From: Rugalucina vietnamica | Taxonomy: Eukaryota; Mollusca; Bivalvia; Lucinida; Lucinidae | Assembly (NCBI GenBank): GCA_964017185.1 | Contig: OZ024882.1 | Location: 42,763,431 to 42,827,430 of the forward strand | Length of the DNA: 64,000 bases | Direction: 5' to 3' | Part shown: piece by piece, positions 1-64,000 of the stretch | Position numbering within the stretch: the stretch's first letter is position 1 | Layout: every line of letters starts with the position of its first letter | Position numbers and translations under genes: made by a program | Notes under the pieces: model-generated | Database searches by the model: none | Seen by the model: only the letters and a program-made list of their open reading frames with translations | What the model was told of the DNA's origin: nothing

Positions 1-332
1 TCATTCACTACAAAATATGTGTTCACAACTTTCAACTGACAAGTATGTTTTTAACAATATTTACAGTGTACATTTTGATTGCAAACGCCTTAGACGAAAG
101 TGTTTTTCATAGGGATAGAAAACTTAAAGTCACGTCATCGGGAAGCCACGCTTATGGGCGGAGCGACGTCAAAACCAGCCAGTGACGTTGTTTGGTTACT
201 CTTTGTGATGTGATTTCGGTCACGTGTCACCATGGCGTTATGCGCGAACATTTGACGTTTTGACTGACTGTTAAAAATTCCGTTATGTCGGATTCAATGT
301 CAAACAACCTGAAAAATAGCGACGAAATTAGT
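1..332. repeat. Direct repeat, copy 1 (330-bp family)
   Basis: This stretch recurs at 5190-5519 in the same orientation with roughly 80% similarity by eye, starting at ACTACAAAATATGTG and ending at AAAATAGCGACGAAAT. It contains TGACG-type half-sites and a CACGTG word near 221-226. The window starts at the repeat, so its true left edge is unknown. No long reading frame is shared between the copies. Confidence 0.8.
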
Positions 333-1050
333 CTCTAATAAATCAAAAGTAAACAAACGTCACGGATTAGATTAATAAACCTTTTCAATACTAGACGTAG
401 ATCTAATCTAATCATGATATGACTAAAATGTGGTTGAAGGACAACATATATTTTACACACCTGCACGAACAAACACAAATTTACAATCTCAAATAATAAG
501 GTTGTACATTGTGTTTCGCTCTGATTTATCACGCAAGGATTAGTAGTTGATGGAAGGCGGATGGCTGACGTGGTGAGAAAGAGCTAGTCTGCTTGCTATT
601 CATGTGTTTCAGAAAGTATTTTGATGTTTCATAAAATTCAACAATATTACAATTCAATTCTTTATTCTCTCCAGGAAACATTTTCATGTAACAACAGGAG
701 GTACATACATATATAACATGCAAAAAGTTGGTAACCAAGTGGTCACATACACATTTGGGAGAACAACAGAAATTTCTTAAATACTCCCGTTTGACCCAAA
801 AAAATACCATGAATGGGCCATATCAGAAAAATATACATTATATGAATATATCAGAGACATGTAATAATATGAGCACAAATATATAGACAGACAATTTCAG
901 TGCTATGTACAATGACGCTTATAATATTCAACCACAAACCCAACTTCATATAAATTTATCTCTTATCAGTTTATCAGATATAGTGTAGCTATATTTTTGG
1001 TAAAATAATGAAAACAATTATTACAACATATCTAATAACAGTTCGTAAAT
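333..1050. other. No gene seen; AT-rich 3' flank of the LINE
   Basis: Nothing codes convincingly here. Because the LINE next door is on the minus strand, the part closest to 1050 is probably its 3' untranslated tail. I could not find a clear poly(A) (poly(T) on the plus strand) or target-site duplication to fix its end. Confidence 0.5.
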
Positions 1051-4000
1051 CTAATGATTACTCGGAGTTATAATTTGAATAAATTTGCATAACTTTTTTA
1101 ATTCAATGATGTTTGTGGAGTTCATTAACTGCTTGAACTTCATTACATTAGGGTGTCTTCGATAATATGGTTTTATGTAATTGTGCCGTTCTTCCTGAAA
1201 ATATTCACATTTTAAAATATAATGAAACTCGTCACCGATATCTTTGTGACAAAAATGACATATTCTTTCATTTATAGCAATACCTGACCATCGGCCAAAT
1301 TCTATAGGATGTCTATGATTTCTTGTCCGAAATAATAGTAAAATTTTAGAGAAGTATTTAGGTAGTATGTACAAGTATTCACTAAAACCGAATTCATCTT
1401 TAAACAGTCTGTAATTTGTGCCACAAGTAGATGTATCGACGATTGAGGACCAGTTTTGCAGGTACTGGTCTTCAAGCTTCTGTGAAATAGCTACTTTTAG
1501 CCATTCTGTGTTTGGTACTGACTGTGATTCCCATAAACCGGAAAATCCGCATGTATTTAAAATGTGTTTAATATTATTTAAATATTCTGATTTTATTATG
1601 TTGTTTTTATGCATGTCATATATAATCTGGTACATTGAAGACGCAACTTGATTCCCTTCATGAGATAAAAGTTTAGACCAAAATGAAATCATTCTAGTTT
1701 TAATATCGATACTAATTGGTTTAACCCCTAATTCACCATATATCATGTATGTTGGTGTCGAACGTTTTAGATTAAATGCAAATTTTAAAAATTTAAGTTG
1801 TATTCTTTCCAGATCGTCAAGATTTCCGAAGCCCCATATTTCACTCCCATAGAGCAATATAGGTTTTACTGTTTTGTTAAATAATTCAATTTGTAAATCA
1901 ATCGTTAAGTTTAGAGATGCTTGTTCTGCTAGATACTTCTTATTTGTACGAAAAGAGCCACTACGTGACAAAAATATACCCAAATATTTATACTCACTTA
2001 CAATATCAATTTCGTTGTTTTCAAAAAAGAAGTGAAAGTTTTGGTTTGGACGTCCCCTGCCAAATACAATAATTTTAGTTTTCGAGACATTGACTTTTAA
2101 TTTCCAAGTTTTACAGTAATTTTCAAAAACATTCAGAGCGTGCTGCAAATGGTTAGGGTCCTCACCAAAGATGACAGTATCATCTGCATAGAGCAGTACA
2201 AATAATTTAAGAAATACAAAAATATCTTCAGAATGCAGTTCACACTTTATACCCGGGACGTGTTCAAAATTGAAGTAATGTTCTAAATCATTTAAAAATA
2301 TTGAGAATAAAAATGGTGACAAATTTTCTCCTTGTCTTACGCCTGCGCAGCATTCAAAGAATGGCGAAACTCCTTCTTGATTTTTTATCCTTGACTTTAT
2401 ATTAGCATACATATTTTTTATCACATTTAAGCACTTTCTATTTATATTATAGTTTTGCAGTTTATGCCAGAGACCACCACGCCATACCGTGTCAAACGCC
2501 TGTTTGAAATCGACAAATACACAGAATAATTTCTTATTTCGTGATTTAAGTATATCAATTAATGAATTTATAATAAAAATATTGTCTGAAGTTGAAAATC
2601 CTTTTCTAAAACCAGCTTGGCAGTCTGATATTACATGTTTATCATTCGAAAAATCGTTCAGTCTCTTATTAATGATTGCAGTGAACAGTTTGCCCAGACA
2701 GCTTAAAAGTGTGATCGGTCTATAATTTTCTGGACTTTGTATATTGCCTTTATGTTTGTAGATTGGAAGAATGTTACCTACAAGCCAGCTTTCTGGAATC
2801 AGCCCTGTATCAAAAACAAGATTGAATAGTTTTACATAGACAGGAAGCATGACACGTATAGTAGATTTTATATGTTCATTTAATACCCCATCTATTCCCG
2901 GGGATTTATTTTGTTTTAGAGTGTTTACTGCTTTAAGAATTTCATCTTCAGATATCTCTTTATTTATTGTTTCATTTATTTGTTGAGTCATGTCTGTGTC
3001 AAAACAGACTTCAGTATCATTGGATTCGCCCTTATTAATGTTTTTAAAAAAGTCGTATAACTCATTAAGTGGTGCAGATGAAATATTTTTATTTTTTCCA
3101 TCATCAAGTATACGCCAGAATTCTTTTGTATTTTAGCTTTTAAATCTACGTAATGTTTCGACTTTGTCATTTTTATACTTTTTGATACTTTTATGAACTG
3201 TATTTTTGTATGTTTTACTGACAGTTTTAAGCAAGTTTTTATAATATTCAGTTTTATGTATATTGTAAAGTCGCCTGACTTTGTGATACGTGTTACGTGC
3301 ATTTTTACATTCAAAAGAGAACCAGGGTCCGTTAGGTTTTTTCGAGTTATAAGGTTTTGCTTTTTTTATCCCAAACGTTTTTATGCAAGCGGACTCAAAG
3401 AGGCCCTCAATATCAGCTACTACAGAATCAATATCAGCCTTTTGAATGCGAGTGCATTTCAAGTTTTCAAGTGTCTGGTCAACTAACTGGAGTTTCTCCA
3501 TGTTGATATTCATTTCAAATGAATTTGCCTTATCACTGTTCCATGATATGACCTTTTCTGTTTTACCGCAGTTTTCAGCTTGTGTTTGAGCATTTACAGA
3601 AATTTCAGCATCAATTTTCAATTCGATTCCACAGTGTGAATCTGAAAAAAGTGATGAAAATTCTAAAACATTGAAATCATATAAATATTGTGTCATATTA
3701 GGTGAACATATGAAATAATCAATTGTACTACTGTTTTTGCATGTAAATTTCGGATAAGCAGAATCCTAGCCAAGCCTACCATTTATGAAAAATAAATCGT
3801 TGCCTTTACAAAACTCTATAAGTTGTTTTCCACAAATGTTTGTAGATCCATCAGCTGAATGTCTATCGAGAGGAAAGTTATTTTTATGTAGGCAACGCAA
3901 AACTTCTAAATTTTCTTCATAGATCATGTTATCGTTTTGCATATGTGACATAAACTCATCAACGACCACGAAATCGGGTAATGTAGCCGTTCTAGAGTTA

Positions 4001-4266
4001 AAATCGCCAAACAAGATCATATTCTTAAAATCTAGTTTATATGTATTTATCTCAGTTTGTATTTCGAGATACGGGTCTTGGTGTGCATATTTTGATCCGT
4101 AGGGTGGTACATAAACATTTCCGCACAGTATATCTGAGTCAGTATTTGTGAGGCTTTTCGAAATTCTGAACCACTGAACAAGGTTTGATTTGTTATCGTG
4201 AAATGAAATAAATGGAAATATCGAGCTTTTAACGAGAAGAGCTATATTAACTCCTGGGCCTTCTTT
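1051..4266 (-). pseudogene. Decayed non-LTR retrotransposon ORF2 (endonuclease-reverse transcriptase)
   Basis: One continuous minus-strand reading frame with two in-frame stops (TAG at 3766-3768, TAA at 3133-3135) encodes the C-terminal part of an apurinic-type endonuclease followed by a complete-looking reverse transcriptase. Endonuclease motifs: GDFNSRT just after 4020, and STIDYF just after the first stop. RT motifs in the 1051-2991 segment: SPGIDG (residues 30-35), NYRPITLLSCLGKLF (89-103), DFKQAFDTVW (161-170), GVRQGENLSPFLFS (217-230), catalytic YADD (268-271). The C-terminus has a Cys/His knuckle (CHFCHKD...FHYILKC). Reading stops upstream at a TAA at 4267-4269, so the first part of the endonuclease and any ORF1 are missing: a 5'-truncated copy. 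The clade (CR1, Jockey, I or other) is not resolved by eye. It is probably immobile, since both stops interrupt the same polyprotein. Confidence 0.93.
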
Positions 4267-4698
4267 TTACGTAAAACACAGACGGGCAGCGTTCTCTCAT
4301 TGTCCTTACTCAAAGTATAATTCAATACTTCGAGTTCAATTAGAAGACATTCGCTCAGGCGTCATAAATAATATTTCAATGCAGTAGATTATAATTAGCG
4401 TTAACGCAAAGACATTTGAATCATAATCAGGACAATAACCGTCAGATATGTCTGCATCGGATTGAATTAATGCGACCATATTTTGCTGTAAATAATTTGA
4501 AAGTCCTTTGCTGCACACTTAAATGATTATCAATAAGTGAAGGCTTTGAAAGGGAGAGAATCTAGTTTCATAACGAAATAAAATTCGAAACAAACTTAGA
4601 GGAACTGTTGATTCTGATGAGCTACTCAAGCTTAAAATTTTCTATAGGATGTAAAGACTAAGATGTTTAGTTGACTATAGTATCCGTTGTTTTATATA
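4267..4698. other. No gene seen
   Basis: AT-rich sequence between the truncated LINE and the family D MITE. Short reading frames only, none with recognisable motifs. It may include degraded LINE 5' sequence. Confidence 0.5.
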
Positions 4699-4930
4699 TG
4701 AGTATGTGCGTGAGAAAACCAATAATTTGGTTTCCGAACAGGTACGACACAAACCAGACTGTACAGTCACAACATAAAGCTAGAAGCTTGAAATTTCGGA
4801 TTAAAGAAGACAGATTTACTATCCATGTAGCAAAAACAAAGGCGCTGATCAGCTGTGCAATTAATGCACAGCTGATCTGTGCCTTTGGTTTTGCACATGC
4901 ATATACAAATTGATGCGTTGTTTCATATAT
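4699..4930 (+). mobile_element. Family D hairpin MITE, copy 1
   Basis: Matches copies at 14579-14786, 17373-17609, 19688-19896 and 46979-47169. The internal part holds a hairpin: GGCGCTGATCAGCTGTGCA near 4841 and its complement near 4862. The left end is preceded by TA; the right terminal repeat is degraded, so its end is approximate. Confidence 0.8.
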
Positions 4931-5189
4931 ATACATTTTGCTTTATTTTATTGTTTGTTATTTTAGTAAGCACCCTGTTTATTCATTCAGTCACTACACT
5001 TTTAATTACGTCGACACAATTAGCTTAATTCATCCCTGCAAGGAAATAATGCAGCCAGGCTGCACATGCTTTGTTTCCATGATTAATGTGCCCATGTAAT
5101 TTTATTGCTGCATACACACATCAATTTATCGCATGTCGTGTGTGGTTAGTTTTATGTTAAACCAAGATTTAAACAGACAAGCGATACTC

Positions 5190-5519
5190 AATCACTACAA
5201 AATATGTGTCCACAACATTTAACTTACAGATATTTAACAATATTAATTTTACATTTTAATTGCAATCGCTCAGATGGAAGTGTCTTTTTTGGTGTTCTTC
5301 ATTTCCTGGTGAAAAACGTTAAGTCACATGATCTAGAGACCATGCATTTGGGCGGAACAACGTTAAAATCAACTATTGACGTCGTTTGCTTACTTTTGTT
5401 GGCGTGCCTTCGGTCGCGCATCAACATGGCGTTAAGCGCGAACATTTGGCGTTTTGTCTGACTTTAAAAATTCCGTTACCTCGGATTTAATGTCAAATAA
5501 CATGAAAATAGCGACGAAA
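5190..5519. repeat. Direct repeat, copy 2 (330-bp family)
   Basis: Second copy of the repeat at 1-332, same orientation, 4.9 kb downstream. The two copies lie on either side of the LINE and the family D MITE. They do not look like LTRs, because what lies between them is a LINE in the opposite orientation with no gag or integrase. Confidence 0.8.
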
Positions 5520-5850
5520 TGTGCATATAAAATGATACTTAAGTTTATTGTTAGTAAAGATGTAGTATTAAAATTCAGATTTTACCTTTCATTGATGATG
5601 AAAATGTTTTGTTGTTTCATTCTCTGCTAGAAACACTTTTAGCTTCATATACATTAAAACAGCCTAATATTTTGCATCATCTAGTGAAAACTAAAATCTG
5701 AATTTCAATCCTTAATTGTTTCTTCTCAATATTTTGAAATAAAATCATAACAAATGTCTAACATTTTTTTTTATTTTACTTAAAAGACGCAGAAGCTGCC
5801 ATTCCTGAAGTTTCTGACACTCTGCTCCTAAAAACTATTGCGAGTCATGA
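5520..5850. other. No gene; weak inverted repeat
   Basis: AT-rich sequence. AAATTCAGATTTTAC near 5571 and TAAAATCTGAATTT near 5692 are complementary and could pair across about 105 bases. No coding signal. Confidence 0.4.
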
Positions 5851-6211
5851 AAATGTACAAGTAGGCAAAGATCAGGAAAAGGCGCAATCAGAAAGAGATT
5901 TCCACTCCAAAAACCGAGGTGGGAAAAAACCAAACTAACAATCAGGCACTTATACCATGAAACATAACGTAAGCCGAATGAGCAGCTATTTCCCCAATAG
6001 GTGGCCACTCAGTTACCTTAACTTAATTTAAAATATGAAAACATACATAAGGCGCCAAAAGCACAAAAAATTTTAAACACCAAGATATAAAACAAAAAGA
6101 ACCACCACAGAAGTATCGCCTTGGAACGATCAGTAACACAAAGTTACTGGCGGGCTTAAACCGATTTTACAGGATCCTAACCTCGCCCTCAGCTTCTGCA
6201 GTGGTTCATTT
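5851..6211 (+). repeat. Family A interspersed repeat, left-half copy
   Basis: Begins at the family's AATGTACAAGTAGGC edge and ends at GCAGTGGTTCA. It matches the first half of the longer copies at 12740-13595 and 54606-55478, sharing blocks such as ACTCCAAAAACCGAGGTGGG, GTAAGCCGAATGAGCAGC, GGCCACTCAGTTACC and GGCGGGCTTAAACCG. Confidence 0.85.
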
Positions 6212-6289
6212 ATACACAGATATAAACAAGAAACCTAAACAATAACATTACGAACACTGACACATGCGATATACAGATTTTGTTGCTGC

Positions 6290-6485
6290 TTTAAATATTC
6301 AAACTTTTCGCCTGAAAAAAAAATGTTTGCACAAAACGTTGATTTTGGGTACACATTATAACGCATAAGCTGGGCAGTTCTAACTAGTACCAACAGTCTA
6401 TGTTTTAGATCAAAATGAAAAAGATAAACCCCTGTATATTCAGCTTTAACTATAATATGAAATGTAGTTTCACATACATGTTATC
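6290..6485 (+). mobile_element. Family B hairpin MITE, degenerate copy
   Basis: Retains recognisable family B pieces: GATTTTGGGTACACATTATAA, CAGTCTATGTTTTAGATCAAAA-like and the terminal ACATGTTATCCTG. The central palindrome has decayed, so this is an old copy. Confidence 0.6.
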
Positions 6486-6559
6486 CTGCTGCAACATTAA
6501 ACCTACATGTACCTGCATATACAAAACGACGATTTTAAGATACTAGTGTGATGACAATA

Positions 6560-6690
6560 AAAATATAAAGCCGATGTAGCACTTTTGCAAAGACTCCGTA
6601 TCATTTGCATTTTGCAACATCATTTACCGTCAAATAAGTAGGTTTTTTTGTAATTTTTTAAGCAACCCATGTGTGAATTTAATGCTTATT
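6560..6690. repeat. Family E repeat, copy 1
   Basis: Matches 50825-50960 in the same orientation: shared order of GATNTAGCACTTTT, CAAAG, ATCATTNGCATTTTGCAA, AAGTAGGTTTT and GCNACCCATGT. Function unknown. Confidence 0.65.
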
Positions 6691-6771
6691 AAAATATGTT
6701 TTATTAATATATAAACTGCACATTAACAAAATTGAAAGGTAAAAATAAATATATGCATTATCAGGGATAAT

Positions 6772-7122
6772 AGGGCGTCAGACACTATGATGGCCCCGAC
6801 ATAAAGCTAATCATTTTAGTTGGTTGGGGCTGGAGCTTCTTGTCTTTTGCTTGGCTCACCGGGGTTCAACTGATGTTTTTTTCTTTTGCTCCGGGTTTCA
6901 GTTAATTATTCTGCGCCCAGAGATCTCCATTGTCGAGCAGCTTACTGAATCTGTTGAATCCTTGTTTTTGATTCATCGGGGTGGTTATCATTTGTTCGTT
7001 TGCCCTTGATGATTCGTTGACTAGTAAAAGATTCACCACGAAGATCGAACAACACACTAAATGTTGTGAACCACTGCAGAAGATGAGGGTGAGGTTAGGG
7101 TCCTGTAAAACCGGTTTCCCTT
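6772..7122 (-). repeat. Family A repeat, reverse-strand right-half copy
   Basis: Reverse complement of the right half of family A: GGGCGTCAGACACTATGATG at the left matches the complement of the family's end, and AACCACTGCAGAAG...AAAACCGGTTT at the right matches the middle. With the copy at 5851-6211 it forms an inverted pair with a 560-bp spacer. Confidence 0.8.
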
Positions 7123-7368
7123 GTTGTGGTCATTTACTCAAAATGAAACGCGTATTTAAAGTTGAAACGCGTAGTATATGTAATGTTTATGTTATATCAC
7201 AAATAAACTAACCTTTACCAGGTATGAGAAAACGGCGGGAAAATTAATTTTGCCTATAATCTAGTTAATTTAGTATATACGTGTAGGTCAAACTAACAGG
7301 AAATGTTTGGTCGTTCGTCTCTCACTGATGAGAAAGACATCATTATTGCTTGAATAGGTTCGTGTGTG

Positions 7369-8369
7369 TTATTGAGTTCTTGGATGGCTGACTAAGCCAA
7401 TTCTAGCCCTAAACTGTCGATTGGAAGTAGAGCAAGTCAATGTCATGCCATTGGTATTGGCTTTGCGTTCTCCGCACTTTCTGTCAGCTTCACAGATTCT
7501 CTTTTTTCATAGAGAGCTGATCCTTTGTTGATGAGACCTCGCCACTTTGAGCGCTCCTGTGCAGTCTGTTCCCAAGACCCAACTGGTATGTAAAAATCTT
7601 TAAGAGATGTTTTGTTGGTGTCTTTGTAGCGTTTCTTCTGGCCACCTTGAGAGCGCTTTCCCTCTTGTAGTTTATCATAGAAGACTTTCTTTTGAAGTCG
7701 CTCATCAGGCATTCTTATGACATGGCCAGTCCACCTTAGCTGTGCTAGCTTTAAGACAGTATGCATGTTTTGCATCCCTGCTTTCTTCAGGACCACTGTG
7801 TCTGGAATCTTGTCTTGAGACACGATTTTTAACAGCGCTTTCCCAAACAGCTCAAATGGAAATGGTTAAGTCTCTTTGCATGACGCTGGTATACTGCCCA
7901 GGTCTCACATGCGTACAAGACGGTTGGCTGTACCACAGCCTTGTAGACTTTCAGCTTTGTGTCAAGCTTGATTCCATTGCACTCCCAGACATTTGCCCGG
8001 AGTCTTCCAAAATGCCACACTGGAGTTTGCAATTCTGGCAATGACCTCATCATCAATGCGCACTGCTCTGGAAAGAGTGATTCCCGGGTTGGTGAATTTA
8101 TCGAAAACTTTCAGTTGTTGTCCATTCACAGTGATGGTTGGCTCATTGTACGGTTTTCCAGGTGCTGGTTGATGTAGAACCTCTGTCTTTTTTGTGCTGA
8201 TTGTTAGATCATAGTTATCACCTGATTGTGAGACTTTATCCTTGATCTATGGTTCTTTGCATTTTTGTCTCTGAGCTGGCATTCTTATCCATATCATCTG
8301 CACAGAGGAGCTCATCTAGCACATCAGTCTGCATCTTAGTTTTGGCTTGCAACCTTCTAAGGTTGAATA
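7369..8369 (-). pseudogene. RTE LINE: RT catalytic motif to C-terminal domain
   Basis: Downstream half of the reverse transcriptase. Just left of the nested element the frame reads LFNLRRLQAKTK and then LLCADDMDKNA, the catalytic box with Cys in place of the usual Tyr. Then follow TVLYACETWAVYQRHAKRL (7829-8056) and RWTGHVIRMPDERL...GKRSQGGQKKRYKD (7443-7823), which are conserved in this LINE group. A last segment ending at 7369 reads LTCSTSNRQFRARIGLVSH, a C2H2-like finger whose second Cys is Ser and last His is lost. Frames change between segments, so it is non-functional. Confidence 0.9.
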
Positions 8370-8371
8370 TA

Positions 8372-9741
8372 CAGGGTGTTAAGAAAGTTCAAAAGCATCA
8401 TTCAAAAGGACACAAAGTGTTTAATAAAGTATTTAGATTTCATAAACCTTTGTAATTTTGATTTTGAAAGAGTGCCATACAAGAAACAATGGACAAAACT
8501 TTGTTTTCTATAAAATTAACAAGACAATTATATGTGGTTATAAGTGACCCCTCTTCTGTGCTGAGTGTCATAAAAATACAAAATGTGGGTTTAACCAGTG
8601 CTTGTTTGTAAAACTGCTTTAATTTCCAGTACCAGTGGATTCACGTTGAATACGTTGATTAAAAATACTGCCCGGAATGTTTTATGCTAATTTGAGTCAT
8701 TATTTCCTATTGTTTCGTAATATTTCTGGAATTGCTGAAAAAAGTCTAAGGGTACCCCCATTCTAGAAATAGGCCACAAATAGTAGGGGGTATATGTAAA
8801 TATTTAATAAACATTTGAAAATGAGTGGTCATAATCATTTCTGTTTCTAATATAATGCTATTACATATGTTGTGGTGTATTCAAACTCATTTTAGATGAC
8901 GCTTCTTCATGATTTTTGAACAAAACTTACAGAACAATGTTATACCTTAGCCTTCGTCCCTCACATTCGTCAATATGATATAAAAACTTCATTATTTTGA
9001 ATATAACATACACATACAATAGTTTATTCAGATTTGTGTGGTAATAATTGATACAGGGGTGTATACTAATGTGATTTAGGGTGCCAATACCAGTAAAAAT
9101 GTCAAGAAAACTCTCAATTTTCCGTCATCTTACCATAGTTTTGGTACTTTTGCGGTCAAACTTAATGTATGATAAATTTTGACCACACAATCTACAAAAT
9201 TGGCATTTGTTACAATTTGTTCACTTCACATACACTTAACACATAATATGAACTATTCCATGTAAGTATTTTGCTTCATATGTTGTTTCTGTCAGGTCTT
9301 GATTACCCCTACCCCCCCCCCCTTCCCATCAAGACATCGACAGTTTTCCCGTTTATAAATCACGTGTGTTCATCTGGTGAAAATAAATGTCTTGAACTAT
9401 CTTAAAATAACTGTTATGTCCATGCTGATGTTTATGACAGTGGCTATTACTTAAAGTAATTTAATATTCCCTGCTTTATTGTGTGAATGTGTAAGATTAT
9501 GTTTAATAGGTCACCCATTTTAATCACTTTCTCTTTATCATGCGGAATGCAGCAAGCTGTGGCACCATGACTAAGAAATTGTAATGTGGACCAGTTAAAA
9601 CAGAAGTTGTAGAAGTTCTATTTCACTGTGCAAACTGATATTAAAATGGGGTTTAAGTGTGTAGATTTTTGAGATTGTATGAATATCCATTGTGAAGGTA
9701 TAAAGAATATTGTAATGTCTTCGAACTTTCTTATCACCCTG
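8372..9741. mobile_element. Tc1/mariner-type non-autonomous TIR element in LINE RT
   Basis: 1,370 bp with inverted ends CAGGGTGTTAAGAAAGTTC (left) and the complement of CAGGGTGATAAGAAAGTTC (right), 18 of 19 matching, and TA duplicated at 8370-8371 and 9742-9743. Removing the element and one TA joins the LINE reading frame exactly across the RT domain, which supports both the boundaries and the insertion model. No transposase motifs are visible on either strand, so it is presumably a non-autonomous or fully eroded element. Superfamily assignment rests only on the TA duplication. Confidence 0.9.
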
Positions 9742-9743
9742 TA

Positions 9744-10861
9744 TTGCCATCAAAACGGTACCTGATTGGAAAACCAGTGTCACTGTCCTGAAAAGCAACC
9801 ATGAGCATGGCAGAAAACATCATGCTGAACAGTGTTGGTGTCACAACACAGCCCTGTTTGACCCCATTCGTTACCCCAAAGGGTTCAAAGAAATCTCCAT
9901 CAGTTTGCGCACGTGCTTGCATACCATCATGAATTTGCCACACCATTGCTATGAATCTTGGTGGACAACCAGACCTGGCCATGATTTTCCAGAGTCCATC
10001 ACGACCAACTGTATCAAAAGCTTTGGTGATGTCGACATACGTCATGTATAGATCTACATTCTGTTATTGGCATTTCTCCTGAAGCTGTCTTGCTGTGAAG
10101 ATCATGTCTATTGTCTCTCTGTCTTTTCTGAATCCACATTGACTTTCTGAGATAAGTCCCTTCTGATCAAGATGAACATTCAAGTGGTTCAACAGAATTT
10201 TTGCCAGTATCTTCCCAGCAATGCATAGGAGGGAGATGCGTCTGTTGTTGTCACAGACTTGTGGATTTCCTTTCCGCTTGTATAGGTGGATTGTGGATGT
10301 ATCATAAAATTCTTGTGGGATAGTCTCCTTTTTCCACATACCGTGAAACTACTCTGTCAGTTTCTCTGCCATGGGTAGCCCCACGGCCTTATAAACCTTA
10401 ACAAAAATTGCATAATATACACCTGGAGCTTTGCCAGATATCAGTTGTTGAACTGATTTTCTTGTTACAGTGACGGTTGGAAATTCATCTAACAGAACGT
10501 TGCACTCTACCTGTGGAAGTCTGTCGATTACAACCTCATTGATACTTGATGGTCGATTCAGCACACTATTGAAATGTTCTGCCCACCTTTTCAAGATATC
10601 ATCTTTGTCTGTGAGAAGAGTGCTTCCATCTGCACTGAGCAAGGTGGTGGCTTCAGAACTCTTTGGGCCATAAATGGTTTTCGGTGCATCTTGAAATTTC
10701 TTCATGTCCTTTCTGTCCGCAAAAAACTGAACTGCTTCTGTTTTCTTCCTCAGCCAGGGATCTTGCATGTCCCTAAGCTTGATCTGGACTGTCTTACAAA
10801 TGCTGATGTAGTCTGCTTTCTTGGATATTGAGCTAGTATCATCTTGATGTGCCTTCTGCAA
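9744..10861 (-). pseudogene. RTE LINE: reverse transcriptase, N-terminal half
   Basis: Minus-strand frame with in-frame stops near 10349 and 10064. Motifs in order: LNRPSSINE, QLISGKAPG, STIHLYKRKGNPQVCDNNRR, SESQCGFRKDRETIDMIF, YVDITKAFDTVGRDGLWKI (first catalytic Asp), GVTNGVKQGCVVTPTLFSMM and SDTGFPIRYRFDGN, where the nested TA element cuts in. These are fingers and palm motifs of an RTE-like RT. The segment at 10912-11097 (linker) is in another frame. Confidence 0.92.
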
Positions 10862-10911
10862 TCGGTGTTTTCTTCAAGAAGCCTCTGAATTTCATCATCA
10901 TTGTCATCAAA

Positions 10912-11097
10912 CTAGTATTGATGTTTGCGAGATGAATGTCCTAAAGAAGTAGCAGCTGAAGAATGAACTTTTTTATGGAAAAATGTCCAGTTGTCTTCGG
11001 GGTTCTCTGAACTGAGATTGATTGCATTCAGTTGGTTGCAGATGTCCGTTAAGAAACCTTGTCTCATGCTGTTTTGATTTAGCTTTGAGACATCCAC
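10912..11097 (-). pseudogene. RTE LINE: linker between endonuclease and RT
   Basis: Minus-strand frame reading MDVSKLNQNSMRQGFLTDI...AATSLGHSSRKHQ, the conserved linker of this LINE group. It is out of frame with both neighbours, showing at least two indels. Confidence 0.8.
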
Positions 11098-11125
11098 ATG
11101 GGATGATGATTACAAATTGATCGAC

Positions 11126-12193
11126 TCATATGTATATGAAGATAGATAGTCTTTTAGGAGCTTTCTTGCCTTTAGGTCGCCTCGCAGGCTGAATTCTTAG
11201 GTTGAGTTCGCTGACAACCAGTCTATGATCTGTCCAGCAGTCTGCACCACACATAGTCTTTGTCACTCTGACATCCTGCCTGTCTGTTCTCCGCACTATG
11301 ACATTGTCTACAAGATGCCAGTGTTCGGTACGGGGATGCATCCAGGATGTTTTATTTCTGTTTGGTAGACGAAATACTGTGTTGTTGATTAGAAGATCAT
11401 GTTCAGCACACTAGACCATTGCCGTTGCACTTTCCAACACCTTCTTGATCTATAGCACCTTCCCAGGTCTGTTGGTTTGTACCAACGTTGGCATTAAAGT
11501 CGCCAAGAAGGATAAGCTTGTCTGGATGGGATGTTGCAGAAATAACGTCGTCTAAGTCATTATAGAACTTGTCCTTCACCTCATCTGGATTGGTCATCGT
11601 GGGCGCATAGGCACTGATAATAGTTGCATATTTATTGCCTGACAGAGGAAAAAGGTACAAGTAGGCAAAGATCAGGAAAAGGCGCAACCAGAAAAAGATT
11701 CCCACTCCATAAGGCGCCAACAGCACAAAAAATTTTAAACACCAAGACAAAAAACAAAAAGAACCACTACAGAAGTATCGACTTGGAACGATCAGTAACA
11801 CAAAGTTACTGGCGGGCTTAAACCGGTTTTGCAAGCAATCCCTGAGGATTGGAAAAATAAGAGCATTAAATGGATGTACGGAAGTCTCAATGTCATAAGG
11901 CGGTCACTGATGGCGTTTGGCAATCCTGAAAGCTTACTAACAAGTTAATTTTTAATGGCAAAGCCAACTCCTGCTTCACGCCTTTCTCCACTTTTGCGTC
12001 CACTCCAGAAAAAGGTGTATCCAACGCCAACTTCTTTGATCTCCCTAACATCTGCGAACCGAGTCTCACTCGGTGCAGCTATCTGACTTCCATACCTTCC
12101 AAGTTTTCTGCCCACAAGGGCCGTTCTAAGCTTCCGTCTATTTGACCCAGCACTGTCCATCAATGTTCGCACATTCCATGTACCAATCCGCAA
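11126..12193 (-). pseudogene. RTE LINE: apurinic-type endonuclease domain, interrupted
   Basis: Reads from 12193: IGTWNVRTL (start of the exonuclease-endonuclease-phosphatase fold), then SETRFADVREIKEVGVGYTF, then AIKN followed by a stop. After the nested family A fragment: SGNKYATIISAYAPTM, LILLGDFNANVG (11403-11640), and finally HWHLVDNVIVRRTDRQDV and CWTDHRLVVSELNLR (11126-11341), which hold the catalytic SDH-like region as TDH. Stops occur at about 11945 and 11403. No ATG precedes the first motif. Confidence 0.9.
11651..11878 (+). repeat. Family A fragment inserted in LINE endonuclease
   Basis: Begins at AAAGGTACAAGTAGGCAAAG and includes the family blocks GGCGCCAACAGCAC and GGCGGGCTTAAACCGG, with an internal deletion compared with full copies. 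It separates the LINE motifs TLRLP and LSGNKYA. No clear target duplication is visible; the right edge is approximate. Confidence 0.8.
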
Positions 12194-12720
12194 TTGAAAG
12201 GGATTATCTTTGTTTTTTTTTTATTGCTTTAACCGCTATAGTGGGATCCCCGCTGATCCGGGTTAACCAGCAAGGGTATTAGAATCATGCAATCGTTTAG
12301 GGTACCTTTTCTAGCCCCTTTCCCCATGCTACGGGGGTGAGCAGTGCTGTCCTAAATAGGTCGGCTCAGTCGCTCTACCGACTGCCGAATCCCGCTTACT
12401 GCTTCTCCTCACGGAAAACGACCATATAGAACTGAGCCACCTGCGTGCTGGTCTGCAACTACAGCTCCCCGTGTATCTTACACCTGCTTCCTATCGCCAC
12501 AAGAGTTATTTTGGTATGTGGGTGCATGTGTGATGAAATTGTTGTGTATGCAAGTGCTTGTGTGTCGAGAAATAAGATAACGTGCGCTATGAAATTGGTG
12601 CGCAGCGTCAGCCTCACTCGCTCTTCCTCACCCAACTGTGTCCAGAGGCAAGACACAGGTCAGGACGTCTGGAGTTGGGTCAGGTCAGATTAACTGCTAC
12701 TGTACCATGTAATCAGTACT
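12194..12720 (-). other. Probable 5' untranslated region of the RTE LINE
   Basis: GC-richer than its surroundings, directly upstream (minus strand) of the endonuclease frame, and without a reading frame of note. It holds a poly(T) run at about 12208-12222. Assignment as LINE 5' UTR is inferred from position only; it could be an unrelated repeat. Confidence 0.45.
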
Positions 12721-12739
12721 TGCCATGCGATGCGGATGG

Positions 12740-13595
12740 GGCTCGTTAGCCTTGGACGGCAACCCATCTAGGAATTTGCTAGTTCTCTTCCCAAAAAATT
12801 AGTGGGGCAGGGGGAACTCATTAGTTTATGGTCGGCAGTCCTCCTAGGAGTTTATAGGTCTCAAAGCAAAACCTAAGAAAGGGTAGTCGGACATTAAGCT
12901 ATTAACCAACCATCCAATCAAAAGGTACAAGTAGGCAATCAGAAAAAATATTTCCAATCCAAAAACCGAGGTGGAAATAAACTAAATTAACAATCAGGTA
13001 CACTTACCATGAAAACATATCGTAAGCCGAATGAGCAACTATTTTCCCAATATGTGGCCACTCAGTTACCTTAACTTAACTAAAATTATGAAAACATACA
13101 TAAGGCACCAACAGCACAAAAATTTTCAACACCAAGACATAAAACAAAAAGAACCACAACAGAAGTATCGCCTAGGAACGATCAGTAACACAAAGTTACT
13201 GGCAGGCTTAAACCGGTTTTTCATGGCCATAACCTCACCCGCTTCTGCAGTGGTTCATAACATTTAGTTAGTTCTTCGGTCCTCGTCGTGAACCTCTAAC
13301 TAGTCAATGAATCATCAAGAATAAACAAATAAATCATGATAAACATCATGATGAATCAAAAACCAGGACTCACAGATTGAGTAAGCTGCCCGACGATGGA
13401 GATCCCTGGGCGCCGAATAACCTACTAACTCCGGAGCAAAAGAAAAACACCAGTTGGACCCCGGTGGGCCAAGCAACAGACAAGAAACTCCGGCCCCAAC
13501 AAACTAAAATGAATAGCTTTAAGTCGGGGCCATCATAGAGTCTGACGCCCGACCCACCGGCGTGCAATTAAAGAAGGCAGCATAGTTATCAAACA
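12740..13595 (+). repeat. Family A interspersed repeat, long copy
   Basis: Parallels 54606-55478 along nearly its whole length, from CTCATTAGTTTATGGTCG through AAAGGTACAAGTAGGC, GGCGGGCTTAAACC-type and CCCGACGATGGAGATCCCTG to CAATTAAAGAAGGCAGCATA. The shared reverse-strand frame at 13370-13567 (about 65 codons) is also open in the other long copy. Type of element unknown; no LTR, TIR or tRNA head was recognised. Confidence 0.85.
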
Positions 13596-13599
13596 TTTT

Positions 13600-13840
13600 T
13601 AATACATTAATACATTTTTGACTGGAAAAATTGTGATATTTTTCTTATTTTTGCTCAAAACATAGATTGTGGACTCACGTTAGAACCGCCTTGGCAAAGC
13701 GGTTCTAACGAGGACTCACAATGTATGTTTTGGATCAAAAATAAGAACATTAGGTATCCCCCTGCAAAGTAACCCCAGTTTTGCTATATGAAAGTGGGGT
13801 ATAGGGGATATTCTTTGCACGGACATGTTTTCCTTATGTA
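13600..13840 (+). mobile_element. Family B double-hairpin MITE, copy 1
   Basis: Central palindrome around 13665-13735 (ACGTTAGAACCGCC against GGCGGTTCTAACG-like), second stem AACCCCAGTTTTGC...AAAGTGGGGT, and end TTGCACGGACATGTTTTCC. The left terminus is missing or diverged; the copy abuts the end of the family A copy. Confidence 0.85.
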
Positions 13841-14578
13841 CACATTAATTACGTACGCAGTAAAACGCATATCCTCGCTGAGTGAGGTTTTTCTGAAACG
13901 CGCGAGTAAATTCGAAAAAAAAAATCTGATTTCATGGAAAACGAGTCCCGTGACCCCACATTTTTATTTCAATTTAAGTCCAAGGATACCTTTATGGATT
14001 TGAAGCATATCAAGTTTCATGAAAATGAAACGTGGGGATCGAATAGTGATAACTCCCTTTAATACATACTTAAAATATGTGTATATAAATGAGGATCTTT
14101 TTTAGAGTTGGGTAATGCAAAATATAACACAACACGCATCAAAGCAAACATATGTGTATGTATATATATATGTGTGTGTTTATAAACATAAAATAATCGA
14201 ATCAATTTCATGCCATATCTTGAGAATCTCATAAATGTGTGATTAATATACTCCCACAAGCGGGAATTAAATGAAATGTGAGTCGCAACAGCAATACACT
14301 GTTTGTGGGGCGGGGTTTCGAACACAGTTCAGGTTGTTAATCTGTAGTAAGACGTGTAAATAAGTCTATCAGTTATAGCCACAACAAGCTATGAAGCGGT
14401 CACATGAAGGTACTCTTAAGATATCGGGTTCATGGTTCATAAACACATCATATACCAGGTATCTTCGTGATGAGGCTCACTATTCGTAGTCGTTAAAACA
14501 TGTCCGTGTCAAGGTCAATGTCATCAGCTTGGAATAACATCTGAAAACAAAGGAAAGCGGCGATGAACGTGTTCTTAA
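13841..14578. other. No gene; short TA/TG-rich tract
   Basis: No coding motif recognised. It includes a (TA)/(TG) tract near 14155-14180. Confidence 0.5.
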
Positions 14579-14786
14579 ATAAGCCTATGCACGAGAAAAC
14601 CAGCAATATGTACTGTCACAGAAAAAGGTTGTTAGAAGCTTGAAATTTTGGACTTAAGTAGGTAAGGGATTCTACTATCCGTGAAGCGAAAACAAAGGCG
14701 CAGATCAGCTTCGGGGTTACCGCGAAGCTGATCTGCTCCTTTGTTTCCACCCAAGTTTTGTGTTGGTTTTCTTATGCAGTGGCTCA
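14579..14786 (+). mobile_element. Family D hairpin MITE, copy 2
   Basis: Ends AGCCTATGCACGAGAAAACC and GGTTTTCTTATGCAGTGGCT form the inverted termini. Internal hairpin: GATCAGCTTCGGGGTTACC and CGCGAAGCTGATC. It lies just beyond the 3' end of the host gene. Confidence 0.85.
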
Positions 14787-15064
14787 AATGTAATATGTTA
14801 GCAATGAGGGCAAAACGAAACTTACATACCCAAAAAGTGTTGCAGGTTCTAGCATTGTGTGCCTTGTGGCGTCGAAAGTCCGAAATTTGGTTTGTAACTA
14901 TCTGATGTATTCATTAAATTAAAGTTAATACGGTACCAAATTGTGGTATCATCAATCTTGGCTATCGACAATTATTCAGTAATCTTAAATCCAAATTGAT
15001 TCAAAGTTCTCAACGTTTAGCCGTCAACGTAACCTATCAAAGAAAGAACTGAAACAATAACAAA

Positions 15065-15070
15065 TTTATT
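15065..15070 (-). terminator. AATAAA polyadenylation signal of the glycine-rich gene
   Basis: The minus strand reads AATAAATTTG here, 64 bases beyond the stop codon at 15134. This is the canonical signal at a sensible distance, giving a short 3' UTR of roughly 85-95 bases. Confidence 0.75.
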
Positions 15071-15133
15071 ATGAAAGCAAACAACTAAAATGTATACTCA
15101 TACGTACCTCTGATAAATTGATAAAATGTTGAA

Positions 15134-15654
15134 TTAATATTTCTTGTAGTACCAGATTCTGCAGTACCACCATCTTTTGTTGATCTTAAAGACGGGGGTG
15201 CTTGGCCATGGGCAATAGCCTGGGAATGGGAAGTAGTAAAATCCTCGCCTGATCCATCCGCCTCCCATGGCTGCGCCCCCGCCAAAATAGCCCGAACCAC
15301 CAGCTAAACCAGATGCACCAACCAGCCCCATACCCGGACCGCCAGCCATCCCACCGCTGTAAAAGCCCGCACCACCAGCACCAAAACCAGGACCGCCAGC
15401 AAACCCGCCGCTGAAACCAGTTGCACCGAACGGTCCCATGCCCTTCTTGCCCATGCCCTTCTTGCCCATGCTGCTCATACCGACGTTGCCCATGCCGTAG
15501 TAACCGTAACGGTCACCAATACCGACGTTAGCGCTGCCCAACGTAACCCCGGTTCCGATACCGCTAGCTACCATGGGACCAACACCCGGACCTGTCACTG
15601 CGGTACCACCTAATGCTGTTGCTGTAGATCCAAGTATTGCGGTGGCGCTGGCAG
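15134..15654 (-). other. Exon 3 of glycine-rich gene (Gly/Met/Tyr-rich body and tail)
   Basis: Acceptor CTTCTTTAAG ends at 15655. The exon completes a Ser codon with the last base of exon 2 and continues SATAILGSTATALGG-like sequence into GPGVGPMVASGIGTG. TAA is at 15134-15136. Glycine codons are mostly GGT/GGC, and the exon is far more GC-rich than the surrounding introns. Confidence 0.82.
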
Positions 15655-18600
15655 CTTAAAGAAGATAGACGAGGTTCGATTCAGGTCTGACAAAATTTAA
15701 TATAGGCCATTCAAAACGATGACTTAATCCTTGTGTCCTGGTGAAGTATTGTCAGTTGGGCGTGTCACCAGTAAAACCATTCAGATTCAGATTATTACTA
15801 ATTGCGCAAGTTCCTAATCATTGCTAAAGTATAACGTTTTGCAGTACGATAACATGCCCATGCAATATACATAGATTTTAAAGTGATAAAATAATGCAAA
15901 TTTTAAGTAGAAAATGTTGGATGTTTTTCTTATGTTTGCTCAAAACATAGATTGTGGGTACACGTTAGAACCGCCTCGACAAGGTAGTTCTAACGAGTAC
16001 CCACAATCTATGTTTTGGATTAACAGTAGGGAAAATATGCATACCCCTGCATATTCCAGTTTTTCTATATAACAAATGGGGCATAAGGGGGTATGTATTG
16101 CACGGTCATGTTTTCCTGATGTGTAAGCTTTAGAAAATATTTAGAAAGCAGCCGTCTTTGTCACCAGCCGAAATTTATCTTTCTTTTGATGCGGGGTACT
16201 ATTTGTGTTGTTTATGTCCTATTTCTAGGCTATCTTCTCTGAGCATGAATATTTGCCTGATGATTTTTCGTCAAAATATAAACAATTATGACTCTCGATA
16301 CTTAGTTTTGCTTTGTTTTAAGATATTGTGAAATAAATATAGGCACGTATAGCTATTGGGGTAGTCATCCTTTTTTAAATTTATATATTGAGAAAATTCC
16401 ATTGCTTAAAGTATACTATGCAAATTAAATTTAGCAATTTTTTAACATTCGCCAGTCTCTTTGCACATAATGAATAAAAGTCATATTTTGGAATATGGGC
16501 CTAAGTGGTAACCTTCCGGCAAGAACTTGCAATCGAAACATTTCGAAACAATCAAACCTTGACGTGACTTGATACTGACGTGACGTTACAATTTAAGACA
16601 TATGACCAAAACCTGCAGATCTGCTTTAAGTGGGAAACCAAAATCATGCTTAAGCAACTGTTCAGTCACCAAAACAAAGAAAAACATTCAAAATTTTTGG
16701 AGACAAAATTTTATCACCGAGAAATAAAGATCGTATTTTTTTTCTTTTGCTCCTACATTATCGCCTTACAGTTACGTTTCTAATTGGAATTTCCCCAAAA
16801 TCGGCAATGAGTTTTAATGTCTGATGCATACCGATATATGTTAAAATAAAGAGAGTTTGCAAAATTCCCTATCTTGGCTTCATAACGTGAACTTAAATGA
16901 TGATATTAACGTCAGCGTTATCTCACTAGCATGACGCGTACTTTCAAGTGTAAGTGACCACAGTATTGGCTACATTGTGCTTTGTTTGTCTTGTTTTATA
17001 AAAATCAATGGAAACCATATACATGTAGCCCGCAATGAAGGCAATTTCGACCACTTGACGGCGCGTTGACGTCATTTTTGGCAGGTAAAGTTTGTACTGA
17101 AAAAGCCCAATCTCAATTGTCACATAATCATCAACGTTCATAGAGAAGGGATGAAAAGGATGTGCCTATTGGACGTAACAAATGTCAGCTGTTTGCACTG
17201 TGTTCATTGGTTGAGAATTTTGCATTTTCATCTTTTCTGTATTTCTTGGTTGTTCCAGAAGCCTCTTAAAGGTTAGCATTTTTAAGTTCAGCGTATTATG
17301 TGCCTTAGACACTGTTCTTGTCATTTAAATTAAAGAACTGTCCAAAATTGCTCTATTGTGATCAAAAATATATGAGCCTGTGCGTGACAAAACCAACAAT
17401 TTGGGTTTCTGACCAGGTCCGACACAAACCGGCCTGTACTGTCACAGAAGCAGGCTAGAAACGTGAAATTTCGGATTTAAGAAGAAGAGGGATTGTACTA
17501 TCCATGTAGCGAAAACAAAGGCGCTGATCAGCTTCGCGGTTACCGCGAAGCTGATCTGCGTCTTTGTTTTCGCCTATGCAGATTGTTGGTTTTCTCATGC
17601 ACAGGCTCATATGTAACATCAACACTTGCTAAATTAACTTTGCATACTATATGTTCAGTTTTTGTTTACAATTGAAAAGACCTGATATAAATGTATTTCA
17701 ACGGAATGTGATTGAAACTTTTGACATACATACACAGAATATTAAACAAAATTCGAACGGAAAAATATAGATAAAATGAATATATACCTTGCAGGTCAAA
17801 TATTCTCATTTGCAGGAAATAAGTATGCATATATTTAAACGCATTTGTCTATTACATGTACATTTACAAAATATACGTAGAATAAACAAAACTGATTCCT
17901 GAATAGGGAAATGCTTATTAAATAAAATAATGTACAAGTCGATATATACATTACGAAAACTTGCCCATGCAATATACAGAGATTGTGGGTACGCGTTAGA
18001 ACCGCCTCGCTGAGTACCCACAATCTATGTTTTGGAGCAAAATAAGAAAAATAGGTACATGTATACCCCTGCATACCCCAGTTTTATTATATTAAAGTGG
18101 GGTATAAGGGGGTATACATTACACGGACATGTTATCCTGATGTTTCTACTCTTATGTGGTGCTACTGGCAGTATCCCTCACCCAACTCCATCAAAAGATT
18201 TCTATTCCGGTTGATAAAAAGGTACACGTAGGCAATGATCAGGAAATGGAGCAATCAGAAAGAAATTCCCACTCCACAAACCGAGGGGTGGGAAAAAAAC
18301 TAAAATGACACTTAGGTACTTATACCAAGAAAACATATCGTAAGCCGAGTGAGCAGCTATTCCGCAATAGGCGGCCACTCAGTTACCCGAACTGAACTAA
18401 AAATATGAAAACCTACATAAGGCTCAAACAGCACAGCAATTCGACTCCAACACACAGAACAATTAGTACCAGAACAGAAGTATCACCTTGAAGCGATCCG
18501 TAATATAAAATCAAAATCCTGGATATTATAAGTTTTAAATCCTAAAATGCTCTTAAAATAAGGTTTCAAAAAGTGATGAGCACACGTTTAGGTTAGAACA

Positions 18601-19966
18601 TAGACATACGATGATAACAAAATTATAAAATTTTGATAAATATAAGATGAGATACAAAGCCCATATCCCACTTACTTAATAGCCGAACATCGCAATCATA
18701 TTTCGCGGAGTTTTCCGGCCATTAGTTATGCAGAATAATAAATATATTTTAGTTTCGTATTTCTTCAAAAATGTTTTTCGTTGTTTGATCAGTATTTGTA
18801 CGATTTCAAACACATTTGGTTGGTATATTTAAAATTTTTGTCCATGAAAAATGTAATATAATTTGTTTGTTTTTTTCTCATTTTCGAAAATTTATATCTT
18901 TTGAAAAAGGATGGTTACCCCCACGAATTTGTGTGTCATTTTGTTGCTCTCCACCTATATTTCAAGATATCTATTCATAAGAGGTTTTCTATCATCAAGC
19001 AGTTGTATCGAAAGTCTCTAAATCAAAACAAAAAATAAAAAAAATAATCTTATCGTTTTCTCGATTGATTTTCTTATCAGTTATACCTAACAATATCTCC
19101 AGATAGAATGGCAGCATGGTACTTACATCCCCCGAAGGCGTCACCACTGGAACCGAACACAGGACCAAAGTAGGTAGGAGACATAACATCCCCGACATTG
19201 GGTCCACCAGGAAAACCACCAGGAAAACCACCAGGAAAACCACCGGGAAAACCACCAGGAAAACCACCGGGAAAACCACTAGGAAAACCACCAGGAAACC
19301 CCGCACCTCCTTTTTTGACAGGTGGCCAATATCTTGCTGCAATGTGATCGTTTTAGATAAAAAAAAACATTTGATTCACTAGCTCTAACTGCCTACAACA
19401 CTGGTTATAACGAAGGAGGTGGTGTCGATTGGGAATTTAAAACAATAATAATAAAAAAATAGCCTTTATTTCATTTTTTTTTATAGTTCAGCTGCAGTAA
19501 AGACCCTATTACATGTATACATATATTGCGTATGCGTGTCTGCATAAAATATAAAATAAAATTCAAAACACTTAGCTTTTTGGTTTCATTAAACATATGT
19601 ACGTTATTGAATCAAATGGGCGTCGCACCGCCAATAGGGGTACATACACTGTACCTTAGTATGCCGATTCTACAAATGAATAATAATTGAGCCGCCGCAT
19701 GGGAAAACCAACAATCTGCATAGGCGAAAACAAAGGCACATATCAGCTTCACAGCGCCTTTGCGGATAGTACAATACCTCTACTTTCTCAATCCCAAATT
19801 TCCAGCCTCTAACCATCTTCTGTGACTGTACATGCTGGTTTGTGTCAGACCTGGTCGGAAACCAAAAAAATGTTGGTTTTCTTACGCACAGGCTCAATTT
19901 TAATAACTTACCCTTTGCAATACCAAGGCAGCAAACGACCAACAGATATACAAGTCGAAGATCCAT
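15134..19966 (-). CDS. Secreted glycine-rich protein, shematrin-like shell-matrix candidate
   Basis: Three exons join in phase: 19966-19912, 19336-19127 and 15654-15134 (55, 210 and 521 nt; 261 aa plus stop). Splice sites are canonical: GTAAGT donors follow exons 1 and 2, and AG (TTGCAG, CTTTAAG) precedes exons 2 and 3. Exon 1 encodes a signal peptide (MDLRLVYLLVVCCLGIAKA) with an A-K-A cleavage site completed by exon 2. The mature chain starts RYWPPVKK and has eight FP(G/S)G repeats (about residues 32-63), then a long Gly-rich region with GKKGMGKKGMG, GGFAGGPGFGAGG and GGMAGGPGMG blocks. It ends in an aromatic/basic tail, ...RIWYYKKY. Signal peptide, Gly/Tyr-rich body and a basic KKY end are the pattern of pearl-oyster shematrins, thought to act in the shell organic framework. 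A byssal or other extracellular glycine-rich protein is the main alternative. The start is the first ATG after the predicted cap site. Confidence 0.8.
15845..16122 (+). mobile_element. Family B double-hairpin MITE, copy 2 (in intron 2)
   Basis: Starts ATAACATGCCCATGCAATA and ends TGCACGGTCATGTTTTCC. Central palindrome around 15930-16020 with arms reading GGTACACGTTAGAACCGCC and its complement. It lies within intron 2 of the host gene. Confidence 0.9.
17373..17609 (+). mobile_element. Family D hairpin MITE, best-preserved copy (in intron 2)
   Basis: 237 bp, ends TGAGCCTGTGCGTGACAAAA and TTTTCTCATGCACAGGCTCA, flanked by TA on both sides (17371-17372, 17610-17611). Internal near-perfect palindrome at about 17509-17572 with GCTGATCAGCTTCGCGGT and its complement. 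TA duplication plus inverted ends suggests a Tc1/mariner-type MITE. Confidence 0.9.
17949..18142 (+). mobile_element. Family B MITE, copy 3, hairpin-deleted (in intron 2)
   Basis: Starts CATTACGAAAACTTGCCC and ends GACATGTTATCCTGATG. Most of the left palindrome arm is missing: GCCTCGC joins directly to TGAGTACCCACAATC. The second stem (TACCCCAGTTT...GTGGGGTATAAGG) is intact. Confidence 0.9.
18215..18500 (+). repeat. Family A repeat, left-half copy (in intron 2)
   Basis: AAAAAGGTACACGTAGGCAA through ACTCCACAAACCGAGG, GTAAGCCGAGTGAGCAGC and GGCCACTCAGTTACC. More diverged than the long copies; ends near AAGCGATCCGTAA. Confidence 0.8.
19127..19336 (-). other. Exon 2 of glycine-rich gene (GGFP repeats)
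   Basis: Acceptor CACATTGCAG before 19336 and donor GTAAGTACC after 19127, with a poly(T) tract upstream of the acceptor. 210 nt, multiple of three, phase 1 at both edges, so it could be skipped without changing frame. It encodes RYWPPVKKGGAG, the repeats, and PNVGDVMSPTYFGPVFGSS. Confidence 0.82.
19203..19298 (-). repeat. Coding minisatellite, eight 12-bp FPGG units
   Basis: Eight tandem 12-base units (TTTCCTGGTGGT type), each encoding Phe-Pro-Gly-Gly, except the second, which encodes Phe-Pro-Ser-Gly. Synonymous changes (CCC for CCT) recur between units, as expected for unequal exchange. Copy number is likely to vary between alleles. Confidence 0.85.
19688..19896 (-). mobile_element. Family D MITE, reverse copy (in intron 1)
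   Basis: Ends TGAGCCGCCGCATGGGAAAA and TTTTCTTACGCACAGGCTCA. Orientation is reversed relative to 17373-17609. The hairpin is reduced, and the right end lies only 15 bases from the exon 1 donor. Confidence 0.88.
19912..19966 (-). other. Exon 1 coding part (signal peptide)
   Basis: ATG at 19966-19964; 18 codons and one base, then donor GTAAGT (19911-19906). Charged N-terminus (MDLR), hydrophobic core (LVYLLVVCCLGI), then the A-K-A motif shared with exon 2. A signal peptide in its own exon is common in secreted shell-matrix genes. Confidence 0.85.
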
Positions 19967-20021
19967 AGTTGCTGCAAACGTCCTGTACAACGTCAAATTC
20001 TGAGAAGCCGTACGCCGCTAC

Positions 20022-20054
20022 TGAGAGTGGTAAAGCATAGACGGCCTATATATA
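20022..20054 (-). promoter_or_regulatory. TATA box and initiator of glycine-rich gene
   Basis: The minus strand reads TATATATAGG at 20054-20045, and TCAGTAG, an initiator-like site, with its A at 20022, 32 bases downstream. This predicts a 56-base 5' UTR before the ATG at 19966, with no intervening ATG. Confidence 0.7.
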
Positions 20055-20059
20055 CACTG

Positions 20060-20547
20060 TAGATCAGCCGACCCGGTTATAATTAAATGCCATTACGTGA
20101 GATAAATTTAAATACCGATTAATATTTATAAATTATAATGACTTCAATCAAATTCTTTGAAATTATGTTAAAATTTATACCTTCCCGGCGTTATTAGGCA
20201 AATTGTTATGGATGAAGCATGATTAAGCAGCATATAAATGAGAAAGGGAATGTGTCATACTGCGGTTTCGGCAACTTAAGCGGCTTCAGTGACCCTATTG
20301 ATTTGGCAACATGGAGCCAAAGAGAATTACTGTAATTTTACAACTTTCAACAGAGTAGTCGATACAAAGACTTATATAATCCAAATGGGGTCAAATATAT
20401 TAAACGTTGGTTAAAAATGAATCTAAACCGATCGTAATTTTCAAAAAGGACCAATGGAAAAAATACAATTTATACTATGGATGATTTAGGGGGAGACATT
20501 TTAGGGCCGCAACATGGTACAACACAAGCCACAGTAAAAACTAATCA
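20060..20547. other. Upstream flank of the glycine-rich gene; no gene seen
   Basis: AT-rich sequence between the promoter and the family C repeat. It would contain proximal control sites for the gene, but none can be named from sequence alone. Confidence 0.4.
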
Positions 20548-22713
20548 AAACCAGAGGACCAGTAGTCCTGTAAACGCTCACCTGAGATCTGAGATCAGAG
20601 ATATTTAACAATAAACTTGTTTGACTATCAAGGTCATATACATGTATATGGCCCCAGGACATTGTCAGAATACCCCCTGGGATTAATCCCTTTTTCAAAT
20701 TCATAAATATTCTGCCCACTTGTTCATTTCCTGGAAGTTTTTCCCCATCAGTGTCTTTCAACAGTTTATGTTTTACTGCTTCCAAAAGATCAAACAATTA
20801 TATTTTATTAGCTATTACTGCAGCTGGTGTTGTGCCGTTTGGCGGCCCTAAAAGCCTCCCCGTACGTCATCCATAGTGCAGATTATATTTTCCTTTCGGT
20901 CCTTTGATATCAGTAAAGATATTATGATTATTCAAAACACATACATGTACGTTTAGAAACATACTTCTTAACAATTTTTATTATTTGGCCCCGTTTAGGA
21001 ATGAGTCTTTGATTTTGCCTTCTCGTGTAAATTCTCTTTCTGGCTTTCGATGCCGATTTTTACAAAGGGCTACTGATGAGGATTCATTACCCGAAATTGC
21101 GCAATATATTCCAATATACCTCCCTTTCACTTTTTACTGCTTCCAAAAGCTCAAACCTTTATATTTTATTCTGCATATGTGACCTACATTACGAAAACTG
21201 GCCCATGCAATATATAGAGATTTTTTTCAGTACCAAAAATTGAAAATTTCACCAGAAAAATGTTGATATTTTTCTTATTTTTGCTCAAAACATAGATTGT
21301 GGGTACACGTTAGAACCGCCTCGTCGAGGCGGTTCTAACGAGTACCCACAATCTATGTTTTGGAGCAAAAATAAGAAAAATAGGTATACCCCCTGCAAAC
21401 CCCTGTTTTGCTATTTAAAAGTGGGGTTTAAGGGGGTATGTATTGCACGGACACGGACATGTTTTCCTGATGTACGTTGACCTTGTCGTAAAATCTGTCA
21501 AGGCCATCACACGATCATGATTTATATACATATCGTAGTACTCTAGTCTTAATTGCTTCATATCAATTTTCGTCGAAATTGGTTCAGCAGTTCATGCGAA
21601 GAAGATTTTTGAAGGGTTTTAGCATATATTGGCATGGCGGCAATATTGGCCATGCGGCCTGGTTTATTTATAATCACACTGGTTCCCCCTTCATACAGAT
21701 GTTTCCTATAAAATTTGACTTTGATTGGCCAGGCGGTTTTAAAGAAGAAAATCTTTGAATATTATGGTTATATACATGTATAATGCTCCGGGGCAGAGGC
21801 AGACCCACCGCTGAGTCCAAATTCTCTTTAGAATTTACCCATATTCTGCAAGTTTTACCCTTTAAATCCCAATTTTCCCCATTCAAATGCATAGGCGACC
21901 TTTGTTGACCTTGTCGTAAAATAAGTAAAGGTCATCCCAGGGTCAGGATTTATACAAACTTTGTAGAACTTTATTGCCTGATGGCTCATGCCAAGCTTCA
22001 AAATCATAGACCGTTGGGTTCTGGAGATGAAGAACTGAATTTTACAGGTTTTTGCAATTTATAGCCATGGCGGTCATCTTGTCATATGACCTTGACCGTT
22101 TATATAAACTTTCATTCCCCCTTCCTAACGATGCTTCACATACAGTTTGTTTTTTATTGGCCAAGCGGTTTCAGTGAAGAAGATGTTTGAATATAATGGG
22201 CACATACATGTACATGTTTATAGCCCCGGGGCAGGGGGCGGCAACCCCTTGGGGGCAATTTATTTTCATAAACATAAATATTCTGTCCATTTGCACATTT
22301 CGCGCCAGTTTTGCTCTTCAAATAACATTTTAACAATTTTCGCCATTCAAATGCATGGGCGACCTAAGATGACATTGCCGTAAATCGCAGTTTGTAGAGC
22401 TCCATTGCCTGATACGTCATATGTCAAGTTTAAAAATCAAAGCCCTTCTGGTTCTGGAGAAGATTTTTAAAGAAAGATTTTTTGCTATTTATAGCAATGG
22501 CGGCCACCTTGGTCATGTGACCTGGACCTTTTATATAAACGTTAATTCCCCCATCATAAGGATGCTCCACATGAAGTTTGGCTTTGATTGGCCCAGCGGT
22601 TTCAGAGGAGAAGATGTTTGAACATTGTGGATAACGACTACAACGACAACGACAACGACGGACGATGGGTAAACTATAGGCTCACCTGTGAGACTTAGTC
22701 TCAGGTGAGCTAA
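20548..22713 (+). repeat. Family C complex repeat, copy 1
   Basis: Begins ACCAGAGGACCAGTAGTCC (also seen at 44070) and ends in a hairpin, CTCACCTGTGAGAC TTAGTCTCAGGTGAG. It contains repeated modules of about 400-450 bp with GGGCGACCTAAG, GTCAAGGTCATCC-type, TGGCGGCCACCTTGGTCATG and TGATTGGCC(A/C)AGCGGTTTC blocks. A family B MITE is inserted at 21187-21473. Element class is not established. Confidence 0.75.
21187..21473 (+). mobile_element. Family B MITE, copy 4, full palindrome
   Basis: Starts CATTACGAAAACTGGCCC and ends ACATGTTTTCCTGATG, imperfect inverted termini. The central palindrome at 21269-21380 has arms of about 55 bp with virtually no loop, the most complete in the window. A second stem follows (CCCCCTGCAAACCCC against GGGGTTTAAGGGGG). 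Confidence 0.92.
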
Positions 22714-23057
22714 TAAAAGCCTAAAGTCGATAAAACATTGCCTGTGTCCAAAATTTTGAACTTTGTTATAAGCATATATGATAATTGTATACACACGGGT
22801 TTAGCAGCATTCGAAAATGTCAACAGGTAGAGATAACTCTTAAACAAAACAAAAATAGTGAATGTCCCCGTTATTTTTAATTTTCAAATGGAAAGAAAAT
22901 GACATTAAAATTTCAAATGGTGCACATGTGCAATAATAACTAAACCCAAACTGGTTTATTTCGATAACACCTATTTTGCTTCCGTTTATAGCAAAACACT
23001 TGTAGTCAAATACATAGTAAACTATCAATTTTGCTCCGTGAATATTACATGTAGCGG
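22714..23057. other. No gene seen
   Basis: AT-rich spacer between family C and the large inverted repeat. A (ACGACA)-like tract closes the preceding repeat near 22636. No coding motif. Confidence 0.45.
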
Positions 23058-24310
23058 TGTATTTTTTAAATATTTGACCGGTGTCAAGTTGGATGAAAAT
23101 TTCATCCGGTGAAAATTTCATCTAGCAGAAGAAAAAAAAAGTTGGATGAAAATTTCATCTGGACCTGCCCAGGAAAAGTGGTTCATGTCAAAACAAATCC
23201 TGCTCCCGTACTAGCTCTTTTTTAGGCAAGCAGCTTATACTGCAATATAGATACATGTTGTATGGAGGTTTGTGGTAAGCCTCAGTAGTCTGGGCGACAA
23301 AAGTCAGAGGGGGGGGGGGTCAAAATGTTTCTTTCAATATTTCTCGAGATTCTGTTCCGAAACCAGCTCTTGTGCCAGCAAGTCGCTTGTACTGCGATAT
23401 AGATAAATGTTCTATAGAGGTTTGTGGCAAATTTCATCAGGATTGAAAGAGGATCCGAAGGGTAGTCAGGTCGCCAAAAGTCAGACGGGGGGTGTCTAAA
23501 ATGCGGTTTTTGATATTCCTCGGTCTCCTGCTCCCAAACCAGCTCTTGTGCCAGCAAGCCGCTTATGCTTGAATATAGGTATATGTTCTATGAAGTTTTG
23601 TTGCAAGTCTCATCAGGATTGAAAAAGGATGAGATGGATAGAAAGGGCGCCAAATATCAGAGGGGTGTCCATAATGCTGTTTTCAACATTTCTCGATCTC
23701 CAGCCCCCAAACCATCTCTTGTGCCACCAAGCCGCATATACTGCGATATAAGCGTATGTTCTAAGAAGGCCTTAAACAAGTCTCATAAGGATTGGAAAAG
23801 GATGAGAATAATAGCCAGGGCGCCAAAAGTCAGTAGAGTGTCAGTAGAGTGTCCAACGTGCTGTTTTAAACATTTCTCGATCTCTAGCCCCCAAACCAGC
23901 TCTTGTGCCACTAAACCGCTTATACCACCATATAGGTAGATGTTGTATGAAGGGACATGGCAAGTCTTATTATGATTGAAAGAGGATGAGAAGGGTAGGC
24001 AGGGTGCTAAATATCAGAGGGGTATCCAAATAATGATTTCAAAATTTCATTGACTTCAGACCCCAAGCCAGCTCTTTTGCCAGCATTCGGCTTATACTGT
24101 GAACGTGTTGTACAAGATTTTTGTTTGTTTTCGAGTTTAAAATCTTAATTATTGATTTTCTATTTAAAGCAATAAAATTTTGTTAGACATTTTTTGAGCG
24201 TATCCCCATAGAAACGTGCTCGCCATCCACGATTTTTAGAATAAGGCAAACCAAACCATCTGGACATTATGGTTTGTGTTTATGGTTCTTTAAATGATGA
24301 TATATGAATG
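23058..24310 (+). repeat. Left arm of a giant inverted repeat (diverged satellite units)
   Basis: Reverse-complement match to 38360-39585, from TTGGATGAAAATTTCATCC at the outer edge to CCATCTGGACATTATGG and ATGATATATGAATG at the inner edge. It contains degenerate about-175-bp monomers marked by GCAAGTCTCATCAGGATTGA and CCAGCTCTTGTGCCAGCAAG. Confidence 0.88.
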
Positions 24311-25020
24311 TAGTACTACGACATGGATGTATAGTATATACAAGTATGTGGCAAGTCTCATCAGGATTGAAAGAGGATGAGATGGGTAGCCAGACCCCCC
24401 GCTATGTTAGAGGGGGGTGCAAAAAATTATTTTCGATCTTTCTCGGTCTCTGGCTCCCAAACTAGCTCTTGTGCCAGGAAGCCGCTTATACTGCAATAAA
24501 GGTATATGATATATGGATGTATGTGGCAAGTCTCATTAGGATTGAAAGAGGATGAGGAGGGTAGCCAGGTCCCCAACGGCTCTAGGGTCATATTTTCCTG
24601 TACAGAATTGGCTATTTTAGCGCTTGTGCCAGGAAGCCGCTAGTACTACGACATAGATGTATAGTATATACAAGTATGTGGCAAGTCTCATCAGGATTGA
24701 AAGAGGATGAGATGGGTAGCCAGGGTCCCCAATGTCATGGGGTGTGTCAAAAATTCCATTTTCGAGAGTTTTCGGTTTCCTGCTCCCAAACTAGCTCTTG
24801 TGCCAGGAAGCCGCTAGTACTACGACATAGATGTATAGTATATATAAGTATGTGGCAAGTCTCATCAGTATTGAAAGAAGATGAGATGGGTAGCCAGGGC
24901 CCCCAATGTTATGGGGTGTGTCAAAAATTCCATTTTCGAGAGTTTTCGGTTTCCTGCTCCCAAACTAGCTCTTGTGCCAGGAAGCCGCTAGTACTACGAC
25001 ATAGATGGCGTTTTATACAA
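24311..25020 (+). repeat. Satellite monomers, plus orientation
   Basis: Four monomers with GTGGCAAGTCTCATCAGGAT, GATGAGATGGGTAGCCAG and AGCTCTTGTGCCAGGAAGCC. The array is interrupted by the LTR element and resumes at 34287. Confidence 0.88.
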
Positions 25021-26835
25021 GTCACATAGACGACCGAGGGCTAGTGCAGTCTGATCATTTACCACTAGGCCACTAACACTTCCAAACCTTTGACTGAAAT
25101 TTCAGCTATTAACTGAGTCAACACTAAGCAAAATAAATGGTTATTGACAAATAACCACTGTATGTAGGTCACCTTGACACTCAGTCTCTAACCACTGTAC
25201 CGCAAGCACTTACAAAGCTTAGATTCACAGACCCGAGATGCAGTTACCATTTCCATGTTTATTCAGAGAACAAAAAACATATATACAAATATTTACAAAT
25301 TCATGAACACACACATACTTCACACATACCCATACATTCTTAATATTTTCCTAAGTGTTTCAGCTAAATTAAATTTAGAATTTAAATTTCTTAAATTTAA
25401 GGTTTTGATTTAAACTATACTGCACAGTCTTATTTCAATTTACTCTACTGAAGTTCAATTTTAAAGTTAACTATTTCACGTTCAGTTATTTCACTTCATG
25501 TTTATTTAATATATGTTCATTCCCGACTCGCCCTGTTGATGAAATGAGTCCAGGTATACTGCTCCACGTTGATGACCACTGCGACTGTCAGATGGAAAGC
25601 ATGCTTATGATGATATTCGTATCTCCCAAAATAGCAAAGTTTATTTCAAATTCAGTATCTGTATTTCATGACGTCATATTAGCCCTTTCGCGGTTACAAT
25701 GTCCCAATATAGACATGGACCTCCATACTAATGTTCTTTCACACCATGAGTATGTACATCACTGTAGCCGTTTTCTACAGTTTATGAAACATTCTGGAAT
25801 TTCAGGTCCCCTTTCATGCTGATGGGTTGGATGTGGACACTAGTGACAATAAATGTCCTGATCTAGAGCTGATTTCTCCAATCCCATTTTAAAAGGGCTA
25901 AAAGAAACAAAATGCTGATTTTAGGATCAAATATTTGGGAATCCATACTAATTTTGAGCAGTATAATTCATTTCACTTTTCTAAATGTCTTTATTTGAAT
26001 TATGAAGTATTTTAGAGTCACTATAACTGTTACTCAGACATTAAGATACAGTAGAGTTTAAAAAGTCAATATGTGCCTTTCTAATTTTGTGCAGTATACA
26101 ATTTAGTAAAAATATACTAAAATTTACTGAAAATTTCAGGAAATATAAATCTAACCATGAAACTTTACTTCTTCATAAAACCACTATACTTTAGCAGATG
26201 AAACACACATTCCAAGCAAAAATAAAAAAAATAAAAATTATTAGCTAATGAAATCTGCCTCAAAATTTTGATATTGCATGAAAATTGAGTTTAAACCTTG
26301 AAGCATTTCACAGCTAGGACACATTGTCTGTAAGGGCTTGAAGTTGAAAATTTGGACCAAAGGGACAATTTTGCCATTTCACAGACAACTTGGAATGAAA
26401 GTGTTCCATTTCTGATAAATAAAACCATTTAAATTTAAATGCATATAAATGAGACTCTTTGCACTAAGGGACAAAGCCATTAGCAATTAAAATGGGCAAG
26501 GGAAAGGAGGAAATTTCAAACAATTTCAAATATACCTCTGTTCCAGCCCTTTTTCTCTTCAGAGCTCTCTCTCTTTCAACATCTCAGCATAAAATGACAC
26601 TCACAAAACAGGTTTGCAGTTTTCAAAACGCTCACCTGAGGTTACTGAAGCGTTGAAGCATTTAACAATGGATTACCATATTTAAAGTACCAAATTGGGA
26701 TAGGTAAAATAACATAGTTTTTTACCTGGATTATTAAATACTCTCCAAAAATTGGTACCCCCCAAAAAACCATGTAAAAATGCCTGATTTCAGCCATCCC
26801 CAATAAAATAAAATAATATTATCTTAATTGTGACA
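25021..26835 (-). repeat. 3' LTR (left) of the gypsy element
   Basis: 1,815 bp, nearly identical to 32471-34286. The first base expected at 25020 is A instead of T. The reading frame at 25544-25822 is repeated at 32994-33272 in the other LTR but has no recognised motif. Confidence 0.93.
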
Positions 26836-26850
26836 TTTACTCCCCCCTTA
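26836..26850 (-). promoter_or_regulatory. Polypurine tract
   Basis: The minus strand reads TTAAGGGGGGAGTAAA immediately before the 3' LTR begins TGTCACA. This is the expected plus-strand primer for reverse transcription. Confidence 0.85.
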
Positions 26851-26957
26851 ACAAAAGTGTTCACACTTTTTACTTTCACAGTTAAGATTAAGAAATTACT
26901 ATTTACATCACTGTCTTTCATCACTGTTTTTCATCACTGTCTCATTATTTAAATCTT

Positions 26958-28294
26958 TTACTGTCTACTAAGGTAATCAGCACCAACATTATCGCTGCCC
27001 TTGATTGAATGAATTGTGAATCTATACGGCTGCAGCAGTAATGCCCAACTCATTAACCTTGCATTTGACACTTTGGCCTTGTTGAGGTACAACAATGGCT
27101 GGTGATCTGTCTCAATTATTAATTGCTTCCCATACAAATATCTCTGAAACTTTTGAATGGCCCACACTTAAGCCAAACATTCTTTCTCCACTGTAGCGTA
27201 AGCCTCTTCTCTAGCTAACAGCTTTCTACTGGCATACGCAACTGGCCACTTTACATTATTTTCCTCTTGTAACAGTACTGTTCCAATTCCACGGTCAGAT
27301 GCATCTGTCCTCAGTGTAAACACTTGTTGAAGATCAGGTAATTTGAGAATTGGACTTACTGATAACATTTTCTTCAATGTGCTGAAAGCATATTCTTGCT
27401 CTTGAGACCATTTCACTTGATTTGGTTGTCCTTTCCTTGTTAGGTCTGTTAATGGTGCTGCTATGACAGCAAAATTTGGGATAAATTGTCTATAATACCC
27501 TACTAAACCTATGAATGATTTCACTTGTCTCTTTGTCACTGGTCTTGGTGCTTCTGCTATTGCCTTAACTTTATCTGGATGTGGCTGTAGCCTATCATGT
27601 CTTAATACATGTCCTAAGCATTCCAGACTTTCATAACCTATGAAGCATTTTGATGGTTTTGCAGTTAACCCAGCCTCTTTAAGTCTATGGAACAGATCAA
27701 ACAGTACCTTCGTATGTTCTGACCATGTCATTGTGAAAATGAGAATGTCGTCAATGAAATTGTCAAGATTCTCCGTGTTTACTAGCAAAATTCGCATCAA
27801 ACGGCTAAAAACTGCTGGCGCATTGACTTGAACTGGTATAACCCTAAGGGTGTTGAGAATGCTGTGAGCTGCTTTGACCGATCACTCATTGGAACTTGCC
27901 AATATCCTTTTGCGAGATCTAATTTAGAAAAGCATCTATGTCCTGAAACTTTCGCAAACATATCTTCAGCACTTGGCATTGGTTCAGCGTCAAAGATTGT
28001 TATTCGGTTTAACACCCTAAAATCTATACAGCATCTGTTTGTTCCATCTTTCTTTTTTATCATGACTATTGGAAAACTGTAAGGTGACTGTGATCGTTCA
28101 ATCACATCCATTTCAATCATTTTCTGAACCTCAGTTTTCACGTCTTCTATTACATTATGCGGCATAGGATACTGTTTAACCTTAACAGGTTCTGATGATG
28201 TCAACTTGATATCACATTCAACCAGATGAGTTTCTCCTGGAATATCAGTGAACACTTCTGGAAATTCCCTCAAAATTTCTAGTGCTTCATTTTT
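26958..28294 (-). pseudogene. gypsy RT-RNase H, broken
   Basis: 28273-27797: RT with QYPMPHNVIEDV, RCCIDFRVLNRIT and CFSKLDLAKGYWQVPM (first catalytic Asp). Near 27800-27830 a small deletion changes frame and removes the conserved tract that normally precedes NAPAVFSRLM. 27800-27168: FIDDILIF (catalytic pair), CLGHVLRHDRLQPHPDK, FIGLVGYYRQFIPNF, then RNase H starting FTLRTDASDRGIG. An in-frame TAA at 27168-27170 separates this from the last part (TDHQPLLYL, GSDNVGADYLSR, end 26958). The start of the RT frame overlaps the integrase end in another frame at an A6 run near 28293. Confidence 0.93.
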
Positions 28295-30342
28295 TGTTCT
28301 ACTGACAGATCAGGATTTATATTCACATTTTCTACTGTCTCAGTTTGTATGTCACTTGACAAAGCTGGAATAGCACTGGTATCACTGTCTCTTGATTCCA
28401 CATCTTCATTCTGCTCTATATCTATGATAGCAACATTAGCTTCTGCTAAGGCATCATTTTCATCTATCTGCTTGTCTTCTCTTTCCACATACAGTCTCAG
28501 CATATTGATATGGAAAGTCTTAAGCTTGCCTTTTGTATCAACACGATAATCTAGAGGACCCACTTTCTCTGTAATGACATATGGTCCTTTCCATTGCATC
28601 AACATTCTGTTTGTGCTAGTAGGAAGAAGAATAAGAACTTTGTCTCCTGCTTTCAATTGTCTGTCTCTAGCTTTCCTGTTGTATGCAACTTTGTATCTAG
28701 CTGAGGATTTTCCTAGATTTTCTCTAGCTAACTCACAGGTTCTTTCTAGTCTTTCCTTCAAATCAAAGATGTATTGATATGTAGTTTTCACCTCTGGATC
28801 TTGAACCTCATGTGTCCACAACTCTTTCAAAATAGTCATTGGGCCTCTTACACTGCGACCATACAATAACTCAAATGGTGAGAATCCAGTGCTTTCTTGT
28901 GGTACTTCTCTGTATGCAAATAACAGTGAATTTAAGTATTTGTCCCAATCTTTTGGTTTCTCATGGCACATCTTCTTCAACATTTGCTTTAGGGTACCAT
29001 TGAATTTCTCAACGAGCCCATTGCACATTGGGTGGTATGGGGTCGTGGTAAGCTGACGCATAGAAAGTAGACGACTTACTTCACTCATTAACTCTGAAGT
29101 AAACTGGCTGCCCATATCTGATAACATCTCTCTTGGAACACCCACTCTACTGAAAACATCTACTAACGCTTCTGCTACCCTCTCAGTTTCTATTCCAGGT
29201 AAAGCTACAGCTTCTGGATATCTTGTTGCATAGTCAACAATAGTAAGAATGTAACGGTTCTTCCTATCTGTTGGTGGATCTATTGGTCCCACTAAGTCAA
29301 CAGCAATACGTTGAAAAGGTATGTCCATCATTGGCATTTTTCCTAATGGTGCTTTCGGTACTTTCCCTTTTGGAATGGTACGCTGGCATATGTCACATGA
29401 TTTGCAAAATCTTGAACAGTCTGCCTGACATCCTGGCCACCAAAAGTCAGTTAATATCCTACTAACTGTCTTCTTTGATGAGAAATGACCTGACAACACA
29501 GTTTCATGAGCTAGTTTCAAAACTGTGCTGCGAAACTGTTTAGGCACAACTAATTGAGATGACTCATCCTGAGAACTTGATTTGAATTTTCTGTAAATAA
29601 GGCCTTTCTTCATTACAAACATAGACTTTCCTCCTTTCGAAACCTTTTGATCACCACTCTGAACCATCTCTCTTACTGTTTTCAAAGAACTTTCCTCTTG
29701 TTGGCCTTTTTTCATCTCTTCTGGTGTGCATTCTATTTGCAGGGCCTCTGGTACTTTCAACTTCTTGTATGTCTTAGCTTCTTTCTTTTGTGCTCTGGTT
29801 TCCACAGCTTGCACAAGTTGCCAATTAGGATCTGGCTCTCCTGGTAGTCTTGCTCCCTCAATATTTCCAACTATCAAATCATATACAGGGTTTTGCATAC
29901 ACCATGCTTCAACTTCACCTTTGAAATAAGGGGTATCTATTTCAATCGTAGCTACTGGAGATGATATCTTTGTACCATCAATCAAAACACACATTTGATT
30001 TTTCCCATTCAGCTGATCCTGTCTCACTAAACTTTGCTTAATGACAACACCACTACATCCTGTATCACGAAGAAGATTAACAACACGTCCATTAACTATA
30101 CCTTGACTAACCGGCATTCTAGGAGGATGGCATAATTGATTTTCACATGCTGAACTAAGAATAGCAGTACTCTCAGTAATGCTAGGTGTCAGTATAGAAC
30201 AATGGCCACACACATTAGGTACACTGCTACTATCTGGTAGTGCTTGAGCACCTGCAGTCACCTGCCCACTGCCTTGACCTCGACCTTGGCCTCTTCCTCT
30301 GGATGGTCTTGGATATCTCCCTCTATATTGTCCTCGTATATT
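28279..30342 (-). pseudogene. gypsy protease-integrase part of polyprotein
   Basis: In frame with gag once the hAT-type MITE is disregarded. An RG-rich linker (RGRGQGRGQG) leads to an aspartic protease with LLRDTGCSGVVI. The integrase has an HHCC finger (HETVLSGH ... CKSCDICQR), catalytic D in AVDLVGPID, D in LSDMGSQF and E in NGLVEKFNGTLK, then a GPY/F module (WKGPYVITEKVGPLDY) and an acidic tail. The frame ends at 28279 (TAG). The segment itself is open for about 660 codons. Placement of the integrase directly after the protease is the unusual feature. Confidence 0.94.
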
Positions 30343-30350
30343 GTTACCAC

Positions 30351-30897
30351 TAGTGTTGGGTATCGGTCGCGAAAATCACTATCGATTATCGGAGCACATT
30401 AGTCGATTGATTATCGATTGTACAATCGAAATGTATGTTCCCCTTACATTAACCAGTGAAGTGATTAAAAATGCTCAGTATTTGACAATGTAGTGACAAG
30501 TCACTGCATCATGCCCCTTCTCTGTATTTAAATTGAACATAGCCAATAATATATTAAGGCCACATTTTCTACAAATGATAAAGTGACCATGTGATAGATT
30601 ATTGCTGTAGCACATAGCATAGAAAAACCTAACTATAAACAGTGAAGATTGTCAAGTGATGCTTTAATAAGTGAATATTAACAATGCATTCAAGTCTAAA
30701 TGAAGGCAGACATAAGGAGGCATCATTGTGACAAATGAATTGAATTTGTAACAACATTTTATGTTAGTAAATGTTTTTACTATACACTCATGTATTTAAT
30801 TTCGATTAATCGATAGTGGAAAATTCCAATCGATAGCTACCGATAGAAGCTAGATTCCGATAGTTATCGATTATTTCGATTAATCGGCACAACACTA
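30351..30897. mobile_element. hAT-type MITE inside the gypsy ORF
   Basis: 547 bp with ends TAGTGTTGGG and CAACACTA and a perfect 8-bp duplication GTTACCAC at 30343-30350 and 30898-30905. Subterminal ATCGATTATCGG-like and CCGATAGTTATCGAT words extend the inverted ends. Length plus one duplication is 555 bp, a multiple of three, but the MITE brings a stop just inside its gag-side end. No transposase. Confidence 0.95.
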
Positions 30898-32133
30898 GTT
30901 ACCACTGTAACCTGTTGAATTATCCACTTCGTATTGTTTATTTCCTGCATTCACCTCTGCCTCTGCTGCTAAAGTATTCTGCTTTGCTTTACATTCAAAG
31001 GAATAATGCCCTTTACCATTACATAAATAACAAGTCTTATCTCTCTTTGATTTATGAAAACTGTCTTGAGAACCTTTCTGTGGTGGAGATGGAGTTGATT
31101 GTTGAGCATTTCCTGGCCTTGGCTCTGTCTTTCTAGGTTTGTAAATCAAATTTGTGTTGCTACCACCTCGTGCTTCTCGATACTGGTCCGCATAGGTTGT
31201 CATCTCTTCTATATTCTTAGGCACTCTCTCCTTGAGAAACAAAGTTAGCTCCCTATTACAACTTTGAAGAAACTGCTCTCTTATAAGCAAATCAAACAAA
31301 TCATGATATGTCTTCTTAGTATTTGACAAATCCATCCACCTATCTAAGTATCTTGCTAACCTACCTGCAAATTGGGCAAATGTTTCTCCAACTTCAGGAC
31401 GACAGCTTCTAAACCTTTTCCTGAACCCTTCATCTGTCATTTCAAATCTCTTTAGGAGAGCTTCCTTTAAAACATTATATTCTTGTGCTTGTTCTGCAGG
31501 AATTCTTGAATAAACTTCTAAAGCTTTTCCTTTAAGAAGTGCACTTAAATGTGTTGCCCAGTCAGTCTCCTGCAACCCTTGTGACCTAGCATATCGCTCG
31601 AACCTTTGAAGATATGCATCCATATCATCTTTGTCCTCATCGAAATATGGTAACTTTGGAATCCTAGCACTAAGAGTGCGTTCCACAACCGGCGTGACAT
31701 GGTAACGGTCCTGAGCTTCCATTAGATCAATTTTAAGCTGATACTCAGTTTTCTCTTTTCTAATTGTAGCCTCACTTAATTCTAAAGCAGCATTTAATTC
31801 ATGTGCTTTCTCTTCCTTCTCCCTATCAATCTCAAGCTTTCTCAATTGTTCTTTATGCTCAAGCTCAGCTAAGTGTTTTTCATGCTCACGTTTCTTTTCT
31901 GCCTCAATGTCTGTTAAGCGTTTAATTTCTAATTCATGCTCGCGTTTTGCCTTTTCATTTTCACGTTGCTCTCTTTCAGCTTCCCTACGCGCTTTGCGTT
32001 CATCTCTTTCACTTATTTGCTGATCCCGTACAAAAGTTTGTAAGTCCGTACCTTCATAACCCAATGCCTGACCAAGCTCAGTCCATTCTTTTACCAAAGC
32101 CATTGTACTATGTGAAACATAAAATTGATACAC
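30895..32133 (-). pseudogene. gypsy gag, C-terminally cut by MITE
   Basis: About 400 codons, likely start at MALVKEWTELG (32103) rather than the earlier ATG at 32133. Residues about 40-150 are a highly charged E/K/R-rich coiled coil (REAEREQRENEKAKREHELE). Capsid-like part: YFDEDKDDMDAYLQRFERYA, LLKGKALEVYSRIP, YNVLKEALLKRFEMTDEGFR, ETFAQFAGRLARYLDRWM. Zinc knuckle CYLCNGKGHYSFEC. The frame closes at 30895 on a stop contributed by the MITE; without it the frame continues into the protease. Confidence 0.93.
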
Positions 32134-32448
32134 TTTTTAATATTGGGTGTATTGGGGTTTGAATAAATTTACCCAGCTACATGGAGCATAACCTATGTGA
32201 TAATACCCTCTTACCCAATTGGAAAATAAATTGCCAATAAAGTATCACAGTTTCAAAGATGCCACTTGAAAATGTTTATGGACATCTAACGAATAGACGA
32301 CGGACAACGAAGGCTGCCTGCCTATACTATGCGCTATCCTTTAAACCTCAGATAAGTCAAATTGGATGGGCTAAAGGGGGGGGGGGGGGCTTTGGTCAAT
32401 GTAACCGAGCTGTGAATATTAGAATTTAAACACAGTTTGAACTGCACT
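32134..32448 (-). other. gypsy 5' untranslated leader
   Basis: Between the primer site and gag. Contains a G13 run at about 32378-32390 on the plus strand. Nothing else recognised. Confidence 0.7.
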
Positions 32449-32466
32449 ATCCCACTTCTGACACCA
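32449..32466 (-). promoter_or_regulatory. Primer-binding site, tRNA-Leu type
   Basis: The minus strand reads TGGTGTCAGAAGTGGGAT four bases after the 5' LTR. This is complementary to the 3' end of a leucine tRNA (…CCCACTTCTGACACCA type). Confidence 0.85.
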
Positions 32467-32470
32467 AAAA

Positions 32471-34286
32471 TGTCACATAGACGACGAGGGCTAGTGCAGT
32501 CTGATCATTTACCACTAGGCCACTAACACTTCCAAACCTTTGACTGAAATTTCAGCTATTAACTGAGTCAACACTAAGCAAAATAAATGGTTATTGACAA
32601 ATAACCACTGTATGTAGGTCACCTTGACACTCAGTCTCTAACCACTGTACCGCAAGCACTTACAAAGCTTAGATTCACAGACCCGAGATGCAGTTACCAT
32701 TTCCATGTTTATTCAGAGAACAAAAAACATATATACAAATATTTACAAATTCATGAACACACACATACTTCACACATACCCATACATTCTTAATATTTTC
32801 CTAAGTGTTTCAGCTAAATTAAATTTAGAATTTAAATTTCTTAAATTTAAGGTTTTGATTTAAACTATACTGCACAGTCTTATTTCAATTTACTCTACTG
32901 AAGTTCAATTTTAAAGTTAACTATTTCACGTTCAGTTATTTCACTTCATGTTTATTTAATATATGTTCATTCCCGACTCGCCCTGTTGATGAAATGAGTC
33001 CAGGTATACTGCTCCACGTTGATGACCACTGCGACTGTCAGATGGAAAGCATGCTTATGATGATATTCGTATCTCCCAAAATAGCAAAGTTTATTTCAAA
33101 TTCAGTATCTGTATTTCATGACGTCATATTAGCCCTTTCGCGGTTACAATGTCCCAATATAGACATGGACCTCCATACTAATGTTCTTTCACACCATGAG
33201 TATGTACATCACTGTAGCCGTTTTCTACAGTTTATGAAACATTCTGGATTTTCAGGTCCCCTTTCATGCTGATGGGTTGGATGTGGACACTAGTGACAAT
33301 AAATGTCCTGATCTAGAGCTGATTTCTCCAATCCCATTTTAAAAGGGCTAAAAGAAACAAAATGCTGATTTTAGGATCAAATATTTGGGAATCCATACTA
33401 ATTTTGAGCAGTATAATTCATTTCACTTTTCTAAATGTCTTTATTTGAATTATGAAGTATTTTACAGTCACTATAACTGTTACTCAGACATTAAGATACA
33501 GTAGAGTTTAAAAAGTCAATATGTGCCTTTCTAATTTTGTGCAGTATACAATTTAGTAAAAATATACTAAAATTTACTGAAAATTTCAGGAAATATAAAT
33601 CTAACCATGAAACTTTACTTCTTCATAAAACCACTATACTTTAGCAGATGAAACACACATTCCAAGCAAAAATAAAAAAAAAATAAGAATTATTAGCTAA
33701 TGAAATCTGCCTCAAAATTTTGATATTGCATGAAAATTGAGTTTAAACCTTGAAGCAGTTCACAGCTAGGACACATTGTCTGTAAGGGCTTGAAGTTGAA
33801 AATTTGGACCAAAGGGACAATTTTGCCATTTCACAGACAACTTGGAATGAAAGTGTTCCATTTCTGATAAATAAAACCATTTAAATTTAAATGCATATAT
33901 ATGAGACTCTTTGCACTAAGGGACAAAGCCATTAGCAATTAAAATGGGCAAGGGAAAGGAGGAAATTTCAAACAATTTCAAATATACCTCTGTTCCAGCC
34001 CTTTTTCTCTTCAGAGCTCTCTCTCTTTCAACATCTCAGCATAAAATGACACTCACAAAACAGGTTTGCAGTTTTCAAAACGCTCACCTGAGGTTACTGA
34101 AGCGTTGAAGCATTTAACAATGGATTACCATATTTAAAGTACCAAATTGGGATAGGTAAAATAACATAGTTTTTTACCTGGATTATTAAATACTCTCCAA
34201 AAATTGGTACCCCCAAAAAACCCATGTAAAATGCCTGATTTCAGCCATCCCCAATAAAATAAAATAATATTATCTTAATTGTGACA
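32471..34286 (-). repeat. 5' LTR (right) of the gypsy element
   Basis: 1,816 bp. Starts TGTCACATAG and ends TTGTGACA on the plus strand. Differences from the other LTR include single changes near 33248, 33463, 33757 and 33899 and length changes in an A run near 33670 and at the C/A run near 34211. Confidence 0.95.
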
Positions 34287-34500
34287 ATGTGGCAAGTCTC
34301 ATCAGGATTGAAAGAGGATGAGATGGGTAGCCAGACCCCCCACTATGTCAGAGGGGGTGCAAAGAATTACTTTCGATCTTTCTCGGTATCTTGCTCCCAA
34401 ACTAGCTCTTGTGCCAGGAAGCCGCTTATACTGCAATAAAGGTATATGATATATGAATGTATGTGGCAAGTCTCATTAGGGTTGAAAGAGGATGAGGAGG
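34287..34500 (+). repeat. Satellite monomer, plus orientation, up to inversion point
   Basis: Resumes the array interrupted by the LTR element. At about 34500 plus-oriented GAAAGAGGATGAGGAGG joins reverse-oriented GGAGCAGGAAACCGAAAACT: the centre of the large inverted repeat. Confidence 0.88.
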
Positions 34501-37500
34501 GGAGCAGGAAACCGAAAACTCTCGAAAATGGAATTTTTTGACACCCACATGACATTGGGGGCCCTGGCAACCCATCTCATCCTCTTTCAATCCTGATGAG
34601 ACTTGCCACATACTTGTATATGCTATACATCTATGTCGTAGTACTAGCGGCTTCCTGGCACAAGAGCTAGTTTGGGAGCAGGAGACCGAAAACTATCGAA
34701 AATGGAATTTTTTGACACCCCCCATGACATTGGGGGCCCTGGCTACCCATCTCATCCTCTTTCAATCCTAATGAGACTTGCCACATACTTTTATATAACA
34801 TATACATTTATCACAGTACTAGCGGCTTCCTGGCACAAGAGCTAGTTTCGGAGCAGTAGACATAGTAGTGTCGAAAATAGCCAATTCTGTACAGGAAAAT
34901 ATGACCCTAGAGCCGTTGGGGGCCTGGCTACCCTCCTCATCCTCTTTCAATCCTAATGAGACTTGCCACATACATTCATATATCATATACCTTTATTGCA
35001 GTATAAGCGGCTTCCTGGCACAAGAGCTAGTTTGGGAGCAAGAGACCGAGAAAGATCGAGAATAATTTTTTGCACCCCCCTCTGACATAGTGGGGGGTCT
35101 GGCTACCCATCTCATCCTCTTTCAATCCTGATTAGACTTGCCACATACTTGTATATACTATACATCTATGTCGTAGTACTAGCGGCTTCCTGGCACAAGA
35201 GCTAGTTTGGGAGCAGGAAACCGAAAACTCTCGAAAATGGAATTTTTGACGCCCCCATGACATTGGGGGCCCTGCCTACCCATCTCATCCTCTTTCAATC
35301 CTGATGAGACTTGCCACATACTTGTATATACTATACATCTATGTCGTAGTACTAGCGGCTTCCTGGCACAAGAGCTAGTTTGGGAGCAGGAGACCGAAAA
35401 CTATCGAAAATGGAATTTTTTGACACCCCCCATGACATTGGGGGCCCTGGCTACCCATCTCATCCTCTTTCAATCCTGATGTGACTTGCCACATACTTTT
35501 ATATAACATATACATTTATCAAAGTACTAGCGGCTTCCTGGCACAAGAGCTAGTTTCGGAGCAGTAGACCTAGAAGTGTCGAAAATAGCCAATTCTGTAC
35601 AGGAAAATATGACCCTAGAGCAGTTGGGGGCCTGGCTACCCTCCTCATCCTCTTTCAATCCTAATGAGACTTGCCACATACATTCATATATCATATACCT
35701 TTATTGCAGTATAAGCGGCTTCCTGGCACAAGAGCTAGTTTGGGAGCAAGAGACCAAGAAAGATCGAAAATAATTTTTTTTGCACACCCCTCTGACATAG
35801 TTGGGGGTCTGGCTACCCATCTCATCCTCTTTCAATCCTGATGAGACTTGCCACATACTTGTATATACTATACATCTATGTCGTAGTACTAGCGGCTTCC
35901 TGGCACAAGAGCTAGTTTGGGAGCAGGAGACCGAAAACTATCGAAAATGGAATTTTTTGACACCCCCCCATGACATTGGGGGCCCTGGCTACCCATCTCA
36001 TCCTCTTTCAATCCTGATGAGACTTGCCACATACTTTTATATAACATATACATTTATCACAGTACTAGCGGCTTCCTGGCACAAGAGCTAGTTTCGGAGC
36101 AGTAGACCTAGAAGTGTCGAAAATAGCCAATTCTGTACAGGAAAATATGACCCTAGAGCCGTTGGGGGGCCTGGCTACCCTCCTCATCCTCTTTCAATCC
36201 TAATGAGACTTGCCACATACATTCATATATCACATACCTTTATTGCAGTATAAGCGGCTTCCTGGCATAAGAGCTAGTTTGGGAGCAAGAGACCGAGAAA
36301 GATCGAAAATATTTTTTTTGCACGCCCCTCTGACATAGTTGGGAGTCTGGCTACCCATCTCATCCTCTTTCAATCCTGATGAGACTTGCCACATACTTGT
36401 ATATACTATACATCTATGTCGTAGTACTAGCGGCTTCCTGGCACAAGAGCTAGTTTTGGAGCAGGAAACCGAAAACTCTCGAAAATGGAATTTTTGACGC
36501 CCCACATGACATTGGGGGCCCTGCCTACCCATCTCATCCTCTTTCAATCCTGATGAGACTTGCCACATACTTGTATATTATATACATCTATGTCGTAGTA
36601 CTAGCGGCTTCCTGGCACAAGAGCTAGTTTGGGAGCAGGAGACCGAAAACTATCGAAAATGGAATTTTTTGACACCCCCCATGACATCGGGGGCCCTGGC
36701 TACCCATCTCATCCTCTTTCAATCCTGATGTGACTTGCCACATACTTTTATATAACATATACATTTATCACAGTACTAGCGGCTTCCTGGCACAAGAGCT
36801 AGTTTCGGAGCAGTAGACCTAGAAGTGTCGAAAATAGCCAATTCTGTACAGGAAAATATGACCCTAGAGCCGTTGGGGGCCTGGCTACCCTCCTCATCCT
36901 CTTTCAATCCTAATGAGACTTGCCACATACATTCATATATCATATACCTTTATTGCAGTATAAGCGGCTTCCTGGCACAAGAGCTAGTTTGGGAGCAAGA
37001 GACCAAGAAAGATCGAAAATAATTTTTTTTGCACACCCCTCTGACATAGTTGGGGGTCTGGCTACAGATCTCATCCTCTTTCAATCCTGATGAGACTTGC
37101 CACATACTTGTATATACTATACATCTATGTCGTAGTACTAGCGGCTTCCTGGCACAAGAGCTAGTTTTGGAGCAGGAAACCGAAAACTCTCGAAAATGGA
37201 ATTTTTTGACACCCCCCATGACATTGGGGGCCCTGGCTACCCATCTCATCCTCTTTCAATCCTGATGAGACTTGCCACATACTTGTATATTATATACATC
37301 TATGTCATAGAACTAGCGGCTTCCTGGCACAAGAGCTAGTTTGGGAGCAGGAGACCGAAAACTATTGAAAATGGAATTTTTTGACACCCCCCATGACATT
37401 GGGGGCCCTGGCTACCCATCTCATCCTCTTTCAATCCTGATGTGACTTGCCACATACTTTTATATAACATATACATTTATCACAGTACTAGCGGCTTCCT

Positions 37501-38359
37501 GGCACAAGAGCTAGTTTCGGAGCAGTAGACCTAGAAGTGTCGAAAATAGCCAATTCTGTACAGAAAAATATGACCCTAGAGCCGTTGGGGGCCTGGCTAC
37601 CCTCCTCATCCTCTTTCAATCCTAATGAGACTTGCCACATACATTTATATATCATATACCGTTATTGCAGTATAAGCGGCTTCCTGGCACAAGAGGTAGT
37701 TTGGGAGCAAGAGACCGAGAAAGATCGAAAATATTTTTTTTTGCACGCCCCTCTGACATAGTTGGGAGTCTGGCTACCCATCTCATCCTCTTTCAATCCT
37801 GATGAGACTTGCCACATACTTGTATATACTATACATCTATGTCGTAGTACTAGCGGCTTCCTGGCACAAGAGCTAGTTTTGGAGCAGGAAACCGAAAACT
37901 CTCGAAAATGGAATTTTTGACGCCCCCATGACATTGGGGGCCCTGCCTACCCATCTCATCCTCTTTCAATCCTGATGAGACTTGCCACATACTTGTATAT
38001 TATATACATCTATGTCGTAGTACTAGCGGCTTCCTGGCACAAGAGCTAGTTTGGGAGCAGGAGACCGAAAACTATCGAAAATGGAATTTTTTGACACCCC
38101 CCATGACATTGGGGGCCCTGGCTACCCATCTCATCCTCTTTCAATCCTGATGTGACTTGCCACATACTTTTATATACTGTAACATATACATTTATCACAG
38201 TACTAGCGGCTTCCTGGCACAAGAGCTAGTTTCGGAGCAGTAGACCTAGAAGTGTCGAAAATAGCCAATTCTGTACAGGAAAATATGACCCTAGAGCCGT
38301 TGGGGGCCTGGCTACCCTCCTCATCCTCTTTCAGTCCTAATGAGACTTGCCACATACAT
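34501..38359 (-). repeat. Higher-order satellite array (about 175-bp monomers, 708-bp period)
   Basis: About 22 monomers in reverse orientation, each with CTCATCCTCTTTCAATCC, GAGACTTGCCACATAC and GCGGCTTCCTGGCACAAGAG. Four variants alternate, told apart by GCAGGAAACCGAAAACTCTC, GCAGGAGACCGAAAACTATC, GCAGTAGACCTAGAAGTGTC and GCAAGAGACCGAGAAAGATC. The third recurs at about 34868, 35576, 36117, 36825, 37537 and 38256: steps of 708, 541, 708, 712 and 719. Short reading frames repeated across the array follow the monomer and are not genes. Confidence 0.95.
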
Positions 38360-39585
38360 TCATATATCATCATTTAAAGAACCATAGACACAAACCATAA
38401 TGTCCAGATGGTTTGGTTTGCCTTATTCGAAAAATCGTGGATGGCCAGCACGTTTCTATGGGGACACGCTCAAAAAATGTCTTGCAAAATTTTATTGCTT
38501 TAAATAGAAAATCAATAATTAAGATTTTAAACTCGAAAACAAACACAAATCTTGTACAGCACGTTCACAGTATAAGCCGAATGCTGGCAAAAGAGCTGGC
38601 TTGGGGGCTGAAGTCAGTGAAATTTTGAAATCATTATTTGGATACCCCTCTGATATTTAGCACCCTGCCTACCCTTCTCATCCTCTTTCAATCATAATAA
38701 GACTTGCCATGTCCTTCATACAACATCTACCTATATGGTGGTATAAGCGGTTTAGTGGCACAAGAGCTGGTTTGGGGGCTAGAGATCGAGAAATGTTTAA
38801 AACAGCACGTTGGACACTCTACTGACTTTTGGCGCCCTGGCTATTATTCTCATCCTTTTCCAATCCTTATGAGACTTGTTTAAGGCCTTCTTAGAACATA
38901 CGCTTATATCGCAGTATATGCGGCTGGGTGGCACAAGAGATGGTTTGGGGGCTGGAGATCGAGAAATGTTGAAAACAGCAATATGGACACCCCTCTGATA
39001 TTTGGCGCCCTGTCTATCCATCTCATTCTCTTTTAATCCTGATGAGACTTGCAACAAAACTTCATAGAACATATACCTATATTCAAGCATAAGCGGCTTG
39101 CTGGCACAAGAGCTGGTTTGGGAGCAGGAGACCGAGGAATATCAAAAACCGCATTTTAGACACCCCCCGTCTGACTTTTGGCGACCTGACTACCCTTCGG
39201 ATCCTCTTTCAATCCTGATGAAATTTGCCACAAACCTCTATAGAACATTTATCTATATCGCAGTATAAGCGGCTTGCTGGCACAAGAGCTGGTTTCGGAA
39301 CAGAATCTCGAGAAATATTGAAAGAAACATTTTGACCCCCCCCCCCTCTGACTTTTGTCGCCCAGACTACTGAGGCTTACCACAAACCACCATACAACAT
39401 GTATCTATATTGCAGTATAAGCTGCTTGCCTAAATAAGAGCTAGTACGGGAGCAGGATTTGTTTTGACATGAACCACTTTTCCTGGGCAGGCCCAGATGA
39501 AATTTTCATCCAACTTTTTTTTTCTTCTGCTAGATGAAATTTTCACCGGATGAAATTTTCATCCAACTTGACGCCGGTAAATATT
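38360..39585 (-). repeat. Right arm of the giant inverted repeat
   Basis: Mirror image of 23058-24310, including the unique-looking piece around 38370-38560 (AATAAGGCAAACC-type complement) and the outer TCATCCAACTTGACGCCGG edge. Confidence 0.88.
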
Positions 39586-39857
39586 TGGGCAGGTACACAA
39601 ATTATGAGTTATAACCATCTGTTGCTATTTGAAAACTATATCAAATCCGTTTTATAAATAGACATTTTCACTTTTGAACGTAAATGTTGCTGGCGCGTGC
39701 GGTTACGATTTTCGGTGTGATGGGGGACGACTCGTGAGGGCATATTTGAGACGATGACGAGGGGCGATATGAATAATTACTTGGTAAAAAATACCTATAG
39801 CCTAACGGAGACCAATTAAACAAGACAGGCAAAAAAAGAAATAGTCCACGACGTCTT

Positions 39858-39928
39858 TCTCTGTAGCTCAGTAGGTAGCATGTATGGAATAAAACCAAAA
39901 GGTCTTGGATTCGAGTCCGGCTAGGACA
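39858..39928 (+). ncRNA. tRNA-like segment within family G
   Basis: CTGTAGCTCAGTAGGTAGCA (box A-like) and GGATTCGAGTCCGG (box B-like) at tRNA spacing. The stems do not close well, so I read it as a tRNA-derived repeat head, not a working tRNA gene. Confidence 0.55.
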
Positions 39929-40276
39929 AAAATTCTTTTTCTATTCTTAATTGCTTCCTTTTTTTTCGCATCTGTGACAATATAGCTTAGAAAATGAAAA
40001 AGAAAAGAAAAGAAAAAAAAATGCAAAACTCACAAAATGCACTACTGCATTTAATACTAAAATCGTTAATTTGTGGATTAAAGTGTGTAGTGAGAAGGCA
40101 GTCCGCACGTATAGGTTTTTCACTAAGTCTTCTTGTCTTTTCACCGATTTAAGCCGGTAGCTTGATCGTAATCGGCAGAAGAGCGGACCCGCGACCGATC
40201 CTCACGTCAACATTTATTTTCTGAAGGCTGGTACAGATAATGCGGCTAGGATAAGTTGACCGCCTCTAATGACTAA

Positions 40277-40498
40277 GCGGCCCCCGTGGCCGAGCGGTTG
40301 AGAGCGCTGTTTCTTAATCACTCGTTCAGCTCACCGCTGTGTCTTGTGTGTGTTCGAGCCCCACACTAGCCACATATGGTACAAGCCAAGTTCAACTTGC
40401 GGGAGTGCCAGGTGGTTATCCTTAGGGTGCTCACGTTTTCACCCCACCTACTGATTGGTGAGCTGAAATAATCTTGAAAGGGACGTAAAACTGAACTA
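40277..40498 (+). mobile_element. tRNA-derived SINE (Leu/Ser-like head), full length
   Basis: Head GGCCCCCGTGGCCGAGCGG (box A) and GTGTTCGAGCCCC (box B), body GCCAGGTGGTTATCC and CACCCCACCTACTGATTGG, tail GAGCTGAAATAATCTTGAAA. The long head resembles a type II (Leu/Ser) tRNA. Related copies: 41364-41495, 44536-44778, 48833-49015 and 49351-49793. Confidence 0.9.
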
Positions 40499-40962
40499 AA
40501 ATGCGCAAGACAATAAATCAAATTGTATAGTGTACATGTTCAGATACATGTATATCTGTGTTTATTAGATGTAAAACTACAGTTTCACGTGCTGTCTCGT
40601 GAGCGAACATAATTCATTCTGTTTATATTTCAAACAGATTATCAGCTTGATGTCGAAGTTTTACGAAGTGCGATGGAGGCAACATCCTACATGTACATGT
40701 AGCTACATTTCGCCAAGCCACACAACTAATTTTATTTATTGTAGACCTTCAACAGTAATTCAGCCATATCCAGTGTGCTGGTTACGATGTAGTAAATTAA
40801 TTTGGCAAGACATAAGTTTTCTTTTTGATCCATATTTATTCTGTGTGATATTGTATGCGTGTTGTTTACCTGGTTGAATTCAAATAACAATTACAATATG
40901 ATTAAAATAAAACTACTACAATATTATTTTTATGAGTTGCTAAAATGTTTCCATAAAGCACT

Positions 40963-41110
40963 CCATGTCGTAGTGGTTCAGTCAGTCGCCTCGTAAAACG
41001 GGCCGTGCGTTCAATCCAACGCGTAACTCCGTCTTTCGGTCGAGACCAGGGTCCAGTATGTAAATAGTTGTTATTTGCACGTGAGACCCCGAATATTCCT
41101 CGTTATATGG
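40963..41110 (+). mobile_element. Possible second SINE type (tRNA-like head)
   Basis: CGTAGTGGTTCAGTCAGTCG (box A-like) and GCGTTCAATCCAACGC (box B-like) 40 bases apart, followed by a non-tRNA body. A single copy in the window, so SINE status is inferred. Confidence 0.5.
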
Positions 41111-41363
41111 TTTACATTAAGCATGCGTGCATGATGGAATGTAAATGCATTTTTTTTCTTATAGGCGCGAGTAACATCGGAGAAGTTTTGTTTGCTATCT
41201 GTTAAAATCTAATCAGGGCCCAGAATTACACTACGCCCACCTTAGTGAGGATGTGAAATTTAATTGTATCGATTCCAGGTCATTCTATTGTTACTTGATT
41301 ACAGATAAGAGTCTGATTGTGCTCGTTTCAGATCATAATTTCGTTTTTATACAATTTTCGCCC

Positions 41364-41495
41364 CGTTCAAGATTATTTTAGTTCATATGAGACGGATAAA
41401 TCAGTAACAAGGTGGGGGGGGGGAGGGCAGAACCCTGAGAAAACGACTTGGCACACCCACAAGCAGAATTTGGTTTGTGTCACATGTGATTGTAA
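41364..41495 (-). mobile_element. SINE fragment, reverse
   Basis: Reverse of the 3' part of the 40277 SINE: TTCAAGATTATTTTAGTTCA, TATGAGACGG, CAGAACCCTGAGAAAACG, TTGGCACACCCACAAGCAGA. Head missing. Confidence 0.75.
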
Positions 41496-41569
41496 GAATG
41501 ATCAATTGGGCAGCAACCTACGACAAAGTGTTCATTGTCTTGGTGATGGTTGTTGCCAAAGCGATATTG

Positions 41570-41702
<133 letters not shown>

Positions 41703-41743
41703 AGCAGGATCAGTTATCAAACCACATTGCTGCTTGACAAGCC

Positions 41744-41895
41744 GAAAACTGTTAGTGTTAACGGCATGTGTTCGTCCTTTTAAACCAGGGACCGCGGGTT
41801 TGATCCCGGGATCCTTAAGTCTGTCGGATGATACTATAAACTGATGTCTCGTTTCCATATGACCTTTGCTGTTGGATTAACGTTAAACCTCAACT
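41744..41895 (+). mobile_element. Third SINE type, 3' part with box B
   Basis: GCGGGTTTGATCCCGGG is a strong box B with flanking stem. The body TCGGATGATACTATAAACTG and the tail CGTTAAACCTCAACTCAAC look like a mollusc SINE 3' end. The head upstream is merged with the microsatellite flank. Confidence 0.6.
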
Positions 41896-42107
41896 CAACA
41901 AACCAATTAAATGTATTATTTATGTAAATTCTGATTGAGTAAGAAGCTTATGCGCATTTATGCTCGCCCGATTCCGGACGCAAAAAATGCCCATAAGGTT
42001 AAGAATGATCAAGGTGTTGTACATGTAGCTCTGTTGTCAGCATGTGTAATACATGTGCACTAAAATGGTGCCGTGTATCTTGACGCTAGCATAACAAAAC
42101 CTTAACA

Positions 42108-43114
42108 AGCAATATACAGTGTTTTTAAAGTTGTAAAAAATGAAAATTTTCAGTTCAACATTTTTATCTTTTTATTTTACTCAAAACATAGATTGTCTGT
42201 ACACGCTAAAACTGTCTCGCAGAGGCAGTTCTAACGAGTACTCACAATCTGTGTTTTTAGATGCATGGGCATCCTAAGTTGACCTTGCCGTAAAATAGGT
42301 CAATATCATCCCTGGGTCATGATTTAGGCCATGTATAAACTTTGTAGATGCTTAATGCCAAGTTTCAAAATCATAGGCCTACTGGTTTTGAAGAACATTT
42401 TAAAGGTTTTTGCAGTTTATAGCCATGGCGGCCATTTATACAATCTTTCGCTCCCTTTCCAAAGTGTGGCTTTGATCGGCCATACGGTTGCAGAGATGTT
42501 TGAATATTTTGGGCATATGTATGTATATAGCCCCCGGGCAGGAGCAGACACACCCCTGGGGACTAAATGTTTCACGGACATAAATCTTCAGTACCTTTGC
42601 ATGCTCATCGCGAGTTTCCACCCATTTAATTACATTCAACTTATTTTCCCCATTTAAATGCATGGGCGACCTAAGTTGACCTTGTCATAAAATAGGTCAA
42701 GGTCATCCCAGCATTATGATGTATACCAGCTTTGTAGAACTCTATTGCCTGATGCTTCAAACTCAGTTTCAAAATCATAGGACTTCTGCTTCTGGGAAGA
42801 AATTGTTTTAAAGGTTTTTGCTATTTATAGCTATGGCGGCCATCTTAGTCATGTGACCTGGGTCATTTATGCAAACTTTCGTAAGAATGCTCCGCAAGCA
42901 GTTTAACTTTGGTTTGTCATTTGGTTTCAGAGAGAATATCATGGAATTTGTTGACGGACGACGTCGGACGGACGACGGGGCATGGTCATCCTATAAGCTC
43001 GCTTTTTGAGCCGAAGGGCTCATGTGAGCTTAAAATAGGTATACCCATGCATACCAAAGTTTTGCTGTATAAAAGTGTGGTTCATGGGGTATTCACGGAC
43101 ACGTTATCCTGATA
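42108..43114 (+). mobile_element. Family B MITE split by a family C repeat
   Basis: Left part 42108-42258 has the palindrome (ACACGCTAAAACTGTCTCGC and its complement); right part 43031-43114 has TAGGTATACCCATGCATACC and GACACGTTATCCTGAT. Between them lies 42259-43030, a family C copy, so the C insertion is younger than this MITE. Confidence 0.85.
42259..43030 (+). repeat. Family C repeat, copy 2 (nested)
   Basis: GATGCATGGGCATCCTAAG at the left, two modules with AAAATAGGTCAA(T/G)(A/G)TCATCC and TATAGCCATGGCGGCCAT, and the end hairpin GAGCCGAAGGGCTCATGTGA. Confidence 0.85.
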
Positions 43115-44067
43115 TGGATAACCGACCATGATCGAGATGACTTGAAATATGTCAAAACGTTGTAAGGCGTAGAATAAAAATCTGCACATAAAATTAAAGA
43201 TCAACTTATGTTTCAAATCGTAAATCATGCAATGTATACATGTATAAAGTTTTCTGTGCGTTCACGAAAAACACGTGAAAATGTAGCTTAGCAGAACCAA
43301 TGTACGTATATACATAAGCCAGTATGTAAAATGTCACATGGCGATAACAAATAGTTGATATTGGTTTTTTCCACCAACAGTTATGGTCATACGAAGCCGT
43401 GACCTCGGTTTATCGAACGAGCGACGCCTAGTTATACACACGAGTGTCTAAAATAATCGAATTCTGCATTGGAAGCTGTTAAAATGGAGGCATTTTATTC
43501 GCGCCAAGCATTTGTAAATCCACCTCGCATTGAACGAGTAACGCATCTTTAATGGCAAACATGATAAGTGATGTATATATATATATATATATATGATGCG
43601 ATTTTAGAAAATATTTCGTGTCAAAGGTCACTTCTGGTTCCTTGTTCCATCAGAATTAGACAGTCTAACGGAAAGACAACAATTTTCATTTGTAGGCGTT
43701 TCGTTCTCGCGCTCAACCTGCGAAACGAGTCAAATGTTCTTATTAAAATCATTTTGTACCTGTCTTATATCAACTACGTATTTGTTTTTGCCATATGATT
43801 TTAAGAGGCGACTGACTGAGCCACTGCGAGACAAAGTCCTCTACCTACGGAACGTGTTTGCGTGAGTGTGTTTGTGAGTTATAGTGTGTATGCGCGCTTA
43901 AAATTCAGAATATTGTTGTCCTGTTTTAGGGTTAAGCAAGGTTCGCAGCACGTTTGATCAGCTGGCTAACCTGCACTCCGATACACTTCGTGACCTCGCT
44001 CCTTTTCTGTGTATGGAGAGGTCTAACAGAATACCGATGGAAATATTCCGTCTAGCAACACGTAATG
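43115..44067. other. No gene; short (TA)n at 43571-43594
   Basis: Unclassified sequence. No exon-like segment with splice sites could be supported. Confidence 0.45.
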
Positions 44068-45715
44068 AAAACCAGAGGACCAATGGTCCTGTAAACGCTC
44101 ACCGGGGGTCCGAACCCCGCCCCCCTCTCCCGGAATCTGAAAAGTTTACCTAAGAAAGGTAATTTTGGGATTTTTTTTTTTTGGGGGGGGGGGGTTGGAC
44201 CCCCCCCCCCCCCTCGTCTGCGACAATATTTTACCATTCTGGTTGGACCCCCTCTCGTAAAAATGTCTGGATCCGCAAATCAAGGTCATCCAAGGGTCAT
44301 CATTTTATCAAATTATGATGGGCTGGAGTCATCGATGCTACATACCGATTTTCGTGAAAATCGGCCTGCCGGCTCTGGTGAAGAAGATTTTTGAGTGGTT
44401 TTAGCCATATGTGGGCGTGGCGGCCATCTTGGTCATGCAACTCAGATTTCACAAACAAACTTTCGTTCCCCCTACCCATAGATGCTCCACATAAAATTTC
44501 ACTTTGATTGGCCAAGCGGTTTCAGAGGTGAAGATTTTTTTTTATATTCAGTTTAACGTCTCTTTCAAGATAATTTCAGCTCATATGAAACGGGCAAATC
44601 AGTAGGTGGGGCGAAAACGGCAGAACCCCGAGAAAAACCACCTGGCACACCCGCAAACAGAACTTGGCTTGTCTCACATGTGGCCAGTGCGGGGCGCGAT
44701 CCTACACCAGAGACAGCGGTGAGATGATCGAGTGATTAAGAAACAGCGCTCTCAACCGCTAGACCACGGGGGCCGCCATGAAGATGATTTAAAAGTGTGT
44801 ATGAACAACAGACTGGTCAAGGTCAAGAGATGACCTTGACCTTAATTAGTAACATACTTACATCTACTCCATTAGTTGTCTGCGTCTGCCTTTTTTCAGG
44901 TCTCAGGCTGCAATCGTTTTCGAAATATCCATAGTTTTCACTTTTTCCCATGTATCAGCCTGTTTCCAAAATTAAGCTTGCCGTAAAACAGGTCAAGGTC
45001 ATCCCAGGGCCATCATTTTATCAAACTATAATGGGCTGGAGTCACTGATGGCGGCCATCTTTGTCATGTGACTCGGATTTCATGATCAAACTTTCGTTCC
45101 CCCTACCCATGGATGCTCCACATAAAATTTCAACTTGATTGGCCAAGCGGTTTCAGAGAGAAGATGTATGAAAAGTGTGTATGGAAAACAGACTGGCCAA
45201 GGTCAAGAGATGACCTTGACCTAATTTAATCACATACTTTTATCTACTCCATTAGTTGTCTGCATCTACCTCTTTTCAGGTCTCTGGCTGCAATCGTTTT
45301 AAAAAAATCAATCATAGTTTTCACTTTTTCCCATGTAAAAGCCTATGTTTCCAAAATTGACCTTGCCGTAAAATAGGTCAAGGTCATCCCAGGGTCATCA
45401 TTTTGCCAAACTTTGATGGGCTGGAGTCACTGATGGTAAATACCAAGTTTCGTGGGAATCGGCCCGCCGGTTCTGGAGAAGAAGATTTTTGAGTGGTTTT
45501 TACCATATATGGGCGTGGCGGCCATATTGGTCATGTGACATGGATTTCGCGATCAAACTTGAAATGCCGCTACACAAGGAGGCTCCACATAAAATTTCAA
45601 CTTGATTGGCCAAGTGGTTTCAGAGAAGAAGATTGTGGACGACGACGAAGACGGACGACGGATCATGGCCATCCTATCAGCTCTCCTTGTGAGCCTTCGG
45701 CTCAGGTGAGCTAAA
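44068..45715 (+). repeat. Family C repeat, copy 3
   Basis: Same start as 20548 (ACCAGAGGACCAATGGTCC) and end hairpin GAGCCTTCGGCTCAGGTGAG. Modules with GGTCAAGGTCATCCCAGG and GATTGGCCAAG(C/T)GGTTTCAG. Interrupted by a SINE at 44536-44778. Poly(T), poly(G) and poly(C) runs at 44172-44212. Confidence 0.82.
44536..44778 (-). mobile_element. tRNA-derived SINE, reverse, with 7-bp target duplication
   Basis: Nested in family C copy 3. TGAAGAT occurs at 44529-44535 and 44779-44785, with a T run (the SINE's A tail on the other strand) next to the first. The minus strand begins GGCCCCCGTGGTCTAGCGG and ends GAGACGTTAAACTGAA. This is one of the clearest insertions in the window. Confidence 0.93.
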
Positions 45716-46054
45716 AAAAGACTAGATGTTTTTTAGTTTTATTATCATTTATTTACTTGAAAATAACACTGTGTTAGTTTGAAGATTAATTATATTTATT
45801 TGAAGTCAACCAGACAAACAGCACGCATACTACAAGAGAATAAATGAGGATCATACAGAAAGCCTGTGGCTTGCAAAAATCATCTAAAATTCGTAATTAT
45901 CGCACTCGATATGGCTGAAATACTGTTGAAGGCCTACAAAACCTCAAATTATTAGTATGGCTATATGCATAATGTAGTTAGGATATCGCCCTTATGACAT
46001 GCAGATGGGTGTTGTATGGGATCAAAACGAAACATCAACCAAATAAACCCAACC
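45716..46054. other. No gene seen
   Basis: AT-rich spacer between family C and family G. Nothing recognised. Confidence 0.45.
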
Positions 46055-46880
46055 AAGCTTTCGAGTATCTGTTTGAAATACATGTATAAACATGCCAAAT
46101 GAATTATGTTCGCTCACGAGACAGCACGTGAAACTGTAGTTTTTACACCTTATATATATACATATGTCTGTACAGGTACACTATACTATTTGAGTTAGTG
46201 CCTTACGTCCGCGGAAAACATTTAAAGTCATTCAGGGTGGCTAACTTATCCTAGCCACATTAATCCTGTACAAGCCTTCAGAATATGAACATTTTTATGT
46301 CCCCAAGAAAGAAATATTGACATGAGGATCGCTCGAAGATCAGCTCTTCTACCAAAACAAATACGATCGAGCTGTCGATTTCAACAGGTTAAAAGTCAGC
46401 AAGAGAGAAACATTAATGTGAGGTGCCGTCTCGCACTTCAAATCCTTTACGATTTAAGTATTTTATGCACAAGGGCATTTCCTGATTCTTGCATTCGCCA
46501 ATAAATATAATCAGCTGATAATACATTTTTTTTTTATTTCCTTAGCTTTATTGTCACAGGGGAGACAAATAAAGAAAAGAAAAAAAAAGCGGTCCGACCA
46601 GAACTCGAACCCAGAACCTTTCGTTTTGAATCCTAGCTTGCTACCTACTGAGCTACAGAGATAGACGTCCTACACTATAACATTTATTGCATGTCTTATT
46701 TAATTCGTCTCCGTTGGGCTGTTGTAGTTTTGACTGTGTAATTCTTCATATTGCCCCTCGTCTTCGTCTCACATATGCCCTCACGAGTCGTCCCCCATCA
46801 CACAGAAAGTCGTAACCGCACGCACCAGCAGCATTTACGTTCAAAAGTGAAAAATGTCTAATACCCAATCATATAGTTTA
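46055..46880 (-). repeat. Family G repeat, right copy
   Basis: Inverted partner of 39630-40650, without the SINE. Similarity is high over CACGAGACAGCACGTGAAAC and GTTCAAAAGTGAAAAATGTC, lower in between. Confidence 0.85.
46596..46672 (-). ncRNA. tRNA-like segment within family G, reverse
   Basis: The minus strand has CTGTAGCTCAGTAGGTAGCA and GGTTCTGGGTTCGAGTTCTG, then CGGACCGC and a T8 run, which could act as a pol III stop. The cloverleaf is imperfect. Confidence 0.55.
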
Positions 46881-46978
46881 AAATAATGCTTAAATTACGA
46901 ATCCATCGCTTTTAGGTTTTCAGGGACTTTTCTCATCTTAAAAGCGAATAGTTCATTGTCTCGCTGTAGGTATAATTA

Positions 46979-47169
46979 TGAGCTTTCGCATAAAAAAATA
47001 TCCGCATTATGCGAAAACGCGAAAACTGCACAGCTGATCAGCGCCTTTGTTTTCACCACACGAATAGTACAATTCCTCCTCTACTCTACTTATATCCAAA
47101 GTTTCAAGCTTCTAGCTTTAGTCTGTAAATGTACAGCCTGATTTGTTGGTTTTCTCACGCACAGGCTCA
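46979..47169 (-). mobile_element. Family D MITE, reverse copy with TA flanks
   Basis: Ends TGAGCTTTCGCATAAAAAAA and GGTTTTCTCACGCACAGGCTCA, flanked by TA. One hairpin arm (CACAGCTGATCAGCGCC) remains, the other is lost. Confidence 0.88.
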
Positions 47170-47236
47170 TATGCAAAATTCTTTAGCTGTTAGTTGTTGC
47201 CCAATCGCTAAGGCTTGCAATCAGTTTTGTCGTATG

Positions 47237-47495
47237 CCTTTATGAAAACTTGCCCATGCAAATATACAAAGATCTTTTTCAAATGTAAAAAATGAAAATT
47301 TCTTCAGAAAAATTTTGATAATTTTCCTATTTTAATTTGCTCAAAACATAGATTGTCGGTACACGTTAGAACCGCCTCGCAATCTATGTTTTGAAGCAAG
47401 AATAAGAAAAATAGGTATACCCTTGAATACCCCAGTTTTGCTATATAAACGTGGGGTATAAGGGATATATATTGCGCGGACATGTTTTCCTGATG
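47237..47495 (+). mobile_element. Family B MITE, hairpin-deleted copy
   Basis: Ends ATGAAAACTTGCCCATGC and CGCGGACATGTTTTCCTGAT. The palindrome is collapsed: GAACCGCCTCG is followed directly by CAATCTATGTTTTG. Confidence 0.9.
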
Positions 47496-47607
47496 CGGTG
47501 TGATGTTGTATCTATCTGCCATCTTCGAAATTATGTTACTTCACTTTACATGATGGGTCGGAAATTATTGATTTTCCAAGTCACCAGCTAGTTTCAGAAG
47601 AACAATG

Positions 47608-47888
47608 CATTACGAAAGCTTGCCCATGCAATACACAGGATTTTTTTTTTTTTTTTTTTTTTTTCAAAAGAAAAAAAAATGAAAATTCCATCAGATATTT
47701 TCAATATTTTAGCTCAAAACATTCATTGTGGGTACACGTTAGAACCGCCTCGCGGTTCTAACGAGTACCCACAATGTTTGTTTTGGATCAAAAACAAGAA
47801 AATAAGGTTTACCCCCTCAAACCCCAGTTTTTGCTATATAAAAGTGGGGTTTGAGGGGGTATGTATTGCACGGACATGTTTTCCTGAT
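47608..47888 (+). mobile_element. Family B MITE, short-loop copy with poly(T)
   Basis: Starts CATTACGAAAGCTTGCCC and ends GGACATGTTTTCCTGATG. T23 at 47641-47663. Palindrome CACGTTAGAACCGCCTCG folds onto CGGTTCTAACGAG. Confidence 0.92.
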
Positions 47889-48832
47889 GAAATTCGATGT
47901 TACCATGTCCATGGCCTATCCGACAATGTCATTTTTTGTCCAAATTTACATTTTATAGCAAATTAGTTTTAGTTTTTACTCAAAGAATGTGATAATTTTA
48001 TCAAATAAATGTACTTTACGCACACGACTATTATTTTGACCATAAATACAAATATAATATGCTGAAAATTTATACCTTTTTAGCCACTAAATCATTTGAA
48101 AACAATAAATACAATAATATAATACAAACATACAGTAATTTATCCGGTTTCGAATCTTATCCAGTTCCGAATCAAGTGGTCGTATCGTCACAAACTACAC
48201 AGCAGCTGTTCAATTAAAAAACATATATTTTGTATGGTCATGAAATCTATCTTTTTCTCTTCCTCTGCACGAAGTCAGATTTTGAAAACTTATCTGCATG
48301 CTAAAAATAAATCTGTTCTTCGAGATGACCTGTCGAATTAGAATGTATATTGCACTTGTGTAATTATCCTCAAGGTGCAGGTTTCCGCAAAATGCATGAA
48401 CCTTGAACATTATTTTTTTACACTTTTGGTTCCAACATGCGTTCCAACATTAATTATAACACACCAGGAAAACTGAACTTCATTTATTGATTTTCTGTTG
48501 CGTAGGAGCTTGTTAATTTTAACTACCAATTTAGCTAGTTTCGGGTCAGTAAAAATTAATTGTGTCGACATAGTACATGTACTCGTAAATCTATTAATAT
48601 CGCAGTACACGTCTTAGCGCTAAACCTAAAGGAACTGAGGAGGGAGTGTTTAAATCTCAGTACTTTATTTGATGTGTGTATGTGTGTGTGTGCGTGCGTG
48701 CGTGCGTGTCGCCACAATACCACAGTCTTTCATTTGCAATGCAGTTTGTTTGAATTGATGCTTAACGTTATAGTCCACAGCTATGGTCATGTCAGGACTT
48801 TGCCCCCATTTTATGGGACTTGTGCCCAAAGT

Positions 48833-49015
48833 TCTCACCGCTGTGTCTAGTGTGGGTTCGAACCCCGCTCTGGCCATGTGAGACAAACCAAGTTCTGCTT
48901 GCGAGCGTGTCAGGTGGTTTTGTTTTTCTTGGGGTTCTCCCGTTTTAGTCCCACCTACTGATTGGCACGTCTCATATGAGCTGAAATAATCATGAAAGGG
49001 ACGTTAAACTGAATC
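48833..49015 (+). mobile_element. SINE, 5'-truncated
   Basis: Keeps box B (GTGGGTTCGAACCCC), the body GTCAGGTGGTTTTGTTTTTC and the tail GAGCTGAAATAATCATGAAA, then GGGACGTTAAACTGAATC. Followed by a G9 run. Head missing. Confidence 0.88.
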
Positions 49016-49183
49016 AAAAGGGGGGGGGGCAAGTTAGGATGCCCCGACATCCTAAACTAAACGTGCTTCAAATATATCCACACAACAAAGCCAAGAAGGA
49101 CAGACACTGGGTTCGATCCTGACGTTGAGCGCCGAGTTATGCGTTTTGGTCCTCATATAAGGAATCTAGCAACATCTCTCTTT

Positions 49184-49187
<4 letters not shown>

Positions 49188-49230
<43 letters not shown>
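49188..49230. repeat. (TC)n microsatellite
   Basis: About 21 uninterrupted TC units. Confidence 0.97.
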
Positions 49231-49233
<3 letters not shown>

Positions 49234-49350
49234 ATTATTCTATCTATTATTTTGATTTCTTCTTTTGACATAGTAGTCTAGTGAGTAGCTGTTTCCCAAA
49301 AAGTGGCTATGCATTTACCAAAACTTAACTAAATAAATGAATGCCAAACC

Positions 49351-49793
49351 CCCCACCCCGTTGCCGAGTGGTGAAGAGCTGATTTCATTAACGCGTTTAA
49401 TTCGATCGTCTCACCGCTGTGTTTGTTGTGATCTCATGTGAGACAAGTTCTGCTTGAAGATATGCCAGGGTTTTTTTTCCCTTTTTTCTCGGGGTTCGCC
49501 CGTTTTCACCACACCAACTGACTGAATCTGAATAGTTTACTGGTGACACGCCAAATGACATTATTTCACCAGGGGGTTCGGATGGGGGAAAAATTAGTCC
49601 CTTGAACGCACGAGTGAAGTGAACTTGGACACACGGTCATCAGACATTTCAGCAGAGGAGATAAGTGAATCAGGGAGGTCATTCCAGTCCCTGATAGTCT
49701 GTGGAAAGAAACTACTTTTGTACGCTTCTTTGCTAGCTGACTGGCTCGTCTCATATGAGCTAAATGATCTTAAAAGGGACAGAAACTGACCCA
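49351..49793 (+). mobile_element. SINE split by a LINE 3' end
   Basis: Head and body at 49351-49524 (TTGCCGAGTGGTGAAGAGC ... TTCACCACACCAACTGACTG), tail at 49737-49793 (CTCGTCTCATATGAGCTAAA). The gap is filled by 49525-49736. Confidence 0.85.
49525..49736 (-). pseudogene. LINE RT C-terminal end (CR1-like), inserted in SINE
   Basis: The minus strand encodes EAYKSSFFPQTIRDWNDLP, the SFFP-T-WN-LP signature at the end of CR1/L2-like LINE proteins, stopping at 49594. CTGACTG at 49518-49524 and 49737-49743 looks like a 7-bp target duplication. A severely 5'-truncated insertion. Confidence 0.85.
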
Positions 49794-50824
49794 AGATACA
49801 TAGATAAATAAATGAATGAATTTTAAGTGAGGGGGGGGGGGGCTGGAAGATGTTTCCGGGCCTGGATATTATTTTTCTCTCACGACGCGGTCCTGTCTTT
49901 TTATTGGTATATATTACAATACGTAAGATAGTAATACAGAATTTACTCTGCCCTAGATATGTTTTTCGGCCAAAATTGGATCCTTTTTTTCTTTTTTTTT
50001 TAAATCTTACAGCCCCCCCCCCACACTCCCCAATAATAAAAATCAAACGGTCGTTTCCTTACGCAGGTGATTCTTTGTGCAGTCGATCTGCATCGCGAAC
50101 AAAACATGCTGTCTGGATTTCTAGTCTAGTTGACATACTCCTGTTAGATATCTCTGTTTACGCAACATTAAAGCTGTGTTTGAAATTCAATGTTAATCAA
50201 ACAGGTGAAAGTTAAACTCATAAAACATCAACAACAAAACAAACAAACAAACCAACCAACAAACAAACGAAAATGAAAATAACCAATGCACAGTCCATGA
50301 TTACCAGCTCTTAACTGCAAAAATCTGGAACCAGTTACGCCATTATCGACTTAGAACATGTATTTGTTTTCGATTGACGCCAATATCCAGAACGTAAGTT
50401 ATACGTCGTATACATGTACACAGTTTTTTGACACTTTTTATATCTGAAATGGTAAACTGTGTGTAAGTCTTGTTTTATAAAGAAGTAATGAAGCTACAAA
50501 CTCAAAATCATAACGCAATAGCGCCAGAGAGTGTCTTGTTTAAAAATTATCGCAAGTGATTCGGAACTGGATAAATGATTCGGAACTGGATAAATTGGTG
50601 GTCTGCTTCAAAGCCATCGTGTGGCCCACAGAATATTCACAATTAATCAGACTAAAGTTCATTATTTAGAAGAGGGATTATACTTTCTAATGGTAAGGTC
50701 GAAACCTAGTTTGCTGTGAGCAATTATCTGGAAACCACTTCGAAAAAAAAGTGACCCGGAACTGGATAATTTACTGTATATTTCAAAATAGACAACGAGT
50801 ATATTTGATACAAATAGTTAGATA

Positions 50825-50960
50825 GAACTGATATAGCACTTTTTCAAAGCATGCATATCATTAGCATTTTGCAAATTCACTTTATGGTCACTGAAGTAGG
50901 TTTTCGCAAATATTTATGCGACCCATGTCTGAAATGAATGCATCTCAATCATGTCTATGA
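50825..50960. repeat. Family E repeat, copy 2
   Basis: Homologous to 6560-6690. Immediately right of the TA element. Confidence 0.65.
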
Positions 50961-52457
50961 TTTAGTGTTTTCTTTTATATATAATCAGCACCAAGAACTG
51001 TTTTGTTATTGAGATACATTAGCTGTTGGTTAATAAATCATCGACATCGCACACTATTTTTCTCATCAATCGTCTTACGTTAATATTTACTGAGCATTTT
51101 TTAAAGTTTGATTGACAAACAATGACACTTTTTGCATAGTAAACAGTGTGAAATTGACGCATTTCAGGAAACGTTACTTAGTACTTTAACCCATTGGTGG
51201 CGAGTTTAAGCTTGTCAATCATTATCAGGTAATGCCTTTTTTCATATCTAGGGGAGTTAGAAGTGAGGTTTAATTTTGATTTCATTTTTGATGAATTTCC
51301 TCAGACGGGACAACGCGGATCTGGGGCTATACTGATTGCCTATGTCCGACAACAGGTTTATAGTATATAGTTCAAGTCATTTTCAACCTTTTTGACAAAT
51401 AGACATACCCATCAATATCGTTTGGGTGAGTCCAATTTCATTTTAGGGTCTTCAGGTTTGATTTAAATTTAAATTTCATTTTTCGATGAAATTCCTTTAA
51501 GCAAACAGAATACACCCAGGTTGGACGCCGTAATTTGCGGATTCACATATTAGGCTATACTGTTTGCCATTCTCCCACGTCTTGAAGAATGTTTGCTTGG
51601 CATATTGATTTGTCTGCTTTTGGACAACATAACTGTAATATAAAAAAGTATTAGATAAACAGTGATCATGAACTAATAAAGTCAGTCGAATGCGTATACC
51701 CAAATGAGAACAAACTAAAGCTTAAGGTACTGATGCAAAGACAACATATTATTTTCCATGATAAAGCTTGGCATAATAGCCCGCCAGTATTTTTATATAA
51801 CTGAACGTTCCAAAGCGATAGTTATGTGGTGGTTCTTATTGTTTGATGTCTTGGTGTTGATTTTCTGTGCTGCTAGCACCGTATACACTGTATATGTTTT
51901 CATATTTTTGATGGGTAATTTAGTGGCCACCTACATGTATAGGGAAAATGGCTGCACATTCGGTTTACAAAATGTTTTCTTAGTACATGATTGTTAATTT
52001 ATTTTTATCCCACCTCGGTTTTTGGAGTGTTAATTTCTTATTGAGCCATATCCTGATTATTGACCACTTTTACTGTTTATAGCGAAATATTATTCAGAAT
52101 AACAGTAAACCAATAAGCAAGCTTTCATTCCGTTTCGTTTCGGTACCTCGTTCTACTTCTGCGAGACCGCTTAGCATTAGCTGCCTTTGAACTAAATGAT
52201 GTCGAACCGATTACGTATTTTGTAATCGACTGTAGCTGCATTATTTGGTGATAATTGTGTTTGAAATGTGTATATTAAGCAGGATATCTACAGATGCTTA
52301 GCATCAGTTTATCGGAAAAACCGCGGAAACAGAAAACAGATTCGGTTTTAATTTATTTCTACTTTCGGTTTGACGTAGTGCTCACATTATTAGTATTCTT
52401 TAACTCATATCTATTTGAGAATCTGTTTTTTTTATTTAATATATATACATGTATATA
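50961..52457. other. No supported gene; small family A fragment at 52003-52065
   Basis: A hydrophobic reading frame at 51758-51997 (+) has no recognisable family and no supporting splice context, so I do not call it. A reverse family A piece (CCACCTCGGTTTTTGGAGTG) lies near 52010. Confidence 0.5.
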
Positions 52458-53913
52458 CGAGGGACAGTCCAAAATAACGAACTTTTTCTGTAGCTTCAAC
52501 ATACGTAGATACATTTTTGAAAATGCATAGTGCGATAAATCAGAACATTCGTTTATCAAGATTAGATAAAACAATTACACATTTCCTTAGTATCGCAAAC
52601 ACGCCACGCCATTTTAAAACCATGGTGACGCATAGGCGGCGCACGCGAATTTTCTGTTGTGTCCTGTGTCATACGTGTCTCGATAAAACGTAAAATAGGC
52701 ATGCAAATAGCGCCAAACTTAGTCCAGTGAAAGCTTGGTGTTTAGGTAATGCTGTGCATAAGTTTCAACAAATTTGAGTCATGCATTTTTGAAATACTAA
52801 TATCAATTGTGCGCTTCTCTGCCTGCATTTAACGTTAAAAACGTCATCTCCAGACACAGTTTAAATCTATGCGATTATTAAACTTGCCGCAATTTTTGAA
52901 AGCGCCAACACAAAGACCAAAATAGCTAGATGCAGACAAAAATGGAACATTCAATGAATTTATCAGTTGTGTAAAAATATTCCCCTTGTGATTCTGATGA
53001 TAAAATCGCATAACAAAGTTGGAACAATAAACAAAACTAACGCGCGTCACTGGTGACGTGTAATGCGTAATGATGAGGCGATTTTGAAGCAATTTAAAGT
53101 TAGACTTTGTTTCGAGTTTTAGATATTGACGAAAAATATGTGAAGCACAGTCAAGGACCAAAAGTATTTCCACAACGTCAGAAACTCCATAGACTTACGT
53201 GTATGTTCATGTTTACAATAAAAATTATTCTGTCTCTCTTGGTCAACATATTTTCATGATTTTGGTGTCATGTGAAAGGTGAACGAATAAAGCAATAAAC
53301 AAGGTATTTTTAATCAATTCTGTGCATGCATTTTAAAGCTACCAATTTTTAAACAACACATGATATTTATTTTGACAATTTTTGGGCAACGTCACCATTG
53401 ACGTCAATGGGAAAGTGACATTTTCATAATTTCCTAAAATTTCAAACTGTTGTATATAGAAAATGCGACGTTGAAACCTTACCAAATCACTTTTGTTTAT
53501 TGCTTTATTTATTTAACCTTCAAATGACACCAAAATCACGCAAATGTGTTGAACAGAAGACGCAAGATAAATTTTCTTGCAAACATGAAAATATGTGTAA
53601 GTCCCTTGACTGTTCAAAACACAATAAGTAAGCAATCTTTTATCTATGGTACACGTTGAATAGATACCGCAAGCGCTGAGAAGGTGTTTAATTCAAAATG
53701 AATAAAAACGCCAACGACGTTACGAAATCAAACTGACATGCGCTGGTAGACCATGGTGACCTTTTTGTTTTGACTGTAGATTTTTAACGGGAAATTATTT
53801 TTGCCACAATATTCTAGACACATTCCGGTTTATGATCATGTTATTTTATAAGCATTTGATTGAGCTGTATAGAAGCTACAGCAAAAGTCTACGTTATTTT
53901 GGATCATCCCCCG
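52458..53913. mobile_element. Tc1/mariner-type non-autonomous element, 1,456 bp
   Basis: Ends CGAGGGACAGTCCAAAATAA and the complement of CGGGGGATGATCCAAAATAA. The similarity extends inwards to CTGTAGCTTC on both sides, so the inverted end is about 45 bp. TA at 52456-52457 and 53914-53915. No transposase frame. Contains a foldback at about 53150-53620. Confidence 0.88.
53150..53620. repeat. Foldback (inverted repeat, about 160-bp arms)
   Basis: The left arm (about 53195-53330) and the complement of the right arm (about 53470-53605) share ACTTAC, TTCATGTTT, CATGATTTTGGTGTCAT-like and AAAGCAATAAACAA words. The loop holds a 16-bp perfect palindrome at 53395-53410 centred on TGACGTCA. Confidence 0.85.
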
Positions 53914-54033
53914 TATTTATCTTTCGACGGATCAAGAAACAACTAAAGTATGATTTACAGTTTTTGGAATGTCCAGTTAAGCATACAGCACCTCACCGAA
54001 CGTCGCAACGTCTAATGCAGGTGTTTATCTAAG

Positions 54034-54058
54034 CTTTCTTTCTTTTTTCTTTCTTTTT

Positions 54059-54118
<60 letters not shown>

Positions 54119-54120
54119 TT
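54034..54120. repeat. (TTTC)n microsatellite
   Basis: About 20 TTTC units, with two T-rich interruptions at the left end. Confidence 0.97.
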
Positions 54121-54605
54121 TAGTCTGTCTGATCGGTTTCTTCTGATCAACATATATCCCCAATTATTATAACAAAAACGCACAAAGTTGTTTACAAAAA
54201 CAGAGGCATTTGATTAACTCATAAGACAGATTTGAGTGTAGCCGTTGATGTATGTATGTGTATGGTAATATTTTAGACAAAAAGTACGTTTTCGTGTGTC
54301 TACCATAAAAGTCACCCGTTTTGAAATCATTCAGGTGAAACACATGTGCAGTACAAATACATCAAGTATAGTCACCCTTTACCTCAATCATACATTGTCA
54401 GGTATGGGGGCCCTTTCTCAACAATGAAACCATCCTAGGGCTTAGCTAAGCCCTACCTAACAAAATAAAAAAAATAGGTATAACCAGAAATCTGATGGTC
54501 AGTCAGCATGGTCACTAGCGTATTACAACTGCAATTTATTTTAGGAGTGACTGCCAAGAACATAATCTAAACGCAGTATAACGGTAATTGGACATTGCCT
54601 GTTGT
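54121..54605. other. No gene seen
   Basis: Unclassified AT-rich sequence. Confidence 0.45.
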
Positions 54606-55478
54606 TGTAAATAGGTCAATCTGGGCAGGGGTGACTCATTAGTTTTTGGTCGACCGTCCTCCTAGTAGTTTACAGGTCTCTAAAAAACCTAAGAAAGGGT
54701 AGATGGGGCTCTTCAGCTGTGGCTAGTAATTTATCTAGGAAAAGGTTATAACAAAATGAAACCTGTATGTTTGGATATGCCTAGTCCAGATATGCAAAAA
54801 GGTACAAGTAGACAAAGATCAGGAAAAGGAGCAATCAGAAAAAGATTCCCCCTCCAAAAACCGAGATGGGAGAAAACTAAATTAACAATCACGTACTTAT
54901 ACCATGAAAACATATCGTAAGCCGAATGGGCAGCTATTTTCCCAATAAGTGGCCACTCAGTTACCTAAACTTAACTACAAATATGAAAACATACATAAGG
55001 CGCCAACAGCACAAAAAAAAATTATACACCAAAACATAAAACGAGAGAACCACCACAGAAGTATCGCCTTGGAATGATCATTAATATAAAATTACTGGCG
55101 GGCTTAAATCGATTTTACAGGTACCTAATCTCACCCTCAGCTTCTGCAGGGGTTAGTTCTTCGGTCCTCGTGGTGAATCTCTAACTAGTCAATGAATCAC
55201 CAAGAACAAACAGGTAAATCATGATAAACATCCTGATGAGTCAAAAAGGAGGACTCAACAGATTCAGTAAGCTGCCCGACGATGGAGATCCCTGAGCGCC
55301 AAATAACTTACTAACTCCGGAGCAAAAGAAAAGCACAAGTTGGACCCCGGTGGGCCAAGCAACAGACAAGACGCTCCGGCCCCAACCAACTAAAATGAAT
55401 AGCTCTAAGTCGGGGCCATCATAGAGTCTGACGCCCAACCTACCGGCGTGCAATTAAAGAAGGCAGCATAGTTATCAA
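54606..55478 (+). repeat. Family A interspersed repeat, second long copy
   Basis: Collinear with 12740-13595, through CAATTAAAGAAGGCAGCATA and GTTATCAA. The minus-strand frame 55241-55453 parallels that of the other copy (VAWPTGVQL, FFCSGVS and AQGSPSSGSLLNL shared). Confidence 0.87.
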
Positions 55479-55679
55479 CCTTGATTGGGTTAAAAACTAA
55501 GCATGCAGACTGTCGCATAACATTCAAGTTATAACCTATACGTCTGTAACGTGTAATGATTTTTCTGAACTGAAAAGAAAAATCATTCCTTCCTATAAGT
55601 TAAGACTGTTAAGAAATAATCTTATTCAACGGTTCGGAAAGCGATACAGCAACATGTTGTGGAACATGTGTAGCAACGA

Positions 55680-55862
55680 TAAGTGTCCATCAACGACTTC
55701 TGTTCACCATGAACAAAAGTCGTTGCGGCCGCAACGACTTCTGTCCACCAGACAGTAATCGTTGATTTTTCAACCGTTTCTGTCCATTGTAGACAGAAGT
55801 CGTTGCTGTGGTAGATATGATCTGCAGTGTCAACGATAACTGTCCATTTATGAAAAATCCAG
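55680..55862. repeat. Cluster of nested hairpins
   Basis: Successive copies of CAACGACTTCTGTC and its complement. 55717-55740 is a perfect 24-bp palindrome centred on GCGGCCGC. The words are those of the 210-bp satellite at 61870-64000. Confidence 0.9.
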
Positions 55863-55869
55863 AAACTTG

Positions 55870-57176
55870 AGTAAGATGCAGTGATTTTGCCTTATATCTT
55901 GACACTGAATTAGTATATTTTCATACTTTCAGATTATGAGTATGTATGACCTGAACTTTGACCGCAATAAACTTATAGGTCACTGTGACCTAATTTCACG
56001 GTTCAGTGATTTTGCCTTATATCTTGACACTCAATTAGTATATGTTCATACTTCTTTCAGATTATGAGTGAGTATGACCAGAGCTTTGACCCCCAATATA
56101 CTTATAGGTCACTGTGACCTAATTTCACGATTCAGTGATTTTGCCTTATATCTTGACACTCAATTAGTATATTTTCATACTTCTTTCAGATTATGAGTGA
56201 GTATGACCTTACCTTTGACCCCAATAAACTTATTGGTCACTGTGACATAATTTCACGGTTCAGTGATTTTGCCTTATATCTTGACACTGAATTAGTATAT
56301 TTTCATACTTTTTTCAGATTACGAGTGAGTATGACCTTACCTTTGACCCCAATAATCTTATAGGTCACTGTGACCTAATTTCACGGTTCAGTGATTTTGC
56401 CTTATATCTTGACAGTCAATTACACACTTAGTATATTTTTATACTTCTTTCAGATTATGAGTGAGTATGACCAGAGCTTTGACCCCTTATATATTTATAG
56501 GTCACTGTGACCTAATTTCACGGTTCAGTGATTTTGCCTTATATCTTGACACTCAATAAGTATATTTTCATACTTCTTTTAGATTATGAGTATGTATGAC
56601 CTGACCTTTGACCCAAATAAACTTATAGGTCACTGTGACCTAATTTAACGGTTCAGTGATTTTGCCTTATATCTTGACACTCAATTAGTATATTTTCATA
56701 CTTCTTTCAGATTATGAGTATGTATGACCAGACATTTGACCCCAATAAACTTACAGGTCACTGTGACCTAATTTCACGGTTCAGTGATTTTGCCTTATAT
56801 CTTGACACTCAATTAGTATGTTATTATACTTCTTTCAGATTATGAGTGAGTATGAACAGAGCTTTGACCCCCAATATACTTATAGGTCACTGTGACCTAA
56901 TTTCACGGTTCAGTGATTTTGCCTTATATCGTGACACTCAATTAGTATATTTTTATACTTCTTTCAGATTATGAGTGAGAATGACCTGACCTTTGACCCC
57001 AATAAACTTATAGGTCATTGTGACCTAATTTCACGGTTCAGTGATTTTGCCTTATATTTTGACACTCAATTAGTATATTTTCATACTTCTTTCAGATTAT
57101 GAGTGAGTATTAGCAGAGCTTTGACCCCAATATACTTATAGGTCACTGTAACCTAATGTCACGGTTCAGTAATTTT
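55870..57176 (+). repeat. 128-bp minisatellite, left block (about 10 units)
   Basis: CAGTGATTTTGCCTTATAT recurs at 55879, 56004, 56133, 56261, 56389, 56526, 56654, 56782, 56911 and 57039, then in altered form at 57166. Each unit also has TTGACACTCAATTAGTATAT, TTCAGATTATGAGT and TATAGGTCACTGTGACCTAA. Confidence 0.97.
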
Positions 57177-57289
57177 AGTCCGGCATGAACCAAAGATGAC
57201 CGTGCAATAGCGTCTATAGAAAATGTTTTTGCAGAAATAAGTTGGTATGGGTATCCTGATTTGAAATCCGGATGATGCCAGGTTGGCAT

Positions 57290-57800
57290 CCTTGGGCAAT
57301 TCAAGATGGCCGCCAAAATCCAATATGGCCGACAAAAGAAAGGGTTTCGATAGAATTTCGTATAGGTATCTGATGAAATGCTAAATGGTTGCCTCAAAAT
57401 TTGAGAAATAATAAAATTTGGTCTGTTTCATCAAAATGCAACAGAATAAAAATTAACAAAATCAAGATGGCCATCAAAATCCAAGATGGCCGGCGAAATA
57501 AGGGCTTTTAATAGAAGTTCTTACATGTATGTAATGAAATGTTAAAATTTGGCATTTAAAGCAAAGAAAACTTCAAGTTAAGACATTTTTTTCATTAACA
57601 CATGTATGCAACAAAAGCAAAATTAACAAAGATGACCACTAAAATCCAAGATGGTCGACAAAATGTTATTTTTATAGAATTTCATCAATGAGGTATGTGA
57701 TGAAATGTTAAAAACTTGACACTGAAGGTGCAGAAGTAGAGCTAAGATTGTTCATGACTATGTGAAAAAAGCTAAAATAAAAATGGCTGTTCAAATTAAA
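57290..57800. repeat. Subterminal tandem repeat with AAGATGGCC motifs
   Basis: Three diverged units of about 170 bp, each with AAAATCCAAGATGG(C/T)CG and ATGAAATG(C/T)TAAA. Confidence 0.8.
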
Positions 57801-59919
57801 CGTGGTCACCGGAAAGTAGATAGAATGTGTTTGGGTATATAGTAATTAAATGAAAATTCCATTTTATTAAATAAAATTTCAACAGAAAACCTCCAAAACG
57901 CCAATATAACATAATTTGGATTTTCGGAATCTTATTAGCTAGGAACAATTTAACTTTCACCTGACTGTTTCAAAGGTATAATTAGAATCTATTGGCAATC
58001 AGATATTGTAGAATAGGGTGAGATGGGTAGGATTGGGTTTCACGGACATGTAGAATGGCGACGTGTTAAAAGGCGGTTGGCTGTGTAGGATATGTGTAGA
58101 GACAAAAATATGGGTTGATATGGCCTGCAGTGGTGTTGGATAAAGGGTTACAATCGATGGTTTGGTTATGGATCCACTTACCAGTCAACAAATCTTCAGT
58201 CATATTGTGACGGAGCAACTACTCCCTTGGTACTAATCTCAATAGAGTAATAAGAGGAAAAAGGTTTTTGTTCTCATGTAACAGCTGTGTATAGAGCTAA
58301 CACTCGCTGTAGAAGCCAGTTTGTATCTCAAAGCAGTACACATGTGCTGTATAGCTAACATGGCCACATAGGTTATTCCGTCTCCATTTTAGATTCATCC
58401 ACAATTCTCTATTTCATCCATCCGTGAATCTTTATTTTCGACAGAGATGTCCACAGATCCATATGATGAGTCTTTTATTGTTGAAACTAAATGTAACAGG
58501 TTCAAAACTGCTAACTAAAATACTACTGTCCGCCGTGTCCGGCAGAGCAGAAATAGGATGGGGAAGATAAAATAAGACTTATATGTTCTAGCTGGTAACT
58601 GTTCACAATTATAAAATCTTTCAAGCTTTGTGGAATGCAATTTTGGTACAGTATGGTGAATTTAATGGGCTGTGTTCAGCTGGTTACAGTCTCAGTAGAG
58701 AAATGACTTTTAAGTGCGAACATGAAAAATAAAATGTGATTTTGTGTCAATTTTAAACAAAAAAAACTGTAATGCTAATGGAATGCCAAAATGACTATTT
58801 AACCACACTGAATGCCAATGGAGAAATTCTATTACTGGTCTATGGGTCCCAAGCCCTTAGCAATCACTAGATCACCATCTTCGTCTTCGCCTTCAAGTGA
58901 GAACAGAAACACTGAAACCAGCACTGTTATTAAAATAAAATAAAGCGAAAATAAAACATGTTTTGAGTTTAGGACTGTAAATGTTTTATGGGTTACATCA
59001 ATGTAATGAAGAATCCCGGTGATTTGGCAAGAGTCATTACTTCAAACAACTCATTCCATAGAAAGTTCATTTCTAGTGATATGCTTTCGTAGTAGCACTC
59101 AGTAGCCGGACGTTTGGAGAGACTGACGTTTTGTTATTATATATCTAGAATTAGCATTCTGTTTTTTTGTTCCGGTCTTCTGTGTTGGAGCTTTGCAGGA
59201 CGGTCGATCATTGCAGTAGCACTGTTAGTTTGGACAGTTTCTCAGTTGTTAATGTCGTTGGTCGTGTGTAGTTCCAATACGGGCCTTACACAACGTCTAT
59301 TACGAATATCTTATTCATTTCGAAGTGATGACATTTCACATACACCCTTGTAGAAAGACATACATGAAGATAAAATAGGACTTACACGAATATGATAACT
59401 AGTATGTATTGGCGTTCTTGCAACTGCATATCTAGAAATCGTACCTCGCCACCGAGCCGGATAATATTTTCTCCAGCTTTATCCGAAAGTGCATTCACAA
59501 ACGGACAAAATGAATGAAAAGAATGGAACGAATACCCAGTTGTTTGATGTGTACTCGGTGATTATATCGCTTACTGGTTTTCTTTGTCTGGATATGGCGG
59601 ACTCGGCATTGTTTTTACTCCTGGTAAATCCTCACTTAACAGGGTACATACTGCTGAGCAATCTCGGCATCCGGCAATCAAAGGTTTACCAACAAATGGT
59701 TCTCTTATGCATGTCTACCACGTGTTTTGCTAAAATGGCAGTGGCTTGTCTCACAATATGCAAAAATTAAGTTATTATGAAAGAGAAAAAACAAGACAAA
59801 TGTTCTTTTACAGTATGATTATCTCCCTTTATTTGTCAGTTAGGGATACAACACTTTGATATATAGTAATATTATGTTCAATGCTGTAATTGCTTTAATT
59901 TCCCATTTTTGTGACCTTG
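57801..59919. other. Interior of the 3.3-kb element; no gene supported
   Basis: Reading frames at 59114-59353 and 59489-59770 (+) are short, hydrophobic, and match no family I know. No transposase motif on either strand. Confidence 0.5.
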
Positions 59920-60312
59920 AGCGTAATTTAGAAACAATGGGAGTGTATTTTGGGTTACTTTCATATTTAAATAAACTATTTTGGCCGCCATCTTAAACGC
60001 CATCTTGTATCTAACAACTGTATAATGATGAAATGATGCATATAATTTATTTTCACAAATGTTTGACCATAAATTGAGCAATTTAGAAATAATATGAGTG
60101 TTATATGGGTCCATTTCATGTAATAACACTTTTGGCCGCCATCTTGGACGCCATCTTGTATCTAACAAAGTGTCCAACCATGAAATGCATATAATTTATT
60201 TTCACAATTTATTGACCATAAAAAAGCAATTTAGAAATAATATGAGTGCTATATGGGTCCTTTTCATGTAAATAGCACGTTTGGACGCCATCTTGGACGC
60301 CATCTTGATTTC
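59920..60312. repeat. Subterminal tandem repeat with CGCCATCTTG motifs
   Basis: Two and a half units of about 145 bp with TTTGGCCGCCATCTTGGACG and ATATAATTTATTTTCACAA. The motif is the complement of that on the left side. Confidence 0.85.
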
Positions 60313-60451
60313 AGCTAGTTGCCCAAGGATACCAGAGTGGCATCACTTGGTTTTGTAATGTACTATGTATCCTCTTTCAAAAAATGCAAAAACATTTTCT
60401 ATAGACGGTATTGCACGCTTTGGCTAATATTCTATGTTTCTGTGCTGGACT

Positions 60452-61560
60452 ATTTTACCTTATGTCTTGACACTCAGTTAGTATATTTTCTTTCAGATTA
60501 TGAGTTAGTATGACTAGACCTTTGACCCCATTCTGCTTATAGGTCAGTGTGACCTAATTTCATGCTTCATTGATTTTGCCTTACATCTTGACACTCAATT
60601 ATGATATTTTCATGCTTCCTTCAGATTATGAGTGAGTATGAACAGAGCTTTGACCACAATATACTTATAGGTCACTGTAACCTAATATCATGGTTCAGTG
60701 ATTTTGCCTCATATCTTTACACTCAATTGGTTTATGAACATAATTCGTTCAAACTATGTTTGTGTATGACAAGACCTTTGACCCTAACGTAGTCCTAGGT
60801 CATTGTGAACTGATTACATGGTTCAGTGATTTTGCATTTGATCTCGGTTTTCTTTTGGTATATGAACATATGTCTTTCACATTATGTTTGCGTATGACAA
60901 GACCTTTGACCCTAAAGTATTTCTGGGTCATTGTGACCTAATTTCATGCTTCAGTGACGTTGCCTTATATCTTGACACTCGGTATATTTCCATACGTCTT
61001 TATTATTATGAGTTAGTATGATAAGTGTGAGCTTATTTCACGGTTCAGTGATTTTGCCTTGTATCTCGGCACTCAGTTGGTGTATTAACATACTTGATGT
61101 ACAATATGATTGAGACGTTTAAACCTTCAGTAGTTATAAGTTATAGTTAACTGTCATGGTTGAGTGATTTTGTTCTGTATAACATCAAGGAAAAAAGATG
61201 TATGAGCATATTGCTTTGGGTTACAGGTCGAGTTTGGCCCTATGTTTGACAAAGGTCAGAGCAGTCGATTTTCAGATTATGAGTGAGTATGACCAGTCAT
61301 TTGGCCCCAAATTACTTATAGGTCACATACATTTTTCACAATATGAGTAAGTATGACCCGACATTTGACAACAAACTAGTCTTACGTCCCTGTGACCTAA
61401 TTTCATGGTTAAGTGATTTTGTCTTATATCTTAACACGCTATCAGTAGATTTTCAGACTTCTTTCAGATTATGAATGAATGTTACCAAACCTTTGAACAA
61501 AAAGTACGTAAAGGTCACTATAAACTTATTTCATGTTTCAGTAATTTTGATTTTTATTTT
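60452..61560 (+). repeat. 128-bp minisatellite, right block (diverged)
   Basis: About nine units in the same orientation as the left block, increasingly diverged to the right. CAGTGATTTTGC, TTTCAGATTATGAG and CCTTTGACCC remain recognisable. Confidence 0.9.
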
Positions 61561-61869
61561 ATACATTACAGTGAAAACACTTGATAAAATTGGTATTTTC
61601 ATTGATATGAAATTTCACTGATATCAAATCTCACTGATATCAAAAGTTACTAGTGACTGGTATCAGCCTATATCTTCACTGTAGAGTTTGGATTACTTCT
61701 GACGTTTCCATTTACTTGACGTCATTAAATGTGTTTCACTTCAGAAATTCAATCGCCTATAACTCCGTAATTTATTAACGAAAACATAAAGTGTGGGTTC
61801 TCATTTTCTTAGTTAGAAAGTGAGGAACAATGTGGTACCAAAATGTTTTGTGTTTTCAACAATTTTTGG

Positions 61870-64000
61870 TTTTTGCATTTTCACCGCCTGTCTTGTGATT
61901 TAGAAAATGCCCGTGTGTTGTATAAAATAAAAAGAAAGTTAGCTTTGTGTATCAGCAACTTAAATTGTAAAAGTTTAACGGATTTCATCTGTCACAAACT
62001 GGTATCGTTGACAATTTACGACTTCTGTCTGCTGTCAACAGTTATCGTTGAAAACTCTACCGCTTCTGTCCATCATGTACAAAAAACTTTAACTTTGTCT
62101 CATATTAGTTCATAAAGAACACGATTACTTGTTTTAAGATAGATTCGTTTATCTAGAACTTTAATAATTATAAGATTGACTGATTTCTATGATTTCATCT
62201 GCCGTGAACAGAAGTCGTCGACAACATAACGACTTCTGCCTGCTATGAACAGTTGTCGTTGAAAGCTTAACCGGTTCTGTCCATCATGTGCAAAACCCTT
62301 TGAACTTGTCTCATACTAGTTCCGAAAGCCACGATTAGTTGTTTTAAGAAAGATTTTTGTATCAGGAACTTTAATTGTTATACGATTGATGGATTTATAT
62401 GATTTCATCTGTCGTGAACAGAAGTCTGTCTGATGTGAACAGTTGTCGTTGAAAACTCAACCGGTTCTGTCCATCATGTACAAAAACCTTTGAACTAGTC
62501 TCATACTAGTTCAGAAAGCCACGATTAGTTGTTTTAAGATAGATTTGTGCATCAGGAACTTTAAATGATATTAGATTGACTAACTTATATGATTTCATCT
62601 TTCGTGAACAGAAGTCGTTGAAAACGTAACGTCTTCTGTCTGCTGTGAACAGTTGTCGTTGAAAACTGAACTGGTTCTGTCCATCATGTACATAAAAGTT
62701 TAAATTTGTCTCATGCTTGTTCAGAAAGAACACGATTACTTGGTTTAAGATATATTCGTGTATCAAGAATTTTCATCGTTATAAGATTGACTGATTTCTA
62801 TTATTTCATCTGTCGTGAACAGAAGTCGTCGACAACGTAACGACTTCTGTCTGCTGTGAACAGTTGTCGTTGAAAACTGAACTGGTTCTGTCCATCATGT
62901 ACAAAAAAGTTTAAATTTGTCTCATGCTTGTTCAGAAAGAACACGATTACTTGATTTAAGATATATTCGTGTATCAAAAATTTTCATCGTTATAAGATTG
63001 ACTGATTTCTATGATTTCATCTGTCGTGAACAGAAGTCGTTGACAACGTAACGACTTCTGTCTGCTGTGAACAGTTGTCGTTGAAAACTCAACCGGTTCT
63101 GTCCATCATGTACTAAAAACCTTTGAACTTGTCTGATACCAGTTAAGAAAGCCACTATTAGTTGTTAAAAGATAGATTTTTGTATCAGGAACTTTAATTG
63201 TTATTAGATTGGCTGACGTTTATGATTTCCTCTGTCGTGAACAGAAGTTGTTGACAACGTTACAACTTCTGTCTTCTGTGAATAGTTGTCGTTGGAAACT
63301 CAACCGGTTCTGTCCATCATGTACAAAAACCTTTGAACTTGTCTCATACTAGTTCAGAAAGCCACGATTTGTTGTTTTAAGATAGATTTGTGTATCACGA
63401 ACTTAAGTTGTTAAAAGATTGATGACTAATGCCAATTCATCTGTCGTGAACAGAAGTCGTTGACAACGTAACTACTTCTGTCTGCTGTGAACAGTTGTCG
63501 TTGAAAACTCAACTCGTTCTGTCCATCATGTACAAAAAACTTTAAATTTGTCTCATGCTTGTTCAGAAAGAACACGATTACTTGGTATAAGATATATTCG
63601 TGTATCAAGAATTTTTATCGTTATAAGATTGACTGATTTCTATGATTTCATCTGTCGTGAACAGAAGTCGTTGACGACGTAACGACTTCTGTCTGCTGTG
63701 AACAGTTCTCGTTGAAAACTCAACCGGTTCTGTCCATCATTTACAAAAACCTTTGAACTTGTCTCTTACTAGTTCCGAAAGCCACGATTAGTTGTAATAA
63801 GATAGATTTATGTATCAGGAACTTAAATTGTTATACGATTTACGGATTAATATGATTTCATCTGTCGTGAACAGAACTCGTTGACAGCGTAACGTCTTTT
63901 GACTGCTGTGAACAGTTGTCGTTGAAAAATCAACCGGTTCTGTCCATCATGTACTAAAAACCTTTGAACTTGTCTCATACTAGGTTAGAAAGCCACGATT
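61870..64000 (+). repeat. 210-bp hairpin satellite, ten units, continues beyond window
   Basis: GTGAACAGAAGTC or variants at about 62204, 62414, 62604, 62815, 63026, 63237, 63446, 63657 and 63867: steps of 210, 190, 211, 211, 211, 209, 211 and 210. Each unit has ACAGAAGTCGTT and AACGACTTCTGT, a 12-bp stem with an 8-base loop, then CAGTTGTCGTTGAAAACTC. Two subtypes are seen, marked by TTAAATTTGTCTCATGCTTG and TTTGAACTTGTCTCATACTA. Confidence 0.96.

Follow-up and report, generated by a model that had tools for sequence, protein, structure and literature searches.

On its minus strand, the window analysed here (the whole 64,000-nucleotide stretch, C14 42,763,431-42,827,430) carries a predicted three-exon gene at 20022-15134, called A1 below, which is judged to be a real gene because relatives in the same genome support it. 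Its features, in order of transcription, are as follows.

20045..20054, minus strand: TATA box TATATATAGG of the core promoter, with its T at 20054
20021..20024, minus strand: initiator-like TCAG, the A at 20022 being the putative transcription start
19912..19966, minus strand: coding part of exon 1 (55 nt, ATG at 19966), encoding the predicted signal peptide MDLRLVYLLVVCCLGIAK and the first base of the next codon
19337..19911, minus strand: intron 1 (575 nt, GT-AG, phase 1)
19127..19336, minus strand: exon 2 (210 nt), with RYWPPVKKGG, the FPGG repeats and the first half of the VMSPTY core module
19204..19298, minus strand: 12-bp tandem repeat coding for FPGG (7.9 copies, 92% matches)
15655..19126, minus strand: intron 2 (3472 nt, GT-AG, phase 1)
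15134..15654, minus strand: exon 3 (521 nt with the stop TAA), starting SASATAILGSTATALGG and holding the second half of the core, a Gly/Met/Tyr-rich body and the tail
15435..15471, minus strand: 15-bp repeat coding for KKGMG (2.5 copies, 100% matches)
15137..15256, minus strand: basic, aromatic, two-cysteine tail WIRRG...YYKKY, found in nine copies, all on C14
15102..15107, minus strand: donor-like GTACGT, 27 nt after the stop, a weak candidate for a 3'UTR intron
15065..15070, minus strand: AATAAA

A sequence-only reading of this DNA had proposed three exons with canonical, phase-consistent joins and a 261-aa product, and reading and splicing the minus strand between 20200 and 14900 reproduces all of this. 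The product begins with MDLRLVYLLVVCCLGIAKA, continues with RYWPP, (FPGG)n and KKGMGKKGMG and closes with WIRRGFYYFPFPGYCPWPSTPVFKINKRWWYCRIWYYKKY, so that the layout of FPGG, KKGMGKKGMG and YYKKY described in that reading is present in the spliced translation. When four distinct acceptor choices were translated, one frame ran to the terminal KKY only with the joins originally proposed. The signal-peptide start is also borne out, as a hydrophobic stretch of 18 residues in an exon of its own, judged by hydropathy. A 23-base pattern written to resemble the KKGMG repeat gave no match.

The gene is embedded in repeats, as had been noted, in a region rich in transposon-like open frames and tandem arrays. 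Two plus-strand open frames of 137 aa (25409-25822 and 32859-33272) differ by one residue and enclose, on the minus strand, gag/pol-like frames carrying a CCHC motif; 25409-33272 resembles a young LTR retrotransposon between its LTRs. This LTR-like element is flanked by satellite-like arrays of a 173-175-bp unit in up to 21 copies (23292-25007 and 34500-39323). Further along the window, 55879-57176, 60488-60980 and 62005-64000 hold arrays of 128-bp repeats and, running to the window end, a 211-bp tandem array. At 1051-4266, on the minus strand, a reverse-transcriptase-like frame adjoins an endonuclease-like frame, presumably a non-LTR retrotransposon-like copy. By eye, intron 2 contains a short inverted-repeat element in two places (about 15940-16016 and 17975-18034), as in a small hairpin transposon.

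The sequence-only reading had described a single gene. The gene stands, but it is not alone: it is one of at least 11 related genes on C14, all family counts being lower bounds. The genome searched comprises 1.09 Gb in 47 contigs, of which 18 were sampled for length (11 from C1-C17 measuring 35-102 Mb and 7 from C18 on below 90 kb); C14, at 53 Mb, is among about 17 chromosome-size contigs, and 17 is also the chromosome number of fan mussels and soft-shell clams. The number of C1q genes fits a bivalve: there are 516 candidates, of which 150 were scored and matched, the rows listed all exceeding the cut-off, and PMC4759782 gives 296 and 335 C1q gene models for two bivalves and 12 for a limpet. 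The host is probably no Pinctada, as a nacrein sequence had a single match, at just 28%, and a P. margaritifera shematrin-9 primer had none. A 16-residue accripin11 peptide of Pinna nobilis gave no match either, an outcome that carries no weight. The 13 matches to the exon-3 product of A1, none containing a stop, reduce to 11 distinct genes. All of them lie on C14, with two at 34.70-34.72 Mb, eight (A1 among them) at 42.73-43.11 Mb and one at 44.28 Mb. Genome-wide searches with the tail and with the exon-2 module found nine and seven copies, respectively, again all on C14, and the first part of the class-B genes was found at three of the four known ones (B4 was missed), with one further weak place at 43.095 Mb (E 0.016). 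The members fall into two classes, with positions in Mb on C14.

Class A, seven genes: A1 (the window gene), A2 34.716, A3 42.730, A4 42.936, A5 44.279, A6 42.967, A7 42.991
Class B, four genes: B1 34.704, B2 42.849, B3 42.907, B4 43.110

Class-A genes have three coding exons, one for the signal peptide, one for a variable stretch ending VMSPTY...SGDAYGG and one starting SANAFATLGSTATAFGGTAVTGPGVGPM that carries the body and the tail, while class-B genes have two, a signal-peptide exon and one long exon with CxGK(H/Y)CG near its start. All 16 introns modelled across the family are GT-AG and phase 1, and each of the six class-A genes with a located exon 1 has 55 nt of coding sequence in it. When 295 kb were scanned blind, on both strands, for an ATG, a hydrophobic stretch and a strong phase-1 donor, 12 places came up, nine of them already located by an earlier upstream scan; ten were assigned as family first exons and two were others. 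The place at 42,891,601 is a probable first exon of B3, 15 kb upstream, by its likeness to the first exons of B1 and B2. A signal-peptide exon was thereby located for 10 of the 11 genes, and none was found for A5 in the 4.7 kb scanned upstream. Adjacent, divergently oriented genes, one of class A and one of class B, occur both at 34.704-34.716 Mb and at 42.78-42.85 Mb, an arrangement that would fit the copying of an A-B block to a site 8 Mb off with its order inverted.

The promoter pattern recurs across the family. In A1 the TATA box lies 32 bases before the initiator-like A, just as first described, and its score was reached in 3 of 1000 shuffles. A TATA box followed by GGCC aligns in six of the seven class-A genes, which are those with a located exon 1. 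Under a loose initiator motif, eight of ten genes as scored allow a TATA-to-A distance of 31-32; A6 scored 34 (32 under another TATA register) and B1 35 with the same loose motif. TATA scores exceed those of shuffles at p<=0.05 in 8/10 genes, the exceptions being B2 (0.45) and B3 (0.11). A strict rule for TATA and initiator spacing holds in 7/10 genes, all except B1, B2 and B4, and, as background, at 40 positions out of 6000 drawn at random and at 104 ATGs out of 12,651.

The 3' end is less uniform. The AATAAA that had been pointed out near the stop is indeed present in A1, but it reads AATATA in A3 and GATATA in A2 with the flanks still aligning, and its role as an element is doubtful because neither of these closest paralogs conserves it. 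The GTACGT shortly after the stop has a shuffle p of 0.018 and a score of 8.5, compared with 9.5-14.0 for the 16 modelled donors. Over the 60 nt that follow the stop, the top-scoring donor-like GT has a shuffle p that ranges from <0.002 to 0.158 among the 11 genes and falls below 0.05 in four (A1, A4, A5 and B4); A5 alone has one whose score lies in the range of the modelled donors. That A1 might contain a 3'UTR intron is a guess from these letters.

Five class-A genes and all four class-B genes share the two-cysteine aromatic tail, of 36-40 residues. The basic K-K-Y end that had been likened to shematrins, whose hallmark is a short basic C-terminus ending K/R-K-K-Y, is present in A1 as YYKKY, but KKY closes only four of these nine tails, the other five ending KKF, KKR, KKSLG, KKLG and FK. 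In A6 and A7 a basic eight-cysteine tail replaces the aromatic one, with the core module as in A1.

C14:42966691-42967032: A6, with the eight-cysteine tail
C14:42991581-42991898: A7, with the eight-cysteine tail

Two weak further copies of the eight-cysteine tail (E 4.4e-4 and 0.04) were seen in a 249-aa open frame at C14:43072693-43073394.

The aromatic tails do not sort by class, which suggests exchange within the cluster. In a tree of 108 tail columns, A1-A3 join B1 and B2 (97/98) and A4 and A5 join B3 (84/84), and forcing the four B tails together was rejected (AU p 0.0064). With the tail extended by 20 codons and 40 nt of UTR, B1 and B2 pair alone (96/99) and larger groups are weak (76/79); the extended alignment marks B3 and B4 as long rows and gives an AU p of 0.048. 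These short alignments suggest exchange or conversion of the tail within the cluster, and swapped 5' parts would give the same tree pattern. An AlphaFold model of the tail alone, from single-sequence input, has three strands (mean pLDDT 67.5, pTM 0.38), and a PDB fold search with it gave 18 hits up to E 10, of which none reached 0.001.

Tail and core are under purifying selection as estimated by the Nei-Gojobori method. For the tail (36 codons, 9 genes) pooled pN/pS is 0.276, with dN<dS in 35 of 36 pairs; for the core (60 codons, 7 genes) it is 0.296, with dN<dS in all 21; and for the signal peptide (18 codons, 6 class-A genes) it is 0.44, with dN<dS in 15/15. Whole proteins are less constrained, their ratios lying above the pooled tail and core values: A1 and A3 are 89% identical (dS 0.109, dN 0.062, ratio 0.57), and A1 and A2 78% (dS 0.297, dN 0.140, ratio 0.47). 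These estimates bear on the idea that the locus holds open frames only, decayed or never expressed and derived from repeats, in a region crowded with transposon-like frames and tandem arrays. Such an origin is highly improbable given 11 open copies, phase-1 GT-AG introns and the recurring promoter pattern, and a decayed repeat locus was rejected on dN<dS.

The mature A1 protein, of about 242 residues, has 31% Gly, 10% Pro, 9% Phe, 8% Ala, 6% Tyr, 4% Met and 6.6% K+R, with a pI of 9.9. Across the 11 proteins, A5 and B3 being counted without signal peptide, Gly makes up 24-40%, Met 2-7% and D+E at most 3.1%, and the pI is 9.3-9.9. Four of them (A1, A6, B2 and B4) were scanned against Pfam, with no family at E up to 1, and a PDB sequence search with A1 gave a single chain (E 0.14), which covered no more than residues 47-71. 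Among the primers for P. margaritifera shell genes in the accessible part of PMC4133174, 20 of 22 were looked up in 295 kb and gave no match at up to 3 mismatches, and the shematrin-9 forward primer gave none genome-wide at up to 2 mismatches; a difference in species may explain both results. Six family motif strings had no match in the literature text searched, which says little because sequences mostly sit in figures and supplements.

This composition also suits proteins of byssus, ligament and periostracum, which weighs against a reading confined to the shell. Byssal matrix proteins are basic and contain Gly, Tyr and Lys, as do the proteins of this family, which could be foot-secreted thread matrix or adhesive proteins with an extensible Gly-rich body and Tyr/Lys cross-links. 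We regard this as unlikely, although a serious candidate: it is for shematrins that the sequence-only reading gives this pairing of a Gly-rich body and a basic K-K-Y terminus. A hinge ligament or similar elastomer, built on flexible Gly/Phe/Pro/Met repeats such as GGPGF and FPGG, would fit the Phe, Pro and Met set in the Gly-rich A1 protein, but Met is just 2-7% in the family and a basic tail of this kind, with two cysteines, is not known to us from abductin or any ligament protein. We consider this alternative quite improbable. It has a precedent in LMP, a Met-rich protein that the portion of PMC7591529 consulted lists as one of the major insoluble constituents of the ligament in P. fucata.

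Beside the gene structure, family, promoter pattern, selection and composition, which are computed, stand secretion, assembly, docking or cross-linking and tissue, which we infer. The explanation we favour, with a probability of about 0.62, is that A1 is a secreted extracellular framework protein from a family of at least 11 genes on one bivalve chromosome, the shell being the likeliest place. An epithelial cell would transcribe the gene from its TATA/initiator promoter, the signal peptide would be removed and the basic protein exported. Its flexible Gly-rich body would then self-associate into an insoluble silk-like mesh, while the conserved tail, basic and aromatic with two invariant cysteines, would dock the protein to an acidic or polysaccharide matrix or, alternatively, serve as a cross-linking site through Tyr, Lys or a disulfide. 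By analogy, the destination is most likely shell or periostracum, with byssus and ligament as live rivals; in the shell, the protein would form part of an organic framework (that of prisms, nacre or periostracum), the role given to shematrins, which the available passages of PMC4660305 and PMC3191542 present as glycine-rich framework proteins.

As to origin, it can be proposed tentatively, and with some doubt, that the family does not descend from shematrins and represents an independent shematrin-like toolkit, lineage-specific, silk-like and confined to a single chromosome. Its interchangeable modules would be the signal exon, the VMSPTY core, the repeat body and either the aromatic two-cysteine or the eight-cysteine tail, and it would have evolved by module swapping inside one cluster, with the tail exchanged between the two classes. 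Homology is difficult to recognise among repetitive, fast-changing shell-type proteins, and the C14 family can be traced on one chromosome with its promoters, introns and module boundaries. The origin of such proteins by duplication, repeat expansion and tail exchange becomes testable in one species, and the conserved tail is a natural candidate for a binding or cross-linking function.

Among known systems, shematrins, the Pinctada shell matrix proteins reportedly described by Yano et al. in 2006, have a signal peptide, a Gly-rich repetitive body, a basic end and clustered genes in common with this family. The resemblance to shematrins that had been suggested holds for architecture (signal peptide, Gly-rich body, and a basic end that closes with KKY in four of nine tails), but its support is limited to that. 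Unlike shematrins, which are compared here by description, A1 has the VMSPTY/SANAFATLGST core module, the FPGG and KKGMG repeats and the 36-40-residue two-cysteine tail. With abductin and the Met-rich ligament proteins A1 appears to share, in composition, a Gly-rich body with Phe and Met; A1 differs in its 4% Met and its basic two-cysteine tail. In P. fucata, according to the section of PMC4759782 consulted, five shematrin genes are tandemly arranged in two scaffolds. Shematrin-like transcripts also appear in the part of PMC6641155 on Perna viridis, so that shematrin-like names extend beyond pearl oysters. Two P. margaritifera shematrin primers in the accessible part of PMC4133174 read WRWRYR and WWRKYR in one frame and resemble the A1 tail, a weak lead. 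Finally, the lysine-rich matrix proteins (KRMP), in which, according to the excerpt of PMC3120837, a Gly/Tyr-rich C-terminus comes after a Lys-rich region, are, like the family proteins, basic, Gly/Tyr-containing and secreted (the latter as predicted here). In A1 the order is reversed, the Gly-rich part preceding the basic aromatic tail, and K+R is 6.6%, whereas A4 and A5 resemble KRMP in having a short Lys-rich patch ahead of the Gly-rich part.
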